From Gymnodinialimonas sp. 57CJ19 (GTDB taxonomy: Bacteria; Pseudomonadota; Alphaproteobacteria; Rhodobacterales; Rhodobacteraceae): DNA of 64,000 bases. This document shows positions 1 through 64,000 of this stretch, in pieces (position 1 is the first letter of the stretch; each line of letters begins with the position of its first letter). The notes beneath the pieces were generated by a model, which saw only the letters and a list, made by a program, of their open reading frames with translations, had not been told where the DNA came from and did no database searches. The translations under genes and the position numbers were made by a program. The stretch spans positions 718,001 through 782,000 of the forward strand of contig NZ_CP151587.1 of the NCBI RefSeq assembly GCF_038396845.1, written 5' to 3'.

Positions 1-161
1 AATGCCCTCGGATGCTGTTCCCTTTCGTGCGCCGCATCATCTCGGACGTGTCGCGTGACGGTGGCTATCCACCGCTGAACCTTGACCAGATTGATTTCGT
101 GGCGCTTTACCGCCAGCAGCTTGCCGCGCGCCAGGCGCAGCAGCCCCAAGGTACGGCGTAA
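1..161 (+). CDS. secB: Protein-export chaperone SecB, C-terminal fragment
   Basis: Only the last 52 codons lie in the window; the gene runs off the left edge. The visible frame opens with [20 protein letters not shown] and continues [20 protein letters not shown], which is the conserved C-terminal part of SecB, followed by a short Gln-rich tail. SecB is the cytoplasmic tetrameric chaperone that keeps preproteins unfolded for SecA. It ends 14 bp before the convergent dnaQ stop. Its position beside dnaQ-coaE-aroE-maf matches the origin-proximal order known in Caulobacter and Roseobacters. Identification is firm although the 5' part is missing. Confidence 0.9.
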
Positions 162-174
162 GCCCTAGCCAAGA

Positions 175-873
175 TCAGGAAAGACGCGACCAGATCGTGT
201 CTTTTCCCAGTGCTTCGACAAAGGCCGCGTGAGCGGCCTTTTCTTCATCCGTCAAACGCGACGGCAGGGCGTTGGGGCGCGGCTTTGGACGCCAATTGTC
301 ATCCTGCTGCTGCTGTGCTGTGTTGGACTTGGTCTGCGACAGGCCAAAATCGGGCTGCTTGCCGCCTGTCAGCTCTAGATACACATCCGCTAGGATCTCG
401 GAGTCGAGCAACGCGCCGTGTTTTTCGCGGGCCGAGTTATCAATCCCGAACCGACGACACAGCGCATCCAGAGACGCGGGCGAGCCGGGAAACTTCTTGC
501 GGGCGATCTTCAGCGTATCAAGCGCTTGGCTGTTGGGCAGCGTCGGTTTTCCCGCCCACTCAAGCTCGGCATTCAGGAAACGCATGTCGAATTCAGCGTT
601 GTGAATGACCATTTGAGAGTCGCCCACGAAGTCCAGAAAATCCTGTGCAATTGCGGCGAATAGGGGCTTGTCGGCAAGGAAATCTTCGCCAATGCCGTGC
701 ACTTCAAACGCCTCTTTCGGCATGTCGCGTTCGGGCTGGATATACTGGTGATAGGTCTTGCCGGTCGCGACCTGGTTGAACACCTCAACGGCCCCGATCT
801 CGACAATCCGATGACGCGGGTTGTCATAGGGGTTCAGGCCGGTGGTTTCCGTATCGAGGACGATCTCACGCAT
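175..873 (-). CDS. dnaQ: DNA polymerase III epsilon subunit, 3'-5' proofreading exonuclease
   Basis: This 232-residue protein has the DEDDh exonuclease motifs in order: Exo I VLDTETTGL (Asp7, Glu9), Exo II HNAEFD (Asp96) and Exo III with His152 and Asp157. It is the proofreading subunit of the replicative polymerase. After about residue 172 a Gln-rich linker (AQQQQDD) leads to a C-terminal segment ending FVEALGKDTIWSRLS, where the family contacts the alpha subunit. I chose the ATG at 873 over a TTG three bases upstream. It follows coaE after 3 bp, so it is probably the last gene of the maf-aroE-coaE-dnaQ operon, transcribed away from the putative origin. Confidence 0.95.
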   Translation of the reverse strand: MREIVLDTETTGLNPYDNPRHRIVEIGAVEVFNQVATGKTYHQYIQPERDMPKEAFEVHGIGEDFLADKPLFAAIAQDFLDFVGDSQMVIHNAEFDMRFLNAELEWAGKPTLPNSQALDTLKIARKKFPGSPASLDALCRRFGIDNSAREKHGALLDSEILADVYLELTGGKQPDFGLSQTKSNTAQQQQDDNWRPKPRPNALPSRLTDEEKAAHAAFVEALGKDTIWSRLS

Positions 874-876
874 CAA

Positions 877-1461
877 TCATGTGCCTTGGGTCAGTTGCGA
901 AACCAGATGTGCCACGTCTTCCCGGGTTCCGTCCAGCGTATCCGTGTGAATCACGTAGGTGGCTCGGTCCCGTTTCTGCGCATCAGGCATTTGCCGGGAA
1001 AACAGATCGTTCAGGGTTTCCTCACTCGTGCCACGGGCCAGCACCCGGCGGCGCTGTTCCTGCGGGCTGGTGGTGACAACCAACGTGGCATCGCATTGCG
1101 CATCCCCCCCGGTTTCAAACAGAAGCGGGATATCGAACACGATCAGGGGGGCATCGACGTGTTGCGCCCGAAAAGCTGCGCGATCCTCACCCACCAGGGG
1201 GTGAACAACCGTCTCTAACCGCTGCAATAGGGTCGAATCTTTTGCGATCTCGGCGCGAAGAATACCGCGATCAACGGCGCCGTCCACGATGGCATTGGGC
1301 AGTAGCGCCGCTATGGGTTCCACCGCCGCGCCGCCCACGCCATAGAGCTTATGAACGGTCGCGTCGGCATCCCATACCGGCACGCCAAGATCGCGGAACA
1401 TCTTGGCGGTGGTGCTTTTGCCCATCCCGATCGAACCGGTTAACCCAAGAGCAATACTCAT
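877..1461 (-). CDS. coaE: Dephospho-CoA kinase
   Basis: A 194-aa protein with an N-terminal P-loop GLTGSIGMGKST (residues 6-17) and the CoaE signatures DADATVHKLY and DIPLLFETGGD. It phosphorylates the 3'-OH of the ribose of dephospho-CoA, the last step of coenzyme A synthesis, in the cytoplasm. The ATG overlaps the aroE stop in an ATGA arrangement, indicating translational coupling. Length is normal for the family and nothing looks damaged. Confidence 0.95.
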   Translation of the reverse strand: MSIALGLTGSIGMGKSTTAKMFRDLGVPVWDADATVHKLYGVGGAAVEPIAALLPNAIVDGAVDRGILRAEIAKDSTLLQRLETVVHPLVGEDRAAFRAQHVDAPLIVFDIPLLFETGGDAQCDATLVVTTSPQEQRRRVLARGTSEETLNDLFSRQMPDAQKRDRATYVIHTDTLDGTREDVAHLVSQLTQGT

Positions 1462-2294
1462 CCCTGCAAAACTGCCTGACGAAGCTCATCATCAACCATC
1501 GGTGTGTAGCTGAACCAACGCTCAAACCCCGGTACCGCCTGATGGAGCAGCATGCCAAGCCCATCGACGGTCGTGCAGCCCCGGGCCGCTGCCTCTTTCA
1601 ACAGATCCGTCTCGAGCGGAGTGTAGACAATATCGTTCACCACCGTGGCCGGGGACAGGCGTGACAGATCAAGGGTCAGCGGTGCTTGGCCCGACATTCC
1701 CAACGACGTTGTATTCACGATCAGGGCGGCATCGCCGATGAGGTCGGGGATGCTTGTCCAATCCTGGGGGGACACGCGGGCCCCGAACTGATCTTTCAGT
1801 GCGTCTGCTCGGGCACGGGTGCGGTTGGCTACGTGGACGACAGGGGCGCCGTCCGACACCAGCGCCGACACGATGGCCTTCGCCGCGCCGCCTGAGCCCA
1901 ATACCAATGCTGGACCATCAGCGGCGGACCAACTCGGCAAGGTCTGGCGGATGTTCGATACGAACCCCATGCCGTCCGTGTTATCGGCCTGTATTTTCCC
2001 GTTTGCCGTGAAGGTCAGCGTGTTTGCAGCACCGATCAAGGCGGCGCGGTCTGTCACGCTATCGGCAAGGGAAAGCACCAACTCTTTATGGGGCAGGGTG
2101 ACGTTCACACCGACAAACCCCATGCGGGGTAGGGTCCGAAGAACATCAGGAAGATCGACATGATTCACGTGCAAGGGGATGTAGTGCCCCTGCAAATCAT
2201 AGCGCTTCAGCCAGTGGCCGTGCAGGCGCGGCGACAGGGAGTGGGCGATTGGATCACCGATCACGCCGGCGAGGGGGATCGTTTCTTTTGTCAT
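1458..2294 (-). CDS. aroE: Shikimate dehydrogenase (NADP+)
   Basis: A 278-aa protein that reduces 3-dehydroshikimate to shikimate in aromatic amino acid synthesis. Visible landmarks are the substrate-binding segment SLSPRLH, NVTLPHK with the catalytic Lys70, NTDG with Asp107, the nucleotide-binding turn LGSGGAAKA and the C-terminal DGLGMLLHQAVPGFE. A longer frame exists, but the ATG at 2294 overlaps the maf stop as ATGA and starts right at the conserved MTKETIPLAGVIGDPIAHS, so I use it. The downstream overlap with coaE is again ATGA. Confidence 0.95.
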   Translation of the reverse strand: MTKETIPLAGVIGDPIAHSLSPRLHGHWLKRYDLQGHYIPLHVNHVDLPDVLRTLPRMGFVGVNVTLPHKELVLSLADSVTDRAALIGAANTLTFTANGKIQADNTDGMGFVSNIRQTLPSWSAADGPALVLGSGGAAKAIVSALVSDGAPVVHVANRTRARADALKDQFGARVSPQDWTSIPDLIGDAALIVNTTSLGMSGQAPLTLDLSRLSPATVVNDIVYTPLETDLLKEAAARGCTTVDGLGMLLHQAVPGFERWFSYTPMVDDELRQAVLQG

Positions 2295-2887
2295 GAGGTA
2301 AGCATCCCACGCGTCCGAAGGTAAGATATCAACTGTAACAGGGGGAGGCCGAGGACGGAAAACCAATCTCCGTCAATTCGGGAAAAGAGTTGCCCGCCCA
2401 AAGCTTCGGCCTGATAGGCGCCGACGCAGCCCGACACGTCGGGCCAGGCTCTATCAAGGTAGGCGTCAATCTCGGCATCGGAAAGGCTGTGCATGGATAG
2501 CCGCGCAGATCCTACGGTGCGCCAGACGGGTTTCGCCGCTTCATAAATGACCGCGGCCGAATAGAGGTGATGGGTCTGGCCAGAAAGGGCGCGAAGATGG
2601 TCGGCTGCCTCGTCCTTGTCCGCAGGCTTGGAAAAGATTTTTCCTTTTAGTGCAAGGATTTGGTCTGATCCCAGCACGATGTCTTCTGGCCGTTTCTCGG
2701 CCCCCTTTCGGGCTTTGAACTCCGCCAAGGCATCAGCAATATCGCGGGGGGAGGCGCCTTCCGCCACCAGGGAACGGCGGATGGCGTCTTCGTCGATGCG
2801 AACGGGCACTGATTCGAAGGAAATGCCCGCATTTTGGAGCATGGACTGCCGTGAACTGGAGGCGGAGGCGAGAATGAGGCGCGACAT
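2291..2887 (-). CDS. maf: Maf family nucleoside triphosphate pyrophosphatase
   Basis: A 198-aa member of the Maf/YceF/YhdE family, shown by the N-terminal LILASASSSRQSML and the GSDQIL motif. Family members hydrolyse non-canonical or modified nucleoside triphosphates to monophosphates plus pyrophosphate; exact substrate preference cannot be read here. It is the first gene of the minus-strand operon maf-aroE-coaE-dnaQ and begins at the left edge of the candidate origin. A perfect DnaA box lies 2 bp beyond its start codon, so DnaA could affect its transcription (inference). The PPSRP-type gene that accompanies maf in some alphaproteobacteria is not next to it. Confidence 0.9.
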   Translation of the reverse strand: MSRLILASASSSRQSMLQNAGISFESVPVRIDEDAIRRSLVAEGASPRDIADALAEFKARKGAEKRPEDIVLGSDQILALKGKIFSKPADKDEAADHLRALSGQTHHLYSAAVIYEAAKPVWRTVGSARLSMHSLSDAEIDAYLDRAWPDVSGCVGAYQAEALGGQLFSRIDGDWFSVLGLPLLQLISYLRTRGMLTS

Positions 2888-3426
2888 GTTGTGGATAATT
2901 CTTTGGAATTCTTTGGGATCAAGTTGGGAGGATGTGTTCGTAAGCCAGCGAGTTTTTCAGACTTTCCCCAAACTGCCCGAGTTCTGAGGAAAAGGCCAAA
3001 GGCTTTTGCCCGGGGAGTACCTGCGCTGGGATAAACCCAAGAAGAACTGCTTACTCACATATATCCACAGGAATTTCCACTCTTTTTCAGTTTCGGTGTT
3101 ATACGTAAATACCTGATAAATAACGCTTAAACCTGTATACGGCTTACTCACACCCAATTTGTCCATAAGCCCCGCTTGAGGGCGAGACTTGTGAGTAACC
3201 TGCGTAGAAGTGAGTTTTTCGAGATGCTAACGGTCCTACTACCAACTACAAGAAAACTTCTTTTTCTTTCTTTATTATAGTTAGGGGGCCGAGAGAGGCT
3301 GAGTTGACAGAGCTGAGAGATGAACCTATCTCCAGTCTCGTACCCCGTCCGGGGCTACGGCATCTTACATAGAAGACACGAGTGTTTAGGCGTTAGCGCC
3401 AAGACACGTGCACGTTGGAAATTTCC
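2888..3426. other. Candidate chromosome replication origin (oriC)
   Basis: A 539-bp gene-free stretch between divergently transcribed blocks. Seen: a perfect DnaA box (TTATCCACA) on the minus strand at 2890-2898; a one-mismatch box ATATCCACA at 3061-3069; a two-mismatch box TTGTCCATA at 3159-3167; a tandem AATTCTTTGG repeat at 2897-2916; three TTACTCACA nonamers at 3051-3059, 3144-3152 and 3190-3198 (the last inverted); and an AT-rich tract at about 3240-3285 that could be the unwinding element. Known: in Caulobacter and Roseobacters the origin lies near this gene set, close to parAB. Inference: this is oriC. Only one box is a perfect match, and I did not compute GC skew. Confidence 0.65.
3304..3332 (+). 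promoter_or_regulatory. Sigma-70-type promoter, probably for rho
   Basis: A perfect -35 hexamer TTGACA at 3304-3309, a 17-bp spacer and TATCTC at 3327-3332 as the -10. It points toward rho and would leave an approximately 90-nt untranslated leader. rho leaders are often autoregulated; no leader peptide or attenuator could be established here. Confidence 0.5.
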
Positions 3427-4698
3427 ATGACAGTTGAAACGCTTCGTCTTGCTGACCTGAAAGCGAAAGCCGCTAAAGATCTTTTGCCCATGGCAGAAGA
3501 ACTTGAGATCGAGAACGCCTCTACCATGCGGAAGGGGGATATGATGTTCGAGATCCTCCGCGAACGCGCGGAAGAAGGTTGGGAGATTTCCGGCGACGGT
3601 GTGTTGGAAGTGTTGCAGGATGGTTTTGGTTTCTTGCGGAGCCCCGAGGCAAACTACCTGGCTGGTCCTGATGATATCTATGTGTCGCCAGACATGATCC
3701 GCCAGCACTCGCTGCGTACCGGTGATACCGTTGAAGGTGTCATGTCAGCGCCGAAAGAGAACGAGCGCTATTTCTGCTTGGTGAACGTCACTCAGATCAA
3801 CTTTGAAGAGCCAGAGAAGGCGAAGCACAAGGTTGCGTTTGATAACCTGACGCCGCTTTATCCGGACGAGCGGATGAATATGGAGATCGAAGACCCAACG
3901 ATCAAAGACCGCTCTGCGCGGATCATTGATTTGGTGTCTCCGATCGGCAAGGGTCAGCGGAGCTTGATCGTGGCCCCGCCGCGGACCGGTAAGACGGTTT
4001 TGTTGCAGAATATCGCCCATTCGATCGAGACCAATCACCCCGAATGCTATTTGATCGTTTTGCTGATCGACGAGCGGCCGGAAGAGGTGACGGACATGCA
4101 ACGCTCGGTGAAGGGGGAAGTGATTTCCTCGACCTTTGATGAGCCTGCAACGCGCCATGTTGCCGTGTCTGAGATGGTGATTGAGAAGGCCAAGCGCCTG
4201 GTAGAGCACAAGCGGGACGTTGTGATCTTGCTCGATTCGATCACGCGACTGGGTCGCGCGTTCAACACGGTTGTGCCATCGTCCGGTAAGGTTCTGACAG
4301 GTGGTGTGGATGCCAACGCTCTACAACGCCCTAAGCGTTTCTTCGGTGCGGCGCGGAATATTGAAGAGGGTGGCTCGTTGACGATCATCGCGACCGCGCT
4401 GATCGATACCGGCAGCCGGATGGACGAGGTCATTTTCGAGGAATTCAAAGGCACCGGTAACAGCGAAATCGTCCTGGATCGCAAGATTGCAGACAAACGC
4501 GTGTATCCGGCGATGGATATCCTTAAATCCGGGACACGGAAGGAAGACCTGTTGGTCGACAAGGGCGACTTGCAGAAGACATTTGTTCTGCGACGTATTC
4601 TGAACCCGATGGGGACGACGGATGCGATCGAGTTCCTGATTTCCAAGTTGAAGCAGACGAAGACCAACTCAGAGTTCTTTGACTCTATGAACACCTAA
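3427..4698 (+). CDS. rho: Transcription termination factor Rho
   Basis: A 423-aa hexameric RNA helicase that terminates transcription. The N-terminal helical domain ([20 protein letters not shown]) is followed by a cold-shock-like RNA-binding domain with DGFGFLRSP at about residues 65-73. The RecA-type ATPase core has Walker A APPRTGKT (183-190) and [14 protein letters not shown] use the ATG at 3427 rather than a TTG four codons upstream, because the protein then begins like other alphaproteobacterial Rho proteins. It is the first plus-strand gene to the right of the candidate origin, and mnmE follows after 9 bp. Confidence 0.97.
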
Positions 4699-4707
4699 GG
4701 AACCGGG

Positions 4708-5988
4708 ATGCAGACGATTTTCGCTCTGGCAACGGCCCGGGGGAAAGCGGGTGTTGCGGTTATCAGGATCTCGGGTCCTGACGCCTTCGATGTGGGGCGA
4801 AAGCTGGTGGGAGACTTACCAGAGGCGGGGCGTTTCGTGTTGCGAAAGGTCTTGTCGAAGGCGGGTGAGGTTCTGGATCAAGGGCTTGTTCTGGCTTTCA
4901 AGGGCCCCGCCAGTTTTACCGGAGAAGATATCATTGAGTTGCAGCTGCACGGGAGCGTTGCCGTCGTGCGCGCCGTTGAAGCTGCGATTCAAGCAACCGG
5001 AATGGCACGTCTGGCCGAAGCCGGGGAATTCACCCAAAGAGCGCTTTTGAACGACACGCTGGATCTGACCCAGGTGGAGGGCCTCGGGCGGTTAATCGAC
5101 GCCGAGACCGAAGCACAACGTAAAGTGGCGCAGGCAAGTTTTGAGGGCGGGTTGTCCGAAAACGCTGAAAGCTGGCGGAACACGTTGATACGCATCGCCG
5201 CGTTGCTGGAAGTGTCAATTGATTTTGTGGACGAAGATGTTCCGGTTGACGTTGTGCCAGAGGTTTTGGACCTTTTGAGCGGCCTAATGGACGATTTCAA
5301 TGCGGAGATCGTGGGAACAGTGGTGGCAGAGCGCCTGAGGGATGGCTTCGAGGTTGCTATTCTTGGGGCCCCCAACGCGGGAAAATCCACGCTTTTGAAT
5401 GCGTTGGCTGGCCGGGATGTTGCGATCACATCCGACGTGGCGGGGACAACGCGTGACGTGCTTGAGGCGCGGTTGGATATCAATGGGCTTCCTGTGACGT
5501 TCCTGGACACTGCTGGATTGCGGGATACGGATGATACGGTTGAGAGAATAGGTGTCGAGCGGGCTATTGCTCGGGCAATGGATGCTGATCTTCGGATACT
5601 TCTGGAAACCGATGACTGGGAACCCGTAGACGCTTTGGAAGTGTTGATCGACTTTCGATATGCGGCAAAAAGTGACCTGAATAATGGCGTTGGCATATCC
5701 GGCGTGACGGGTGCGGGGATTGCGGGATTAATTGAGGATGTTGAATGTGTTCTTTCAGACCGGATGAGCACCGTGCGTTCCGTGATAACAGAACGACAAC
5801 GGGGGGGGATCGCGCGTGCGTGTGATGCTTTGGCGGCAGCGCGAGAGGTCCTTGAGGTGACGGGTGAGCTGGAACTTGCCGCTGAACATACCCGAGATGC
5901 CCTGCGATCGCTTGACTCAGTGATCGGGCGGGTTGATGTAGAGAACCTCTTGGGTGAAATTTTCTCTCGGTTCTGTATCGGGAAATAG
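4708..5988 (+). CDS. mnmE: tRNA modification GTPase MnmE (TrmE)
   Basis: A 426-aa GTPase that works with MnmG to place the (carboxymethyl)aminomethyl group on wobble U34 of certain tRNAs. The N-terminal tetrahydrofolate-binding domain spans about residues 1-118. The GTPase domain has G1 GAPNAGKST (220-228), G2/K-loop SDVAGTTRD and G3 [10 protein letters not shown] (from 267). The protein ends with the FCIGK motif holding the catalytic Cys. The expected G4 NKxD appears as AKSD, so the Asn is replaced by Ala, a departure from the textbook motif. mnmG starts 2 bp downstream. Confidence 0.96.
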
Positions 5989-5990
5989 GA

Positions 5991-7865
5991 GTGTTTCACG
6001 TGAAACATCCGAACTTTGATGTTGTCGTTGTCGGCGGTGGCCACGCTGGTGTGGAGGCGGCGGATGCTGCCTGTCGGGCAGGCGCGCGTACTGCGTTGAT
6101 TACCTTGCGCCGGGATGATCTTGGCGTGATGTCCTGCAATCCCGCAATCGGTGGACTTGGCAAAGGGCACCTGGTCCGAGAGATCGACGCGCTTGGTGGC
6201 GTTATGGGCCGTGCAGCGGACGCTTCGGGGATCCAGTATCGGCTGTTGAATCGGAAGAAGGGTGCCGCGGTACAGGGGCCACGGACTCAATCTGACCGAG
6301 AGCTCTACAAGACCGCAATCCAAGCCCACATGGGCAGAGTCGATCGTCTTGATGTGATTGAAGGCGAGGTTTCCGATCTTGTTGAGCGAAACGGGCGAAT
6401 CGCCGGTGTGATTATGACGAACGGTCAGGAGTTGCTGGCCAGCTCCGTTGTTCTCACGACCGGCACGTTTTTGCGCGGGGTTATCCATATAGGTGACCAG
6501 ACGCAGTCCGGTGGCCGTTTCGGCGCAAATCCGGCAATCAAATTGGCCGAGCGCCTTGCCGGAATGGCGCTACCGCTGGGACGGTTGAAGACCGGCACGC
6601 CGCCTCGCTTGTCGGCCAAGTCAATTGATTGGAGCGAGCTGGAAACTCAACCCGCTGACGATAACCCCGCGTTCTTTTCCTTTCTGACGACGCAAGTGCA
6701 GGCGCGCCAGGTTGCATGTGGCATTACCCATACCAACGAACGCACCCACGAGATCATCGAAAAGAACCTGGAGCGATCCGCCATGTATGGCGGTCATATC
6801 GAAGGCGTCGGCCCACGATATTGCCCATCGATCGAAGATAAGATCGTCCGTTTTGCGGAAAAAACCTCGCATCAGATCTTCTTGGAGCCGGAAGGCCTGA
6901 CGACTGACGTGATTTATCCAAACGGCATTTCGACATCTCTCCCTGTCGAGGTTCAACTGGATTATGTGCATTCTATCAAGGGGTTAGAAAAAGCAGAGGT
7001 GCTGCAGCCGGGCTATGCAATTGAGTATGACTACATAGATCCGACCTGTCTGAATGACCAGTTAGAGCTTCAAGATCATCCCGGTCTGTTTCTAGCGGGC
7101 CAAATTAATGGCACCACGGGATATGAAGAAGCAGCGGCACAGGGCCTGGTAGCGGGCTTGAACGCGGCGTTCCGGGCCACGGATCGTCCTTCTATCCACT
7201 TCAGCCGACGCAACTCTTACATTGGCGTGCTCATTGACGATCTTGTAACGCGAGGCGTATCGGAGCCGTATCGCATGTTCACATCTCGGGCGGAATATCG
7301 TCTTTCGCTTCGGGCTGACAACGCGGATCAGCGGCTCACACCCATGGCGGCCGAACTTGGTATATTGTCGGAAGACCGAACGTTCCGCTATGCCGCGAAG
7401 ATGGATGCCCTCTCCAAAGCCAAATCGTCTCTTTTGTCGATGCAGATCACTCCAATGCAGGCTGTTTCGGCGGGCATGAACGTCAACCAGGATGGTAGGC
7501 GACGCAATGGAATGGAGCTTCTGGCCTATCCTAAAGTCACCATGGACGATCTGTGCAGATTGGAGCCCAAGCTTTCGGCGTTGGACGTTGATATCTCCTC
7601 TCAACTAGAGATCGAAGCCACTTACGCGGTCTATATCGACCGGCAAAACAGGGACGCCGAAGCGCTAAAGCGGGATGAAGATAAAACCATTCCAGCAGAT
7701 TTTCCTTACAACGCCGTTATAGGCCTTTCCAATGAGCTGCGCACAAAGTTGTTGCGGGTTCGACCTAAATCGTTGGCGCAGGCAGGGCGTATTGATGGGA
7801 TGACCCCAGCAGCCTTGGCGCTAATTCTTACAAAACTCCACCAACTCGGCCGACTTTCAGCATGA
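5991..7865 (+). CDS. mnmG: tRNA U34 carboxymethylaminomethyl-modification enzyme MnmG (GidA)
   Basis: A 624-aa FAD protein, partner of MnmE. The dinucleotide-binding motif [14 protein letters not shown] (from residue 11) and the GidA signatures [11 protein letters not shown] and [11 protein letters not shown] are present. The start is GTG, and its first codons (MFHVKH) are encoded by a perfect parS site (5992-6007), so the N-terminal residues are constrained by a DNA-binding site. Its stop overlaps the rsmG start (ATGA). Length and motifs are normal. Confidence 0.97.
5992..6007. promoter_or_regulatory. parS centromere site 1 (ParB-binding)
   Basis: TGTTTCACGTGAAACA, a perfect 16-bp palindrome identical to the consensus parS. 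It overlaps the second base onward of the mnmG start codon. ParB, encoded about 3.3 kb downstream, is expected to load here and spread, and ParA would then segregate the origin region. Confidence 0.95.
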
Positions 7866-8482
7866 CTGACGACGAGGCACAGCAATACATGGCGAGCATT
7901 GTTTCACGTGAAACAATGGAGCGTCTGAACATTTTCCATGAGCTCCTGCTGCAATGGCAGAAAACCATCAATCTCGTTGCCCCATCTACGCTGCAGACGG
8001 CTTGGGAGCGGCACTTCGTTGATTCTGCGCAGATTTTTGAACTGGCGCCCGTTGACGCCAGCAATTGGCTGGACTTGGGATCGGGGGGCGGATTCCCTGG
8101 CTTAATTGTCGCAGCCATGGCAAAAGAGACGCGTCCTAACCTTAAAGTGACCCTTGTGGAGAGCGATATCCGCAAATGTGGCTTCATGCGAGAGGCCGCC
8201 CGTAAAATGGACGTGAGGGTCAACATCCTTACCCGGCGCATTGAAGGCATCCCAAGGCAATCGGCAGATGTGATCTCGGCCCGCGCCCTCAGCAACCTGG
8301 CCGCCCTTATCAAGCACGCTTCGCCGCATATGACGCCTTCCACCTGTCTTCTTTTCCCCAAAGGAAGTTCCTACAAGTCCGAGCTTGAATCCATCCCACA
8401 AGATTGGCAATCCAAGGTAGAAGCTATCGCAAGCAAGACCGACCCCGACGCAGTGGTTCTTCGGTTTTCACCCCAAAGTTAA
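7862..8482 (+). CDS. rsmG: 16S rRNA m7G527 methyltransferase RsmG (GidB)
   Basis: A 206-aa SAM-dependent methyltransferase that modifies G527 of 16S rRNA. The SAM-binding motif is [10 protein letters not shown] (residues 71-80). It overlaps mnmG by 4 nt. Codons for about residues 12-18 (SIVSRET) lie inside a second parS palindrome. parA follows after 13 bp, giving the classic gidA-gidB-parA-parB cluster. Length is typical. Confidence 0.96.
7897..7918. promoter_or_regulatory. parS centromere site 2, extended 22-bp palindrome
   Basis: The 16-bp parS TGTTTCACGTGAAACA occupies 7900-7915 and is extended by three matching bases on each side (CAT...ATG), making a 22-bp perfect palindrome. It sits within the 5' coding part of rsmG, about 1.9 kb from parS site 1. 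Confidence 0.95.
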
Positions 8483-8495
8483 GAAAAGAAGCAGT

Positions 8496-9275
8496 ATGCG
8501 GGTAATTTCGATCACGAATCAGAAGGGTGGGGTGGGCAAAACAACTACGGCCATCAATCTTGCGGCGGCGCTTGCACAAGCAGGGCTTTCGGTTCTGATT
8601 ATTGACCTCGACCCTCAAGGGAATGCCTCGACTGGCTTGGGGATCGACGCCTTTAAGCGCGCCCGAACCACCTACGACATCCTGATCGACGGCGCTGCGT
8701 TAGAGGATGTCGCTCAACCTACGGAAATTGAAAACCTCTCGATTGCTCCCGCTACGACGGACCTCAGTTCTACAGATGTGGAGCTTGGCCAACGCGACAA
8801 TCGGGTGTTCCTTTTGAAAGACGCCCTACGGCAGTCCAACACTGGTTACGATTTCGTCCTGATTGATTGCCCTCCCTCCCTTAGCCTCCTGACGTTGAAC
8901 GCGCTGGTGGCCTCTAACTCCATCTTGGTGCCGCTTCAGGCAGAGTTCTTTGCGCTCGAAGGTCTTTCTCAACTCATGCTAACGGTCCGCGAGGTCCGCG
9001 AAACCGCAAACCCGTCGCTTCGGATTGATGGCATCGTCCTGACTATGCATGATGCTCGGAACCGTTTGAGTCGCCAGGTCGAAGATGACGCCCGATCAAA
9101 CCTCGGCGATCTTGTGTTTAAAACGATGATTCCGCGCAACGTGCGGCTCAGCGAAGCGCCGTCTTTCGCGTTGCCGGTCATCGCTTACGACCCTACATCC
9201 AAGGGTGCATTGGCTTACATTGATCTCGCGAGCGAGCTTGTCGAACGCGGTACCCCAAGAACGGAGACGACATAA
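8496..9275 (+). CDS. parA: Chromosome partitioning ATPase ParA
   Basis: A 259-aa deviant Walker A ATPase (NQKGGVGKTTTAINLAAAL, P-loop at about residues 10-17) with a second catalytic segment FVLIDCPPSL. It forms nucleoid-bound gradients that pull ParB-parS complexes apart after replication. Its stop overlaps the parB start codon by one base, so the two are co-translated. The chromosomal identity follows from the gidB context and the nearby parS sites. Confidence 0.96.
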   Translation: MRVISITNQKGGVGKTTTAINLAAALAQAGLSVLIIDLDPQGNASTGLGIDAFKRARTTYDILIDGAALEDVAQPTEIENLSIAPATTDLSSTDVELGQRDNRVFLLKDALRQSNTGYDFVLIDCPPSLSLLTLNALVASNSILVPLQAEFFALEGLSQLMLTVREVRETANPSLRIDGIVLTMHDARNRLSRQVEDDARSNLGDLVFKTMIPRNVRLSEAPSFALPVIAYDPTSKGALAYIDLASELVERGTPRTETT

Positions 9276-10177
9276 TGGCCCGAGGTTCAGACAAACGCGG
9301 CCTTGGTCGGGGCCTTTCTGCCCTGATGGCAGATATCGAACCAAACACAGCTGCGGCATCTTCCGGCGAACAACCCGGTGGCGCACACCGTGGTGAGCGT
9401 CTTGTTCCGGTAGAACAGATCAGCCCAAACCCTGATCAGCCGCGTCGCAAGTTTTCGCAATCAGCGCTTGAAGAACTCGCAGCATCCATCCGCGAGAAGG
9501 GCATTATTCAACCCCTGATCCTGCGCCCTGATCCTGTCGACCAATCCCGCTTCCAAATCGTTGCCGGGGAACGTCGCTGGCGTGCCTCTCAGATCGCGCA
9601 AGTGCACAATCTCCCGGCAATTGTGCGTGAGCTCGACGACACAGAAGTCCTCGAAGTCGCAATTATCGAGAATATTCAGCGTGCGGACCTAAATGCCGTC
9701 GAAGAAGCGCAAGGTTATCGTCAATTGATGGAAAAATTCGGCCATACGCAGGAGCAGTTGGCGACCGCGATGGGCAAAAGCCGCAGCCATCTGGCCAATA
9801 CGATGCGCCTGCTTCAACTGCCCGACGAAATTCAAACCATGCTGCAAGACGGTCAATTGTCCCCCGGACATGCGAGGGCCCTCATTACTGCCGACGATCC
9901 GCTCACCCTGGCCCGCCGTGCGGCGAAAGAAGGCCTGTCCGTCCGAGACGTCGAGAAAGCCGCAAAGGCCCCACCAAAGGGCACAACATCCAAGTCGAAG
10001 TCTCAAAAGAAGACGAAGGACGCTGATACCCGAATTCTAGAAAGCGACCTTTCCAGAATTCTCGGCATGGGTGTCGTGATTGACCATGATACAGATGCGG
10101 GTGGTGGTAAATTGTCCATTAAATACAAAGATTTACAGCAACTGGATGATCTACTGCGTCTGTTGAATACGAACTAG
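9275..10177 (+). CDS. parB: Chromosome partitioning CTPase ParB
   Basis: A 300-aa ParB. Residues 41-60 contain ERLVPVEQISPNPDQPRRKF, and residues 98-104 the GERRWRA box that binds CTP and drives spreading. A helix-turn-helix region follows (EEQLATAMGKSRSHLANTMRLL-like segment near 160-185). A basic linker rich in KSKSQKK precedes the C-terminal dimerisation domain. Its parS targets lie upstream in mnmG and rsmG. It ends 3 bp from the convergent hemW stop. Confidence 0.96.
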   Translation: MARGSDKRGLGRGLSALMADIEPNTAAASSGEQPGGAHRGERLVPVEQISPNPDQPRRKFSQSALEELAASIREKGIIQPLILRPDPVDQSRFQIVAGERRWRASQIAQVHNLPAIVRELDDTEVLEVAIIENIQRADLNAVEEAQGYRQLMEKFGHTQEQLATAMGKSRSHLANTMRLLQLPDEIQTMLQDGQLSPGHARALITADDPLTLARRAAKEGLSVRDVEKAAKAPPKGTTSKSKSQKKTKDADTRILESDLSRILGMGVVIDHDTDAGGGKLSIKYKDLQQLDDLLRLLNTN

Positions 10178-10180
10178 GCA

Positions 10181-11341
10181 CTACGCTAGAAGCGCCCTCA
10201 AGACACCGTTCAAAACGGGCCGTCCGGACGCCGTCGCGATCAGCCGAGTTCCGTTTTGCTCGACTAAGCCCAAACCCACCAGTTCTCTGATCTTCTCGCG
10301 CGCGATCGGATCGCCATTCAGCACCGAGAACCGAGCCATGTCCGACCCCTCCGCCAACCTGAGGGACATCATCAAATACTCTTCTGCCTGCTCTCGCTTG
10401 CTCACTTCGGCGCGCAAACTCTCACCGGTTCCTGCGATAGATACAGCGTCCAACCATTTCTGCGGTTGCAGGTGGGTTTCCGTGGCAAACCGGCGCCCCT
10501 CCAAAGTGATGCGGCCATGGGCTCCGGGCCCGACGCCGGCATAGTCCCCAGCTCTCCAATAAACCAAATTGTGCCGAGATTGGCCGAAATCGGCTGCGTG
10601 GTTTGAGATCTCATAGGCTGGAAGCCCCGCCGCGCCGCATAAATCCTGCGTCAGATCATACATATCCGCGCTCAAATCTTCGCCCGGAAGCCCTCTCAAC
10701 CCACCCTTTGCATGACGCGCCCCGAATGCGGTTCCGGGCTCAATCGTCAGTTGGTAGAGCGACAAATGATCGGCCGCGAAGTCCAAGGCCTGCGCAAGCT
10801 CTGCCCGCCAATCATCAAGACTTTGTTCTTGGCGCGCATAGATCAGGTCGAAACTCACCCTCTCAAATGCATTGCGGGCCACGTCGACAGCGGCATAAGC
10901 CTCTTTCACGGAGTGGAGCCGCCCCAAACGCCGCAAATCGGCGTCATTCAGCGCCTGTATTCCCATGGAGACCCGGTTCACGCCCGCATCGCGATAGCCC
11001 GCGAACCGACCGGCTTCAACGGAAGAAGGGTTCGCTTCCAGCGTCACTTCCAGATCATTGGAAACGGGCCAAACCCGCCGAACAGTCTCGATAATGGCCG
11101 CAACGCTGCTCGGATCCATCAAGGATGGCGTACCACCCCCAAAGAACACGCTCCCAAGGGTGCGCCCCGGCAACTCAGCCCCCACACGCTCGATTTCGCT
11201 CAGGTAGGCGCGCAACCATGCGCTTTGGTCGATCTTCGCGGAAATATGGCTGTTAAAGTCGCAATAGGGACACTTCGCCTCGCAGAAAGGCCAGTGAATA
11301 TAGAGCCCAAAGCCCCCCTGCTGCCAATCAGGCGTCTCCAA
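10181..11341 (-). CDS. hemW: HemW-like radical SAM protein (heme chaperone; formerly HemN-like coproporphyrinogen oxidase)
   Basis: A 386-aa radical SAM protein. The cluster motif is CEAKCPYC (Cys20, Cys24, Cys27) in the HemW context GLYIHWPFCEAKCPYCDFNS. HemW proteins lack a residue pattern of true HemN and are regarded as heme-handling proteins. The likely start is TTG at 11341, overlapping the 3' end of rdgB by 14 bp; no Met codon lies between it and the cluster motif. It is the last gene of the rph-rdgB-hemW operon. Confidence 0.88.
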   Translation of the reverse strand: METPDWQQGGFGLYIHWPFCEAKCPYCDFNSHISAKIDQSAWLRAYLSEIERVGAELPGRTLGSVFFGGGTPSLMDPSSVAAIIETVRRVWPVSNDLEVTLEANPSSVEAGRFAGYRDAGVNRVSMGIQALNDADLRRLGRLHSVKEAYAAVDVARNAFERVSFDLIYARQEQSLDDWRAELAQALDFAADHLSLYQLTIEPGTAFGARHAKGGLRGLPGEDLSADMYDLTQDLCGAAGLPAYEISNHAADFGQSRHNLVYWRAGDYAGVGPGAHGRITLEGRRFATETHLQPQKWLDAVSIAGTGESLRAEVSKREQAEEYLMMSLRLAEGSDMARFSVLNGDPIAREKIRELVGLGLVEQNGTRLIATASGRPVLNGVLRALLA

Positions 11342-11939
11342 AGATCTTCACCAATTGCGCAACGGCCTTGGCGCGGTGGCTGATCTTGTTCTTTTCCCAC
11401 CGGTCCATCTCGCCGAACGTGATGTCATAGCCTTCGGGCTGGAAGATCGGATCGTACCCGTGCCCTTCTTCCCCGCGCATGGGCCAAACGACTTGGCCCT
11501 CCATCACACCGGGGAAGACCTCGTCGTGACCGTCGGGCCATGCCAAGACCAGCGTGCAGCAGAACCGCGCGGTGTGGGGGGCGGGGGCGTCAACTGCCTC
11601 CAACTCACGACGGGTCCGCTCCATCGCCATGACGAAGTCGCGCCCGTCGGGGGTTTCCGCCCAATCGGCGGTGTAAACGCCGGGGGCGCCACCCAAGGCG
11701 TCGATCTCGATCCCGCTATCGTCGCTAAGCGCAGGCAATCCGGTGGCCTGCGCCGCGGCATGCGCCTTGATCCGAGCGTTGCCCACAAAGGTTGTCTCGG
11801 TTTCTTCCGGTTCAGGCAGATCGTGATCGGCGGCACCCGTCACCTGGATGCCAAAAGGCTCCAGCAGATGCCGCATCTCTTCAAGTTTGCCCTGATTATG
11901 GGTCGCGATCAGCAGCCGATCACCGGAAAACCGCCGCAT
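11328..11939 (-). CDS. rdgB: XTP/dITP pyrophosphatase (non-canonical purine NTPase)
   Basis: A 203-aa HAM1-family enzyme that removes dITP, XTP and related deaminated nucleotides from the pool. Signatures are IATHNQGKLEEM near the N-terminus and SDDSGIEIDALGGAPGVYTA. Its ATG shares one base with the rph stop. The rph-rdgB-hemW order is common in alphaproteobacteria. Confidence 0.95.
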   Translation of the reverse strand: MRRFSGDRLLIATHNQGKLEEMRHLLEPFGIQVTGAADHDLPEPEETETTFVGNARIKAHAAAQATGLPALSDDSGIEIDALGGAPGVYTADWAETPDGRDFVMAMERTRRELEAVDAPAPHTARFCCTLVLAWPDGHDEVFPGVMEGQVVWPMRGEEGHGYDPIFQPEGYDITFGEMDRWEKNKISHRAKAVAQLVKIFGDA

Positions 11940-12652
11940 CAGGACGTCGCCGCCGCCTGGGCTTTCACCAGCTCTGCGATGCCCTTTTCAGCCAAGCCAT
12001 AGAGCGCGTTGAACTCATCACGAGAGAACGTCGCGCCTTCTGCGCTGGCCTGCAATTCCACAACCTGGCCCGCGCCGGTCATGATGAAGTTGCCGTCGGT
12101 TCCCGCCTCGGAATCCTCTGGATAATCAAGGTCCAGAACGGGCTGGCCCGCGTAGATGCCACAGGAAACCGCCGCGATGTGGTCGATAATCGGGTCGGTT
12201 ACAAGCTCGCCGGATTTCAACAGCTTGTTCACGGCCAACCGCAAAGCAACCCAACCGCCGGTGATGGAGGCGCAGCGCGTGCCGCCGTCGGCTTGGATCA
12301 CGTCGCAATCCACAGTAATCTGGCGTTCGCCGAGGGCCGAGCGATCAATTCCCGCGCGCAAAGACCGTCCGATCAAGCGTTGGATTTCTTGGGTCCGGCC
12401 AGATTGCTTGCCAGCTGCGGACTCGCGTCGCATCCGGGTGTGCGTCGCGCGGGGCAACATGCCGTATTCCGCCGTGACCCAGCCGAGGCCGGAATTCTTC
12501 AGGAACGGCGGCACGCGGGCCTCGAGCGTGGCGGTGCACAACACGTGCGTATCGCCGCAACGGATCATGCATGACCCTTCCGCGTGGCGGGTTACGTCGG
12601 TCTCGATGGAAATGTCGCGCATTTCATCTAGGTTTCGGCCGGAAGGACGCAT
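11939..12652 (-). CDS. rph: Ribonuclease PH
   Basis: A 237-aa phosphorolytic 3'-5' exoribonuclease that trims tRNA 3' ends. It starts [20 protein letters not shown] and contains [21 protein letters not shown], both diagnostic of RNase PH. It is transcribed divergently from hrcA across a 100-bp gap in which I see no CIRCE element. A possible but weak promoter pair on the minus strand (TTGCGA, then TATCCC) lies in that gap. Confidence 0.96.
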
Positions 12653-12752
12653 AAATATCTCCTGATACTGTTGCCATCGGGATAGTCCGGCGCAGTGTCA
12701 TTTCGCAACCCCGAAGGCCCAGAACCTGCCAACAACGTGACGGTATCGCTTT

Positions 12753-13817
12753 ATGACGGACCAAGGCAAAATGCTTGAAGACCTTAACGATCGCTCGCGC
12801 GAGGTGTTTCGCCGTGTGGTAGAGGGATATTTGGAAACCGGCGCCCCTGTAGGGTCGCGCACGCTGACGCGCACCCTGACCGAAAAGGTCTCAGCCGCCA
12901 CGATCCGCAACACGATGCAGGATCTTGAGTATATGGGTCTGCTCGACAGCCCTCATACCTCGGCCGGGCGTTTGCCAACGCAGCAGGGGCTGCGCATGTT
13001 CGTGGATGGGTTTCTGGAGGTCGGCGATCTGTCGAAAGACGATAAGCAAGCGCTGGATGATACCTTGGGGGACAATGCCTCGGACGTCTCTGGCCTGCTG
13101 GATAGGGTCGGTTCTGCCCTGTCGTCCGCCACCCACGGGGCCAGCCTTGTGCTGACGCCCAAGCGCGAAGCGCCCATTCAGCACATCGAGTTTGTGACCC
13201 TGTCCGCCACGCAATCTCTGGTCGTGTTGGTGTTCTCGGATGGTCATGTGGAGAACCGTATTTTCACCCCGCCCGCTGGCATGACCCAAAGCGCCATGCG
13301 GGAAGCCGCGAATTTCCTGAATGCGCGGATCGAGGGGCAAACCGTCAGCTCCATCCGTACCCAGCTAGAGGCCGATATCGAAACCCGCCGCCGCGAGATT
13401 GATGATTTGGCGTCCGGCCTGATCGATTCGGGGCTCGCGGTATGGGACGGCACGGGTGACAATTCCGCTCGACTGATCGTGCGGGGGCGTTCGAATCTGT
13501 TGTCCGACACTCAGGAATCCGAGGATCTGGACCGCATCAGACAGCTCTTTGATGACCTTGAACGCAAGCGGGACATCACCGAATTCCTTGAATTGACCGA
13601 AGACGGCGACGGTGTGCGCATTTTCATTGGCTCAGAGAACAAGTTGTTCTCACTTTCGGGTTCCTCTCTGGTGGTCTCTCCCTATATGAACTCTGATCGA
13701 AAGATCGTCGGAGCTGTCGGGGTCATAGGGCCCACCCGGTTGAACTACGGGCGCATCGTTCCGATTGTAGATTACACAGCGCAGCTGGTTGGACGGCTAA
13801 TTTCCGACCGGTCCTGA
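12753..13817 (+). CDS. hrcA: Heat-inducible transcription repressor HrcA
   Basis: A 354-aa repressor with an N-terminal winged-helix domain (LNDRSREVFRRVVEGYLETG, then KVSAATIRNTMQDLEYMGLL and SPHTSAGRLPT) and a GAF-like C-terminal domain. HrcA binds CIRCE elements at groE-type promoters. No CIRCE (TTAGCACTC-N9-GAGTGCTAA) is visible in front of this gene or of dnaK, so its targets are probably elsewhere. grpE follows 23 bp downstream. Confidence 0.95.
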   Translation: MTDQGKMLEDLNDRSREVFRRVVEGYLETGAPVGSRTLTRTLTEKVSAATIRNTMQDLEYMGLLDSPHTSAGRLPTQQGLRMFVDGFLEVGDLSKDDKQALDDTLGDNASDVSGLLDRVGSALSSATHGASLVLTPKREAPIQHIEFVTLSATQSLVVLVFSDGHVENRIFTPPAGMTQSAMREAANFLNARIEGQTVSSIRTQLEADIETRRREIDDLASGLIDSGLAVWDGTGDNSARLIVRGRSNLLSDTQESEDLDRIRQLFDDLERKRDITEFLELTEDGDGVRIFIGSENKLFSLSGSSLVVSPYMNSDRKIVGAVGVIGPTRLNYGRIVPIVDYTAQLVGRLISDRS

Positions 13818-13840
13818 GCGGCCAGTACCAAGAGGGTAAT

Positions 13841-14407
13841 ATGGGCGAGAGAGAAGACGAATTCTTTGAAGATGAACACGCGGACGACCACGAACCTGCT
13901 GAGGTTTCTTTGGCGACCGAGGATACATCTGGCGTGGATGAAGTGATCGCGGGCCTGGAGGCCGAGCGTGACGAACTGCGTGACCGCATGTTGCGGGCGA
14001 TGGCCGAAGCGGAGAACATGCGCAAGCGTGCCGACCGTGACCGTCGTGAGGCCGAGCAATATGGCGGCTCCAAGCTGTCGCGCGATTTGCTGCCTGTCTA
14101 CGACAACATGCGCCGCGCATTGGACGCGGCCGATGATGCAACCCGCGAAGCCGCCAGCGGCTTGGTGGAAGGGGTCGAGCTGACCATGAGAGAGCTGATC
14201 ACCATCTTTGGAAAGCACGGCATCGTGCCCGTGGTGCCCGAAGTCGGCGATCGCTTCAACGCGCAGGAACATGAGGCGATGTTTGAAGCCCCCGTTCCCG
14301 GCACCAAAGCGGGCGACATCATCCAAGTGATGACCGAGGGCTTTTTGCTCCACGACCGTCTTTTGCGTCCGGCGCAGGTTGGCGTGTCCTCTACGCCTGC
14401 GAGCTAA
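13841..14407 (+). CDS. grpE: DnaK nucleotide-exchange factor GrpE
   Basis: A 188-aa co-chaperone. After an acidic N-terminal tail (EDEFFEDEHADDHEP) there is a long coiled-coil helix (residues about 40-90, including RMLRAMAEAENMRKRADRD), then the GrpE beta domain with GDRFNAQEHEAMFEAP. It forms an operon with hrcA, and ends 3 bp before the convergent mutS stop. Confidence 0.95.
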   Translation: MGEREDEFFEDEHADDHEPAEVSLATEDTSGVDEVIAGLEAERDELRDRMLRAMAEAENMRKRADRDRREAEQYGGSKLSRDLLPVYDNMRRALDAADDATREAASGLVEGVELTMRELITIFGKHGIVPVVPEVGDRFNAQEHEAMFEAPVPGTKAGDIIQVMTEGFLLHDRLLRPAQVGVSSTPAS

Positions 14408-14410
14408 GGC

Positions 14411-17047
14411 CTAATCGCTTATTTGGGCCTTTAGCTCATAGAGCAAATTCAATGCCTCACGCGCCGTCATCTCATCGGGATGTACGGCGCGTAGTTTTTC
14501 TTCGACCTCGCTTGGGGTCGAAGGCTTGGGCGCCGGGGCCGGCATCATGGCGAACAGGGGCAAATCGTCGATGACGGCTTTGCGCTCGCCTCCCTCTCGT
14601 TCACCTTTTTCCAGCGCGTCCAGCACGATCTGCGCCCGGGCGATGACGGTGTCGGGCAAGCCCGCCAATTTGGCGACCTGCACCCCGTAGGACCGATCCG
14701 CGGCACCTTCCTTGACTTCGTGGAGGAAGATCACCTCTCCGTCCCATTCCTTCACGGCCATCGTCGCGTTGCTCAGCCCGTCCAGTTTCGCGGCCAGCGA
14801 CGTCATCTCGTGATAGTGGGTGGCGAACAAAGCGCGGCAGCCATTGGTTTCGTGCAAATGCTCCAGCGTGGCCCAGGCGATCGACAGGCCATCATAGGTG
14901 GCCGTGCCGCGCCCAATTTCATCCAGGATCACCAAAGCGCGGTCGTCGGCTTGATTCAGGATCGTGGCGGTTTCCACCATTTCGACCATGAAGGTAGAGC
15001 GTCCCCGCGCCAAATCATCGGACGCGCCGACGCGGCTGAATACCTGGCTCACCAGCCCGATTTTCGCACGTCGGGCCGGCACGAAGCTGCCGATTTGTGC
15101 CATAATGGCGAGCAGCGCGTTTTGCCGAAGGTACGTCGATTTACCAGCCATGTTCGGCCCGGTCAGCAGGGTGATCGCCGCACCGGTATCGGCGCTGAGG
15201 TCGCAATCGTTTGCCACGAAAGGGGCACCGTCTTTGGCCAGGGCGGCTTCCACGACCGGATGGCGCGCGGCCTCAATCACGAAGGCGCGATCCTCGGTCA
15301 TTTCGGGCTGGGTCCAGTCGCCCTCTCGGGCACGGCGGGCAAGGGCGGCGGCAAGGTCCAATTCGGCCAGGCCACGGGCAGCCTCTCCGATCTGATCCTG
15401 CACTTCCAGGATCGCGTCCCGGAGCGATTGGAACAGGGTCTTCTCAATCTCTAACGCGCGGTTGCCAGCATTGAGGATCTTCGTTTCCAACTCGGACAAT
15501 TCAACCGTCGTGAAGCGCACTTGGTTGGCGGTCGTCTGGCGATGAATGAAGCGTTCAGACAGCGGCGGGTTAAGCATCTTTTCGGCGTGGGTCGCCGTCG
15601 TCTCAATGAAGTACCCCAGCACGTTGTTGTGCTTGATTTTCAAGGCGCTCACGCCCGTCGCCTCACTATATTCGGCCTGCATCGTGGCAATCACGCTACG
15701 CCCCTCATCGCGCAGGGTACGGGCCTCGTCCAGTTCGGCGTGGTAGCCGGTAGCGATGATCCCGCCGTCACGCAATTGCACGGGCGGCTCGGCCACAAGG
15801 GCGGCATCTAGCAGAGCGCAGAGGCTATCGTGTCCCTTCAATTTCGCAGCGGCCTCGGCCAGCAACGGCGGTAGGTCCACGGTGCTGATCTTGGCGCAGA
15901 GGTGCTCTGCCCCCAAAAGCCCGTCGCGAATGGCTGACAAGTCGCGGGGGCCGCCCCGGTCAAGCGCCAGCCGTGAAAGGGCGCGGTCAAGGTCCGGAAT
16001 GCGGCGCAGTTCGGCCTCCAGATCGTCTCTAACCAGCGTGTCAGTCACGAAAAACGCCACGGCTGCATGGCGTTCGCGGATCACGTTCAGATCGGTGGAA
16101 GGGCCGGTCAGGCGGCGTTCCAGCAGCCGTGCGCCGCCCGCCGTTTGGGTGCGATCCATGACAGACAGAAGCGAATTCGCCCGCCCGCCGGACAAGGCGT
16201 GGGTCAGCTCCAGATTACGGCGCGTGGCGGTATCGAGTTGCAACAAACGGTCCGCCGACTGTTGGCGCGGCGCGCGCAGTAAGGGCAGGGCGCCTTTTTG
16301 CGTCAATTCCAGATAATCAATCAGCGCACCCATGGCCGAAATCTCGGCCCGTGCGAAACTGCCGAAACCCTCCAGTGTGGTCACGCCGAACAGGTCGATC
16401 AGGCGCTTTTCAGCGGAGGCGCTGTCAAAGGAGCCGGGCGACAAAGGCGTGACCGCCGCGCCTAGTTCTACGATTGCATCCTGCCGCGCGATGTCCAAGC
16501 CGTCCGAGACCAGGACCTCTCTGGGGGAAAGTCGCGCCAGTTCGGGCCCAAGACGCACGGCGGGGCAGCGCATCACCCGGAAATCACCGGTGGAAATATC
16601 GCACCACGCCAGTGCCCCTTCGCCGCGCACATCGGCAAAGGCGGCCAGATAATTGTGCCTCCGTGCGTCAAGCAGCGTGTCTTCTGTCAGGGTGCCGGGG
16701 GTGACAAGGCGCACGACTTCACGTCGAACCACAGCCTTGGAGCCGCCGCGCTTCTTGGCGGTGGCGGGGTCTTCCATCTGCTCGCAAATGCCCACGCGAA
16801 AGCCCTTGCGGATCAACGTCAGCAGGTAGCTTTCAGACGAATGGGCGGGGACGCCACACATGGCGATATCGTCGCCGTTATGTTTGCCACGCTTGGTCAA
16901 CGCGATGTCCAACGCCTCGGCTGCGGCGACCGCATCGTCGAAGAACATCTCGTAGAAGTCGCCCATCCGGTAGAACAGCAACGCATCGGGATGCTGTGCC
17001 TTGATCTCCAGATATTGCGCCATCATCGGCGTCACTTGCGCGTTCAT
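14411..17047 (-). CDS. mutS: DNA mismatch repair ATPase MutS
   Basis: An 878-aa MutS. The mismatch-contact Phe-Tyr-Glu lies in [12 protein letters not shown] (residues 28-39). The ABC-type ATPase has Walker [10 protein letters not shown] near residue 630 and Walker [17 protein letters not shown] near 705. A longer in-frame stretch exists upstream, but the ATG at 17047 begins just before the conserved domain, so I use it. It is divergent from maeB across 111 bp. Confidence 0.95.
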
Positions 17048-17158
17048 ATCAGCACTCCCCACGGGCAAATCTATACGAACCCGAGGGGCAGTTTGAAGCG
17101 CAATCGGTTGCCCAATTCGACGAGGCGCGGTTAAGTTATCTTGTTCAGGGAGAAACCA

Positions 17159-19423
17159 ATGGCCGATAAACAAAAAGTCACGCGCGAAGAGGCGCTCGCC
17201 TACCATCTGGGGCCGCAGCCCGGGAAGATTGATATCAACGCCTCTACCGCGATGGCGACGCAACGCGACCTGTCTTTGGCCTATTCGCCGGGTGTTGCCG
17301 TCCCTTGTGAGGTGATCGCCGAAAACCCAGAGACAGCCTACGATTACACCACCAAAGGCAACATGGTGGCGGTGATATCCAACGGGACGGCGGTGCTGGG
17401 GTTGGGCAACCTCGGGGCGCTGGCCTCAAAACCGGTGATGGAAGGGAAAGCGGTTCTTTTCAAACGGTTCGCGGACGTAAACTCCATTGATATTGAGCTC
17501 GACACCGAGGACGTCGATGAGTTCGTGAACGCTGTGAAGTTGATGGGACCGTCCTTTGGGGGGATCAACCTGGAGGATATCAAAGCGCCCGAATGCTTCA
17601 TGATCGAGCAACAGCTGAAAGAGCTGATGGACATCCCCGTATTCCACGACGACCAGCACGGAACCGCGGTGATCTGCGCCGCCGGATTGATTAATGCGCT
17701 GCATATCAGCGGGAAGAAGATCGAGGATTGCCGGATCGTTCTGAATGGGGCGGGTGCGGCTGGAATCGCCTGCATCGAGCTGTTGAAAAGCATGGGTGCT
17801 CGGCAAGAAAATTGTATCGTTTGCGACACTAAGGGCGTTATTTATCAAGGCCGTACCGATGGTATGAACCAATGGAAATCGGCCCATGCCGTCACCACGA
17901 AACTGCGCACGCTGGAAGAGGCGATGGAAGGCGCGGATGTGTTTCTTGGGGTCTCGGCCAAGGGTGCTGTGACGCCCGAGATGGTCAAGGCGATGAACGA
18001 TAACCCGGTGATCTTCGCGATGGCGAACCCGGACCCCGAGATTACGCCAGAAGAGGCCCACGCGGTGCGCGCCGATGCGATTGTGGCTACTGGACGTTCG
18101 GATTACCCGAACCAGGTGAACAACGTTCTTGGGTTTCCCTACCTGTTCCGGGGTGCGCTTGATGTCCATGCCCGCGCGATCAACGACGAGATGAAGATCG
18201 CCTGCGCCAACGCTTTGGCCGAATTGGCTCGGGAAGATGTGCCGGACGAAGTGGCGATGGCCTATGGACGTAAGCTCAGCTTTGGGCGCGACTACATCAT
18301 TCCCACGCCGTTTGACCCAAGGCTAATTTACACGATTCCACCGGCTGTTGCGCAGGCGGGCATGGATACGGGCGCCGCCCGGCGGCCGATCATTGATTTG
18401 GACGGATATGCCAAGGATTTGCAGGCGCGGATGGATCCCACATCCTCGATCCTCCAAGGCGTCTATGCGCGGGCGCGAAACGCTCAGGCCCGGATGATCT
18501 TTGCCGAGGGTGACGATCCTCGCGTCCTGCGCGCGGCGGTGGCCTATCAACGCCAAGGGCTGGGCCGTGCGTTGGTTGTGGGCCGAGACAACGACGTGAA
18601 GGAAAAGTTGGAAAGTGTGGGCCTTGGCGATGCGGCGCGAGAGCTGGAAATCGTTAACGCCGCCAACACACGCCATTTGGAAACCTACAAGGATTTTCTC
18701 TACGACCGGCTTCAACGTAAAGGCTTTGACCGCACGGATATTCACCGCCTCGCGGCCCGTGATCGCCATGTCTTTGCCTCTCTCATGCTGGCTCACGGGC
18801 ACGGCGACGGGATGCTGACAGGGGCCACCCGAAAATCTGCGCAAGCGCTTGAGATGGTGGGCAAGGTTTTTGACGCTAAGGCTGAAGACGGCGCCGTTGG
18901 TGTCACGGCGTTGCTGCATAAGGGCAAGATCGTTCTGATCGGCGATACGTTGGTGCATGAATGGCCATCGGACACCGATATGGCCCTGATCGCCGAACGG
19001 GGCGCGCAGGTGGCCAGGGGGCTGGGGCTGGAGCCGAGGGTCGCCTTCGTTAGCTTCTCTACCTTCGGATACCCGGTGTCCGAGCGGGCCGAAAAGATGC
19101 ACCGTGCGCCGGCAGTGCTGGACGAGAAGGGCGTCGATTTCGAATATGACGGAGAGATGACCGTAGACGTGGCGTTGAACCCGGCGGTGATGGCGCAGTA
19201 TCCGTTCCAGCGCCTGAGCGGCCCTGCCAACGTGCTGGTGGTTCCCGCGCGGCACTCGGCGTCGATCAGTGTGAAGCTGATGCAGGAAATGGCGGGTGCC
19301 ACGGTGATCGGGCCGATCCTGACGGGTCTCGATCGGCCGGTTCAGATCGCCTCCACGGTCAGCACAGCCAATGACATTCTGAACATGGCGGTCATGGCGG
19401 CCTGTGAGATCGGGCGGACCTGA
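17159..19423 (+). CDS. maeB: NADP-dependent malic enzyme with C-terminal phosphotransacetylase-like domain
   Basis: A 754-aa MaeB-type protein. Residues about 1-420 are malic enzyme ([25 protein letters not shown], then a [13 protein letters not shown] nucleotide-binding turn). About 430-754 resemble phosphate acetyltransferase ([19 protein letters not shown]). It decarboxylates malate to pyruvate with NADP; the C-terminal domain is usually regulatory and acetyl-CoA responsive. The ATG at 17159 has AGGGAG upstream and is preferred over a TTG six codons earlier. A strong hairpin terminator follows. Confidence 0.94.
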
Positions 19424-19461
19424 CGCCACATCTTCTCACAAAAATAGGACCACTGCGAAGA

Positions 19462-19491
19462 AAAGGCCCCCGGAGCAATCCGAGGGCCTTT
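19462..19491. terminator. Bidirectional rho-independent terminator between maeB and dnaJ
   Basis: An inverted repeat with arms AAAGGCCCCCGGA and TCCGAGGGCCTTT around a GCAA loop, one internal mismatch. The A-rich left flank and T-rich right end let it work for both maeB (+) and dnaJ (-), which converge here. Confidence 0.85.
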
Positions 19492-19526
19492 GATGAGTGG
19501 TTAGAGAAGGCGCAATGCCTGGTCGA

Positions 19527-20681
19527 TCATTCTTTGATCGTGTCCCAGAACTTCTTCACCTTGTCGAAGAAGCCCGTGGCGTTCGGGTTGTTGGTCTTTT
19601 TGCAGCTCTCTTCAAACTGTTTCAACAATTCCCGCTGATCTCCGGTCAGGTTCACCGGGGTCTCGACCATCAGCTCGATATACATCTCACCCACACCGGG
19701 GCCGCGCAGCGCGGGCATACCCTTGCCACGCAGGCGCATTTGGCGACCCGATTGCGAGCCTTCGGGCACGCGCACACGGGACCGGCCGCCATCGATGCTT
19801 GGCACTTCGATCTCTCCGCCCAATGCGGCCGAGGCCATGGAGACCGGGACGCGGCAGAACAGGTCCAGACCATCGCGCTGGAACAACGCGTGTTCCTGCA
19901 CCTCGATGAAGATGTAAAGATCACCGGTCGGACCGCCGCGCAGACCTGCTTCGCCTTCGCCGGACAGACGAATGCGCGTGCCGGTTTCAACGCCCGCAGG
20001 AATGTTCACGCTAAGGGCGCGGTCTTTTTCCTGACGGCCCGCGCCACCACAGGTGCGGCAGGGGTTCTTGATGATCTGACCCAGACCGGAACAGGTTGGG
20101 CAGGTGCGTTCAACGGTGAAGAAGCCCTGTTGCGCGCGAACCTTACCCATCCCCGAACACGTGGGGCATCCGGTGGGTTCTGCGCCCGCCTCGGACCCGG
20201 TGCCATCACAGGACTCACACGGTACCGAAGACGGCACGGTGATCGTTTTGGTGAGACCGTGAAAGGCATCCTCCAAAGAGATCGAGAGGTTATAGCGCAG
20301 GTCAGAGCCACGCGTCGCCTGAGTGCGCGCGCCGCCCGGACGGCCCCGCTGGCCCCCCATAAAATCACCGAAGAGATCTTCAAACACGTCCGAGAAAGCA
20401 GAGGCGAAGTCGCCTTGCCCTTGGCCGCCGCCCCGCGGACCGCCCGCCATGCCACCATCAAAAGCAGAGTGGCCAAAGCGATCGTAGGCTGCCTTTTTGT
20501 CGGCATCCTTCAGAACATCATAGGCTTCATTTGCTTCTTTGAACTGCGCTTCAGCTTCTGGATTGTCAGAGTTACGGTCGGGGTGAAGTTCTTTCGCTTT
20601 CTTGCGATAGCCCTTCTTGATCTCATCGGCACTCGCGCCTTTGGAGACGCCGAGCACCTCGTAATAATCGCGTTTTGCCAT
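19527..20681 (-). CDS. dnaJ: Molecular chaperone DnaJ (Hsp40)
   Basis: A 384-aa type I J-protein: J domain with HPD at residues 33-35, Gly/Phe-rich region ([15 protein letters not shown]), zinc-binding domain with four CxxCxGxG-type repeats starting at CESCDGTG, and substrate-binding C-terminal domains. It stimulates DnaK ATPase. I use the ATG at 20681 ([15 protein letters not shown]), not the upstream in-frame codon. It lies 69 bp after dnaK, separated by a stem-loop. Confidence 0.96.
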
Positions 20682-20705
20682 GATTTTCCCTTTCGGAAAC
20701 ACACG

Positions 20706-20732
20706 AGCCGGGCGGGGTTAAGCCGCCCGGCT
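20706..20732 (-). terminator. Intercistronic hairpin between dnaK and dnaJ
   Basis: A perfect 10-bp GC-rich stem (AGCCGGGCGG / CCGCCCGGCT) with a 7-nt loop. On the dnaK-dnaJ transcript the flank after the stem is CGTGTGTTTCC, not a strong U run, so it is more likely an attenuator or RNA-stability element that lowers dnaJ relative to dnaK than a full terminator. Confidence 0.6.
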
Positions 20733-20750
20733 GCATGGGTTCTATCGCGC

Positions 20751-22670
20751 TTAGTCGCGCTTGCGGTCGTCGTCGAGGTCTTCGAAATCGGCATCAACGA
20801 TGTCTTCGTCAACGCCGCGCTCTTCCTCTTCAGGGGCGCCATCTTCAGCAGCTTCGGCCTTTTCAGCTTCAGCTTTGTAGATCGCTTCACCCAGACGCAT
20901 CGCCGCTTCGGTCACGTTCTGAATGCCGCCTTTGATCTTGGCAGTATCATCGGTTTCCAGCGTTTCCTTCAGGGCGTTAAGGGCCAGTTCAATGGCCTCA
21001 ACGGTGGAAGGATCGACCTTCTCGCCATGCTCTTCCAGCGACTTCTCGGTGGAATGCACAAGGCTTTCGGCCTGGTTGCGAGTTTCAACAAGGTCCTTAC
21101 GGTCCTTATCGGCCTCCGCGTTCTCTTCGGCTTCGCGCACCATGTTCTCGATGTCGTCATCCGACAGACCGCCGGACGCCTGGATCGTGATCTGCTGCTC
21201 TTTCCCGGTGCCTTTGTCCTTGGCGCCGACCGATACGATGCCGTTGGCGTCGATATCAAACGTCACTTCGATCTGAGGCACACCGCGTGGTGCGGGTGGG
21301 ATGCCTTCCAGGTTGAACTGGCCGAGGATCTTGTTGTCGGCGGCCATCTCACGCTCACCCTGGAACACACGCAAGGTCACGGCGCTCTGGTTGTCATCCG
21401 CGGTCGAGAAGATCTGCGACTTCTTCGTGGGGATCGTGGTGTTGCGGTCGATCAGGCGTGTGAACACACCGCCGAGGGTTTCGATACCCATCGACAGAGG
21501 CGTCACGTCCAGCAGAACAACGTCTTTCACGTCGCCTTGCAGAACACCGGCCTGAATCGCGGCACCAAGGGCCACAACCTCATCGGGGTTAACGCCTTTG
21601 TGGGGCTCTTTCCCGAAGAAGTTTGTCACTTCCTCAATCACCTTAGGCATACGGGTCATGCCGCCAACCAGAACGATTTCGTCGATCTCGGTCTTGGACA
21701 GGCCCGCATCTTTCAAGGCCGCCGCACAAGGCTTGATGGAGGCTTTGATCAGGTCGGAAACCAGGCTTTCCAGCTTCGCACGGGTCAGTTTCATGACCAT
21801 GTGCAGAGGCTGACCGTTGGCACCCATCGAGATGAACGGCTGGTTGATTTCAGTTTGCGACGCGCTGGAAAGCTCGATCTTGGCCTTTTCTGCCGCTTCC
21901 TTCAGACGCTGAAGCGCCATCTTGTCTTGCGTCAGATCAACCTGGTTCTCTTTTTTGAACTGCTCCGCAAGGTAGTTCACGATGCGCATGTCAAAGTCTT
22001 CACCACCCAGGAACGTGTCACCGTTGGTGGATTTAACTTCAAACAGGCCGTCGTCGATTTCCAGAATGGTCACGTCGAATGTACCGCCGCCAAGGTCATA
22101 GACGGCGATGGTGCGTGTCTCTTTCTTGTCGAGGCCATAGGCCAGCGCGGCCGCTGTCGGTTCGTTGATGATCCGCAGCACTTCCAGACCAGCAATCTTG
22201 CCGGCGTCTTTGGTGGCTTGGCGCTGAGCGTCGTTGAAATACGCAGGCACGGTGATGACCGCTTGGGTCACGTCTTCGCCGAGATAGCTTTCGGCTGTCT
22301 CTTTCATCTTTTGCAGGATGAACGCCGAGATCTGCGAAGGAGAGTACTTGTCACCCTTGGCTTCAACCCATGCGTCACCGTTGCCGCCATCAACAATTTT
22401 GAACGGCAGGTTCTTTTTGTCTTTTTCCAGATGCTCGTCGTTGATCCGACGACCGATCAGGCGCTTCACGCCGAAGATCGTGTTTTCTGGGTTCGTCACA
22501 GCCTGACGCTTGGCGGATTGGCCAGCGAGACGTTCGTCGTCAGTGAAGGCGACGATCGAAGGCGTTGTACGGGCACCTTCAGCGTTTTCGATAACGCGGG
22601 GTTGCGAGCCATCCATGATAGCTACGCAGGAGTTGGTTGTACCGAGGTCGATACCAATGACTTTAGCCAT
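20751..22670 (-). CDS. dnaK: Molecular chaperone DnaK (Hsp70)
   Basis: A 639-aa Hsp70. It starts [20 protein letters not shown] (ATPase phosphate-1 loop), has [17 protein letters not shown] (phosphate-2) and ends with an acidic tail [15 protein letters not shown]. It refolds proteins with DnaJ and GrpE, and in alphaproteobacteria it also restrains RpoH. A near-perfect RpoH promoter lies about 115-143 bp upstream. Confidence 0.98.
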
Positions 22671-22784
22671 GTGTTGTCCCTTTCTAAAGCGAACAGACGG
22701 GAGCGGGGCCTAAGCTGCGGCCCCCGCGCCGCCATACAATTGACTGTAGCGAGCAAGTTTAACGCCCACCGGAGTTCGGAGGGT

Positions 22785-22813
22785 ATATAAGAAGCGTAAT
22801 TTAGGGCTGCAAG
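22785..22813 (-). promoter_or_regulatory. RpoH (sigma-32) heat-shock promoter of dnaK-dnaJ
   Basis: Read on the minus strand: CTTG (22813-22810), an 18-bp spacer and CTTATAT (22791-22785), matching the alphaproteobacterial RpoH consensus CTTG-N17/18-CYTATNT exactly. The predicted leader is roughly 105 nt. The promoter sits just upstream of the divergent alkB start at 22826. Confidence 0.8.
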
Positions 22814-22825
22814 CGTCAGCGGCTC

Positions 22826-23446
22826 ATGGAATCCGAGGAATCTGCATTGAGCGTCGAAGTCGGTGGAATTGTTGTGCATCAGGAACACTTAAACGCCGCC
22901 GATCAGGCGGAGTTGGTGGAACAGGTGCGACGGGTCGTACGAGCAGCACCGCTGTTTCGGCCAGAAACCCGTAGCGGTAAGGCGATGTCGGTGCGCATGA
23001 CTTCGGCCGGGGCGTTTGGTTGGACCAGTGGTCGCGACGGATATCGCTACGCCCGCCAGCACCCTAACGGGCAGGAATGGCCCCCTATGCCGCAGATTGC
23101 GTTGGATATTTGGCGTTCCCTGTCGGGCGTTCCCTGCGACCCACAGAGCTGTTTGATCAACTTCTATGATGCCGATGCGAAGATGGGACTGCATCAGGAC
23201 CGGGACGAGGCGGATTTCGACATGCCCGTCGTGTCGGTATCCCTCGGCGACGAGGCGCTCTTCCGCGTTGGCGGGTCCGAGCGCGGCGGAAAAACGCAGT
23301 CAATTTGGCTTAAATCCGGGGATGTTGCCGTAATGGGCGGGGACGCTCGGTTGAATTTTCACGGGATCGACAGAATACGGGCGGGCTCTTCCACCCTGTT
23401 GCCCAACGGCGGGCGGATCAATCTGACGATGCGGGTGGTGGAGTGA
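22826..23446 (+). CDS. alkB: AlkB-family 2-oxoglutarate/Fe(II) dioxygenase, nucleic-acid dealkylation
   Basis: A 206-aa protein with all AlkB active-site elements: the Fe(II) ligands His123-x-Asp125 in HQDRDE and His179 in NFHGIDRI, and the 2-oxoglutarate-binding Arg197 and Arg203 in RINLTMR. It oxidatively removes methyl groups from 1-methyladenine and 3-methylcytosine. No Ada-type regulatory gene is adjacent. Its start lies 13 bp from the -35 of the divergent dnaK promoter, so the two may affect each other (inference). It converges with the ABC permease gene, 7 bp apart. Confidence 0.92.
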   Translation: MESEESALSVEVGGIVVHQEHLNAADQAELVEQVRRVVRAAPLFRPETRSGKAMSVRMTSAGAFGWTSGRDGYRYARQHPNGQEWPPMPQIALDIWRSLSGVPCDPQSCLINFYDADAKMGLHQDRDEADFDMPVVSVSLGDEALFRVGGSERGGKTQSIWLKSGDVAVMGGDARLNFHGIDRIRAGSSTLLPNGGRINLTMRVVE

Positions 23447-23453
23447 CGCGCCT

Positions 23454-24275
23454 CTAGCGCCGCGCGTCCCAGCTGGCCGAAGCATGTTTGCGGGTATAGC
23501 TTTCGAACATCATCCCCACGAGCAGTGCCGCAAGGCAGAAGTAAAACGGATAAGCGACATTCGTGTTGTGGGGAAAGTAATTCACAAACACGTATCCCCG
23601 CGTCTGGTCGATCACGTGGAACAGGGGGTTCCACCGAAACGCCGGCAGCATCATCGCTGGCATCATGTTGGCCAGAACCATCTTCCCCGAGAAAATCATA
23701 TTCGCGCGGATGTAGACCATGGATAGGATAGGCACGAGGTCAGGCATCCAAGGCTTCAAGGCCATCAAGATGATGCCCAGCACCACCCCAAGGGCCCAGA
23801 CAAGGATAAACATCCGCAAAGCGCCGGGCCAGTCGTGGATCTCTACCGGAAGCACGACCGTGTGGATCAACAGCAGGATGCACATGATCGCGATGGTTTG
23901 GGTGTAAAGGATGGCAAGTGCTTCGGAGCAGATCGAAACCAGAGTGTTCATCGGCCCGTGCTGCATCATCGCGCTCGTTGGACCTTCTGCCCCCATGACG
24001 GCACGGACGGTTTGAATGTGGGTCAGATACATGAAGATGCCGCTGACCAGATAGACCATGAAGTTTCCCCGTACGGCCACGGTGCGGCCCCCAAGGAAAT
24101 TGAACATAAGGTAGAAGGCCGCGATAAACAGAAGGCTTTGCAGGATCGACAGGACAATCGACAGCAACGCATTTCCGTGACCTTTACGGACCTTGCGGAC
24201 AGATGCGTAAAAGGTGACCTCCAAAAAATTGAAGACCAGCGCCCACGTGGACTGCGATGTTCGGGTTTCAAACAT
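23454..24275 (-). CDS. ABC-2 type permease for polysaccharide export (KpsM/RkpT-like)
   Basis: A 273-aa inner-membrane protein with about six hydrophobic segments, for example LSIVLSILQSLLFIAAFYLM, FMVYLVSGIFMYL and ALGVVLGIILMAL, and a C-terminal hydrophobic stretch before FESYTRKH. The layout is that of ABC-2 permeases for capsular polysaccharide or O-antigen. No KpsT-like ATPase or KpsE/KpsD-like partner lies beside it; the only ABC ATPase in the window is LptB. I prefer the ATG at 24275, which has AGGA upstream, over one at 24302. Its location next to the glycan block suggests export of that glycan (inference). Confidence 0.75.
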   Translation of the reverse strand: MFETRTSQSTWALVFNFLEVTFYASVRKVRKGHGNALLSIVLSILQSLLFIAAFYLMFNFLGGRTVAVRGNFMVYLVSGIFMYLTHIQTVRAVMGAEGPTSAMMQHGPMNTLVSICSEALAILYTQTIAIMCILLLIHTVVLPVEIHDWPGALRMFILVWALGVVLGIILMALKPWMPDLVPILSMVYIRANMIFSGKMVLANMMPAMMLPAFRWNPLFHVIDQTRGYVFVNYFPHNTNVAYPFYFCLAALLVGMMFESYTRKHASASWDARR

Positions 24276-24410
24276 GTCGAGTATCCTAGCCTGCCGCTGC
24301 ATGGTACGGCTTGTTGTTCGCGCTGCGCCTTAAGGCTTTGCTTGCCGTTCCCACACGCGCAGACGATAACGCGGTAGGAGTTAATTTTCAATTCAACCGT
24401 GGGTGAACGT

Positions 24411-25208
24411 ATGGATCACGAAAAACTTGTTGCCGTCATGCGCGCCGCTGCCTTGGAAGCAGGCGATGCGATCATGGAAGTGTATGGCGCAGATGATTTT
24501 GACGTGAAGGTCAAATCCGACGATAGTCCCGTGACCGAAGCCGATGAGGCGGCAGATGCGATCATCTCTCGGCATCTGCGGGCGGCTTTCCCAGACGTGA
24601 CGCTGGTTACCGAAGAACAGGCCGACAGCCACGGGCTAAGCGCCGATCAGTTCCTGATCGTGGACCCGCTGGATGGCACCAAGGAATTCATCAAGCGTCG
24701 CGGCGATTTCACGGTAAACATCGCCTTGGTCGAGGGCGGCAGGCCCATTCGCGGCATCGTTTATGCCCCCGCCAAGGGGCGCTTGTTCTACACCACCGCC
24801 GATGGGGTGAGTGTTGAGGAAGCCGGCCCGTTCGATCCCAAGGCGCCGGGTAGGCTCGATCCTATTGGCGTTTCCAAGCCCGACAATGGCGCTCTGCGCG
24901 TCGTGGCCAGCAAGTCGCACCGCGATCAGGCGACCGATGACTACATCAACAAATACGCCCACGCCGATATGAAAAGCGCGGGCTCCTCGCTGAAGTTCTG
25001 CCTCGTGGCGACGGGAGAGGCGGATATCTATCCCCGCCTTGGCCGCACGATGGAATGGGACACCGCCGCAGGCGATGCCGTGCTTCGCGGCGCGGGCGGG
25101 CAGATGGTCCGGTTCGAGGATCACGCGCCGTTTGACTACGGCAAGGACGGTTTCGCCAATGGCTTCTTCATCGCCTACGCGCCGGGTGTGGAGTTGAAGC
25201 AGCCATGA
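24411..25208 (+). CDS. cysQ: 3'(2'),5'-bisphosphate nucleotidase CysQ
   Basis: A 265-aa inositol-monophosphatase-fold enzyme with the metal-binding motif DPLDGTKEFIKR (from residue 85) and the C-terminal WDTAAGDAVLRGAGG. It converts 3'-phosphoadenosine-5'-phosphate (PAP) to AMP, removing the by-product of sulfate assimilation and of sulfotransferases. The kdsB start overlaps its stop (ATGA). Because a two-domain sulfotransferase lies at the end of the same plus-strand block, local PAP removal is a reasonable role (inference). The ATG at 24411 is used over an upstream GTG. Confidence 0.9.
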   Translation: MDHEKLVAVMRAAALEAGDAIMEVYGADDFDVKVKSDDSPVTEADEAADAIISRHLRAAFPDVTLVTEEQADSHGLSADQFLIVDPLDGTKEFIKRRGDFTVNIALVEGGRPIRGIVYAPAKGRLFYTTADGVSVEEAGPFDPKAPGRLDPIGVSKPDNGALRVVASKSHRDQATDDYINKYAHADMKSAGSSLKFCLVATGEADIYPRLGRTMEWDTAAGDAVLRGAGGQMVRFEDHAPFDYGKDGFANGFFIAYAPGVELKQP

Positions 25209-26053
25209 CGGTCGTGTCGAAGACGCGCGAACAAGTCGTGTCGAAGACGCGCGAAGAAAAGGTCGCCTGCGTTATCCCGGCGCGCTACGCCTCCACGCGC
25301 TACCCTGGCAAGCCGCTTGCGATGCTGACGGGCGCAACGGGCGAATCCGTGTCGTTGATTGAACGCTCCTGGCGGGCAGCACAGGGCGTTTCGGGGCTCG
25401 ATAGTGTCTATGTGGCGACGGACGACGACCGCATCGCTGACGCAGCCCGAGCCTTCGGGGCAGAGGTCTTGATGACCTCCTCCGACGCGCGAAACGGGAC
25501 AGAGCGCTGTGCCGAGGCGTTGGAAATCCTCGGCGATGTCGAGATGATCGTAAACCTGCAAGGGGACGCGCCGCTGACGCCGCCGTGGTTCCTGGAACGG
25601 CTGGTGGAAGGATTGCGCAACGATGCTCAGGCCGCCATCGCCACGCCGATCCTGCGCTGCGACGGGGAAACCCTCGCCGCCCTGAAAGCGGACCGCGCTG
25701 CGGGTCGCGTCGGGGGCACGACGGCGGTGGCCGACAGCAAGATGCGGGGGCTCTATTTCTCGAAGGAAGTGGTGCCGTTCACGTCCGAGACTTACGCCGC
25801 AGAGGCACCGACACCGGTGTTCCATCATGTGGGTGTCTACGCGTACCGCCCCTGGGCGTTGCGGGCTTATCCGCATTGGCCTATCGGCCCGTTAGAGACG
25901 CTGGAGGGCCTGGAACAGCTTCGCTTCCTGGAAGCAGGTCATCCCGTTCTTTGTGTCGAAGTGGAGGCAAGGGGCGCGAAGTTTTGGGAGTTGAACAACC
26001 CCGAGGATATCCCCCGGATCGAGGCCATGCTCCGCGAGATGGGCGCGGCTTGA
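25205..26053 (+). CDS. kdsB: 3-deoxy-manno-octulosonate cytidylyltransferase (CMP-Kdo synthetase)
   Basis: A 282-aa sugar-nucleotide transferase. Visible are IPARYASTRYPGKPLAM, the nucleotide-contact segment ATDDDRIADAARAFGA, NLQGDAPLTPP and HHVGVYAYR. It activates Kdo for lipopolysaccharide or capsule synthesis. Oddity: the first 17 residues come from a direct duplication (21-bp repeat at 25211-25231 and 25235-25255), giving VVSKTRE twice before the domain begins. It overlaps cysQ by 4 nt, and the next gene begins inside its stop. Confidence 0.88.
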   Translation: MTVVSKTREQVVSKTREEKVACVIPARYASTRYPGKPLAMLTGATGESVSLIERSWRAAQGVSGLDSVYVATDDDRIADAARAFGAEVLMTSSDARNGTERCAEALEILGDVEMIVNLQGDAPLTPPWFLERLVEGLRNDAQAAIATPILRCDGETLAALKADRAAGRVGGTTAVADSKMRGLYFSKEVVPFTSETYAAEAPTPVFHHVGVYAYRPWALRAYPHWPIGPLETLEGLEQLRFLEAGHPVLCVEVEARGAKFWELNNPEDIPRIEAMLREMGAA

Positions 26054-27276
26054 GCGGCGGGCGGCTCAGCGTTGTTGTTGTCAGCGCTGGGCGGCCAGAT
26101 GCGCTGCTGCGGTGTCTGTTGGGCTTGTCGCAACAGGCGAAGGCTGGGTGCGAAGTGATCGTTGTGGCGGACCCGCAAGGGCAGGCGGCGGCGCGGTCAT
26201 TGCCCGTGGCGGGCGCGTTGAAGCTGCTGCCGCAACGGGGCGCCAACATCTCTGCCGCGCGCAACGCAGGGATCGCGGCGGCGGCTGGCGATATCATCGC
26301 TTTCATCGACGACGATGCGGTGCCAGAGCCGACGTGGTCGCAAGCCGTGATCCGGGCCTTTTCGGGCTCTGACCTCGCCGCCATCTCCGGCCCGGTCCTG
26401 GGGCGCAACGGGATATCGTTGCAATGGGGCCCGATGGCGGTGAACGGCGCTGCTGAAGACATTCCATCAGAGCCTAACGCGCCGATCAGAGCCGGTTTGG
26501 TCCGTAAACTTCAAGGCACCAACATGGCGTTCCGGCGGGATGCATTGGCGCAAGTGGGCGGTTTTGACGAGGCAATGCATTTCTATCTTGATGACACCGA
26601 TATGGCGATACGGGTCGGCCAAGCGGGGCTGCCAACCGCCTGGATACCGGGCGCCGTCGTTCACCACGGGTTCAAGGCCAGCAGCCGCCGCACCGAAGCG
26701 CGGGTCCCTTTGAGCTTGTTTGATATCGGGGCCTCAAGCGCGGTGTACCTGCGCAAGCATGCCCCCGAAGAACAGGCGATGGCGCTGCATGGGTTGGAAG
26801 CCGCCCAAAGCACGCGGCTCTTGCGGATGGTGAAGACGAGAAAGCTGGATGCTGAAAAAATGCGCAACCTGCTGGAGAGTCTGCGAGACGGGATCGCGGC
26901 GGGGCAGGCGCGGGAAAGCACGGTGCCTCACGTCCAGATACCCTCATCCGATTTCGACCCGTTTCAACGCGCCGATCCGCCGCCGCCGCGTCTTCTTTCG
27001 GGTCGGAGTTTCCAACTGCCGCGCCTGCGCGCAGAGGCCAAGGCGCTTGTAGAACAGGGTCAACCGGTAAGCCTGTTTGCCTTTGAACCAACGCCCCGAA
27101 AGCACCGGGTACGCTTTACTGATGGGGCGTGGTGGGAACACACAGGCGGGCTTTTTGGCCCATCGGACAGAAGCGGCCCAAGGGTTCAGTTTTTCAGTTT
27201 CAAGGCCCGCGTCGCCGCCGAGGCCCGTCGCATTTCTGCCACGCGGGGTGTGGGAGCCTTGGGGGATATGGATTGA
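26050..27276 (+). CDS. Glycosyltransferase family 2 protein
   Basis: A 408-aa protein with a GT-A fold N-terminus: LSVVVVSAGRPDALLRCL, the ISAARNAGIAAAAGD segment and the nucleotide-sugar/metal motif FIDDDA (Asp87-Asp89), followed by FDEAMHFYLDDTDMAIRVGQ. The sugar and acceptor cannot be predicted. The likely start is a TTG at 26050 that overlaps the kdsB stop (TTGA), suggesting coupling. The last 130 residues are outside the catalytic core and unassigned. Confidence 0.8.
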   Translation: MSGGRLSVVVVSAGRPDALLRCLLGLSQQAKAGCEVIVVADPQGQAAARSLPVAGALKLLPQRGANISAARNAGIAAAAGDIIAFIDDDAVPEPTWSQAVIRAFSGSDLAAISGPVLGRNGISLQWGPMAVNGAAEDIPSEPNAPIRAGLVRKLQGTNMAFRRDALAQVGGFDEAMHFYLDDTDMAIRVGQAGLPTAWIPGAVVHHGFKASSRRTEARVPLSLFDIGASSAVYLRKHAPEEQAMALHGLEAAQSTRLLRMVKTRKLDAEKMRNLLESLRDGIAAGQARESTVPHVQIPSSDFDPFQRADPPPPRLLSGRSFQLPRLRAEAKALVEQGQPVSLFAFEPTPRKHRVRFTDGAWWEHTGGLFGPSDRSGPRVQFFSFKARVAAEARRISATRGVGALGDMD

Positions 27277-27371
27277 TGGTTTCCCCGTGCCCTTTGTTTT
27301 CGTTAGTATACCCTTCATAACAAGGCAGCAGAATGCCCGAACAACGGGGTGCTGCGCACAAGAGGCTAGGT

Positions 27372-28265
27372 ATGAAAAAGAAAGTAACCAAGGCGATCTT
27401 TCCGGTCGCTGGACTTGGAACCCGTTTCCTTCCGGCAACAAAGTCGATCCCGAAAGAGATCATGACGTTGGTGGACCGACCCCTCATTCAATACGCGATC
27501 GACGAAGCCCGTGCTGCTGGCATCAAAGAGTTCATCTTTGTGACAAGCCGTGGGAAATCCGCGCTGGAAGACTATTTCGACCACACGCCAGAGCTTGAAA
27601 ATACCCTTCGCAAGAAGGGTAAGACCGAGATGCTGGAAATGTTGAAAAACACCAACATGGACTCTGGCGCGATTGCCTACATGCGCCAGCACAAGGCGTT
27701 GGGTTTGGGCCATGCGGTTTGGTGCGCCCGTCGTCTGTTGGGGAATGAACCCTTCGCCGTGATCCTGCCCGATGACGTGATCGCCGCAGAAACGCCCTGC
27801 CTTCAGCAGATGGTGGAAGCCCACGCGGAAATCGGCGGCAACATGGTTGCGGCGATGGAAGTGCCGGATGACAAGACCTCGGCCTACGGGGTGTTGGATG
27901 TGAAGGAAGACATGGGCTCGGTCGTGTCGGTCAAAGGCATGGTAGAGAAACCCGCGCCGGGTGACGCACCATCAAACCTTGCCGTGATCGGGCGCTACAT
28001 CCTGTCGCCCGATGTGATGGGCCACCTCAACAAGATCAAATCCGGCGCTGGCGGTGAAATTCAGCTGACCGACGCGATTGCCCAAGAAATTGCCAGCGCG
28101 GACAACGTGTACGGCTATCGGTTCAAGGGGCAGCGGTTTGATTGCGGCTCCAAGGCTGGTTTCTTGCAAGCCACGGTGGCCTTTGGCCTGGCCCGCGATG
28201 ATCTGAAGGACGAGTTCCAGGATTATCTGGCGGACATGATGTCGATCCGTAGCGCCGCGCAGTAA
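27372..28265 (+). CDS. galU: UTP-glucose-1-phosphate uridylyltransferase
   Basis: A 297-aa GalU: FPVAGLGTRFLPATKSIPKE at the N-terminus, GLGHAVWCARRLLG and the VEKP motif. It makes UDP-glucose, the donor for many surface glycans. The ATG at 27372 has a Shine-Dalgarno-like GAGGCTAGG. A 95-bp gap separates it from the preceding glycosyltransferase, so it may have its own promoter, though none is convincing. Confidence 0.94.
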   Translation: MKKKVTKAIFPVAGLGTRFLPATKSIPKEIMTLVDRPLIQYAIDEARAAGIKEFIFVTSRGKSALEDYFDHTPELENTLRKKGKTEMLEMLKNTNMDSGAIAYMRQHKALGLGHAVWCARRLLGNEPFAVILPDDVIAAETPCLQQMVEAHAEIGGNMVAAMEVPDDKTSAYGVLDVKEDMGSVVSVKGMVEKPAPGDAPSNLAVIGRYILSPDVMGHLNKIKSGAGGEIQLTDAIAQEIASADNVYGYRFKGQRFDCGSKAGFLQATVAFGLARDDLKDEFQDYLADMMSIRSAAQ

Positions 28266-28278
28266 GGCGGCGTTCGGG

Positions 28279-29505
28279 ATGCGCGTGTTTGCCGACATCC
28301 CCTGCCTTTGGTTGGATGTGACGCGCCTGCTAACCCGCGTCGGGCGCGGGGCGCTAACCGGAATCGACCGGGTCGAACATGCCTATTTGCGTGAGGCGGT
28401 CGCAGCGGGATGCGAAAGCTACCTGTGCCGCACGACGCGGGGGTATCTGCGGCTGGATCACGTGGGCGGTAGACGCTTGCTTGAGATGGTGGAAGGCACC
28501 CGCCCGCTTGGCACGGCTGATCTGCTGTCAAAGATGACGTTTCGCGGCAACCGCCCCCGTCACCGGGCAGAGGCGGCCTTGCGCGAAGTCGCGGTGGACA
28601 GGTGCACCGCAAAAGGCCTGCCTTCGATGATCGCGAGGGGTCCGAATAAAGACCTGAGCTACATCAACGTTGGCCATTCCAACCTGTCCCTTGCCACGCT
28701 GTCCGCATTTCGCGCGGTCGAGGGTGCAAGGGTGATGGTGATGATCCACGACCTGATCCCCCTGACCCACCCCACCTATGTGGCCGATAGCCAACCGCAG
28801 AATTTCGCGGGCCGGATCGAGAGGGTTCGGACCTTCGCCACCCATGTGATCGCGAATTCTCAGGCGACCTCGGACAGTCTGGATGAGCATTGGGCCGGGC
28901 AAGCGATGCCACCCCACCAGATCACCGCGCCCCTTGGCGTTGATCCTCGGGACGCGCCAAATGATCTGGAGCGGGAGCCCGATCTGTTCGTGATGCTCGG
29001 CACGATCGAGGCGCGTAAGAACCACGCGCTGATATTGGATGTGTGGGACCTATTGGCGGCAGATCTTCCGGCGGAAAAGGTGCCGCGTTTGCACATCATC
29101 GGGGCCACGGGATGGAAGGTGGATGCGCTGATGGAACGGCTGGTGAACCACCCGCTATACGGCAGCAAGATTACCCTGAATGGCCCTCACGGTTTGCTGG
29201 ATGACAAGGCCGTTCAGGACCAGCTGGCAAGGGCCACGGCGCTGCTGTTCCCTTCCATCGCGGAAGGCTACGGCTATCCGCCGCTAGAGGCCGCGATGGC
29301 GGGGGCGGTGCCCATATGCTCTAACCTCCCGGTTTTCTGGGAAACTCTTGGTGATTGTGCCGTTTACGTGGACAGTTACGAGGCGTATCCTTGGGCGGAA
29401 ACGATTAAACAACACTTATGCGGTACTGCTCCAAGGTCAGAGTTAACCTCGTTGAAGGTTGCCACTTGGGCAGAGCACTTTAATTCGGTGGCAGAAGCCG
29501 CCTAA
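28279..29505 (+). CDS. Glycosyltransferase family 4 (GT-B fold)
   Basis: A 408-aa protein whose C-terminal half carries GT4 signatures: LGTIEARKNHALILDVW, then PSIAEGYGYPPLEAMAGAVPI-like and a segment on the donor-binding Glu. The N-terminal half begins FADIPCLWLDVTRLL and contains MIHDLIPLTHPTY, typical of mannosyltransferase-like GT4 enzymes. It is 13 bp after galU and 23 bp before the next gene, so probably cotranscribed. Substrate not predictable. Confidence 0.82.
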   Translation: MRVFADIPCLWLDVTRLLTRVGRGALTGIDRVEHAYLREAVAAGCESYLCRTTRGYLRLDHVGGRRLLEMVEGTRPLGTADLLSKMTFRGNRPRHRAEAALREVAVDRCTAKGLPSMIARGPNKDLSYINVGHSNLSLATLSAFRAVEGARVMVMIHDLIPLTHPTYVADSQPQNFAGRIERVRTFATHVIANSQATSDSLDEHWAGQAMPPHQITAPLGVDPRDAPNDLEREPDLFVMLGTIEARKNHALILDVWDLLAADLPAEKVPRLHIIGATGWKVDALMERLVNHPLYGSKITLNGPHGLLDDKAVQDQLARATALLFPSIAEGYGYPPLEAAMAGAVPICSNLPVFWETLGDCAVYVDSYEAYPWAETIKQHLCGTAPRSELTSLKVATWAEHFNSVAEAA

Positions 29506-29528
29506 ACGCCGAGCAGGAAAGGCCGCCC

Positions 29529-30539
29529 ATGAAAGCGATCAAGCGGTACGGTTTGCGCCTTGAACGCAAGCGTTTCCTTGTCCGCGCGTGGCGTAAATCC
29601 CGCGGGCTCGAAAGCGTTGTCGATCGCACGGATAGGATCAAGGACAAGGATATCCTGCTGTTCTGCACCCTGCGCAATGAGCAGGTGCGCCTGAAGTACT
29701 TCCTGAATTACTATCGGGACCGGGGCGTTAATCATTTCTTTTTCGTGGACAATGACAGCGTTGATGGCACACGTGAATATCTGGCCGAACAACCCGATTG
29801 TTCCGTCTGGTGGACCGACGAAAGCTATAAGCGGTCGCGGTTCGGGATGGATTGGATCAACCGCTTGCTGCGGCTCTATGGGCACAAACATTGGTGCTTG
29901 ACCGTCGACCCCGATGAATTCCTTGTCTATCCATTTAGCGATACTCGCCCCATTCCGGCGCTGACGGATTGGTTGGATGCCTCTTCAATCAAGTCCTTCG
30001 GGGCGATGTTGCTGGATATGTATCCCAAAGGCTCCATCGACGCGCAGCCCTACCGGGAAGGGCAAAATCCGTTCGAGATCGCCTGTTGGTTCGATGCGGG
30101 AAACTACTCGGTCACGCGGAACTGGGAATATGGCAACCTGTGGATTCAAGGTGGCCCCAGGGCGCGGGCGTTCTTCAGCGATAATCCCGAACGCGCGCCT
30201 GCGTTGAACAAGACGCCGCTGGTCCATTGGCAAAAGCACTATGCCTATGCCTCGTCCACGCACATGCTGCTGCCGCGTGGGTTGAACCACGTCTACGACG
30301 AATGGGGCGGAGAGAAAGCCTCGGGCGTTCTGCTGCACGCAAAGTTCCTCGATACGTTCAGCGCCAAGGCAAAAGAAGAACTCGCCCGGAGCGAGCATTA
30401 CGCCGCCTCTGCTGAATACAAAGCCTATGCCGAGGGTCTGCAAGAGAACCCTGATTTCTGGACCAAATGGTCCGAGAAATACATCAACTGGCGCCAGCTC
30501 GAGATCCTTGGCCTGATGTCGAAAGGCAATTGGGCATGA
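29529..30539 (+). CDS. Glycosyltransferase family 2-like protein (PF13704 type)
   Basis: A 336-aa protein with LLFCTLRNEQVRLKYFLNYY, FFVDNDSVDGT and the acidic motif VDPDEFLVYP (from residue 126), the pattern of the Glyco_tranf_2_4 family. It lacks an obvious signal peptide or membrane segment and is probably cytoplasmic. Its stop overlaps the start of the next gene (ATGA), linking it to the GT14-like protein. Function is likely sugar transfer in the surface-glycan block; specificity unknown. Confidence 0.75.
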   Translation: MKAIKRYGLRLERKRFLVRAWRKSRGLESVVDRTDRIKDKDILLFCTLRNEQVRLKYFLNYYRDRGVNHFFFVDNDSVDGTREYLAEQPDCSVWWTDESYKRSRFGMDWINRLLRLYGHKHWCLTVDPDEFLVYPFSDTRPIPALTDWLDASSIKSFGAMLLDMYPKGSIDAQPYREGQNPFEIACWFDAGNYSVTRNWEYGNLWIQGGPRARAFFSDNPERAPALNKTPLVHWQKHYAYASSTHMLLPRGLNHVYDEWGGEKASGVLLHAKFLDTFSAKAKEELARSEHYAASAEYKAYAEGLQENPDFWTKWSEKYINWRQLEILGLMSKGNWA

Positions 30540-32236
30540 GCACTTTGGGCTTCGTGATGATGTGCCACACCGCGCTGGACCGCGCGGCAGAGGTTGCGCG
30601 CCATTGGGCGGAACGCGATTGCCCGGTCGTGATCCACCTCGATAAACGGGTCGCCAGCAGCAAGAACATATGGCTGAAGCGACAGCTCTCGGACCTGGAA
30701 AATGTGCGGTTCAGCAAGCGTCATAAATGTGAGTGGGGCACCTGGAGCCTTGTGCAGGCCAGCCAGACCGGGGCCGAGATGATGCTGGAGGAATTTCCCG
30801 GCGTCCGACACGTCTACTTGGCCTCAGGCTCGTGCCTGCCCCTGCGCCCGGTCGATGAATTGCGCGCCTATCTGGCCGCGCGCCCGATGACGGATTTCAT
30901 CGAAAGCGTCACGATCCGCGATGTGGATTGGACCGTGGATGGGCTGAACACCGAACGCTTCCAACTGCGGTTCCCATTTTCATGGAAGCGGCACCGTTTC
31001 CTGTTTGATCGCTATGTAGAGTTCCAGCGCCGCATTGGGTTCCGGCGCAAGATGCCTGATGGGCTTTTGCCGCATCTGGGTAGCCAATGGTGGTGCCTGT
31101 CTCGGCAGACGCTGTCGGTCATATTGCAAGACCCGAAACGGGTGGAGTTTGACCGTTTCTTCAAACGCGTCTGGATCCCCGACGAAAGCTATTACCAAAC
31201 CCTTGTGCGCAATTACTCTCGCAACATTGAAAGTCGGTCTCTGACACTGTCGAAGTTCGATTTTCAGGGCAAACCCCATGTGTTCTACGACGATCACCTG
31301 CATCTGTTGCGACGGTCCGATTGCTTTGTGGCGCGCAAGATCTGGCATCGAGCGGATCGGCTCTACGAGACGTTCCTTGGGGACGAGGGTGCTAATTTGC
31401 GCCGTGCCGAGCCTACGCCGGGTAAGATCGACCGGGTTTTCGCCAAGGCGCTAGAGCGACGGACGCGGGGGCGGTCCGGTCTTTATATGCAGTCCCGGTA
31501 TCCCAACAACGATTGGGAAAACGGCAAAACCGCCGCGCCCTATTCCGTGTTGCATGGCTTCAACGACCTGTTTTTGGATTTCGAGCCGTGGCTGTCGCGG
31601 CGATTGGGGACCAACGTTCACGGCAACATCTTTGATCCCAAGCGGGTCCGTTTTGCGGGCGATGCTGACACTTACGCCGGCTGCCTTTCAGCGGCGCCGA
31701 AGCTGCGCGATTACAATCCGGAACGTTTCCTGACCAACTTGATCTGGAACACCCGGGGTGAACGGCAAGTGTTCATGTATGGCCCGCAGGACAACCAACG
31801 CCCCGGCGCGTTCATGGCGTCTGACAGCAATGCTCAGATCAGTGTGATCACCGGCGGTTGGGCCGTGCGCCTGTTCACCGCGAACCGCAATTTCGGCGAT
31901 ATCCGGACCGAGGCCGCTCGATTGCAGCGGCGCGAGGTTGAATTCGTGAACACCCTGCGCCACGTCCGCTCCCGCGCGGAAATTCGGATTTGGTCTTTGG
32001 CCGAGTTTCTGGAAGAGCCGATGGAAAATCTGCAACGTATCCTCGATGCGATGGAGGGCGCGCAGGCCTCGCGCCTGACGGAAGCACCCCGGATGACGAA
32101 CCTCAACGGTGTGCCCAAATTCCTGCAAAACCTGAAGAACCAGGGGATGAACCCCTTTGCCGTCGGTGACTTCCCGCAAGAAGGCGTGGCGCCGCCCCCC
32201 ACGGGTGCCGACAACCGACCCTATTTGGTGAGATAG
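30536..32236 (+). CDS. Core-2/I-branching (GT14-like) glycosyltransferase with extra C-terminal domain
   Basis: A 566-aa protein. Residues about 1-280 resemble the bacterial core-2/I-branching beta-1,6-N-acetylglucosaminyltransferases: LGFVMMCHTALDRA, VVIHLDKRV, SKRHKCEWGTWSLVQA and HVYLASGSCLPLRPV. Residues about 310-566 form an additional domain (FNDLFLDFEPWLS through RIWSLAEFLEEP) that I know only as a domain of unknown function in Rhodobacterales homologues. I chose the ATG at 30536 because it overlaps the previous stop. The sulfotransferase gene begins 3 bp downstream. Confidence 0.75.
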   Translation: MSTLGFVMMCHTALDRAAEVARHWAERDCPVVIHLDKRVASSKNIWLKRQLSDLENVRFSKRHKCEWGTWSLVQASQTGAEMMLEEFPGVRHVYLASGSCLPLRPVDELRAYLAARPMTDFIESVTIRDVDWTVDGLNTERFQLRFPFSWKRHRFLFDRYVEFQRRIGFRRKMPDGLLPHLGSQWWCLSRQTLSVILQDPKRVEFDRFFKRVWIPDESYYQTLVRNYSRNIESRSLTLSKFDFQGKPHVFYDDHLHLLRRSDCFVARKIWHRADRLYETFLGDEGANLRRAEPTPGKIDRVFAKALERRTRGRSGLYMQSRYPNNDWENGKTAAPYSVLHGFNDLFLDFEPWLSRRLGTNVHGNIFDPKRVRFAGDADTYAGCLSAAPKLRDYNPERFLTNLIWNTRGERQVFMYGPQDNQRPGAFMASDSNAQISVITGGWAVRLFTANRNFGDIRTEAARLQRREVEFVNTLRHVRSRAEIRIWSLAEFLEEPMENLQRILDAMEGAQASRLTEAPRMTNLNGVPKFLQNLKNQGMNPFAVGDFPQEGVAPPPTGADNRPYLVR

Positions 32237-32239
32237 TAG

Positions 32240-33682
32240 ATGACCCGCAAATTCGATGCCTTCGTGTTGTTCGCCGAGATGCGCACCGGGTCCAACTATC
32301 TGGAAGATAGCCTCAACAATTTTCCCGATATCAACTGTCTGGGCGAGGTCTATAACCCCACGTTCCTTGGCCATCACAACACGTTCGAGATGTATGGCTA
32401 TGACATGGACAAGCGCGAACAGGACCCCCTGGGCCTACTGGAGGCGATCATCGAAAACGCCGATGGCGGCATCCCCGGCTTTCGCCTGTTCCACGACCAC
32501 GACGACCGCGTGGTTGAACGGGTGTTGCCAGACCCGCGCATCGCCAAGGTAATCCTCACGCGTAACCCGCTCGATAGTTACGTGAGCCGCAAGATTGCCA
32601 GCGCCACGGGGCAGTGGCGCTTGACCGATATGAAACACGCGAAGACCGCGAAGATCCGCTTTGACACGCCCGAGTTCGGAGAGCTGTTGGACGCGCTTTT
32701 GCCGTTTCAAGAGCGTCTGCGTCAGGGGTTGCAGAAGACCGGGCAAGTGGCCTTTCAGGTCCGCTACGAGGATATCAACGACCCCGAAATGCTGAACGGA
32801 TTGGCGGCGTTCCTCGGCTCGGATGAGCGTGTCGATGCGACCTCCAAGAAGCTGAAGAAGCAAAACCCTGCGCCCCTGCGCGATAAGGTTGAAAATTACG
32901 ATGAGATGGTCAGCGCGTTAAGCGATCTGGACCGCTTCGGCCTGGATCGCTCCCCTGAGTTAGAGCCCGAACGCGCCGCACAGGTGCCCAACTTCGTGGC
33001 TCATCCTACTCTTGGATTGCTGTTCTGCCCGATCAAAGGCGCGCCGGAAAATTCGGTGCTAAACTGGATGGGAGAGCTTGGCAGCGTGGGCAAAGATGCC
33101 CTGATCCGCAAGATGAGCCAAAAAAAGCTGCGCCAATGGATGAAGGATAACACCGGTTTCCGCAGCTTCACCGTGTTGCGCCATCCAGTCGCGCGGGCCT
33201 ACTGCGTGTTCAACCGCTTCATCCTGCCCGATGACCGCCCCGCCTACGCCGATCCGCGCAAGACACTGCGACAGCGTTACAAGGTGCCAATGCCGAACAA
33301 AGCCCCCGGTCCCGATTGGTCCGAAGCGGAACAGAAAGCCGCGTTCCAAGGGTTCATCGGCTTTCTGAAAGGCAATTTGGCGGGCCAGACCAGCGTGCGC
33401 GTCGATCAGGCATGGGCTACGCAAACGGCAATTTTGCAGGGCATATCCTCGGTCATGGTGCCTCAGGCAGTGATCCATGAAGAACAGATGAAAGAGGCGT
33501 TGCCTGCTTTGGCGCGACAGGTCGGCGTGGAAGATGTGCCGGAAGTTGTGGGTGAGGCGATGCCGGGGGCCCATACGCTCAAGTCTGTGTACGACGGCAA
33601 GATCGAGCAGGCGCTGATTGACACATACCGGCGCGACTACATCGGATTCGGGTTTCCAAGGTGGAACAAGCGGCCCGGTTAA
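32240..33682 (+). CDS. Two-domain sulfotransferase
   Basis: A 480-aa protein that looks like two sulfotransferase modules in tandem. Module 1: a PAPS 5'-phosphosulfate loop-like FAEMRTGSNYLEDSL (12-25) and a 3'-phosphate motif VILTRNPLDSYVSRKIA (Arg108, Ser116), as in Stf0/NodH-type enzymes. Module 2: LLFCPIKGAPENSVLNWM (about 260-277) and TVLRHPVARAYCVFNRF (about 311-327), like Sulfotransfer_2 enzymes, with the first loop departing from the usual Lys/Ser-Thr pattern. It probably sulfates a surface glycan made by the preceding genes (inference). Its stop and the convergent ptsN stop share a TTAA. Confidence 0.75.
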   Translation: MTRKFDAFVLFAEMRTGSNYLEDSLNNFPDINCLGEVYNPTFLGHHNTFEMYGYDMDKREQDPLGLLEAIIENADGGIPGFRLFHDHDDRVVERVLPDPRIAKVILTRNPLDSYVSRKIASATGQWRLTDMKHAKTAKIRFDTPEFGELLDALLPFQERLRQGLQKTGQVAFQVRYEDINDPEMLNGLAAFLGSDERVDATSKKLKKQNPAPLRDKVENYDEMVSALSDLDRFGLDRSPELEPERAAQVPNFVAHPTLGLLFCPIKGAPENSVLNWMGELGSVGKDALIRKMSQKKLRQWMKDNTGFRSFTVLRHPVARAYCVFNRFILPDDRPAYADPRKTLRQRYKVPMPNKAPGPDWSEAEQKAAFQGFIGFLKGNLAGQTSVRVDQAWATQTAILQGISSVMVPQAVIHEEQMKEALPALARQVGVEDVPEVVGEAMPGAHTLKSVYDGKIEQALIDTYRRDYIGFGFPRWNKRPG

Positions 33683-34143
33683 GCCGCCCGTGTTGCCTCG
33701 CCCTCGGTCAACAGGGCGAACAATGCCAATGGGTCGTTGTTGGCCCGCAGTTTCGCGCAAAGGGCAGGATTTCGCAGGGTCCGCGCAACCAAGGCCAGCG
33801 CCTTGAGGTGATCCACACCGGATTCCAGCGGCGCCAGAAGCACGAACACCAAATCCACCGGCTGACGATCGGCGGCGTCAAAGTCGATGGGACGTTCCAG
33901 GCGCACAAATGCCCCCACGACGTGATCCAGCTCGGCCAGGCGGGCATGGGGCAGGGCGATGCCTTGGCCCACACCGGTCGGCCCAAGGCTTTCGCGTTCT
34001 TGCAGGGCTTCAAAGATACGATGGGCCGGCACATCAACCAGCGTTTCCGCGATTTCCGAGACCGACTGGATCAGGCGCTTCTTGCTGCTGACATCGCCAA
34101 CAACCCTGACAGCCTCGGGCGTCAGCAACGATGAAAGGTCCAT
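33679..34143 (-). CDS. ptsN: PTS nitrogen-regulatory EIIA component (EIIA-Ntr)
   Basis: A 154-aa EIIA-Ntr with the phosphorylatable His66 in GVGQGIALPHARLAELDH. It is the terminal phosphoacceptor of the nitrogen PTS and regulates potassium, carbon or nitrogen functions in other proteobacteria. It follows hpf after a 77-bp gap containing a large stem-loop. The ATG at 34143 is used over an upstream in-frame start because the protein then begins with the family-typical MDLSSLLTPE. Confidence 0.93.
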   Translation of the reverse strand: MDLSSLLTPEAVRVVGDVSSKKRLIQSVSEIAETLVDVPAHRIFEALQERESLGPTGVGQGIALPHARLAELDHVVGAFVRLERPIDFDAADRQPVDLVFVLLAPLESGVDHLKALALVARTLRNPALCAKLRANNDPLALFALLTEGEATRAA

Positions 34144-34183
34144 TTCGTATCTCCCCACACGGGCGGATTTGGCCGCCTAGCGT

Positions 34184-34214
34184 CGGCTCGGGGCAGATGC
34201 CTGCCCCTGAGCCG
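34184..34214. terminator. Strong stem-loop between hpf and ptsN
   Basis: Arms CGGCTCGGGGCAG and CTGCCCCTGAGCCG (one bulged T) around ATGC. The T run follows only on the plus strand. For the minus-strand hpf-ptsN transcript there is no U tract, so it is more likely a processing or attenuation hairpin there, while it could terminate plus-strand read-through. Confidence 0.6.
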
Positions 34215-34220
34215 TTTTAG

Positions 34221-34796
34221 TTAACTCGTCTCCGGATCAACCCAGCCTATGTTGCCGTCTTCACGGCGGTAGACCACGTTCACCCGACCATGCCCCTGTT
34301 CGCGAAACACCAGAACCGGTGCGCCCGCGATTTCCATCTGCATCACCGCTTCGCCGACGGACAGGGATGGAATCTTGGTTTCCATCTCGGCCACGATGAT
34401 CGGCTGAAGCGTCTCAGGCTCGGCCGTTTCATCCTCGGTCTCCGGTGAAGCGAGGATATACGAGGCACCGCCATAGACATCAATGGGGGTCGTCCGGTCT
34501 TTGTGGTGATCTTTCAGGCGCCTCTTGTACCGCCTCAGTTGCTTCTCAAGTTTGTCCGCCGTCGCTTCAAACGCGGCGTAAATCTCATGGGCATGAGCTT
34601 TGGCAGAGGCGGTCAGGCCGGTCGACAGATGGACGGTGGTTTCACAAGCATATTCCGGCCCGGATTTAGAGAAGATGACCGTCGCGTCCGTCGGGCGCTC
34701 GGCGTATTTTTGGGCAATGCTGCCAAGATTATCCTGCACGTGGGTTTGCAGAGCTTGGCCAATTTCGATCTGTTTTCCGCTGATCTGATACCGCAT
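34221..34796 (-). CDS. hpf: Long ribosome hibernation promoting factor
   Basis: A 191-aa long-form HPF. The N-terminal RaiA/HPF domain (MRYQISGKQIEIGQALQTHV) binds the decoding region of the 30S subunit. The C-terminal domain (PSLSVGEAVMQMEIAGAPVLVFRE) mediates 100S dimer formation. The ATG at 34796 is preceded by a perfect GGAGGT, which decides the start over the longer frame. rpoN, often found between lptB and hpf, is absent; only 188 bp separate hpf from lptB. Confidence 0.93.
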   Translation of the reverse strand: MRYQISGKQIEIGQALQTHVQDNLGSIAQKYAERPTDATVIFSKSGPEYACETTVHLSTGLTASAKAHAHEIYAAFEATADKLEKQLRRYKRRLKDHHKDRTTPIDVYGGASYILASPETEDETAEPETLQPIIVAEMETKIPSLSVGEAVMQMEIAGAPVLVFREQGHGRVNVVYRREDGNIGWVDPETS

Positions 34797-34984
34797 GTAA
34801 CCTCCGGTTTTATGGTCACACGACGCTGTGTCGTGCTTGTTAACATGATGATTTTGAATGTCATTGAGAGCGCGCTGGGGAAGTCGAGACTTCGGCTGAC
34901 CGTGCCGGGCACTAAGAGATGAAGCAATCGCAACCATCCCTCGTATCAGACGAGGAATCGGGGGCCTGTGTCAATGAAATTGGT

Positions 34985-35734
34985 TCAGGTGATTTTAAAC
35001 GACTGGCCCAGATAGACCCGGCGCACGTTTTCATCGCGGACCACTTCGTCGGCGGTGCCGGACATGATGATTACGCCGTCGTGCAAGATGTAAGCCCGGT
35101 CCACGATGGCCAGCGTCTCTTGCACGTTGTGGTCGGTGATAAGCACGCCAATGCCGCGGGTCTTCAGTTCTGCCACCAACGCGCGGATATCACCCACCGC
35201 AATCGGGTCCACGCCGGCAAAGGGTTCATCCAAAAGAACATATCGCGGGTTCGAGGCAAGGCAGCGCGCAATCTCAGCCCGCCGACGCTCGCCACCGGAC
35301 AGCGACAGCGCGGGCGCACGGCGCAGGTGCTCGATGGAGAACTCCGACAGCAGTTCTTCCAGCCGATCGCGCCGCTTCTTGCGCTTGGGCTCCACCACTT
35401 CGAGGATCGCCATGATGTTGTCTTCCACGGACAAACCGCGGAAAATCGACATCTCCTGCGGCAGATAGCCCACTCCGGCGCGGGCCCGGCGATACATGGG
35501 AAACAAGGTGACGTCTTGGCCGTCAATCGTGACCCGCCCGCCGTCGGGCGTGATCAGCCCGGCAATGCAATAAAAGCTGGTGGTCTTGCCCGAGCCATTG
35601 GGGCCAAGCAGGGCGACAACTTCACCCCGGTTCAACTCCAGCGTCACGTCGCGGATTACCGGACGCTTACGGTAGCTTTTGCGCAACCGCTCAACGCGTA
35701 GCCCGGCAGAGCCTTCTGTGACGTCCAAAGCCAT
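34985..35734 (-). CDS. lptB: LPS export ABC transporter ATPase LptB
   Basis: A 249-aa ATPase with Walker A LGPNGSGKTT (from residue 43), signature LSGGERRRAEIAR and Walker B YVLLDEPFAGVDP. It powers extraction of lipopolysaccharide from the inner membrane with LptF and LptG (not in this window). Its ATG overlaps the lptA stop by one base. Confidence 0.95.
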   Translation of the reverse strand: MALDVTEGSAGLRVERLRKSYRKRPVIRDVTLELNRGEVVALLGPNGSGKTTSFYCIAGLITPDGGRVTIDGQDVTLFPMYRRARAGVGYLPQEMSIFRGLSVEDNIMAILEVVEPKRKKRRDRLEELLSEFSIEHLRRAPALSLSGGERRRAEIARCLASNPRYVLLDEPFAGVDPIAVGDIRALVAELKTRGIGVLITDHNVQETLAIVDRAYILHDGVIIMSGTADEVVRDENVRRVYLGQSFKIT

Positions 35735-36216
35735 TACTCAGTGCCGCCAAGCACGGTCCGCACCCGTCCATCGACAGACCCGTTGCCGGTACGCATGTTG
35801 ACGACCATGCTGTCGCCGGCGATGGCGGTTTGGCCCTGGGTCACCAATACGCTGCCCGACAGGGTCAACAGCGCCGAGGCGACCTCGAACCTTGCCTGTG
35901 CGCCTTCGGCCGCGTCCGTCCCGCGTGTGACCAGAACGCCGCCAGTGGCGATGACTTCGCTGACATCTTGCGTGCCAGAGGTGCCGTAAAGGATGCGAAC
36001 CGCCCCGGCGGCCATGCGCAGATCGCCTTGGACGACGATAACATTTCCGGTGAAAACGGCCTCGCCCGTGGTTTGGTCGACGGTCAAGCCATCGGCCGTC
36101 ACCTCTACCGGTTGGCGTTCGTCGTAGCTGACGCCGCCAAATCCGATATTCACCTGCGCCGAAACTGGCGTTGTAAAAAGAAGAAACAGGCCCAACAGGG
36201 CAAGAATACGGTGCAT
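35734..36216 (-). CDS. lptA: LPS transport periplasmic protein LptA
   Basis: A 160-aa OstA-like protein with a signal peptide (MHRILALLGLFLLFTTPVSA) and beta-jellyroll repeats such as VTADGLTVDQTTGEAVFTGNV. It bridges inner and outer membranes for LPS. Two starts are possible; I prefer the ATG at 36216 (AAGGG upstream, clean signal peptide) to the one at 36243, which would overlap lptC. Confidence 0.85.
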   Translation of the reverse strand: MHRILALLGLFLLFTTPVSAQVNIGFGGVSYDERQPVEVTADGLTVDQTTGEAVFTGNVIVVQGDLRMAAGAVRILYGTSGTQDVSEVIATGGVLVTRGTDAAEGAQARFEVASALLTLSGSVLVTQGQTAIAGDSMVVNMRTGNGSVDGRVRTVLGGTE

Positions 36217-36226
36217 GGGCAACCCT

Positions 36227-36823
36227 TTAACTTTGGGGTTCATATAGCACTCGGACGGCGCCGTTGAAACGGAGGATTGTTTCTCCTTGCGGACCTGTGA
36301 CTTCCATCGTGTCGGCAGTCACGTCGATACCGGGGCCCGTGGCGTGAACGGGGGTCGGGGACCGCATGTTGATGACATCCAGCGCCATCACCAGTGTTTC
36401 GCTTTGGATGCGGTAGCCCAGAGATGATTGCAGTACGACATCGTCAGTGAAGGTGGCCATCTGCGCGGCCATGTCGAACTCTCCGAACGCGGCTTGGATC
36501 GTCATGGAGTCGGTCGCGCCTAAATCCATACGCCCCACAATGGTCTCGGCGCGAATTCTATCGGTGGTCTCAACGCCCGTGGTCACGGCCTGCGCTGTCA
36601 GCACGATCTCCTGGCCGTCGCCTATAACACCAGCAAAGCGCGGCTCGCTTACCCGTTGCTCGCGCTCAATCTCGTTCACGTCAACTTCGGTATAGGCGAG
36701 GGCGGCGTCGGGGTCAGGCGCGCCGGACAGAAGGAAGATCGAGGATAAAAGGGCAAGCGCGATCAGGGGCAGGGTAATTTTTACCCAAACCACAGCCTTG
36801 GAATAAAGATTATCGCGTACCAC
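36227..36823 (-). CDS. lptC: LPS export protein LptC
   Basis: A 198-aa bitopic protein with one N-terminal membrane anchor (ITLPLIALALLSSIFLLSG) followed by a periplasmic jellyroll region. It receives LPS from LptBFG and passes it to LptA. Start codon is GTG. First gene of lptC-lptA-lptB, followed by hpf and ptsN. A ribonuclease D-like gene lies 35 bp upstream on the same strand. Confidence 0.85.
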   Translation of the reverse strand: MVRDNLYSKAVVWVKITLPLIALALLSSIFLLSGAPDPDAALAYTEVDVNEIEREQRVSEPRFAGVIGDGQEIVLTAQAVTTGVETTDRIRAETIVGRMDLGATDSMTIQAAFGEFDMAAQMATFTDDVVLQSSLGYRIQSETLVMALDVINMRSPTPVHATGPGIDVTADTMEVTGPQGETILRFNGAVRVLYEPQS

Positions 36824-36858
36824 GGGATCAGGTCCTTCGTGCGGTTCTACAGAACGCT

Positions 36859-37470
36859 TTAGTGGCTGAATATGTCCATTTCGGGCCAGCCTGCCAAATC
36901 CAGTTTGGCGCGCATTGGCAGAAAGTCAAAACACGCCTGCGCCATTTCGGTCCGGCCTTCGCGGGCCAGCATCACGTCCAGTTTCTCTTTCACGCCGTGC
37001 AGGTACAACACGTCCGAGGCGGCATAGGCCACTTGCGCGTCGGTCAGCACATCCGCGCCCCAGTCCGAGGATTGCTGCTGTTTCGAGATGTCGATCGACA
37101 AAAGTTCCTGCAACAGGTTCTTCAGCCCGTGACGGTCCGTATAGGTCCGCACCAGCTTGGAGGCGATCTTGGTGCAATAGACAGGCGCGGTCAGGGCACC
37201 GAACGCGTGGTACATGGCGGCAATGTCGAATCGGCCAAAGTGGAACAGCTTCAGGGTGTTCGGGTCCTCCAGCAGGGCGCAGAGGTTGGGCGCCTCGGTC
37301 TGACCCTTGGCGACCTGCACCAGATGCGCATTGCCGTCGCCGTCGGACAGTTGGATCACGCACAGGCGGTCGCGGTGCGGATGCAGGCCCATGGTTTCGC
37401 AGTCGATGGCGACGATGGGGCCCAGTTGCAGGCCATCGGGAAGGTCGTTCTGGTAGAGTGTATTGGTCAT
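36859..37470 (-). CDS. rnd: Ribonuclease D-like DEDDy 3'-5' exonuclease
   Basis: A 203-aa single-domain exonuclease: Exo I AIDCETMGL (Asp23, Glu25), Exo II HFGRFDIAAM (Asp82) and the DEDDy Exo III YAASD (Tyr149, Asp153). It lacks the HRDC domains of E. coli RNase D, as usual for short alphaproteobacterial paralogues. It likely trims tRNA or other structured RNA 3' ends. Before the island inserted, it was the first gene downstream of tRNA-Leu. Confidence 0.85.
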   Translation of the reverse strand: MTNTLYQNDLPDGLQLGPIVAIDCETMGLHPHRDRLCVIQLSDGDGNAHLVQVAKGQTEAPNLCALLEDPNTLKLFHFGRFDIAAMYHAFGALTAPVYCTKIASKLVRTYTDRHGLKNLLQELLSIDISKQQQSSDWGADVLTDAQVAYAASDVLYLHGVKEKLDVMLAREGRTEMAQACFDFLPMRAKLDLAGWPEMDIFSH

Positions 37471-37721
37471 GGCGCTCGCTTCACTAACAGTTGCCGTGCT
37501 TTACAGAAAAGCCGAGCATCGGGGAAGGGAAGAAGCATCCCAGACGCCCGCCATGGGCGGCGAGAAGGCTGAAACAGAGCTGAAAAAGGGTTAACGAAAG
37601 GTTAACGAAAGATCGTAAAGCGTTTGTTTTCGGGGGGTTGGGTGGGGTGCTCAAGCTTGAGCATCTTCACTCGCAAGGGCCTCGGACGCCCGTGGGCCAA
37701 AGCCGGTCAGCCTGTAAGGAA
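37471..37721. other. Non-coding flank between rnd and the island attachment site
   Basis: No credible gene. It holds a tandem 11-bp repeat GGTTAACGAAA (37589-37599 and 37600-37610) and a perfect 16-bp palindrome TGCTCAAGCTTGAGCA (37648-37663). In the empty site this DNA would directly follow the tRNA-Leu 3' end, so these may belong to the tRNA trailer or to rnd control. Confidence 0.6.
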
Positions 37722-37738
37722 GAATGGTGCCCAGGAGA
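37722..37738. repeat. Island attachment site attL (core copy 1)
   Basis: GAATGGTGCCCAGGAGA, identical to the copy overlapping the tRNA-Leu 3' end. It is the displaced tRNA fragment left by integration, and also the outer edge of the left 547-bp inverted repeat. Confidence 0.85.
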
Positions 37739-38269
37739 TCATTCATCTCTTGGTTGTGTTCCCGTTACAGGCACCCTGACAGGGTCTCCCTTCAACGTAG
37801 CAAGGGGTAGCGGTAGAGGAGAGACCCAGTCAAGAGGCACCAGTTGGTCTACGGTTTGGTCTACGGTGCCCTATGCGGTCCCTGAGGGGCTACGAGAGGC
37901 ATCGCCTGAGCTTCCCGGGGGCACACCCTCTCCACATCAGCATAGCCCATGCCTCCTAGGGCAAGCCTACAGCGCCCCGCAGCCCCACCCCACCACGGGG
38001 GAAAACGCGGTCACGTCCCTTATCGGTAGACCTCTCAGATGTGCGTCATGAAAACACGCCGGGAGGGCGAGGAAGAGGGAAGTTGAAGGGTGGAGGGACC
38101 GGACATCACAGGAGCTATCTCTTACGGGTCCCCCTATGGGGAGTAACCTTAGGTGATACCTAGGTGTACCTCCTCCCTCCTCTCTTAGTATCCCCTCTCT
38201 AGTAGCTTAGGTCCTGAAGGGGTCACGCAGCGATAGCGTGGGTCTGCTCCAACTGTTGCTTGGTGAGGA
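37723..38269. repeat. 547-bp inverted repeat, left arm
   Basis: Reverse complement of 45986-46532. My base-by-base reading finds one difference (T at 37743 against the expected C). It contains an attachment core at the outer edge, a perfect tandem 12-mer TTGGTCTACGGT (37844-37867), an inverted GTAGACC (38026-38032) and, at the inner edge (38223-38269), an antisense copy of the last 15 codons and stop of the polymerase gene. No independent coding gene is credible in it. Confidence 0.95.
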
Positions 38270-38350
38270 GGGCAATTTGCCAAGCAACACCATAGGTCGA
38301 ACATTCAAGTCGCTGGATTACAAGTCGCGGTGGGTTTGCCACAGCTCCAC
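38270..38350. other. Short non-coding gap downstream of hsdR
   Basis: Eighty-one bases between the inner edge of the left inverted repeat and the hsdR stop. No terminator-like hairpin with a T run is obvious. Confidence 0.5.
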
Positions 38351-41300
38351 TCAGGCTGCTTCATAGATGCTCCCACCATTGCTACGGTAGGCCTCATAGA
38401 CGTGCCGATAGATCGTGGCGCATTTTGCCGAGTAGACGTCTTCGCGATAAGCGTCAGGTAATCCTCTGTCGAGGGTCACTTCAATGGCCTGCCGGACTGC
38501 ACTTCGGGCACTGGGCTTGTTGTGCCAGTCCAACACAAATTTCTCGTCCTTGAGTGTCTGCAACAGTGATCTAGCAACAACCTTCACCTCCTTCCGTTCT
38601 TTGTCTGTCAGTTCGGGTTCAGGCTTAGTCAGGATGTCGAAGAGTGCTTTCTCCTCCTCGGAGAGACCCTCCTTCACCGTTTGCTGTTCTTCGTCTGAAA
38701 GGTCGTCAGCCAGCTGAATAAGGGCACGGAAGAAGGCCTCGATGTTCTGGCTACCGTTGTTGTAGCCATCGATCAGTTGTTGAAAGCGATCTAGGAAGTC
38801 GGCCCTTGTTGGGTTGCGGGCTACCATTGCGGTCAGCTTCTGGTTCAGCAGTGCCCTTAGTCGCTCCGCCTCTGTTCGTTGGTTCCCGATATCAAACTTG
38901 GCCTTGAGCTTCTCGAAGTCTACTTGGCTTATGTCGATGATCTCTGCTTCTTCAGGGGTCTCGTAGGGGATCGGAGCGACCGAACGGTCAAGCAGGTCTT
39001 CAACGTCCTGCAAGATCGCCTTGATGTCCGGTTGTGGCATAAGGGACCGGATGCGATCCGCTAAGACTGAGATGAGGACAACTTCAGGGGAGAACTCGGA
39101 TGATGCCGGATCAGGCAAGATCGCCTTGTAGACCCTCGATACAGCCCTAGCCTTAGTGAGATAGTCACGCTTCGCTTCGTCGTTCTCGATCAGCGCTTCA
39201 ACCGCATCGCCAACGAGCGCCAGTTTCTCCAAGCCCTTGGCCCGTATGATAGCAGCAGGATCAACATCTCGTTGCTGCAAATGGGCCGCCGTCAGAGCCA
39301 CTAGATGACGCAAATACTCTACTAGGTCGGATTTATCCCTAATGGGTGGGTCCACTGCCCCAGTGTTGCCACCACCGTAGATAGCAAGAGCCTTCTGGAG
39401 GTTCCTGAATACGCCGACATAGTCAACGATGAACCCTGCTTCCTTTCCAGGGTAATTGCGGTTGGCTCTAGCGATTGTCTGCATCAGCGTGTGGTTCTTC
39501 ATTGGCTTGTCGAGGTAGATGGTGGAGCAGGACGGGACGTCGAACCCGGTGATCCACATCGCGCAAACGAATACGAGACGGAGGGGGTCCTTATCGTCCT
39601 TGAACTTTTCGTCGAGGTCCTCTTCTACGAGGCGCTTCCGGTGCGGTCGCATATCAAGACCTTTGGCGTCTAGTTCCGCCAACTCGTTCTGCCCTTGTGA
39701 AACAACAACCGCCATGTCTGTCGTCTTCATCAGGTCGATCTGTGTTTCTAGGGCTGGTCGCTCGACTTCAGGGGCAGTCTTGAGTTTCTCCTCCAGCTCT
39801 ACTCGGTAGGCATCCCAGTGGTCCTGCACCTTGTCGTACATCCTGACAGCAGTCGCTTTGTCGATACACACCATCATCGCTTTCGAACGCTGTCCGCGCC
39901 CTGTGAAGTGACGCACAAGGTCCGCAGCGATGGCTTCTAGGCGATCGTCACGGGTGATCAGGTGGTACTCACGAGCAAATTCCCGCTCTACCTTCCGCCC
40001 CTGCGCTTCGTCGAGGTCGGCCTCCTCAATTAGCTGTTGTAGCTCGTCCCCAAGCGCATCGTTGGCAAGCTGCAGCTCTGGGATGCGGTTCTCGTAGTAG
40101 AGAGGAACCGTCGCGCCGTCCGCAATGGACTGGGCAAAGTTGTAGACTGAGATGTAGTCGCCGAAGACCTCCCGCGTCCGTTCCTCTCCTGCCATCAAGG
40201 GCGTCCCGGTGAAGCCCAAGAACGCCGCATTGGGTAGGGCGTTACGCATATTGAGTGCCAGTGTGTCGTACTGCGTCCTGTGTGCCTCATCAGTGATCAC
40301 GATGATGTCGCGCCTGTTAGAGAGCTGAGGGTAGGCCGCACCGTCCCGAGTGTTGAACTTGTGGATTAGCGTGAAGACATAGCGGTGATCGGCAGTCAGC
40401 AGTTCCTTCAGATGCACACCACTTTCTGCGTGGACACCTGCGCTTGTGACCGCACCAGTCGCGGCGAAGGTTTTGTAAAGCTGCTCGTCTAGTTCCTGTC
40501 GGTCTGTCACGATGACGAACGTCCAGTTGCCGGGGACCGTGCGAAGTATCTTTTGGCAGAAGAAGACCATCGACAGGGACTTGCCGCTGCCCTGAGTGTG
40601 CCAGAAGACGCCCAGCCGCCCCGCTTCTCCCTGTGGTCTCTCCTTGGACCTTATGACCTCCTCAAGGGCGCGGTTGACCCCAAGGTACTGGTGGTTCTTG
40701 GCCAGCTTCTTGATCAGCCCTGCCTTCTCCTCTTCGTAGACAAGGAAGTTCTCGACGATATCAAGCAACTGATCTTTGGCGCATAACCCACGCACCGCTG
40801 TCTCCAGCGAGACTACGCCTTTCTCGCCCTCGTCATTGATCCGTTTCCAGTCGTTGAAGAACTGCCAAGGCGCGAACGTGCTGCCTACCTTAGTGTCCAC
40901 ACCGTTGGAGAGGAGGATGAATGCGTTCGGTGTGAACAGGTGGGGGATCGTGTCTCGGTAGTCGGTTAGGTTGTCGTCATAGGCGCTCTTCACAGGTACG
41001 CTGGGTTTCTTCAGTTCCATCATGACCAAGGGGATGCCGTTGACGAAGCCCATCAGGTCGGGCCGTCTCCGGTGCATCTCGCCCTTCACCCAGAACTGCG
41101 AGGCAAGGAGGAAGTCGTTGGCTTCTGGATCGCGCCAGTCGATAACCCTTGCCGTCTCGGTCTCCTGCCGCCCCCGTTCATCCGTTACGCGAACCTTCAC
41201 GCCCTCACGCAACAGCTGCCACAGCTCTCGGTTGGCGTTTACGGGTACCATGCGGGAGCGGTCGCGGGTGACCTCTTCAACAACCTGATCGATAGCTGTG

Positions 41301-41515
41301 GAGGGGAGCAGGGGGTTCAAGCGCTCAAGTGCTGTACGCAAGCGTGGCTCAAGCACAACTTGGATCTCGCTCTCACGTCCTTCTAGCGAGGTGCCAGAGG
41401 TCCACTCGTTGTAGAGGTTTACCGTGTCCCAACCCAGATCAGCGAATAGGGCGATAGTCGGTTGCTCGACCGCTGTATCCTCTCCGTAGTCGTGGGCTGT
41501 GTCGGTTGGTGTCAC
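38351..41515 (-). CDS. hsdR: Type I restriction enzyme, R subunit
   Basis: A 1054-aa motor/nuclease subunit. The N-terminal nuclease domain has a PD-(D/E)xK-like pattern RPDLMGFVNGIPLVMMELKK (about 151-170). SF2 translocase motifs follow: Walker A HTQGSGKS (306-313), DEAH (409-412) and GFTGTPL. It cuts unmodified DNA together with HsdM and HsdS. It starts with GTG overlapping the stop of the small upstream gene (GTGA). It appears intact, so the system is probably active. Confidence 0.95.
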   Translation of the reverse strand: MTPTDTAHDYGEDTAVEQPTIALFADLGWDTVNLYNEWTSGTSLEGRESEIQVVLEPRLRTALERLNPLLPSTAIDQVVEEVTRDRSRMVPVNANRELWQLLREGVKVRVTDERGRQETETARVIDWRDPEANDFLLASQFWVKGEMHRRRPDLMGFVNGIPLVMMELKKPSVPVKSAYDDNLTDYRDTIPHLFTPNAFILLSNGVDTKVGSTFAPWQFFNDWKRINDEGEKGVVSLETAVRGLCAKDQLLDIVENFLVYEEEKAGLIKKLAKNHQYLGVNRALEEVIRSKERPQGEAGRLGVFWHTQGSGKSLSMVFFCQKILRTVPGNWTFVIVTDRQELDEQLYKTFAATGAVTSAGVHAESGVHLKELLTADHRYVFTLIHKFNTRDGAAYPQLSNRRDIIVITDEAHRTQYDTLALNMRNALPNAAFLGFTGTPLMAGEERTREVFGDYISVYNFAQSIADGATVPLYYENRIPELQLANDALGDELQQLIEEADLDEAQGRKVEREFAREYHLITRDDRLEAIAADLVRHFTGRGQRSKAMMVCIDKATAVRMYDKVQDHWDAYRVELEEKLKTAPEVERPALETQIDLMKTTDMAVVVSQGQNELAELDAKGLDMRPHRKRLVEEDLDEKFKDDKDPLRLVFVCAMWITGFDVPSCSTIYLDKPMKNHTLMQTIARANRNYPGKEAGFIVDYVGVFRNLQKALAIYGGGNTGAVDPPIRDKSDLVEYLRHLVALTAAHLQQRDVDPAAIIRAKGLEKLALVGDAVEALIENDEAKRDYLTKARAVSRVYKAILPDPASSEFSPEVVLISVLADRIRSLMPQPDIKAILQDVEDLLDRSVAPIPYETPEEAEIIDISQVDFEKLKAKFDIGNQRTEAERLRALLNQKLTAMVARNPTRADFLDRFQQLIDGYNNGSQNIEAFFRALIQLADDLSDEEQQTVKEGLSEEEKALFDILTKPEPELTDKERKEVKVVARSLLQTLKDEKFVLDWHNKPSARSAVRQAIEVTLDRGLPDAYREDVYSAKCATIYRHVYEAYRSNGGSIYEAA

Positions 41516-41811
41516 CTGCAGAAACTCCGCCCTTGCGCTCGGCAGTTGAACTCATCAACAACACCATCCGCTTCGCGACCTGCAGCGTCAAACCAGTCCG
41601 AGAGGCACGTCTGAAATCGCGCGATGTCCTCGAGGTAATCCTCAACTTCGTTGCGGCAGCGATTGAATGACCAATCGTCGTCGAACGTGTAGTATCGGTC
41701 AATACAGTTGGGTGGCGAAGGCTCGTCACAGTAGAAATGCGACTGCGCGGCTATGGGCGAAGCAATCGCCAGCGATGGCAACAGAAATAGAACCGAAATA
41801 ACCTTCGTCAC
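41512..41811 (-). CDS. Small secreted Cys-rich protein inside the R-M operon
   Basis: A 99-aa protein with a likely signal peptide ([24 protein letters not shown]) and a mature part of about 75 residues rich in Cys, Asp and aromatic residues: FYCDEPSPPNC, FNRCRNEVEDYL, FQTCLSDWF and FNCRAQGRSFC. Six cysteines suggest disulfides in the periplasm. It starts with GTG overlapping the hsdS stop and ends overlapping the hsdR start, each by 4 nt, so it is truly part of the operon. I do not recognise its function; an exported protein is unexpected in a restriction operon. Confidence 0.7.
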   Translation of the reverse strand: MTKVISVLFLLPSLAIASPIAAQSHFYCDEPSPPNCIDRYYTFDDDWSFNRCRNEVEDYLEDIARFQTCLSDWFDAAGREADGVVDEFNCRAQGRSFCR

Positions 41812-42920
41812 TCCGCCGCCTCCAGTTCTGCCTCTGCCTCGCTAACGTCGATCTCGCCGGAGACCAACTTGGGCAGCAGCAGGTCACGCTGGGCACGGAG
41901 GTTGGCGTTCTTGAGATTGAGCAACCGATGCGCTGCAAAGAGCGGTTTGCAAACATCCACGAAGCGGAGCAGTAGCTCATTTGGTGGGCAAAGGAACGGG
42001 AGGCTGTAGGCCTGTTGTCTGTTCAGACCGGGAACAGCTGCATCGTTGTTGAGGAAGTTCTGTCGCTCGAGGTTGAAGTAGACATATTCCAAAGGCAGCG
42101 CGGTATGCACAAAATAAACAGTATCAATCGGGTGGAAGGGGTCCTCGGACCAGAAGACGCTTCCGACATTGCCCTTTCTCCCAACAATGATCCCCGGCCC
42201 GTCAACCAGGCTGCGGTTATGCGTACCCACGACACCACTTGAACCAAAGACAGGGAAAGGGCCCTCCACGCGTTCTGAGGCTTTCAACGCCTTCCCGTAT
42301 TTGAGTTCGATGTAGTCGGACAAGAGCCCAAGTACCCAGCCAACAGGGTGGCGATCATCACCTTCGGCCACAAACTCGACCGCTTCATGCCCCGGAAAGC
42401 GGAAGTGGACGAACCACTCCTCGTAGAGCCGACGGGCCATTTCCTCGAGGATCGCGATGCGGCGCGTGTTGTTCTCGATCAGGTCGTCATAGGCCGAGAG
42501 GATCGCAGCTATGCGCTGTTGGGTGGGGAGGGGCGGTATTGCGACCGGTAAGCTGTGTATGTGATTTCGGTTCAAAGTTGGGTTGGCAGCTCCAACGTCA
42601 TACTGTTGAAAACCCATGCCTTGTAGGAAGAAGTAGCAGAACCTTGGGTCATTTCCGTGGAAGTTCTTCACCCATAGCGTTGTGTCATGGGGCCAATATT
42701 GGCTTGCGCTATAAAACACAGTTCCAAGGCTTCCCTTGCGACCAATTATTACACCGGGACCGTCGAACATATATTCAGCGTGGTAACTCTTGATGCCTGA
42801 TGAAGAGATCACCGGGTATGGGCCTTCGCGTTGTTGGGCTTTGGTAATGTCATAGCCCCTTTGAAAGGTCACAAGGTCCCCCAAAGGAACTTCACGCCAA
42901 TCTTGTGAGAACTGCGTCAC
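41808..42920 (-). CDS. hsdS: Type I restriction enzyme, specificity (S) subunit
   Basis: A 370-aa HsdS with two target-recognition domains: the first about residues 1-130, the second about 195-325. Each is followed by a conserved helix: [20 protein letters not shown] at about 131-150 and [21 protein letters not shown] near the C-terminus. The two domains define a bipartite DNA target that cannot be read from sequence. GTG start overlaps the hsdM stop (GTGA). No second hsdS fragment for shuffling is present. Confidence 0.93.
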
Positions 42921-44482
42921 CGTGCCCCCTCCAGCACAAGCGCTTTGTTCTCCGCGATCTGCTCCTCCAGTGCTGCCGCCTCAGCATTTAGCTGCACTAA
43001 CTCCTCGTTCAATTCCTCGAACCGCTCGACGAAGTCTACGTCATCATCGCCCCGCGCCGTCGCCCCCACATACCGTCCGGGGTTCAGGCTCCAGCCCTGC
43101 GCCTCGATCTCTGCGCGGGTCGCGACCTTGCAAAGGCCGGGGACATCCACGTAGCCATCGCTAAGCCCATGCTCAGTCAGCAGCTCAGCACTGCCTGCGT
43201 CGGTTTCAACTGCTTCACCACGGTAGAGCCGCACGATGTTGGCTAGCAGCTCGATCTGTTCGGGCAGGAAGTCACGGTGGGCACGGTCGATCTGGCGATA
43301 GAGAGAGCGAGCATCGAGAAAGAGAACCTTGTCCTCCCGCTCCGTCCCGCGCTTGCCTTTGTCAAAGAACCACAAGGTGCAGGGCAGCGTGACGGTATAG
43401 AACATGTTCGGCCCGACCGAGACGATGACATCCACGCTGCCGTCCTCGATCAGCTTTTGCCGGATAAGTTGCTCTGACCCCCGCGCGTCTCCTGCCGAGT
43501 TCGCCATGACAAAGCCCGCGCGGCCCTGATCGTTCAGCGCAGAGTTGAACATCTGTATCCACAGGTAGTTCGCGTTGTCAGGCTTGGGAACACCGTGAGG
43601 GAAGCGCCAGTCGCCCTCCAGCTCCTCCTTACGGACGCCTGAGACGTTGAAGGGAGGGTTGGCCATGACGAAGTCAAACCCGCCGCGTTCCTCAAAGACC
43701 TTGGGGAAAAGCTGCTTGATGTCGGTGGCGTAGGTGTTGGCCTCGCGTACGTCGCCAGACAGCCCATGCACGGCGAGGTTCATCTTGTTGAGGTTGACGG
43801 TGACGCGGTCCTTCTCGACCCCGTAGATGCTGATCTCATTGCCTGCAGTCAGGCCATGTCGCTGCACGAACTCCGCCGAGTGGACGAACATGCCACCAGA
43901 GCCACAGGCCGGGTCAAGGATGCGTCCCTGATAGGGTTCGATCACCTCGACGATCAGCTTTACGATGCTCTCAGGGGTGTAGAAGACCCCGCCCTTCTGG
44001 CCTTCCTTCATGGCGAAGTTGCCGAGGAAGTACTCGTAGACCTTGCCGAAGGCGTCCCCGGTCAAGTCGATGGGCGCAAGCAAACGGATCAGCTCGACCA
44101 GCACGTCGTTTGTGAGTTCCGTGTAGGTCTGGGGGAGAGCGCCTGAGAGGTCAGAGTTGTCCTCCTCTATGGCCTTCATCGCCGCGTTGATCGCCTTGCC
44201 GATGTCGTCGCTTTCAGTGAGGGACTGAAGGTGGCTGAAGCGAGCCTCAGGACGCAAGAAGATGACACCCTCAGCCTCGTAATCGACCTTGCTGATCTTG
44301 CGGCGATTTCCTGACCCCACAGGACCGATCCGACCTTCGACCTCAGTGAAGCGTTTCTCGGCGTAGCGAAGAAAGATGAGACCAAGGACGGGGTTAGAGA
44401 ACTGACTGGGCTTCAAACCAGTGTTGGCCCAAAGCTGATCTGCAGCTGCCCACAAGCGCTTCTCGACGTCACCATTTACCAT
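42917..44482 (-). CDS. hsdM: Type I restriction enzyme, methyltransferase (M) subunit
   Basis: A 521-aa N6-adenine methyltransferase. An N-terminal helical domain ([19 protein letters not shown]) precedes the SAM motif [10 protein letters not shown] (190-199) and the catalytic NPPF (275-278). It methylates the sites chosen by HsdS. First gene of hsdM-hsdS-orf-hsdR, with a 212-bp divergent gap to the polymerase gene. Confidence 0.95.
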
Positions 44483-44694
44483 GTGGATACTCCCTCAACT
44501 ACCCTAAGCCATCAGTGTTGTATCTATGGCTTTAGCATATGCGTAGCATCCTCTGCTCACCATTATCCAGCGCCCAGCACAATGCAGGTATCAATCAACT
44601 ACTGACCCTTTCTAAGTCAGTCGAGGTGGCGCTTTCGAACCAGCCTGAGAATTAGTGGACACCATTGCAGTAATCGCAATTTCAAGGCTCCCCA
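44483..44694. promoter_or_regulatory. Divergent control region between hsdM and the polymerase gene
   Basis: A 212-bp gene-free gap serving both directions. No controller-protein (C-box) repeat or strong -35/-10 pair stood out. The absence of a regulator gene suggests that control is internal to the operon. Confidence 0.4.
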
Positions 44695-46032
44695 ATGACA
44701 ATCTCAATTCCCGAAGCCAGCGGCCCAGCCGAAGGTGTTACTTCACGTATGCAACGTCCACACGACCCGTGGCGGACTGCCAAGACCCCAGACGCACGGC
44801 GCTTTGTCCAAGCCGTCATCACTATGATCGCAGAACACGAACAACGACATGGCCTAAGGAAGCGCAAAAGGCGCTCAAAAGATCAAGAGGTCTTTGAAAG
44901 AGCGGTCGATGCGATAATCTCCGACCTTGCGCTCAATGCTATGACGGAACGCAGCAGCGGTCTTCGTATCTCACGGTCTAACGGAACTTTGCTGTTCAAA
45001 TCACGCTACCGTAGCCCCGTCACGACAAAGACACTGCCAATGCTTCTGGACCTACTTAGTGACCCTTCACTTGGTCTGATAGAACAGAAACTGGGCATCG
45101 GTTCGGAATTTGGAGACGGCATCCAAACGATAATTCGACCATTGCCCAAACTTGTTCACATGTTGCAGCGCTACAGACTGTGCCCCTTGAGCTTCGTCGA
45201 GCTTCAGCGCAAGGAACCAATCCACCTCAAAGGAAACCCACTTCGCCATGACAAGCCTGCGCCACAAATTGAGTATGAAGACAGCGATGTAACAGAGCGG
45301 TTTCGCCGCGACGTACTGGAAATCAATGCATGGCTGGCGACCGCACAAATCACATCACTTGGTCCGCTTACGGTAGACTTAAACAGGCGGCAGCTCCGGC
45401 GCGTATTCACTCGCGGCAGTTTCAGCAAGGGCGGAAGGCTATTCGGCGGTTTCTGGCAGCCGATGCATAAACTGGATCGTTTGAAATACCTCGAGATATC
45501 TGGTGAGCCTGTTGTTGAGATCGACTACGGCCAGATCATGCCTCGCTTGATGTACGCTCATGCAGGGCTAGAACCTGAGATGGACGATCTATACGCTATT
45601 AGTGGCTTTGAAGCATTTCGACCGGGCGTAAAGAAAATCATGTCGTCAATGCTGTTCGTAGACAAGCCGATCACAAGATTTCCCAAGGGGACCCGTAACC
45701 TCTTCCCCAAAGGTGTAAACGTGTGTGACGTGACAGACGCCGTTAGTGTTAGCCACCCAATTATCGCTCAATACTTCTTCACAGGCATTGGCCATCACTG
45801 CCAGTTCCTTGAAAGCCAGATCATGGTAGAAGTTCTACGTGTCTTAATGGGGATGAAGAGTATGGGTATCATTGCTCTTCCCATCCACGATGCCGTTCTA
45901 GTCCCTGCCTCAGCTGAGAAGGTCGTCAAGAACGTGATGCTTCACACCTTCTTGAACAAGACGGCGCAGAGCGGTGTGGTGGACGTCCTCACCAAGCAAC
46001 AGTTGGAGCAGACCCACGCTATCGCTGCGTGA
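44695..46032 (+). CDS. Family A-like (TV-Pol-type) polymerase of a mobile element
   Basis: A 445-aa protein whose C-terminal half carries the palm and fingers motifs of family A DNA polymerases and T7-like RNA polymerases. Motif A is EIDYGQIMPRLM (Asp277; E. coli Pol I has ADYSQIELRIM). Motif B is RPGVKKIMSSMLF (Arg309, Lys313, with Phe321 where Pol I has Tyr766). Motif C is LPIHDAVLV (His398-Asp399; Pol I VHDELV). GGRLFGGFW (246-254) may match the TGRLSS template motif. No 3'-5' or 5' nuclease domain is present; residues 1-200 are unassigned. It fits the transposon-viral polymerase group, proposed to combine primase and polymerase activity. Its last 15 codons lie inside the 547-bp inverted repeat. 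Confidence 0.75.
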   Translation: MTISIPEASGPAEGVTSRMQRPHDPWRTAKTPDARRFVQAVITMIAEHEQRHGLRKRKRRSKDQEVFERAVDAIISDLALNAMTERSSGLRISRSNGTLLFKSRYRSPVTTKTLPMLLDLLSDPSLGLIEQKLGIGSEFGDGIQTIIRPLPKLVHMLQRYRLCPLSFVELQRKEPIHLKGNPLRHDKPAPQIEYEDSDVTERFRRDVLEINAWLATAQITSLGPLTVDLNRRQLRRVFTRGSFSKGGRLFGGFWQPMHKLDRLKYLEISGEPVVEIDYGQIMPRLMYAHAGLEPEMDDLYAISGFEAFRPGVKKIMSSMLFVDKPITRFPKGTRNLFPKGVNVCDVTDAVSVSHPIIAQYFFTGIGHHCQFLESQIMVEVLRVLMGMKSMGIIALPIHDAVLVPASAEKVVKNVMLHTFLNKTAQSGVVDVLTKQQLEQTHAIAA

Positions 46033-46532
46033 CCCCTTCAGGACCTAAGCTACTAGAGAGGGGATACTAAGAGAGGAGGGAGGAGGTACACCTAGGTATC
46101 ACCTAAGGTTACTCCCCATAGGGGGACCCGTAAGAGATAGCTCCTGTGATGTCCGGTCCCTCCACCCTTCAACTTCCCTCTTCCTCGCCCTCCCGGCGTG
46201 TTTTCATGACGCACATCTGAGAGGTCTACCGATAAGGGACGTGACCGCGTTTTCCCCCGTGGTGGGGTGGGGCTGCGGGGCGCTGTAGGCTTGCCCTAGG
46301 AGGCATGGGCTATGCTGATGTGGAGAGGGTGTGCCCCCGGGAAGCTCAGGCGATGCCTCTCGTAGCCCCTCAGGGACCGCATAGGGCACCGTAGACCAAA
46401 CCGTAGACCAACTGGTGCCTCTTGACTGGGTCTCTCCTCTACCGCTACCCCTTGCTACGTTGAAGGGAGACCCTGTCAGGGTGCCTGTAACGGGAACACA
46501 ACCAAGAGATGGATGATCTCCTGGGCACCATT
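45986..46532. repeat. 547-bp inverted repeat, right arm
   Basis: Reverse complement of 37723-38269, with the single difference at 46512. It begins inside the 3' end of the polymerase gene, holds the mirrored tandem 12-mer (46388-46411) and ends in the inverted attachment core (46517-46532). Since the polymerase reading frame is complete only here, this is probably the parental copy. Confidence 0.95.
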
Positions 46533-46602
46533 CCCTACAGTTAACCTACTGTTTCCCTTCAGTTTTCACTACTGAACGCTGGAGGCGTAGACCATGCTGG
46601 AG
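46517..46602. repeat. 86-bp inverted repeat, left arm (downstream of integrase)
   Basis: Perfect reverse complement of 47770-47855. Its first 16 bases are the inverted attachment core shared with the right 547-bp arm. It contains two imperfect dyads, ACAGT-TAACCT-ACTGT and TTCAGT-TTTCAC-TACTGAA, and one CGTAGACC (46586-46593). It stops at the integrase stop codon. Confidence 0.95.
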
Positions 46603-47778
46603 CTACGTTGCCGCTTTCATCCATTTGGCTAACACCTCAAGCGGGTATCCATCCCCGTAGCCATGTCCAACACCCTCGGTCTGCCATCCCCCGATCTGGT
46701 CTACGATGTCCGCAGGACACTCAACGGCCCGCAGCCTGTCACGCATCGAGTGGCGGAAGCTGTGCATCGTACATTTCTGGGGGACCTGTGGTTTCATCCA
46801 TTTGTTCAATGCAGCGCTCGCTGAGTTAGCGTTGGTCTTGTTGGGGCTGCAGTATCGCGGGAAGGCGAAGTCGCTCTGAGTAACGCTCTTGTGGACCCTA
46901 TGCGCAGCCCAGAGTGCCGCTCCCACCAGTGGGACCATTCGAGTGCTTCCAGCGGTCTTCAGACGCCGCCATGGATGCTCTTGAACGACAATGTGAGGGA
47001 TGGGGTGGTCGAGTTTGATGTCCTCCTTCAAGAGACCAGCTACCTCTGCAAGCCGCATTCCGGTGTCAGACGCGATGGCGACAAGCCAGCGGAGATCGTC
47101 GTCCAGCTTCCGGCACTCAGCCTGAAGGGATCGGACTACCTCGAGTGGAAGCGCTGCACGGCTTGTGACCCCTGCGTTCCGATCATAGTACACCTTGCCG
47201 AACGGGTTGGTCATTTCGACCCCGACCTCACTTGCAGCGAAGTTGATCACTGACCGAACTGTCCCGAAGACGCGTGTGATACTGCTGCCCGCGAGCCCAC
47301 GCTTGATCAGATCGTCGCGGAAGGCGTTGGCGTCAGACTTGGTGTACGAGGTGATGTCCTTGTCGCCACACACATCAATAACGTAGCCACAGGAGCGCTC
47401 AGCGGCCCTCTGGAAGGTGACTGGACGTCCCTGCCCCTTGAGCCGCAAGTAGATGCGTACCGCTTCAGAAAGGCTTATCGCGTCATGGACGACGTCTCTG
47501 GCGACCATGGCCACGCCTGATGGTGGATGGCTTTGACGACGCAGCAGGTGCATTCCCGGGAGATCAACGTCACGTATGCGCAGGTGATACCAGTGTTCGT
47601 CTAGTTGTTGCGCGGCACGTTGCGCTCGCGAAGCGGCCACGGCACCCGACTTCGTGCGAAGCGAATACATGATCCTGCTAGCGTTGTAGTGGTGTGAAAG
47701 ATCACTCGGGACCCGTCGTGAGAAGTAGTAGATGCCCAGCTTTACAAATGTGTAAGGGGCAGTTTTGGTCTCCAGCAT
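46603..47778 (-). CDS. int: Tyrosine recombinase (site-specific integrase) of the island
   Basis: A 391-aa phage-type integrase. The N-terminal segment LGIYYFSRRVPSDLSHHY resembles the DUF6538 domain of proteobacterial island integrases. A SAM-like core-binding domain spans about 100-185. The catalytic domain shows Arg242 (TGMRLAEV), Lys274, His339-x-x-Arg342 (HSFRH), Trp365 (GGW) and the nucleophile Tyr374 (GHGYGDGY). It should cut and join at the tRNA-Leu core. Its first three codons lie in the right 86-bp repeat and its stop abuts the left one. No excisionase gene is visible. Confidence 0.92.
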   Translation of the reverse strand: MLETKTAPYTFVKLGIYYFSRRVPSDLSHHYNASRIMYSLRTKSGAVAASRAQRAAQQLDEHWYHLRIRDVDLPGMHLLRRQSHPPSGVAMVARDVVHDAISLSEAVRIYLRLKGQGRPVTFQRAAERSCGYVIDVCGDKDITSYTKSDANAFRDDLIKRGLAGSSITRVFGTVRSVINFAASEVGVEMTNPFGKVYYDRNAGVTSRAALPLEVVRSLQAECRKLDDDLRWLVAIASDTGMRLAEVAGLLKEDIKLDHPIPHIVVQEHPWRRLKTAGSTRMVPLVGAALWAAHRVHKSVTQSDFAFPRYCSPNKTNANSASAALNKWMKPQVPQKCTMHSFRHSMRDRLRAVECPADIVDQIGGWQTEGVGHGYGDGYPLEVLAKWMKAAT

Positions 47779-47855
47779 GGTCTACGCCTCCAGCGTTCAG
47801 TAGTGAAAACTGAAGGGAAACAGTAGGTTAACTGTAGGGAATGGTGCCCAGGAGA
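47770..47855. repeat. 86-bp inverted repeat, right arm (integrase start to tRNA end)
   Basis: Covers the integrase start codon, 63 bp of leader and the tRNA-Leu 3' end. It contains GGTCTACG at 47779-47786 and the same dyads as the left arm. The integrase promoter must lie within or beyond this repeat, so recombinase binding here could also autoregulate int (inference). Confidence 0.95.
47839..47855. repeat. Island attachment site attR (core copy 3), at the tRNA-Leu 3' end
   Basis: GAATGGTGCCCAGGAGA. It includes the 3' acceptor strand, discriminator A and encoded CCA of tRNA-Leu, so integration at this core keeps the tRNA intact. Confidence 0.85.
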
Positions 47856-47928
47856 GGACTCGAACCTCCACATCGTTGCCAATACTAGCACCTGAAGCTA
47901 GCGCGTCTACCAATTCCGCCACCTGGGC
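47842..47928 (-). tRNA. tRNA-Leu (anticodon CAG)
   Basis: An 87-nt gene including encoded CCA. Acceptor strands GCCCAGG and CCTGGGC pair perfectly; the anticodon stem CTAGC/GCTAG encloses the loop TTCAGGT with CAG at 47892-47894. A long variable arm and the T-arm GGTTCGAGTCC follow, as expected for a class II leucine tRNA decoding CUG. The 3' end doubles as the integration site of the island. Confidence 0.95.
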
Positions 47929-47945
47929 AGGTGTCGTGAGAGCGG

Positions 47946-47974
47946 CTGATATAGGCGCTTTGCCGGGGCGTCAA
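47946..47974 (-). promoter_or_regulatory. Promoter of tRNA-Leu
   Basis: On the minus strand: TTGACG (47974-47969), overlapping the tamB stop, and TATATC/TATCAG in the 47953-47946 region as the -10 (spacer 15-17 bp). It sits about 20 bp from the mature tRNA 5' end. Confidence 0.5.
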
Positions 47975-50900
47975 TAGTCCTGCTCGAAGAAGATGCCGAT
48001 CGAGCTATTTCCTTCCGATCCGACAGACCCGCGAGCGGTAATATTCGGGGTCAGATCAATGTTCAGGGATAGGTCCGCGTCGCCCTCGGCGTTAACGGTC
48101 ACGTCGGTGTACACATTGTCGGACAGATAGCGCCCAGCGGTCACGGCTGCGTTGCCTTCGTCGTCCGTGCTCAGGTCCAGATCGTCGAGGCCAAGCCCCT
48201 CTCTCAGGCCGGCGATAAAGCCTGCGTTGGTAGACCCTCCCGCCAGCGAGGTAGCAGCATCGGCCAGTTGCAGAAGCTGCAACGGTGACAGGCCCGCGAC
48301 AGAGCGCCCGAACAGAAGCTGCGCAAGGACCTCATCCTCGGGCAGAGACGGGCTGGAGGAGAATGTTATTTCCGGGCTGGAGGCTTCGCCAATCACGCTG
48401 ATGGTGATCTCGTACCCGCTGGCGCGAGACGTGGCCGCAAGGCGCAGAAAAGGGTCAAAACTGCCTTGAAGGGTCGCAAAGCCTTCGGTGAAGTCCAGCC
48501 GCGTTCCCAGAACGGACAGCCGCCCTCGGATAAGTTCAAACTGTCCCGTGGGGATCATGTTGGCGGTTGTGCCCAGCAACCGCAAAGAGCCGCCAAATTC
48601 CGCATCAATGCCACGGCCGCGCAGGAAGATGCGCCCCGGTGCGTTAATCGCCAGGTCCAGGCGGGTGGTGACGCTGCCGCTGGCGCTATCGGCGGCCGTT
48701 CCGAGCATTCCTGCAAATCGTCGGGTCAAGCGTTGCTCGGTTGTCTCTCCGACAAAGGTGATCTCGGGGATGGCGGCACTGCCGTAGATGCTCGCTTCGG
48801 GTACCCTTATCTCTGATTCGCCAAGGGTCACGGTGCCGCTGACCTGTGGTCCCCGGGCGAGGGGGCCGGAAATGCTAAGGTCGGCGCTGGTGATCCGCGC
48901 CTCATAAAGCGTTGAATTGACGATCCGGGCGTCGCGCAGGCCGATGGAGATCTGGCCGTCCATCCCGGCGCTTGCCAAATTGATCGACCCTTGCGCATTC
49001 AGTTGCCCACCGGTGGAAAGCGTGCCGCTTCCGTTGATCGAAAGCTGCCCGCGGGAAAGCTGCCCGGAGACGCCTACATTCTCGACCGCGATGGCGTAGG
49101 TCGGCGCAGACACCCGGGCGCCACTGATGTTGAGCGAGCCCGACACCGCGCCAAGGCCCGGTTGTCCTACGACAGACAGGTTGAACCCCAACGTGCCCCG
49201 GATCGAGCGGGGGGCGATGTAGCGGTTCGCCAGGGCCAACGGCGCTTGGCCCGAGGCGGTTAGATCAACGCTGCCATCGGGCAGGCCGACGCGCCCATTC
49301 ACGGCGGCGTTCATCGCGCCGGGGCCGCTCAGGTTCGTGCTCAATTGCCAAGGGTCTGTGCCATTGCGGGTAATCGTCCCCGTGCCGCTGACCGGACCTG
49401 AGAGGGCATCGGTGAACAAGCCAATGTTTGTCAGGCGCGCGGCAATATTGGCTCGGCTGGAGTCCGGCCCGATGCGGGCATCGCCGGACAGGCTCAGTTC
49501 GGGATTGGAGAGCGTCAGGTCCGAAACGGTGATGACCCCGTCTTCGCGCATGGCAGTGGCCGTCAGCGCCGTGCGTCCGGCAAAAAGCTGTGATGGGACG
49601 GCGTCACCAAGGTTCAACCCTTCGGCGGAGGCATCAAGATCAAGCGCGAAATCCGTGGTATCGGCGTTGAAGGTGCCGGCGACATCGGCCCGGATCGCGT
49701 TTGGCCCGGTCAATGTGGCGGTCACATCGAAGGGCAAGGTGCCGCTTCGCGCCACATCGGCGGTGATCGTGACGGGGCCGGACATCAGGTCAGTAAACAG
49801 GCCCACGTTCTGAAGCTGGAAACGGGTCGTGGCCGAGGTATCGCCCGAGCTTAGGTCAGCCGCTCCGGTCAGGCTCAATTCCGCATTTTCGAGACTAAGA
49901 TCACGCAAGGACAGTCCGGTTTCGTCCCGTGTCACTTGCGCTGACAACAGCGTTTCGCCTGCAAAAACCTGCGCCGGCACGGCGTCGGTCAGGATCAGGT
50001 CCTGCCCGGTGCCACTGATCGCCAGGTCAAAGGCGCCAGACAGCGCCTCGGCGGTGCCCGACAAGCCCAGATCTACGGCGCCTTCCAGGGGCTGCCCAGA
50101 CAGCGCGGCAAATCGGGTCAGATCGCTGGCCATGGCCGACAGATCAAGCACCATATCAAGACGCTCTTCCCCCGTTCGGGCCGAGGCGCTGCCGGTCAAC
50201 GTCACGTCGCCGGATCGGATGTTCAGGCCCGAAACGATCATCGGCGCGCCGTTGACCCAAGACATCTGTGCGTCCAGATCAACGCGGCTTCCCAAGGCCT
50301 GCGCCAAGGCAGGGTCACCGTGGCTCAGGCCGGCCATCGTGCCGCGGATCACCGCGGTCGCAGCATCTATCCCGGTGGCCGAAATTCCGACAGCGCCTTG
50401 AAGGTCCAGTGAAGTGTCTTCGATGGCCAGATCGTCCACCGACAATGCATCGAGGTCCAGCCGCAGGCGATAGCTGTCCCCTTCTTCGCGGTCGTAGATG
50501 ATAGCGAGTCCGGCGCGGGCGATTTGGGCATCAACGCCGCCGATAGGCAAGCGGACCGTATCGCCATCGGGTGGGGTGATTTGCCCAAGCAAAGAGACAT
50601 CCACCGGCAGGCCCCGGGCATTCAAGGTCACATCGCCCTGAAGGGTCAGCGCGGCAGAGGTAAGGCGCAGCGCCTCGAGCGATGTTTCCCCCGTAGCTGC
50701 CTGCCGCACCTGTGCCTGAAGCTGGACGTCATCGCCAAAGAAGTCGCGGTAATCAGGCAGCAATAGCGGAGAGATATCGCCGCCAATATCCGCCACGATC
50801 AAACTGTCACCGCTTTCTCCAACCGAGGAGATTACCTGCCCGGTGATCCGGTCTTCGCCGTCCGTGGCAAGCTCGATCTGAGCGGCGAATTCATCGACGG

Positions 50901-51591
50901 GACCGCTTCCCTCAATCGCCAACCGAATGTCCGGGCGGCCCGGAAGACCCAATAGCTCTGCCACAAGACCGCCTTCGGCTTCTTCCAGCAGAAGCGAAAG
51001 ATCCAACACACGGGTGGCGTTGTCATAGCTTGCATCAAGGACGAATTGCCCCTCGGCCCCATCAAGGCGATCAAAGGTAATCTGCGCCTCGCCCGCGCCA
51101 TGGGCGAGCAATACATTGCCTTCCACGGTAAGGGTGGCGGGCAGTCCAATTACAGGCGTGCCAAGGACAACCTCTTCGATCGCAATCGTGCCAATTTCGA
51201 CCCGAACAGGCAGTTCAGGCAAGGAAAAGGGCTGTGCTTCGGTATCTTCGAGACCTAGGCCTTCGGGGGGTAGCGGCGGACGTACGACCTCCAGCCGCGC
51301 CGCGGTCAGGGCCTCTACCTCCAACGCGCCAGAGAAGAGCGCGGAGCGGTTCCAGTCGAGAACGGCGTCCTCCAGAATCAGCCATACGCCATCAGCATCG
51401 GAAATTGTCATCCGCTCTAACGTGGCCTCAGACGACAACGCGCCGCGGAAGCCGGTGATCGTCACTTGGCGGTCGTCGCCGTCGGACAACTGGTTTTCCA
51501 GAAACCGAGACAAAGCCGTGCCGCCGTCGTTCTGTGCAACCGCAATCACAGGGAAAAGGGCAAGGCATAGGGTCAGCAGAAATCGGGTCAA
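47971..51591 (-). CDS. tamB: Translocation and assembly module subunit TamB
   Basis: A 1206-aa protein with an N-terminal signal/anchor (MTRFLLTLCLALFPVIAVA) and a very long repetitive beta-rich body of the AsmA/TamB type (repeats such as LSLSGAADLSSGD and LTLSGSASARTGE). The C-terminal DUF490 domain contains FELIRGRLSVLGTRLDFTEG and ends IGIFFEQDY. It forms a periplasm-spanning bridge with TamA, used for outer-membrane protein assembly and lipid transport. The start is a TTG overlapping the tamA stop (TTGA). Confidence 0.9.
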   Translation of the reverse strand: MTRFLLTLCLALFPVIAVAQNDGGTALSRFLENQLSDGDDRQVTITGFRGALSSEATLERMTISDADGVWLILEDAVLDWNRSALFSGALEVEALTAARLEVVRPPLPPEGLGLEDTEAQPFSLPELPVRVEIGTIAIEEVVLGTPVIGLPATLTVEGNVLLAHGAGEAQITFDRLDGAEGQFVLDASYDNATRVLDLSLLLEEAEGGLVAELLGLPGRPDIRLAIEGSGPVDEFAAQIELATDGEDRITGQVISSVGESGDSLIVADIGGDISPLLLPDYRDFFGDDVQLQAQVRQAATGETSLEALRLTSAALTLQGDVTLNARGLPVDVSLLGQITPPDGDTVRLPIGGVDAQIARAGLAIIYDREEGDSYRLRLDLDALSVDDLAIEDTSLDLQGAVGISATGIDAATAVIRGTMAGLSHGDPALAQALGSRVDLDAQMSWVNGAPMIVSGLNIRSGDVTLTGSASARTGEERLDMVLDLSAMASDLTRFAALSGQPLEGAVDLGLSGTAEALSGAFDLAISGTGQDLILTDAVPAQVFAGETLLSAQVTRDETGLSLRDLSLENAELSLTGAADLSSGDTSATTRFQLQNVGLFTDLMSGPVTITADVARSGTLPFDVTATLTGPNAIRADVAGTFNADTTDFALDLDASAEGLNLGDAVPSQLFAGRTALTATAMREDGVITVSDLTLSNPELSLSGDARIGPDSSRANIAARLTNIGLFTDALSGPVSGTGTITRNGTDPWQLSTNLSGPGAMNAAVNGRVGLPDGSVDLTASGQAPLALANRYIAPRSIRGTLGFNLSVVGQPGLGAVSGSLNISGARVSAPTYAIAVENVGVSGQLSRGQLSINGSGTLSTGGQLNAQGSINLASAGMDGQISIGLRDARIVNSTLYEARITSADLSISGPLARGPQVSGTVTLGESEIRVPEASIYGSAAIPEITFVGETTEQRLTRRFAGMLGTAADSASGSVTTRLDLAINAPGRIFLRGRGIDAEFGGSLRLLGTTANMIPTGQFELIRGRLSVLGTRLDFTEGFATLQGSFDPFLRLAATSRASGYEITISVIGEASSPEITFSSSPSLPEDEVLAQLLFGRSVAGLSPLQLLQLADAATSLAGGSTNAGFIAGLREGLGLDDLDLSTDDEGNAAVTAGRYLSDNVYTDVTVNAEGDADLSLNIDLTPNITARGSVGSEGNSSIGIFFEQDY

Positions 51592-53393
51592 AACGCGTGT
51601 CCGATGCCGATGTAGATGAACAGGTCTTCGCCCACGCCATCGCCGCGCACCGGCGTTGCCAGATCCGCGCGGATCGGGCCGAAGGGCGTGTCATACCGCG
51701 CCCCGATACCTGCGCCCGCGTGCCAATCGCCGTTTCCGCCCGTCGCGTCGGCGCCGATAAAACCCGCATCCGCGAAGGCCACGAGGCCGAAATTCGTATC
51801 GCCGATGTCCTGTCGGAACTCGGTGGACAGGCCTGCAAAGCTGCGCCCGCCCGCATCAAGGCCATTTTGCGTGGCCCCCAGGGATTGGAACTCTTGCCCG
51901 CGAACGGTGCCTGCACCGCCCGAGAAGAACAGGAAGTTGGGCGGAATGTCGGTGATGTCACCGCCAAAAACACTCCCTACCTGCCCGCGCAGAGCAAGAC
52001 GGCTGGCGTTGTCTTCGCCAAAGCCCACATAGACACGACCGTCCAGATACACCCGCGCGCCGCCGCTGTCTTGGTCCGTGATGAACGGGGTGGCGGAGCC
52101 GTCGATGTAGAACAGTTCCCGCGCGTCCATCGGGTCATCGCGGCGGTCCCACGTGAGGCCCACGGGGGCGGATAGGATAGTAACCTGACGCTCACCGAAC
52201 TGGTCCTCGATATCATAATAATCCAGCCCAAGCCCAAGCGATCCGGTCAGGCGACGGTTGAAATTATGCTCCACCCCGAATTCCGCGCCCACCGTAGTGA
52301 GAGAGAAGGCGGGTTCATCAAGATACTCGGCCCCCACTCCGAAATAAGCGGTGGTATCGGGTGTAAACGTCGCGGGCCGCGAGAACCGAAGCCCGACCGA
52401 GGCGTCGATGCCCTCTACCTCTTCCATACTTCCGAACGCCAACCCTTCCGAGCCGATGCCGCTGATTTCCCCTTCGATCCGCAGTCTTTCGGCGCCGCCA
52501 AAGAGATTGCGGTGCAACCAATATGCGCTCAGCGCGGCGCCGTCGTCGGTGGAAATCTCTGCCCCGAAACCAAAGCGGCGCGGCTCGTTTTCCACCAGCG
52601 TTGCCTCGATGTTCATCACGCCATCGGGGCCGACCTCACCTTCCTGCAGGGCAATGGCCGAAAAGACACCGGTGTCCTGCAAGCGATCTTCCACCCGATC
52701 AAGCGTTTCGGGAGAGAAGGTTTCCCCCTGCGGCAGGCCCGCGATGGCAAGGATACGTTCAACCCGCATCCGGTCCTGGCCTTGGGGTTGCAGCGTGCCG
52801 AACTGCACAACCTGACCGGGGGCAATGCGCACGCGTACGTCCAGAATCGCCTCGCGGCTGCGGGCGGTGATCTGCTGACCTGCAACCTCGGCTGTGGCAT
52901 AGCCAACCGCGCGCCAAGCGCCGATAGCAGCGGTCGCCGTGTTTTGCAGCAACGCGGTAGAGGCGGCGCCGCCGGGGCGGAATTCGTCAGGCAGTTCAGT
53001 GTCGCGGGCAAGGGGGCCAATCTCTGCAGTGCCAAGCTGAAACGCCGGACCGGGATCAACGCGGATGGTGATCTGGTTGATCGACCTTGGAGCGCCAAAC
53101 GGCGAAATGCGCGCGACTTCTCGGCCATCGGCGTCGATGCGCACGACCGGGGTGAAGTAACCGACGTTGTACAGCGCGGCCACGATACGCCCATAATCTG
53201 CACGGGCGGCAGCAATCAAATCTTGGGCGGCGCGCGGTTCTTCCGTTTCTTGCAACAGAAGCGAAGAGGCCCGAAGGCGATCTTGCAAATCCTCGTCCAG
53301 ACCCGGCGCGTTCAACTGGATATCCTGCGCCCGCGCCGCGCCCGCGAACGCGACGATTGCACACAGAAAAGCGATGGAAATTCGGCTGCCCAT
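51588..53393 (-). CDS. tamA: Outer-membrane translocation and assembly protein TamA
   Basis: A 601-aa Omp85-family protein: signal peptide MGSRISIAFLCAIVAFAGAARA, three POTRA-like domains (about 25-270) and a 16-strand beta-barrel ending in the C-terminal Phe (IGIGHAF). A longer frame reaches 53504, but the ATG at 53393 gives a clean signal peptide. It is coupled to tamB downstream. The divergent NDUFA9-like gene starts 150 bp away. Confidence 0.9.
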   Translation of the reverse strand: MGSRISIAFLCAIVAFAGAARAQDIQLNAPGLDEDLQDRLRASSLLLQETEEPRAAQDLIAAARADYGRIVAALYNVGYFTPVVRIDADGREVARISPFGAPRSINQITIRVDPGPAFQLGTAEIGPLARDTELPDEFRPGGAASTALLQNTATAAIGAWRAVGYATAEVAGQQITARSREAILDVRVRIAPGQVVQFGTLQPQGQDRMRVERILAIAGLPQGETFSPETLDRVEDRLQDTGVFSAIALQEGEVGPDGVMNIEATLVENEPRRFGFGAEISTDDGAALSAYWLHRNLFGGAERLRIEGEISGIGSEGLAFGSMEEVEGIDASVGLRFSRPATFTPDTTAYFGVGAEYLDEPAFSLTTVGAEFGVEHNFNRRLTGSLGLGLDYYDIEDQFGERQVTILSAPVGLTWDRRDDPMDARELFYIDGSATPFITDQDSGGARVYLDGRVYVGFGEDNASRLALRGQVGSVFGGDITDIPPNFLFFSGGAGTVRGQEFQSLGATQNGLDAGGRSFAGLSTEFRQDIGDTNFGLVAFADAGFIGADATGGNGDWHAGAGIGARYDTPFGPIRADLATPVRGDGVGEDLFIYIGIGHAF

Positions 53394-53543
53394 AAGATTC
53401 TCGTACGATCCTTCAGGGTAGAACGCCAGCCGATAAGACATAGTTCCACCCCACTCGGCGGAAAGTTGAGACCTTTTGCGCCTTGCCGCATATCGGGCGG
53501 CCACGTATCACCACTTCTGAGACGCGAATGAAGGAGCCTGACC

Positions 53544-54527
53544 ATGGCTAAACTCGTCACCATTTTCGGCGGTTCCGGTTTTGTCGGCCGCTATATCGCC
53601 CGCCGCATGGCCAAAGACGGCTGGCGCGTGCGCGTTGCGGTGCGCCGCCCAAATGAGGCCCTGTTTGTGAAGCCCTACGGGGTTGTCGGACAGGTGGAGC
53701 CGATCCTTGCAAATATCCGCGATGAAGCCAGCGTGCGCGCGGCGATCCGTGGCGCTGATGCCGTGGTCAATTGTGTCGGCACATTTGACGTTGGCGGCAA
53801 GAACAACTTCCAAGCGGTGCAGAACGAGGGCGCAGCGCTCGTGTCCCGTGTCGCTGCGGAAGAGGGTGCTACGTCCCTCGTTCATATCTCGGCCATTGGC
53901 GCAGATGCAGAAGGCGAAAGCCTGTATGCGCAGTCCAAAGGCGAAGGCGAAGCCGCCGTGCTGGAGGCGTTCCCGAGCGCGATGATCCTGCGGCCGTCGG
54001 TCATTTTCGGGCCAGAGGATGCGTTCTTCAACCGCTTTGCCGCCATGTCGCGCAATACACCGGTTCTGCCCATCGCAGGGGCAGACACGAGATTCCAGCC
54101 GGTCTATGTGGACGACGTCGCCCAAGCTGCCGTTCTGGGTGCGAAAGGTGAAGCTACCGGCACGTTTGAACTTGGCGGACCCGAGACGGCAACCTTCCGC
54201 GAGCTGATTGAAAAGATGCTGGACGTGGTGCGCCGCCGCCGCTTGATCGTTAATATCCCGTTCTTTGTGGCCGGAATCATGGGCGCTGTATTCGACTTCG
54301 GGTCGAAGATGACGGGCGGGCTCTTCCGTAACAGCATTCTGACCCGCGATCAGGTGCGTAGCTTACAGACGGATTCCGTTGTGGCTGACGATGCGCAAAC
54401 GCTGGCCGATTTAGACATTCACGCGACTTCGATGGACGTTGTGCTAGAGGAATACCTTTGGCCCTACCGTCCCTCGGGTCAGTTCTCGGACATCAAGGAC
54501 AGCGCCAAGAACCTGCGGGAAACCTAA
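53544..54527 (+). CDS. NDUFA9-like NAD(P)-binding protein (complex I-associated SDR)
   Basis: A 327-aa extended short-chain dehydrogenase-like protein with the Rossmann motif FGGSGFVGRYIAR (from residue 8) and an atypical YAQSKGEGE active-site segment (Tyr and Lys retained). It belongs to the complex I 39-kDa (NDUFA9) family, which in alphaproteobacteria binds NADPH and may help stabilise NADH:ubiquinone oxidoreductase. No nuo genes are nearby. Converges with uppP, 6 bp apart. Confidence 0.82.
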   Translation: MAKLVTIFGGSGFVGRYIARRMAKDGWRVRVAVRRPNEALFVKPYGVVGQVEPILANIRDEASVRAAIRGADAVVNCVGTFDVGGKNNFQAVQNEGAALVSRVAAEEGATSLVHISAIGADAEGESLYAQSKGEGEAAVLEAFPSAMILRPSVIFGPEDAFFNRFAAMSRNTPVLPIAGADTRFQPVYVDDVAQAAVLGAKGEATGTFELGGPETATFRELIEKMLDVVRRRRLIVNIPFFVAGIMGAVFDFGSKMTGGLFRNSILTRDQVRSLQTDSVVADDAQTLADLDIHATSMDVVLEEYLWPYRPSGQFSDIKDSAKNLRET

Positions 54528-54533
54528 GCGTTT

Positions 54534-55337
54534 TCAGCTATACGCGATAAACAGCAACACCACGCCCAGGATCACACGATAGATCACATAGGGCGTGAAG
54601 CTGACACTGCGCAGAAGTTTGAACATCAACACCAGCGCCCCAAGCGCCGCGACGAAAGACAGCGCCGCGGCGATGGCCCCGTCACGAGCGGTTTGCGCGT
54701 CTGCGGTGGCGATCACCTCGGCGCCCGCAAAGACGCCCGAGGCGATGATCGTGGGGATCGACATCAGCATCGCCACCCGCGCCGCACTTTCGCGATCATA
54801 GCCCAGATACCGTGCCGCCGTGATGGTGATGCCGGACCGCGATGTGCCGGGGATCAATGCAATGGCCTGCCACAGACCCATGATGATGGCGTCGCGTAAG
54901 TTCCAGTCTTCGCTACGCTTTTCGTGGCTGCCCTTCTGGTCGGCCCAATACAGCACGAGGCCGAAAATCAGCATGGTCCAGCCGATCACCGCGACGGAGC
55001 GGAGGCTGTCGTAAATGCCGGTAATCTCCAAAAACAGGCCAAACAAGATCACCGGCACCGTCGCGATCACCAGCAAGAATGCCAACTTCGCGCCGGGCGT
55101 GTCGATGCGCCCGGTCAAAAGGCGTGGTGTGCCCAGAATGGCGGCTTTCACGTCTTGCCAGAAGTAGAGGATCACGGCCCCCAAAGTGCCCACATGCACC
55201 GCCACATCAATGGCCTTCCCCTGATCTTCGGTTCCAAGAAGATTCGGCAAGAGAATCAGGTGACCCGACGACGAAATGGGCAAAAATTCAGTGATGCCTT
55301 GGATAAGGGCGAGGAGAAAGAGGATGTAGAGGCTCAT
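54534..55337 (-). CDS. uppP: Undecaprenyl-diphosphate phosphatase
   Basis: A 267-aa polytopic membrane enzyme (BacA family). Catalytic regions are QGITEFLPISSSGHLIL (residues 13-29) and IPGTSRSGITITAARYLGYDRE. It recycles undecaprenyl diphosphate released by peptidoglycan and glycan polymerisation, and contributes to bacitracin resistance. The ATG at 55337 is chosen over a longer frame because it begins the conserved MSLYILFLLALIQG. Confidence 0.94.
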   Translation of the reverse strand: MSLYILFLLALIQGITEFLPISSSGHLILLPNLLGTEDQGKAIDVAVHVGTLGAVILYFWQDVKAAILGTPRLLTGRIDTPGAKLAFLLVIATVPVILFGLFLEITGIYDSLRSVAVIGWTMLIFGLVLYWADQKGSHEKRSEDWNLRDAIIMGLWQAIALIPGTSRSGITITAARYLGYDRESAARVAMLMSIPTIIASGVFAGAEVIATADAQTARDGAIAAALSFVAALGALVLMFKLLRSVSFTPYVIYRVILGVVLLFIAYS

Positions 55338-55541
55338 GATGCGTCTCTGTGTGAGTTTTTTAACATATTGAAAATAAACCACTAATATGTAGATAGGTAA
55401 ATCATTCTGACATATTTGCGACTTATTGACCGTGCTCAGAAGTTGTTTTTCGCGCAACACCTCAATTTAGGTCAGCACTGCTGTCTTTTTATCCCGAAAA
55501 ACCCCCGCTATACGGGCCTTCCAATCGACGGAGGAAGCGTT

Positions 55542-56978
55542 GTGGCTAAGCAACCCATGTTGAAGTTCGTGACCGTAGACAAGGAAATGCCTCAAAAGCG
55601 GGAAGCGGACCAGCGGAAAGAAGATTTTGCCGAGATTTACGGCGAGTATGCGACTGCGAAAGCAGCGGAGCAGGCCGGGCGCTGTAGTCAGTGCGGCGTG
55701 CCCTATTGCCAGACCCATTGTCCCTTGCACAACAACATCCCCGATTGGCTGAAGCTGACGGCGGAAGGGCGATTGCGGGAGGCGTATGACATCTCGCAGG
55801 CGACAAATACCTTCCCCGAGATCTGCGGCCGCATCTGCCCGCAGGATCGTCTGTGCGAAGGCAATTGCGTGATTGAACAATCCGGTCACGGCACTGTCAC
55901 CATCGGTTCGGTCGAGAAATATATCACCGATACCGCATGGGATAACGGCTGGGTCATGCCCATCGCGCCTGCGGTGGAACTGTCTGAATCCGTTGGGATT
56001 ATCGGCGCGGGCCCCGGTGGCTTGGCTGCCGCCGACATGCTGCGCCGCGCGGGTTTGCAGGTGACGGTTTACGATCGCTACGACCGCTCCGGCGGCTTGA
56101 TGATGTACGGCATCCCCGGCTTCAAACTGGAGAAGGACGTGGTCATGCGTCGCAACCAGTTGCTGGAAGACGGCGGCGTGAAGTTCGTGCTGAACTGCAA
56201 CGTAGGCGACGATATCACCTTCGCGGAAATCCGTGAGAAGCACGACTTTGTGGTCATCGCCACGGGCGTCTATAAGTCTCGTGAGTTGGATGGCCCCGGT
56301 TCCGGCAGCACCGGCATTATTCGCGCGTTGGATTACCTAACTGCTTCAAATCGCAAATCTTTTGGCGATGCTGTGCCCGAGTTTGATAGCGGCGAACTCA
56401 GCGCCGAAGGCAAGCGCGTGGTCGTGATCGGCGGCGGCGATACGGCGATGGATTGCGTGCGTACCGCGACGCGGCAGGGGGCCACCTCGGTCAGATGCCT
56501 GTACCGCCGGGACGAGGCCAACATGCCCGGTTCTATGCGCGAAGTGCAGAACGCCAAGGAAGAAGGCGTTGATTTCGTTTGGCTTACCGCGCCCAAGGGC
56601 TTCAGCGATCATGTCGGTGCCGTTAATGGCGTGATGGTCCAGAAAATGCGCCTTGGTGCGCCGGATCAGACGGGCCGTCAGAGCCCTGAAGTCATTGAAA
56701 ACGCTGACTATGTTGAAGACGCGGATATGGTTATCAAGGCGCTTGGATTCTCGCCCGAGGATGTCCCGACCCTATGGGACGCGCCCGAGCTGGAAGTGAC
56801 CCGTTGGGGCACCGTGAAGGCGAACCACAGGCATGAAACCGTGCTGCCGAACGTCTTTGCCGTCGGCGATATCGTCCGCGGCGCGAGCCTTGTGGTTTGG
56901 GCAATTCGCGATGGTCGAGAGGCTGCCGAAGCAATCCTGGAGCGTGTTCACACCGGGGCCAAGGTCGCCGCGGAATGA
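55542..56978 (+). CDS. gltD: Glutamate synthase (NADPH) small subunit
   Basis: A 478-aa beta subunit. The N-terminal Fe-S region CSQCGVPYCQTHC (Cys48, 51, 56, 60) and a second cluster segment GRICPQDRLCEGNC precede FAD-binding IGAGPGGLAAADML (about 155) and NADPH-binding VIGGGDTAMDC (about 305). It passes electrons from NADPH to GltB for ammonia assimilation. The GTG start at 55542 has a strong GGAGG; the longer upstream frame has no conserved residues. Two unrelated genes separate it from gltB. Confidence 0.94.
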   Translation: MAKQPMLKFVTVDKEMPQKREADQRKEDFAEIYGEYATAKAAEQAGRCSQCGVPYCQTHCPLHNNIPDWLKLTAEGRLREAYDISQATNTFPEICGRICPQDRLCEGNCVIEQSGHGTVTIGSVEKYITDTAWDNGWVMPIAPAVELSESVGIIGAGPGGLAAADMLRRAGLQVTVYDRYDRSGGLMMYGIPGFKLEKDVVMRRNQLLEDGGVKFVLNCNVGDDITFAEIREKHDFVVIATGVYKSRELDGPGSGSTGIIRALDYLTASNRKSFGDAVPEFDSGELSAEGKRVVVIGGGDTAMDCVRTATRQGATSVRCLYRRDEANMPGSMREVQNAKEEGVDFVWLTAPKGFSDHVGAVNGVMVQKMRLGAPDQTGRQSPEVIENADYVEDADMVIKALGFSPEDVPTLWDAPELEVTRWGTVKANHRHETVLPNVFAVGDIVRGASLVVWAIRDGREAAEAILERVHTGAKVAAE

Positions 56979-57115
56979 CGCCAACAGGTATATCAATGGT
57001 ATATCAATCGGGATTTTGAGTTCGATGCGCCCGCCCTCAGATCGGCACCACGTATATCAATGGTATATCAATTTATCTGCCCAAGATGACCAACAAAGAC
57101 AGAAAGACTGACCTG
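56979..57115. promoter_or_regulatory. Four-copy GTATATCAAT repeat region
   Basis: The decamer GTATATCAAT occurs at 56988-56997, 56999-57008, 57052-57061 and 57063-57072, i.e. a 21-bp double-site repeated with a 64-bp period. It lies between gltD and the next gene and looks like operator or regulator-binding DNA. No gene for a cognate regulator is adjacent. Confidence 0.55.
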
Positions 57116-57856
57116 ATGCCCGCCAATCGTTACCAAATGCTTAACACCGCCCTAGCGTTCGCGTTTTGCGCAACGCCCGTGACGGCGCAAAGCGTTAACG
57201 AAGGCTTTCCGGTGCCTGATGGATGTACGGCGTTTCTGACGGTGCAATCTCGGTCCTGTTTGATCGCGCATTATTGGACCTGCGAAATGGACCCGGAGGG
57301 GACCCATTGGCGGGTGACGTTGGATCAGGAAGGCGCGTTCTACCTGAGCTATACGGACCGGGAGTTTCGCTGGTTGCGGGCGTTCAATCTGCGCAGCGGG
57401 TCGTCGGATACGTTGATCGAGCCGGAAGAGGACCCGGCCTCGATGTCGGAATTGTTGGAAACGGGCCGCGACACGATGGTGTTCTCGGTGCGCGAAGAAC
57501 GGGCCGAGGGCGTGTTTCAGCGCGATTACACCGGCTTCGACGCGCTGACCGGCGCTGAGGTTACCGTGGACGGCGAAGATCTTTTGGTCACGGAATTCGC
57601 CTACCAATGGCAGACCGAAGCTGGCCCGAGAGAAACCGAGGGCAGCCAGTTCGTGAGCCGCCGCCTTGGCCTGTTTTTCGGCGGGTTAGAGACTGTTACA
57701 ACGCCCTCAGGCGAGGTCCGCGAAGGCAATTACAGCCCGATGGAATTCGCCGAGCCCGGAGAGCCGGGGTTCCTTTCAACGGAGCCGCAATACGACTGCG
57801 GCGACGTGATGAGCGGGCTGCGCAATGACGCAATCGTTCTACCGGCGAGGTTCTAA
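57116..57856 (+). CDS. Putative exported protein of unknown function
   Basis: About 246 aa with a likely signal peptide (LNTALAFAFCATPVTAQS) and an acidic mature part with four Cys (DGCTAF, RSCLIA, WTCEMD, YDCGDV). I do not recognise a domain. An in-frame start at 57086 is also possible; the ATG at 57116 is closer to the signal peptide. It is followed after 3 bp by a membrane protein, and the two probably form an operon placed between gltD and gltB. Confidence 0.65.
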   Translation: MPANRYQMLNTALAFAFCATPVTAQSVNEGFPVPDGCTAFLTVQSRSCLIAHYWTCEMDPEGTHWRVTLDQEGAFYLSYTDREFRWLRAFNLRSGSSDTLIEPEEDPASMSELLETGRDTMVFSVREERAEGVFQRDYTGFDALTGAEVTVDGEDLLVTEFAYQWQTEAGPRETEGSQFVSRRLGLFFGGLETVTTPSGEVREGNYSPMEFAEPGEPGFLSTEPQYDCGDVMSGLRNDAIVLPARF

Positions 57857-57859
57857 GCG

Positions 57860-58513
57860 ATGAGTCTACCCTACGACCTGAGCAAAACCGGAAACGCCGC
57901 CGCGATGTTCTTGCTGCTTTACTGCGTCGCAGAGCTCGCCATGCTGTGGCATTATTCGACTCTGTTTGGCTTCTACGCGTTGATCGACACCGGAAACCTG
58001 AGCCAGATTGAGATGGATCAGGCAGCCGCCGACGTGGACACGACCGGGGCGGCGATTGGCGCGTTGTTCTTGCTGGCGATGTTGGGTTCATACATCGCTT
58101 CGGGCATGTGGATTTACCGCGCGGCGGCCAATGCGCAGGCAATTGCCCCGGCCGAGGGGCGGATCACGCCGGGCTGGTCCATTGGCTGGTTCTTTGTGCC
58201 GTTCGCAAACCTCGTGATGCCATTCCGGGCAATGCGACAGACGTGGAACGGATTGCATGGGAACCCATCGCTCACCGACGGGATGCCCGGTTGGACGCTG
58301 ATCTGGTGGCTTGCGTGGTTGTTGGGAAATTCCCTTGCGACGGCGGCGATGCGGATCAACTTGAGCGCCGATTCCATTGCGGATTTCCGACTGTCTACGC
58401 AGATCGACGTGGCCTCCAGCATCATCGCAATCGGCACTGCACTGCTGTTTAGACACCTAATTCTTCAATTGACCCGCGTTTCTGCGCAGGCCTCTGCAAG
58501 CTCTCAATCCTGA
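57860..58513 (+). CDS. DUF4328-type multipass membrane protein
   Basis: A 217-aa protein with about five to six hydrophobic segments (AMFLLLYCVAELAMLW, ALFLLAMLGSYIASGMWIYRAAANA, GWSIGWFFVPFANLVMPFRAM, LIWWLAWLLGNSLA, SIIAIGTALLFRHLI). The GWSIGWFFVPFANLVMPFRAM block is the hallmark of the DUF4328 family. Function unknown. It ends 5 bp before the gltB ATG and so may be cotranscribed with it. Confidence 0.75.
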   Translation: MSLPYDLSKTGNAAAMFLLLYCVAELAMLWHYSTLFGFYALIDTGNLSQIEMDQAAADVDTTGAAIGALFLLAMLGSYIASGMWIYRAAANAQAIAPAEGRITPGWSIGWFFVPFANLVMPFRAMRQTWNGLHGNPSLTDGMPGWTLIWWLAWLLGNSLATAAMRINLSADSIADFRLSTQIDVASSIIAIGTALLFRHLILQLTRVSAQASASSQS

Positions 58514-58524
58514 GGAGGATGACC

Positions 58525-61500
58525 ATGACCCAATATGATCAAGCCTGGGCCGCCGCCGAAGAGGCGAAGCGCAAATGGATGGAAGAAAATGGCATGTTCC
58601 GCGAGGAAGACGAGCATTCGTCTTGCGGCGTGGGACTGGTGGTTTCGGTCGACGGAAAGGCCTCTCGTTCAGTGGTGGAGGCGGGCATCACCGCGTTGAA
58701 AGCGATCTGGCACCGGGGCGCGGTGGATGCTGATGGCAAAACCGGCGACGGCGCGGGTATTCACGTGCAAATCCCCTACAAGTTCTTTGCAGAGCAAGTG
58801 AAACGCACCGGCCACGAGATGCGCGACGAGCTGATGGCGGTGGGCCAGGTGTTCCTGCCGCGCAGCGATTTTGGCGCACAGGAAGTGTGTCGGACGATCG
58901 TGGAATCCGAAGTGCTGCGGATGGGGTATTACATCTACGGCTGGCGCCATGTGCCGGTGGATGTGCTGTGCCTGGGTGAAAAAGCCAACGCGACCCGGCC
59001 CGAGATCGAGCAGATCATCATCTCGAACGCGAAGGGCGTCGACGAAGAGACGTTTGAGCGTGAATTGTACGTGATCCGCCGCCGGATCGAGAAGGCCGCC
59101 GCCGCCGCGGGTATCCGCGAGCTGTATCTGTGTTCGCTGTCGTGCCGGTCCATTATCTACAAGGGCATGATGCTGGCCGAGCAGGTGGCCGAGTTCTATC
59201 CCGACCTACAGGATGAGCGGTTTGAGAGCGCATTCGCGATCTATCACCAGCGCTATTCCACCAACACCTTCCCGCAGTGGTGGTTGGCTCAGCCGTTCCG
59301 CATGTTGGCCCATAACGGCGAAATCAACACGCTGAAGGGCAACCTCAACTGGATGAAATCCCACGAAATCCGCATGGCGAGCGGGTTCTTTGGCGACATG
59401 GCGGAAGACATCAAGCCGATCGTTGCCGGCGGGTCGAGCGACTCGGCCGCGCTGGATGCGGTGTTTGAAGTGATGGTCCGCGCCGGCCGTTCCGCGCCGA
59501 TGGCCAAGACCATGCTGGTGCCCGAGGCGTGGAGCCAGACAGCGACGGAACTGCCGAAGCCGTGGCTGGACATGTATTCCTACTGCAACTCGGTCATGGA
59601 GCCGTGGGACGGCCCCGCCGCCCTGGCGATGACCGACGGTCGTTGGGTCTGTGCCGGTCTGGACCGGAGCGGCCTGCGCCCGATGCGCTATGTCGTGACC
59701 GGTGACGGCTTGCTGATTGCCGGATCGGAAACCGGTATGGTGCCTGTGGATGACGCCAATGTTGTCGAAAAGGGCGCCCTTGGACCCGGCCAGATGATTG
59801 CCGTGGACATGCAGGAAAAGGCACTGTTCCACGACGCAGAGATCAAGGACGCGCTGGCCGCGAGCCGCGATTTTGGTGCTTGGGTGGACCGGATTACCGA
59901 CCTTGAAAAAGAGACCAGAGGCTTGACGGAACAGGCTCTGTTCAGCGGTGCAGAGTTGCGCAAACGCCAGGTTGCGGCGGGCTACAGCATCGAAGAGGTG
60001 GAGCAGATCCTCGCGCCGATGGCGGAGGACGCGAAAGAAGCGCTCGCCTCCATGGGGGACGACACGCCAAGCGCGGTTCTGTCGTCGCAGTATCGGCCTT
60101 TGTCCCATTACTTCCGGCAGAACTTCAGCCAAGTCACGAACCCGCCGATCGACAGCTTGCGCGAATACCGGGTGATGTCCCTGAAGACACGCTTCGGGAA
60201 CCTGAAGAACGTGCTGGACGAAGATAGCTCGCAGACAGAAATCCTCGTGCTGGACAGCCCCTTCGTGGCCAATGCCCAGTTCGACAAGATGGTGGGCTAT
60301 TTCGGCGAAAACGTCGTGACGCTGGATTGTACCTTTGATGCGGGCGGCAAAGCTGGCGCGTTGCGCGAAGGGCTGGAGCGGTTGCGCGCCGAGGCGGAAG
60401 ACGCCGTGCGGTCCGGGGCGGGGCATATTGTGCTGACGGACCAAGGCCAAGGCGAAGGCCGCGTTGCGATGCCGATGATCCTGGCGACCAGCGCCGTGCA
60501 TTCGGGGCTGACCAAGAAAGGTCTGCGGACGTTCTGCTCGCTCAACGTGCGGTCGGCTGAATGTATCGACCCCCATTACTTCGCGGTTCTGGTGGGCTGT
60601 GGCGCGACCACGGTGAACGCCTATCTGGCGCAAGACAGCATCGCCGACCGGATCGACCGGGGCCTGTTGGACGGCACCCTGACCGAGGCGATGGCCCGCT
60701 ACCGCGCGGCCATTGATGCGGGTCTGTTGAAGATCATGGGCAAGATGGGGATCAGCGTGATTTCCAGCTATCGCGGGGGCCTCAACTTCGAGGCGGTGGG
60801 CCTGTCGCGCGCCATGGTGGCGGAATATTTCCCCGGCATGTTGAGCCGCATCAGCGGTATCGGCGTTAGCGGTCTGCAAACGAAGGTGGAAGAAGTCCAC
60901 ACCAAGGGCTTCTTGCGCGGCGAAAGCGTGCTGCCGATTGGCGGCTTCTACAAGGCGCGTCGCTCGGGCGAGACTCACGCTTGGCAGGCGACCAACATGC
61001 ATATGATGCAGGAAGCCTGTAACCGCGCCTCTTACGGGTTGTGGAAGCAATATTCTGCGGCGATGCGAAAAAACCCGCCGATCCATTTGCGTGACCTGAT
61101 GGATATCAAGCCGATGGGGGCGCCGGTCCCGATTGAGGAAGTGGAAAGCATCACCGCGATCCGGAAGCGTTTTGTGACGCCGGGGATGTCTCTGGGCGCC
61201 TTGTCGCCCGAGGCGCACAAGACCCTGAACGTGGCCATGAACCGGATTGGCGCGAAGTCTGACAGCGGCGAAGGCGGCGAAGATCCGGCGCATTTCGTGC
61301 CAGAGGCCAATGGCGACAACCCAAGCGCAAAGATCAAGCAGGTGGCTTCCGGGCGTTTCGGCGTGACGGCGGAATATCTGAACCAATGTGAAGAATTGGA
61401 GATCAAGGTCGCCCAGGGTGCCAAGCCCGGCGAAGGGGGGCAGCTGCCCGGCATGAAGGTGACCGACCTGATTGCCCGTCTGCGCCATTCCACCCCCGGC

Positions 61501-63060
61501 GTGATGCTGATTTCACCGCCGCCGCACCACGATATCTACTCGATCGAGGATCTGGCGCAGCTGATCTATGACCTCAAACAGATCAACCCGCGCTGTAAGG
61601 TGACGGTGAAGCTGGTGGCGTCGTCTGGCGTTGGAACGATCGCGGCGGGCGTGGCGAAGGCCAAGGCCGATGTGATCCTTGTGTCCGGCCACAACGGCGG
61701 CACGGGGGCGTCGCCTGCGACCTCGATCAAATACGCGGGTCTGCCTTGGGAAATGGGTCTGACCGAGGCGCATCAGGTTTTGGCCATGAACAACCTGAGG
61801 GGCCGTGTGACCCTGCGGACCGATGGTGGCCTGCGCACGGGCCGTGACATTGTCATGGCAGCGATGATGGGGGCCGAGGAATACGGCATCGGCACCGCCG
61901 CGTTGATCGCGATGGGCTGTATCATGGTGCGTCAGTGCCAATCCAACACCTGCCCCGTGGGCGTATGTACCCAGGACGAGGCATTGCGCGACAAGTTCAC
62001 CGGGAACGCCGATAAGGTCGTGAACCTGATCACCTTCTACGCCGAGGAGGTGCGCGAAATTCTGGCGTCGATCGGCGCACGATCCCTGGATGAGGTCATT
62101 GGCCGGGCGGATCTGCTATCGCAGGTGTCGCGTGGGGCGGCGCATCTGGATGATCTGGACCTGAACCCGATGCTGATCACCGTCGATGGCGCGGATCGGA
62201 TCGTTTACGACCGCAACAAGCCGCGCAATGCGGTGCCCGATACGCTGGATGCGCAGATCGTCAAGGATGCCCATCGCTTCCTGGAAGACGGCGAGAAGAT
62301 GCAGCTTTCCTACGCGGTGCAAAACACGCTGCGCACGATTGGTACGCGGACGTCGTCGCACATCGTGAAGAATTTCGGGATGCGCAACGATCTGCAACCG
62401 GATCATCTGACGGTGAAGCTGAGAGGTAGCGCCGGGCAATCTCTTGGGGCCTTTGCGGCGCCGGGGCTGAAGCTGGAGGTTTCTGGCGACAGCAACGACT
62501 ACGTCGGCAAGGGCCTGTCGGGGGGCACGATTGTGGTGCGTCCACCGATGGCATCGGGGCTGGTGGCGTCGGCCAACGTTATCATCGGCAACACGGTGCT
62601 TTATGGCGCGACGGATGGCTATTTGTTCGCTGCTGGCCGTGCCGGAGAGCGTTTCGCGGTGCGCAACTCGGGCGCAAAAACGGTGATCGAGGGCTGTGGA
62701 TCGAACGGTTGTGAATACATGACCGGCGGCGTTGTGGTGATCCTCGGATCGATCAGCGCCAACTTCGGCGCGGGCATGACCGGTGGCATGGCGTATCTGT
62801 ATGACCCTGACGGCGATGCCATGCCGCAGATGAACATGGAAACGCTGGTGACGTGCCCGGTCACGGTCGACCATTGGGAAGCGCAATTGCGCGGCTTGGT
62901 GGAGCGGCACGCGGAAGAGACCAACAGCATGAAGGCCCGAGATATCCTGCAACATTGGGAAATCGAGCGCGCCAACTTCGTGCAGGTCTGCCCGAAAGAG
63001 ATGCTGGACAAGATCCCCGTTGGATTGGGGATTGAGGAAACGGCTGTTCCGGCGGAGTGA
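58525..63060 (+). CDS. gltB: Glutamate synthase (NADPH) large subunit
   Basis: A 1511-aa alpha subunit: class II glutaminase domain with nucleophile Cys34 after a 33-aa propeptide (DEHSSCGVGLV), central domain, FMN-binding synthase domain (SGHNGGTGASPATSIKYAG) with 3Fe-4S cysteines in MVRQCQSNTCPVGVC, and a C-terminal beta-helix domain. It makes two glutamates from glutamine and 2-oxoglutarate. Two ATGs occur 6 nt apart; AGGAGG ends right at the first, so the second (58525) has normal spacing. Gene order is gltD first, gltB later. Confidence 0.96.
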   Translation: MTQYDQAWAAAEEAKRKWMEENGMFREEDEHSSCGVGLVVSVDGKASRSVVEAGITALKAIWHRGAVDADGKTGDGAGIHVQIPYKFFAEQVKRTGHEMRDELMAVGQVFLPRSDFGAQEVCRTIVESEVLRMGYYIYGWRHVPVDVLCLGEKANATRPEIEQIIISNAKGVDEETFERELYVIRRRIEKAAAAAGIRELYLCSLSCRSIIYKGMMLAEQVAEFYPDLQDERFESAFAIYHQRYSTNTFPQWWLAQPFRMLAHNGEINTLKGNLNWMKSHEIRMASGFFGDMAEDIKPIVAGGSSDSAALDAVFEVMVRAGRSAPMAKTMLVPEAWSQTATELPKPWLDMYSYCNSVMEPWDGPAALAMTDGRWVCAGLDRSGLRPMRYVVTGDGLLIAGSETGMVPVDDANVVEKGALGPGQMIAVDMQEKALFHDAEIKDALAASRDFGAWVDRITDLEKETRGLTEQALFSGAELRKRQVAAGYSIEEVEQILAPMAEDAKEALASMGDDTPSAVLSSQYRPLSHYFRQNFSQVTNPPIDSLREYRVMSLKTRFGNLKNVLDEDSSQTEILVLDSPFVANAQFDKMVGYFGENVVTLDCTFDAGGKAGALREGLERLRAEAEDAVRSGAGHIVLTDQGQGEGRVAMPMILATSAVHSGLTKKGLRTFCSLNVRSAECIDPHYFAVLVGCGATTVNAYLAQDSIADRIDRGLLDGTLTEAMARYRAAIDAGLLKIMGKMGISVISSYRGGLNFEAVGLSRAMVAEYFPGMLSRISGIGVSGLQTKVEEVHTKGFLRGESVLPIGGFYKARRSGETHAWQATNMHMMQEACNRASYGLWKQYSAAMRKNPPIHLRDLMDIKPMGAPVPIEEVESITAIRKRFVTPGMSLGALSPEAHKTLNVAMNRIGAKSDSGEGGEDPAHFVPEANGDNPSAKIKQVASGRFGVTAEYLNQCEELEIKVAQGAKPGEGGQLPGMKVTDLIARLRHSTPGVMLISPPPHHDIYSIEDLAQLIYDLKQINPRCKVTVKLVASSGVGTIAAGVAKAKADVILVSGHNGGTGASPATSIKYAGLPWEMGLTEAHQVLAMNNLRGRVTLRTDGGLRTGRDIVMAAMMGAEEYGIGTAALIAMGCIMVRQCQSNTCPVGVCTQDEALRDKFTGNADKVVNLITFYAEEVREILASIGARSLDEVIGRADLLSQVSRGAAHLDDLDLNPMLITVDGADRIVYDRNKPRNAVPDTLDAQIVKDAHRFLEDGEKMQLSYAVQNTLRTIGTRTSSHIVKNFGMRNDLQPDHLTVKLRGSAGQSLGAFAAPGLKLEVSGDSNDYVGKGLSGGTIVVRPPMASGLVASANVIIGNTVLYGATDGYLFAAGRAGERFAVRNSGAKTVIEGCGSNGCEYMTGGVVVILGSISANFGAGMTGGMAYLYDPDGDAMPQMNMETLVTCPVTVDHWEAQLRGLVERHAEETNSMKARDILQHWEIERANFVQVCPKEMLDKIPVGLGIEETAVPAE

Positions 63061-63407
63061 TTTCCGCCGGGGCCCCGGCATTACGGCAAGGGGGCTCTCC
63101 CGCCCAGACGACGAAAGCAGAGCTTTCGCGACTGGTTTGGGCGTGGCGCGCGGGGCGCGAGCCTGAAGGCTCGCACGTCCGCGCGGGGGCGATCTACCGA
63201 GCGCAGGGGCGCACGATGCCGGGCTGAGGATTACGCACTAACAGGCGGGTTTGGGTCTGTATTCAGGGAATGGATTTTGCTGAGAGGCCGTTTGCGGGCA
63301 GGTCTGCCACAAACAGGCCTGTGCAAGGGTTGGGGCGAGTCGCGGGCCGCCTCAAGGACAAGCGGCCAAGGCCGTCGGCTGCGCCGATCCTTGACCCGTC
63401 CCCCGAC
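63061..63407. other. Intergenic region between gltB and serB
   Basis: 347 bp with no credible gene. It contains two inverted repeats: CGAAAGC-AGA-GCTTTCG (about 63111-63127) and GCGAGCC-TGAA-GGCTCGC (about 63158-63175), neither followed by a T run. They may end convergent gltB and serB transcripts. Confidence 0.5.
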
Positions 63408-64000
63408 TCACGCGGTGACGAAATCGGACTTGGCGTAGCCTTGGATGAACAGAAGCGACGTCAGGTCGCCGTGGTTTATGCGGTGTTTCGCCTGTTCCTG
63501 CACGGTGGGTTTGGCGTGGAGGGCAACGCCCGTGCCCGCCAATTGCAGCATCCCCAGATCATTGGCGCCGTCACCCACGGCGATCACCTCAGCGGGTTGG
63601 ATGTTGAGGGTCTTGGTGATGCGATTGAGCGCCTCGACCTTGGCTTCACGGCCAAGGATGGGGCGGGTGACATCGCCGGTTAGCGTGCCGTTTTCCGCAA
63701 GCAGCGTGTTGGCGTGGTGTTCATCGAAACCCAGTTTCGCCGTGATGGCCTGGGTGAAGGCAGTGAATCCGCCGGAGACCAAAGCACAGTGAGCGCCGTT
63801 GGCTTTCATCGTGGCCAGCAACGTCGGCCCGCCGGGCATCAGGGTGATGCGCTTTTCCAGAACGGTTGCAATCGTCGCTTCGGGCAGGCCCTTCAGCAGG
63901 CCGACGCGTTCCAGCAGCGCTTCCTCAAAATCTAGCTCGCCGTTCATGGCACGGGCCGTTATCTCCGCGACCCGTGTGCCGACGCCTGCTTCATCCGCCA
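63408..64000 (-). CDS. serB: Phosphoserine phosphatase SerB, C-terminal part
   Basis: The gene continues past the right edge; about 197 codons are visible. The frame reads ADEAGVGTRVAEITARAMNGELDFEEALLERV at its left, then LVSGGFTAFTQAIT and VAVGDGANDLGMLQLAGTGVALHAKP, the HAD phosphatase motifs II and IV of SerB. The catalytic DxDST motif is beyond the window. It removes phosphate from phosphoserine in serine synthesis. Confidence 0.92.
   Translation of the reverse strand, partial: ADEAGVGTRVAEITARAMNGELDFEEALLERVGLLKGLPEATIATVLEKRITLMPGGPTLLATMKANGAHCALVSGGFTAFTQAITAKLGFDEHHANTLLAENGTLTGDVTRPILGREAKVEALNRITKTLNIQPAEVIAVGDGANDLGMLQLAGTGVALHAKPTVQEQAKHRINHGDLTSLLFIQGYAKSDFVTA

Follow-up and report, generated by a model that had tools for sequence, protein, structure and literature searches.

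A tRNA-Leu Island of Gymnodinialimonas with a TV-Pol-Like Polymerase and Two Inverted Copies of Its Attachment Site: A Tentative Comparison with the Yeast 2-Micron Plasmid

Organization of the Island

The window analysed here, a stretch of 64,000 nucleotides from Gymnodinialimonas sp. 57CJ19 (NZ_CP151587.1, positions 718,001 to 782,000), carries an island of about 10 kb (37722-47855), which lies at a tRNA-Leu gene and is bounded by 17-bp core copies. A type I restriction system, an open reading frame of 445 aa with an ATG start and a tyrosine integrase are arranged with the repeats as follows.

37722-37738, + strand: attL core, a 17-bp copy of the tRNA-Leu 3' end, in direct repeat with 47839-47855 (17/17)
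37722-38269, no strand: left long arm of 548 nt, an inverted copy of 45986-46533 with 1 mismatch in 548
37845-37865, + strand: tandem arm-type motif, TGGTCTACG twice with 12-bp spacing (0/200 shuffles), putative sites
38351-41515, - strand: type I restriction subunit HsdR (Pfam, PADLOC)
41808-42920, - strand: type I specificity subunit HsdS (Pfam, PADLOC)
42917-44482, - strand: type I methyltransferase HsdM (Pfam, PADLOC)
44695-46032, + strand: predicted TV-Pol-like family A polymerase (alignment, fold, phrog_4756), its final 47 nt within the arm
45986-46602, no strand: apparently complete internal attP copy of 617 nt (long arm, inverted core, short arm)
46517-46533, - strand: internal core, inverted (17/17 identical)
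46517-46602, no strand: inner short arm, 86 nt including the core, 86/86 identical to the inverse of 47770-47855
46603-47778, - strand: tyrosine integrase of 391 aa (DUF6538 and Phage_integrase, Pfam)
47770-47855, no strand: outer short arm, with the int start codon and 5' flank, an arm-type motif and the core
47839-47855, + strand: attR core in the tRNA-Leu 3' end, 17-bp repeat of 37722-37738
47842-47928, - strand: tRNA-Leu (CAG), the integration target (ARAGORN, Rfam)

The left long arm repeats the final codons of the polymerase gene, the tandem motif has mirror copies at 46402-46410 and 46390-46398, and the motif of the outer short arm (47778-47786) is mirrored at 46586-46594. Rfam detected nothing besides the tRNA. 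Both the tyrosine recombinase and the type I restriction genes (together 38351-44482, - strand), which a first-pass annotation of the sequence had named, are real according to Pfam. The element has the hallmarks of a tRNA-integrating genomic island, namely a tyrosine integrase, att repeats with the tRNA 3' end, and empty sites in relatives: the neighbouring gene adjoins tRNA-Leu without an island in five of the nine same-genus loci viewed, while the left neighbour lies outside the fetched flank in the remaining four, and three further genomes with a match were left out of this count.

The internal 617-bp copy has a counterpart that is split between the island ends and is one mismatch apart from it. 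Judged from this layout, excision by attL x attR recombination would join the outer arms into a second 617-bp site, inverted relative to the internal one. The predicted circle of 10,117 bp would carry two near-identical inverted attP copies of 617 nt (one mismatch), with the integrase gene on one side of them and the polymerase and type I restriction genes on the other. Of the two segments between the sites, one, of 1,167 bp, is almost exactly the integrase gene; the other, of 7,716 bp, contains the type I restriction system and the polymerase gene apart from its final 47 nt, which belong to an arm. An assembly artefact was rejected: the same arrangement is seen in three one-contig genomes (G000, G045, G588), in the 4.6-Mb contig of G200 and in the TM1040 record, and the long arms of the window differ by one base.

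The Polymerase Gene Product

The 445-aa protein was aligned with 65 of 120 listed homologues (the best 120 of 688), giving 66 rows. The residues that the first-pass annotation had read as polymerase motifs, D277 (in DYGQIMPRLM), R309, K313, F321 and H398-D399, lie where it had placed them and are invariant in 66/66 rows, the motifs being thus present in the homologues as well. D277 and D399 provide the two conserved aspartates of the palm, and the fingers hold the RxxxK pair (R309, K313) together with a conserved aspartate, D298, which is likewise invariant. Before the palm, where TV-Pols have a beta-hairpin with an invariant arginine, such a hairpin is predicted (strands 234-238 and 246-251, with R248 invariant). 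Upstream of the hairpin helices are predicted at 32-51, 61-84 and 198-214, which are at most candidates for the TV-Pol thumb of two antiparallel helices. As had been claimed, no nuclease domain was detected with Pfam, NCBIfam, PADLOC or PHROGs; the sole Pfam match was D5_N at E 0.13, below the cut-off, NCBIfam and PADLOC gave no match for this protein, and PHROGs placed it in phrog_4756 (E 7e-31), a family of unknown function. A structure prediction, compared with known polymerases as the first-pass annotation had proposed, gave a fold that matches family A polymerases, and this match makes it plausible that the motifs correspond to those of E. coli Pol I as suggested, for example at Tyr766. 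A profile search of PDB sequences with the 66-row alignment returned nothing up to E 10.

As far as the main text of Iyer, Abhiman and Aravind 2008 (PMC2579912) goes, TV-Pols are a minimal polymerase core without nuclease, have alphaproteobacterial members, occur in mobile-element neighbourhoods with integrases and in regions rich in restriction operons, and are predicted by the authors to have primase and polymerase activity. The protein of the window resembles them in its motifs, in its minimal nuclease-free core and in its mobile-element setting, an island with integrase and att repeats. It fits the published family, and the polymerase itself is therefore of an already known kind; its polymerase or primase activity is a prediction. 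The direct repeats described there for Brucella are of about 200 nt, whereas the arms here are inverted, and the term 'inverted' appears 0 times in that main text. Of the earlier interpretation, the assignment to TV-Pols, the recombinase and the restriction genes stand, whereas the island, its inverted repeats and the att duplication at the tRNA-Leu gene had been missed.

In viral contigs, no polymerase relative was confirmed by a single-protein scan, which reaches close relatives only, and tblastn; the scan of genome contigs, equally limited to close relatives, gave one, in a Nitrospira MAG. There, far from the Alphaproteobacteria, the TV-Pol relative (37%) is found together with a tyrosine integrase. 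Another contig (L094) holds three TV-Pol-like frames in about 8.5 kb.

Mirrored Arms among Related Integrases

Matches to the polymerase profile were found in 49/394 genomes of the family (E <= 1e-10) and 22/385 genomes of the class (E <= 1e-20), with four genomes in both tallies, and integrase matches in 45/295 family genomes. The integrase survey comprised 84 unique ORFs of at least 200 aa from fetched loci, repeats having played no part in choosing these; one locus, L168, was added later via a homologue of a primase gene. Flanking inverted arms (at least 60 nt, at least 90% identity) accompany 20 of the 84 ORFs, L134 with its arms of 77% identity being outside this strict count, and such a repeat was present in none of 17 other 20-kb windows from the genomes G000, G045 and G588. 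When 73 integrases of 300 aa or more were placed in a tree, with arms counted from 75% identity, arms occurred in 21/23 rows of one clade (support 100/99; L134 included), whose members without arms are L141 and L082. Outside the clade, one of 49 testable rows has arms (L087, whose tree position is unsure because of its long branch) and 48 have none, L095 being a further, untestable row; in eight of the 'no' rows on the tree the downstream flank is shorter than 2,600 nt (at least 451 nt), and distant arms could be missed there. The arm label changes four times on the tree against a shuffled mean of 19.3, and 0/500 shuffles were as low. The tree excludes twelve integrase ORFs shorter than 300 aa, among them L108 and L113, whose loci also hold mirrored arms.

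In nine of 13 elements compared, both arm pairs could be resolved on the two sides of the integrase, and together with L168 these elements make ten resolved islands: the window, L087, L135, L136, L138, L139, G200, TM1040 (L147), L091 and L168. They sit at tRNA-Leu, Ser, Phe and Thr genes and at tRNA 3' fragments, and the conservation of the mirrored-arm architecture is well supported. In the other four elements (L035, L041, L042, L043) long arms lie around the polymerase gene instead. L035 and L041 are islands at tRNA-Gln, with the polymerase facing opposite ways in the two, and on the short contigs of L042 and L043 no tRNA was found; the integrases of L035, L041 and L043 fall in another clade. 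The single contig of G045 holds six integrases of the mirrored-arm clade (L134-L139), four of them with the full mirrored layout, and L134 looks decayed.

Repeats as a property of TV-Pol as such were rejected, being absent from 48 of the 58 TV-Pol loci of at least 8 kb; two of the ten positives look IS-derived. L040 and L070 were rejected as examples, their arms appearing, by eye from the ORFs, to be insertion-sequence copies. At L037 a 575-nt direct repeat (93%; 8795-9369 and 18544-19118), which starts in tRNA-Gln and includes the polymerase C-terminal end, is possibly the remnant of a second element.

Arm Identity and Arm-Type Motifs

The long arms of the ten resolved islands measure 375 to 3183 nt. 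Within nine islands compared, the short arms are identical in eight, L091 showing one difference, and the long arms are identical in three (L087, G200, TM1040); elsewhere the long arms differ at one position (the window), four (L139 and L091 each), 13 (L136), 15 (L138) or 34 (L135). Counted from the core, the first difference lies at 321 nt in L135, 394 in L136 and, apart from one at 24, at 547 in L138; in L041 differences are found both near the core and far away. Exceptions to arm identity are the short arms of L128 and L134 (91% and 77% identical). Within G045, the short arms of L135 and L136 are 7% apart and their long arms 11%, and since arms are alike within an element, yet diverge between these two, they are kept alike inside elements while the elements drift apart. 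In G200 (L148/L127) the mirrored arms, of 3,183 nt and identical, each hold a complete helicase gene, and an RTX-repeat protein is encoded in the cargo.

In six of nine islands the short arm has one copy of a 9-10-nt motif and the long arm two, with 12-bp spacing, the pair starting 91-119 nt from the beginning of that arm (0/200 letter shuffles of the same arms in each case; L135 and L136 are near copies of each other). A 7-nt version was found in L091 (1/200 shuffles) and L087 (2/200), and none by the shuffle test in L139. The motif sequence varies by island (TGGTCTACG, TGTACTACG, TGGTCAGTA), as would be expected of integrase arm sites, and each copy looks, from its sequence, like a complete attP.

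These patterns bear on one rival explanation of the arms, a passive duplication in which an old inverted attP copy, of no use to the element, has been kept identical by host homologous recombination. In its favour, RecA can recombine inverted repeats 0.3-3 kb long, and most of the divergence is at a distance from the core in L135, L136, L138, L091 and L042, though not in L041. We nevertheless regard this account as rather unlikely, as arms are retained in nearly all rows of the integrase clade, L087, whose integrase is distant, adds a further case, the tRNA-Gln islands L035 and L041 have inverted cores and long arms, and the short arms end at the integrase gene, with motifs preserved in both copies.

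Replication Genes of Related Islands

Nine of the ten resolved islands encode a replication protein, which is of three kinds. TV-Pol is found in the window, L087 and L139; a primase-helicase in L135 (phrog_16950, DNA primase, E 2.7e-24), with proteins 87-92% identical in L136, L138 and L168; and helicases, 39% identical to each other, in TM1040 and G200. The TM1040 helicase has only a weak Pfam match (Herpes_ori_bp, E 0.028), and 10 of the 118 relatives found with it carry PF08707 or PF09250, which we take to be PriCT_2 and Prim-Pol, respectively. Searches of PDB sequences gave nothing for the primase-helicase and, for the TM1040 helicase, matches only at E 0.29 or worse. No recognised replication gene was present among the ORFs searched in L091, which carries EamA transporters, or in L142, which carries DUF6804 and whose contig holds only the integrase-side arms. 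In 10 of 12 testable cases, including L035, L041, L042 and L043, the replication gene runs with its 3' end into an arm; L053, which runs off its contig, was left out of the 12.

A Possible Mode of Multiplication

According to the accessible text of two accounts of the yeast 2-micron plasmid (PMC3147054, PMC6594588), it has inverted 599-bp repeats with recombinase sites, exists as two isomers and is amplified via recombination during replication. Like this plasmid with its Flp/FRT system, the predicted circle carries a recombinase gene and two inverted repeats, each with a recombinase site. Unlike it, the element of the window is bacterial, integrates at a tRNA gene, encodes its own replication protein and uses a phage-type integrase with putative arm-type motifs; nor is it a resident extrachromosomal multicopy circle, the assembly having one chromosomal copy, and it is hence not filed as a member. 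Two inversion isomers were found in homologous islands (L135 and L138 versus L136 and L168), not for the window itself.

We tentatively favour, with somewhat less than even confidence, a self-replicating island that is organised and likely multiplies like the 2-micron plasmid, TV-Pol starting replication and recombination between the inverted sites driving amplification. The architecture is well supported, and from it we infer the amplification. The integrase would excise the 10,117-bp circle, TV-Pol would prime or replicate it, and recombination between the inverted sites during replication would make the forks chase each other in an amplifying, rolling replication; concatemers would then be resolved, and monomers would reintegrate at a tRNA-Leu gene. 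Inversion may be brought about by the integrase, and host homologous recombination would also serve. The chemistry has a precedent, because an archaeal plasmid tyrosine integrase inverts DNA between inverted att sites, in the available text of PMC5495485. Against the 2-micron reading stand the TV-Pol loci, most of them without repeats, the islands L091 and L142 without a recognised replication gene among the ORFs searched, and L141 and L082 without arms. Lambda-type integrases, moreover, recombine attP with attP poorly.

Other systems share single features with the island. In the available text of Rice 2023 (PMC10061031), SCC elements encode a CcPol-MP complex that synthesises DNA primer-free, which likewise places a family A polymerase on an integrative island; SCC elements mostly have serine recombinases and helicase and SSB partner genes, whereas the window has a tyrosine integrase, and a dual attP is not described for them in that text. 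Open-access literature, which takes in few subscription journals and no preprints, yielded, in the text available, no description of a bacterial island whose integrase gene is flanked by attachment sites in inverted orientation. Plasmid and phage records contained no free circular form of the element. The integrase gave 35 matches in plasmid records, reaching at least 80% query coverage only in Ruegeria TM1040 (64%) and in one 28% match, and three weak matches in phage records; the polymerase gave three plasmid-record matches, all partial, and blastn of the long arm of the window against plasmids gave none. Pipolins combine a self-priming polymerase with a tyrosine recombinase; theirs is the family B piPolB, whereas the fold here is that of family A, and the island is not counted among them.

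It is possible, if somewhat doubtful, that such 'mirror islands' are integrative replicons of bacteria that have so far escaped recognition as a class; they would keep two near-identical, inverted attP copies around the integrase gene together with a replaceable replication protein (TV-Pol, primase-helicase or a helicase of Prim-Pol type), and would amplify by recombinase-driven inversion. If true, they would be the bacterial, integrating counterpart of the 2-micron plasmid, the mirrored attachment site beside a replication gene offering a concrete, testable route. This layout suggests that bacteria, on islands that carry restriction systems, may also have the recombinase-driven amplification known from yeast.

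Orientation of Integrase and Cargo

Cargo orientation varies among related islands. In L135 and L138 the primase gene lies on the integrase side, its 3' end facing the integrase, and this gene pair has the opposite orientation in L136 and L168. The latter two, although from two genomes, share the gene that adjoins them, and one event, not two, may therefore account for both. The integrase, by contrast, is constant: its start adjoins the tRNA in the same reading direction in 18/18 arm-bearing cases with an ARAGORN-detected tRNA, and by eye G200 and L091 have apparent tRNA 3' fragments on the same side. For a model with equal use of the two sites this constancy is the chief obstacle, because free flipping predicts both orientations. 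Integrase ORFs that lack such arms and have a tRNA nearby are oriented likewise in 30/32 cases, and an older constraint may therefore be at work.

The constant orientation also keeps alive a different explanation, in which the inverted sites pair within a single strand to give a duplex attP. A copy in single-stranded form, arriving by transformation or conjugation or produced by rolling-circle replication, could then be integrated, with the polymerase or primase priming the second strand. Since core and arm motifs are present in both copies, a stem formed by these would amount to a full attP; repair of the stem would yield arm identity, a fixed strand polarity would explain the 18 uniform integrases, and Rice 2023 proposes, in the text available (PMC10061031), second-strand synthesis after single-stranded entry for PolA-SSB primases. 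We consider it unlikely all the same, as the single-stranded form of the island is hypothetical, the flips of the cargo are left unexplained and need double-strand recombination, and the same integrase orientation is common without arms. That inversion serves as a switch for the expression of restriction or other cargo genes is very improbable: both cargo orientations do occur, but the cargo genes vary from island to island and start within the inverting segment, so that their own upstream DNA would move along with them.

As to the cargo itself, type I restriction is carried by the window (Pfam, PADLOC) and, as annotated, by TM1040, and a GmrSD-like protein is encoded on the contig of a related island (G076, L053). 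On the contig of another related island (G358), a candidate defence protein, PDC-S11 (L054, 2775-3791), lies between genes that appear, by eye, to encode type I specificity and restriction subunits. On the megaplasmid of Ruegeria sp. TM1040 (NC_008043.1, L147), the accession of a BRO-family protein is annotated twice, at 13249-14396 and 23545-24692, because the mirrored arms, which flank the type I restriction system, each contain the complete gene.
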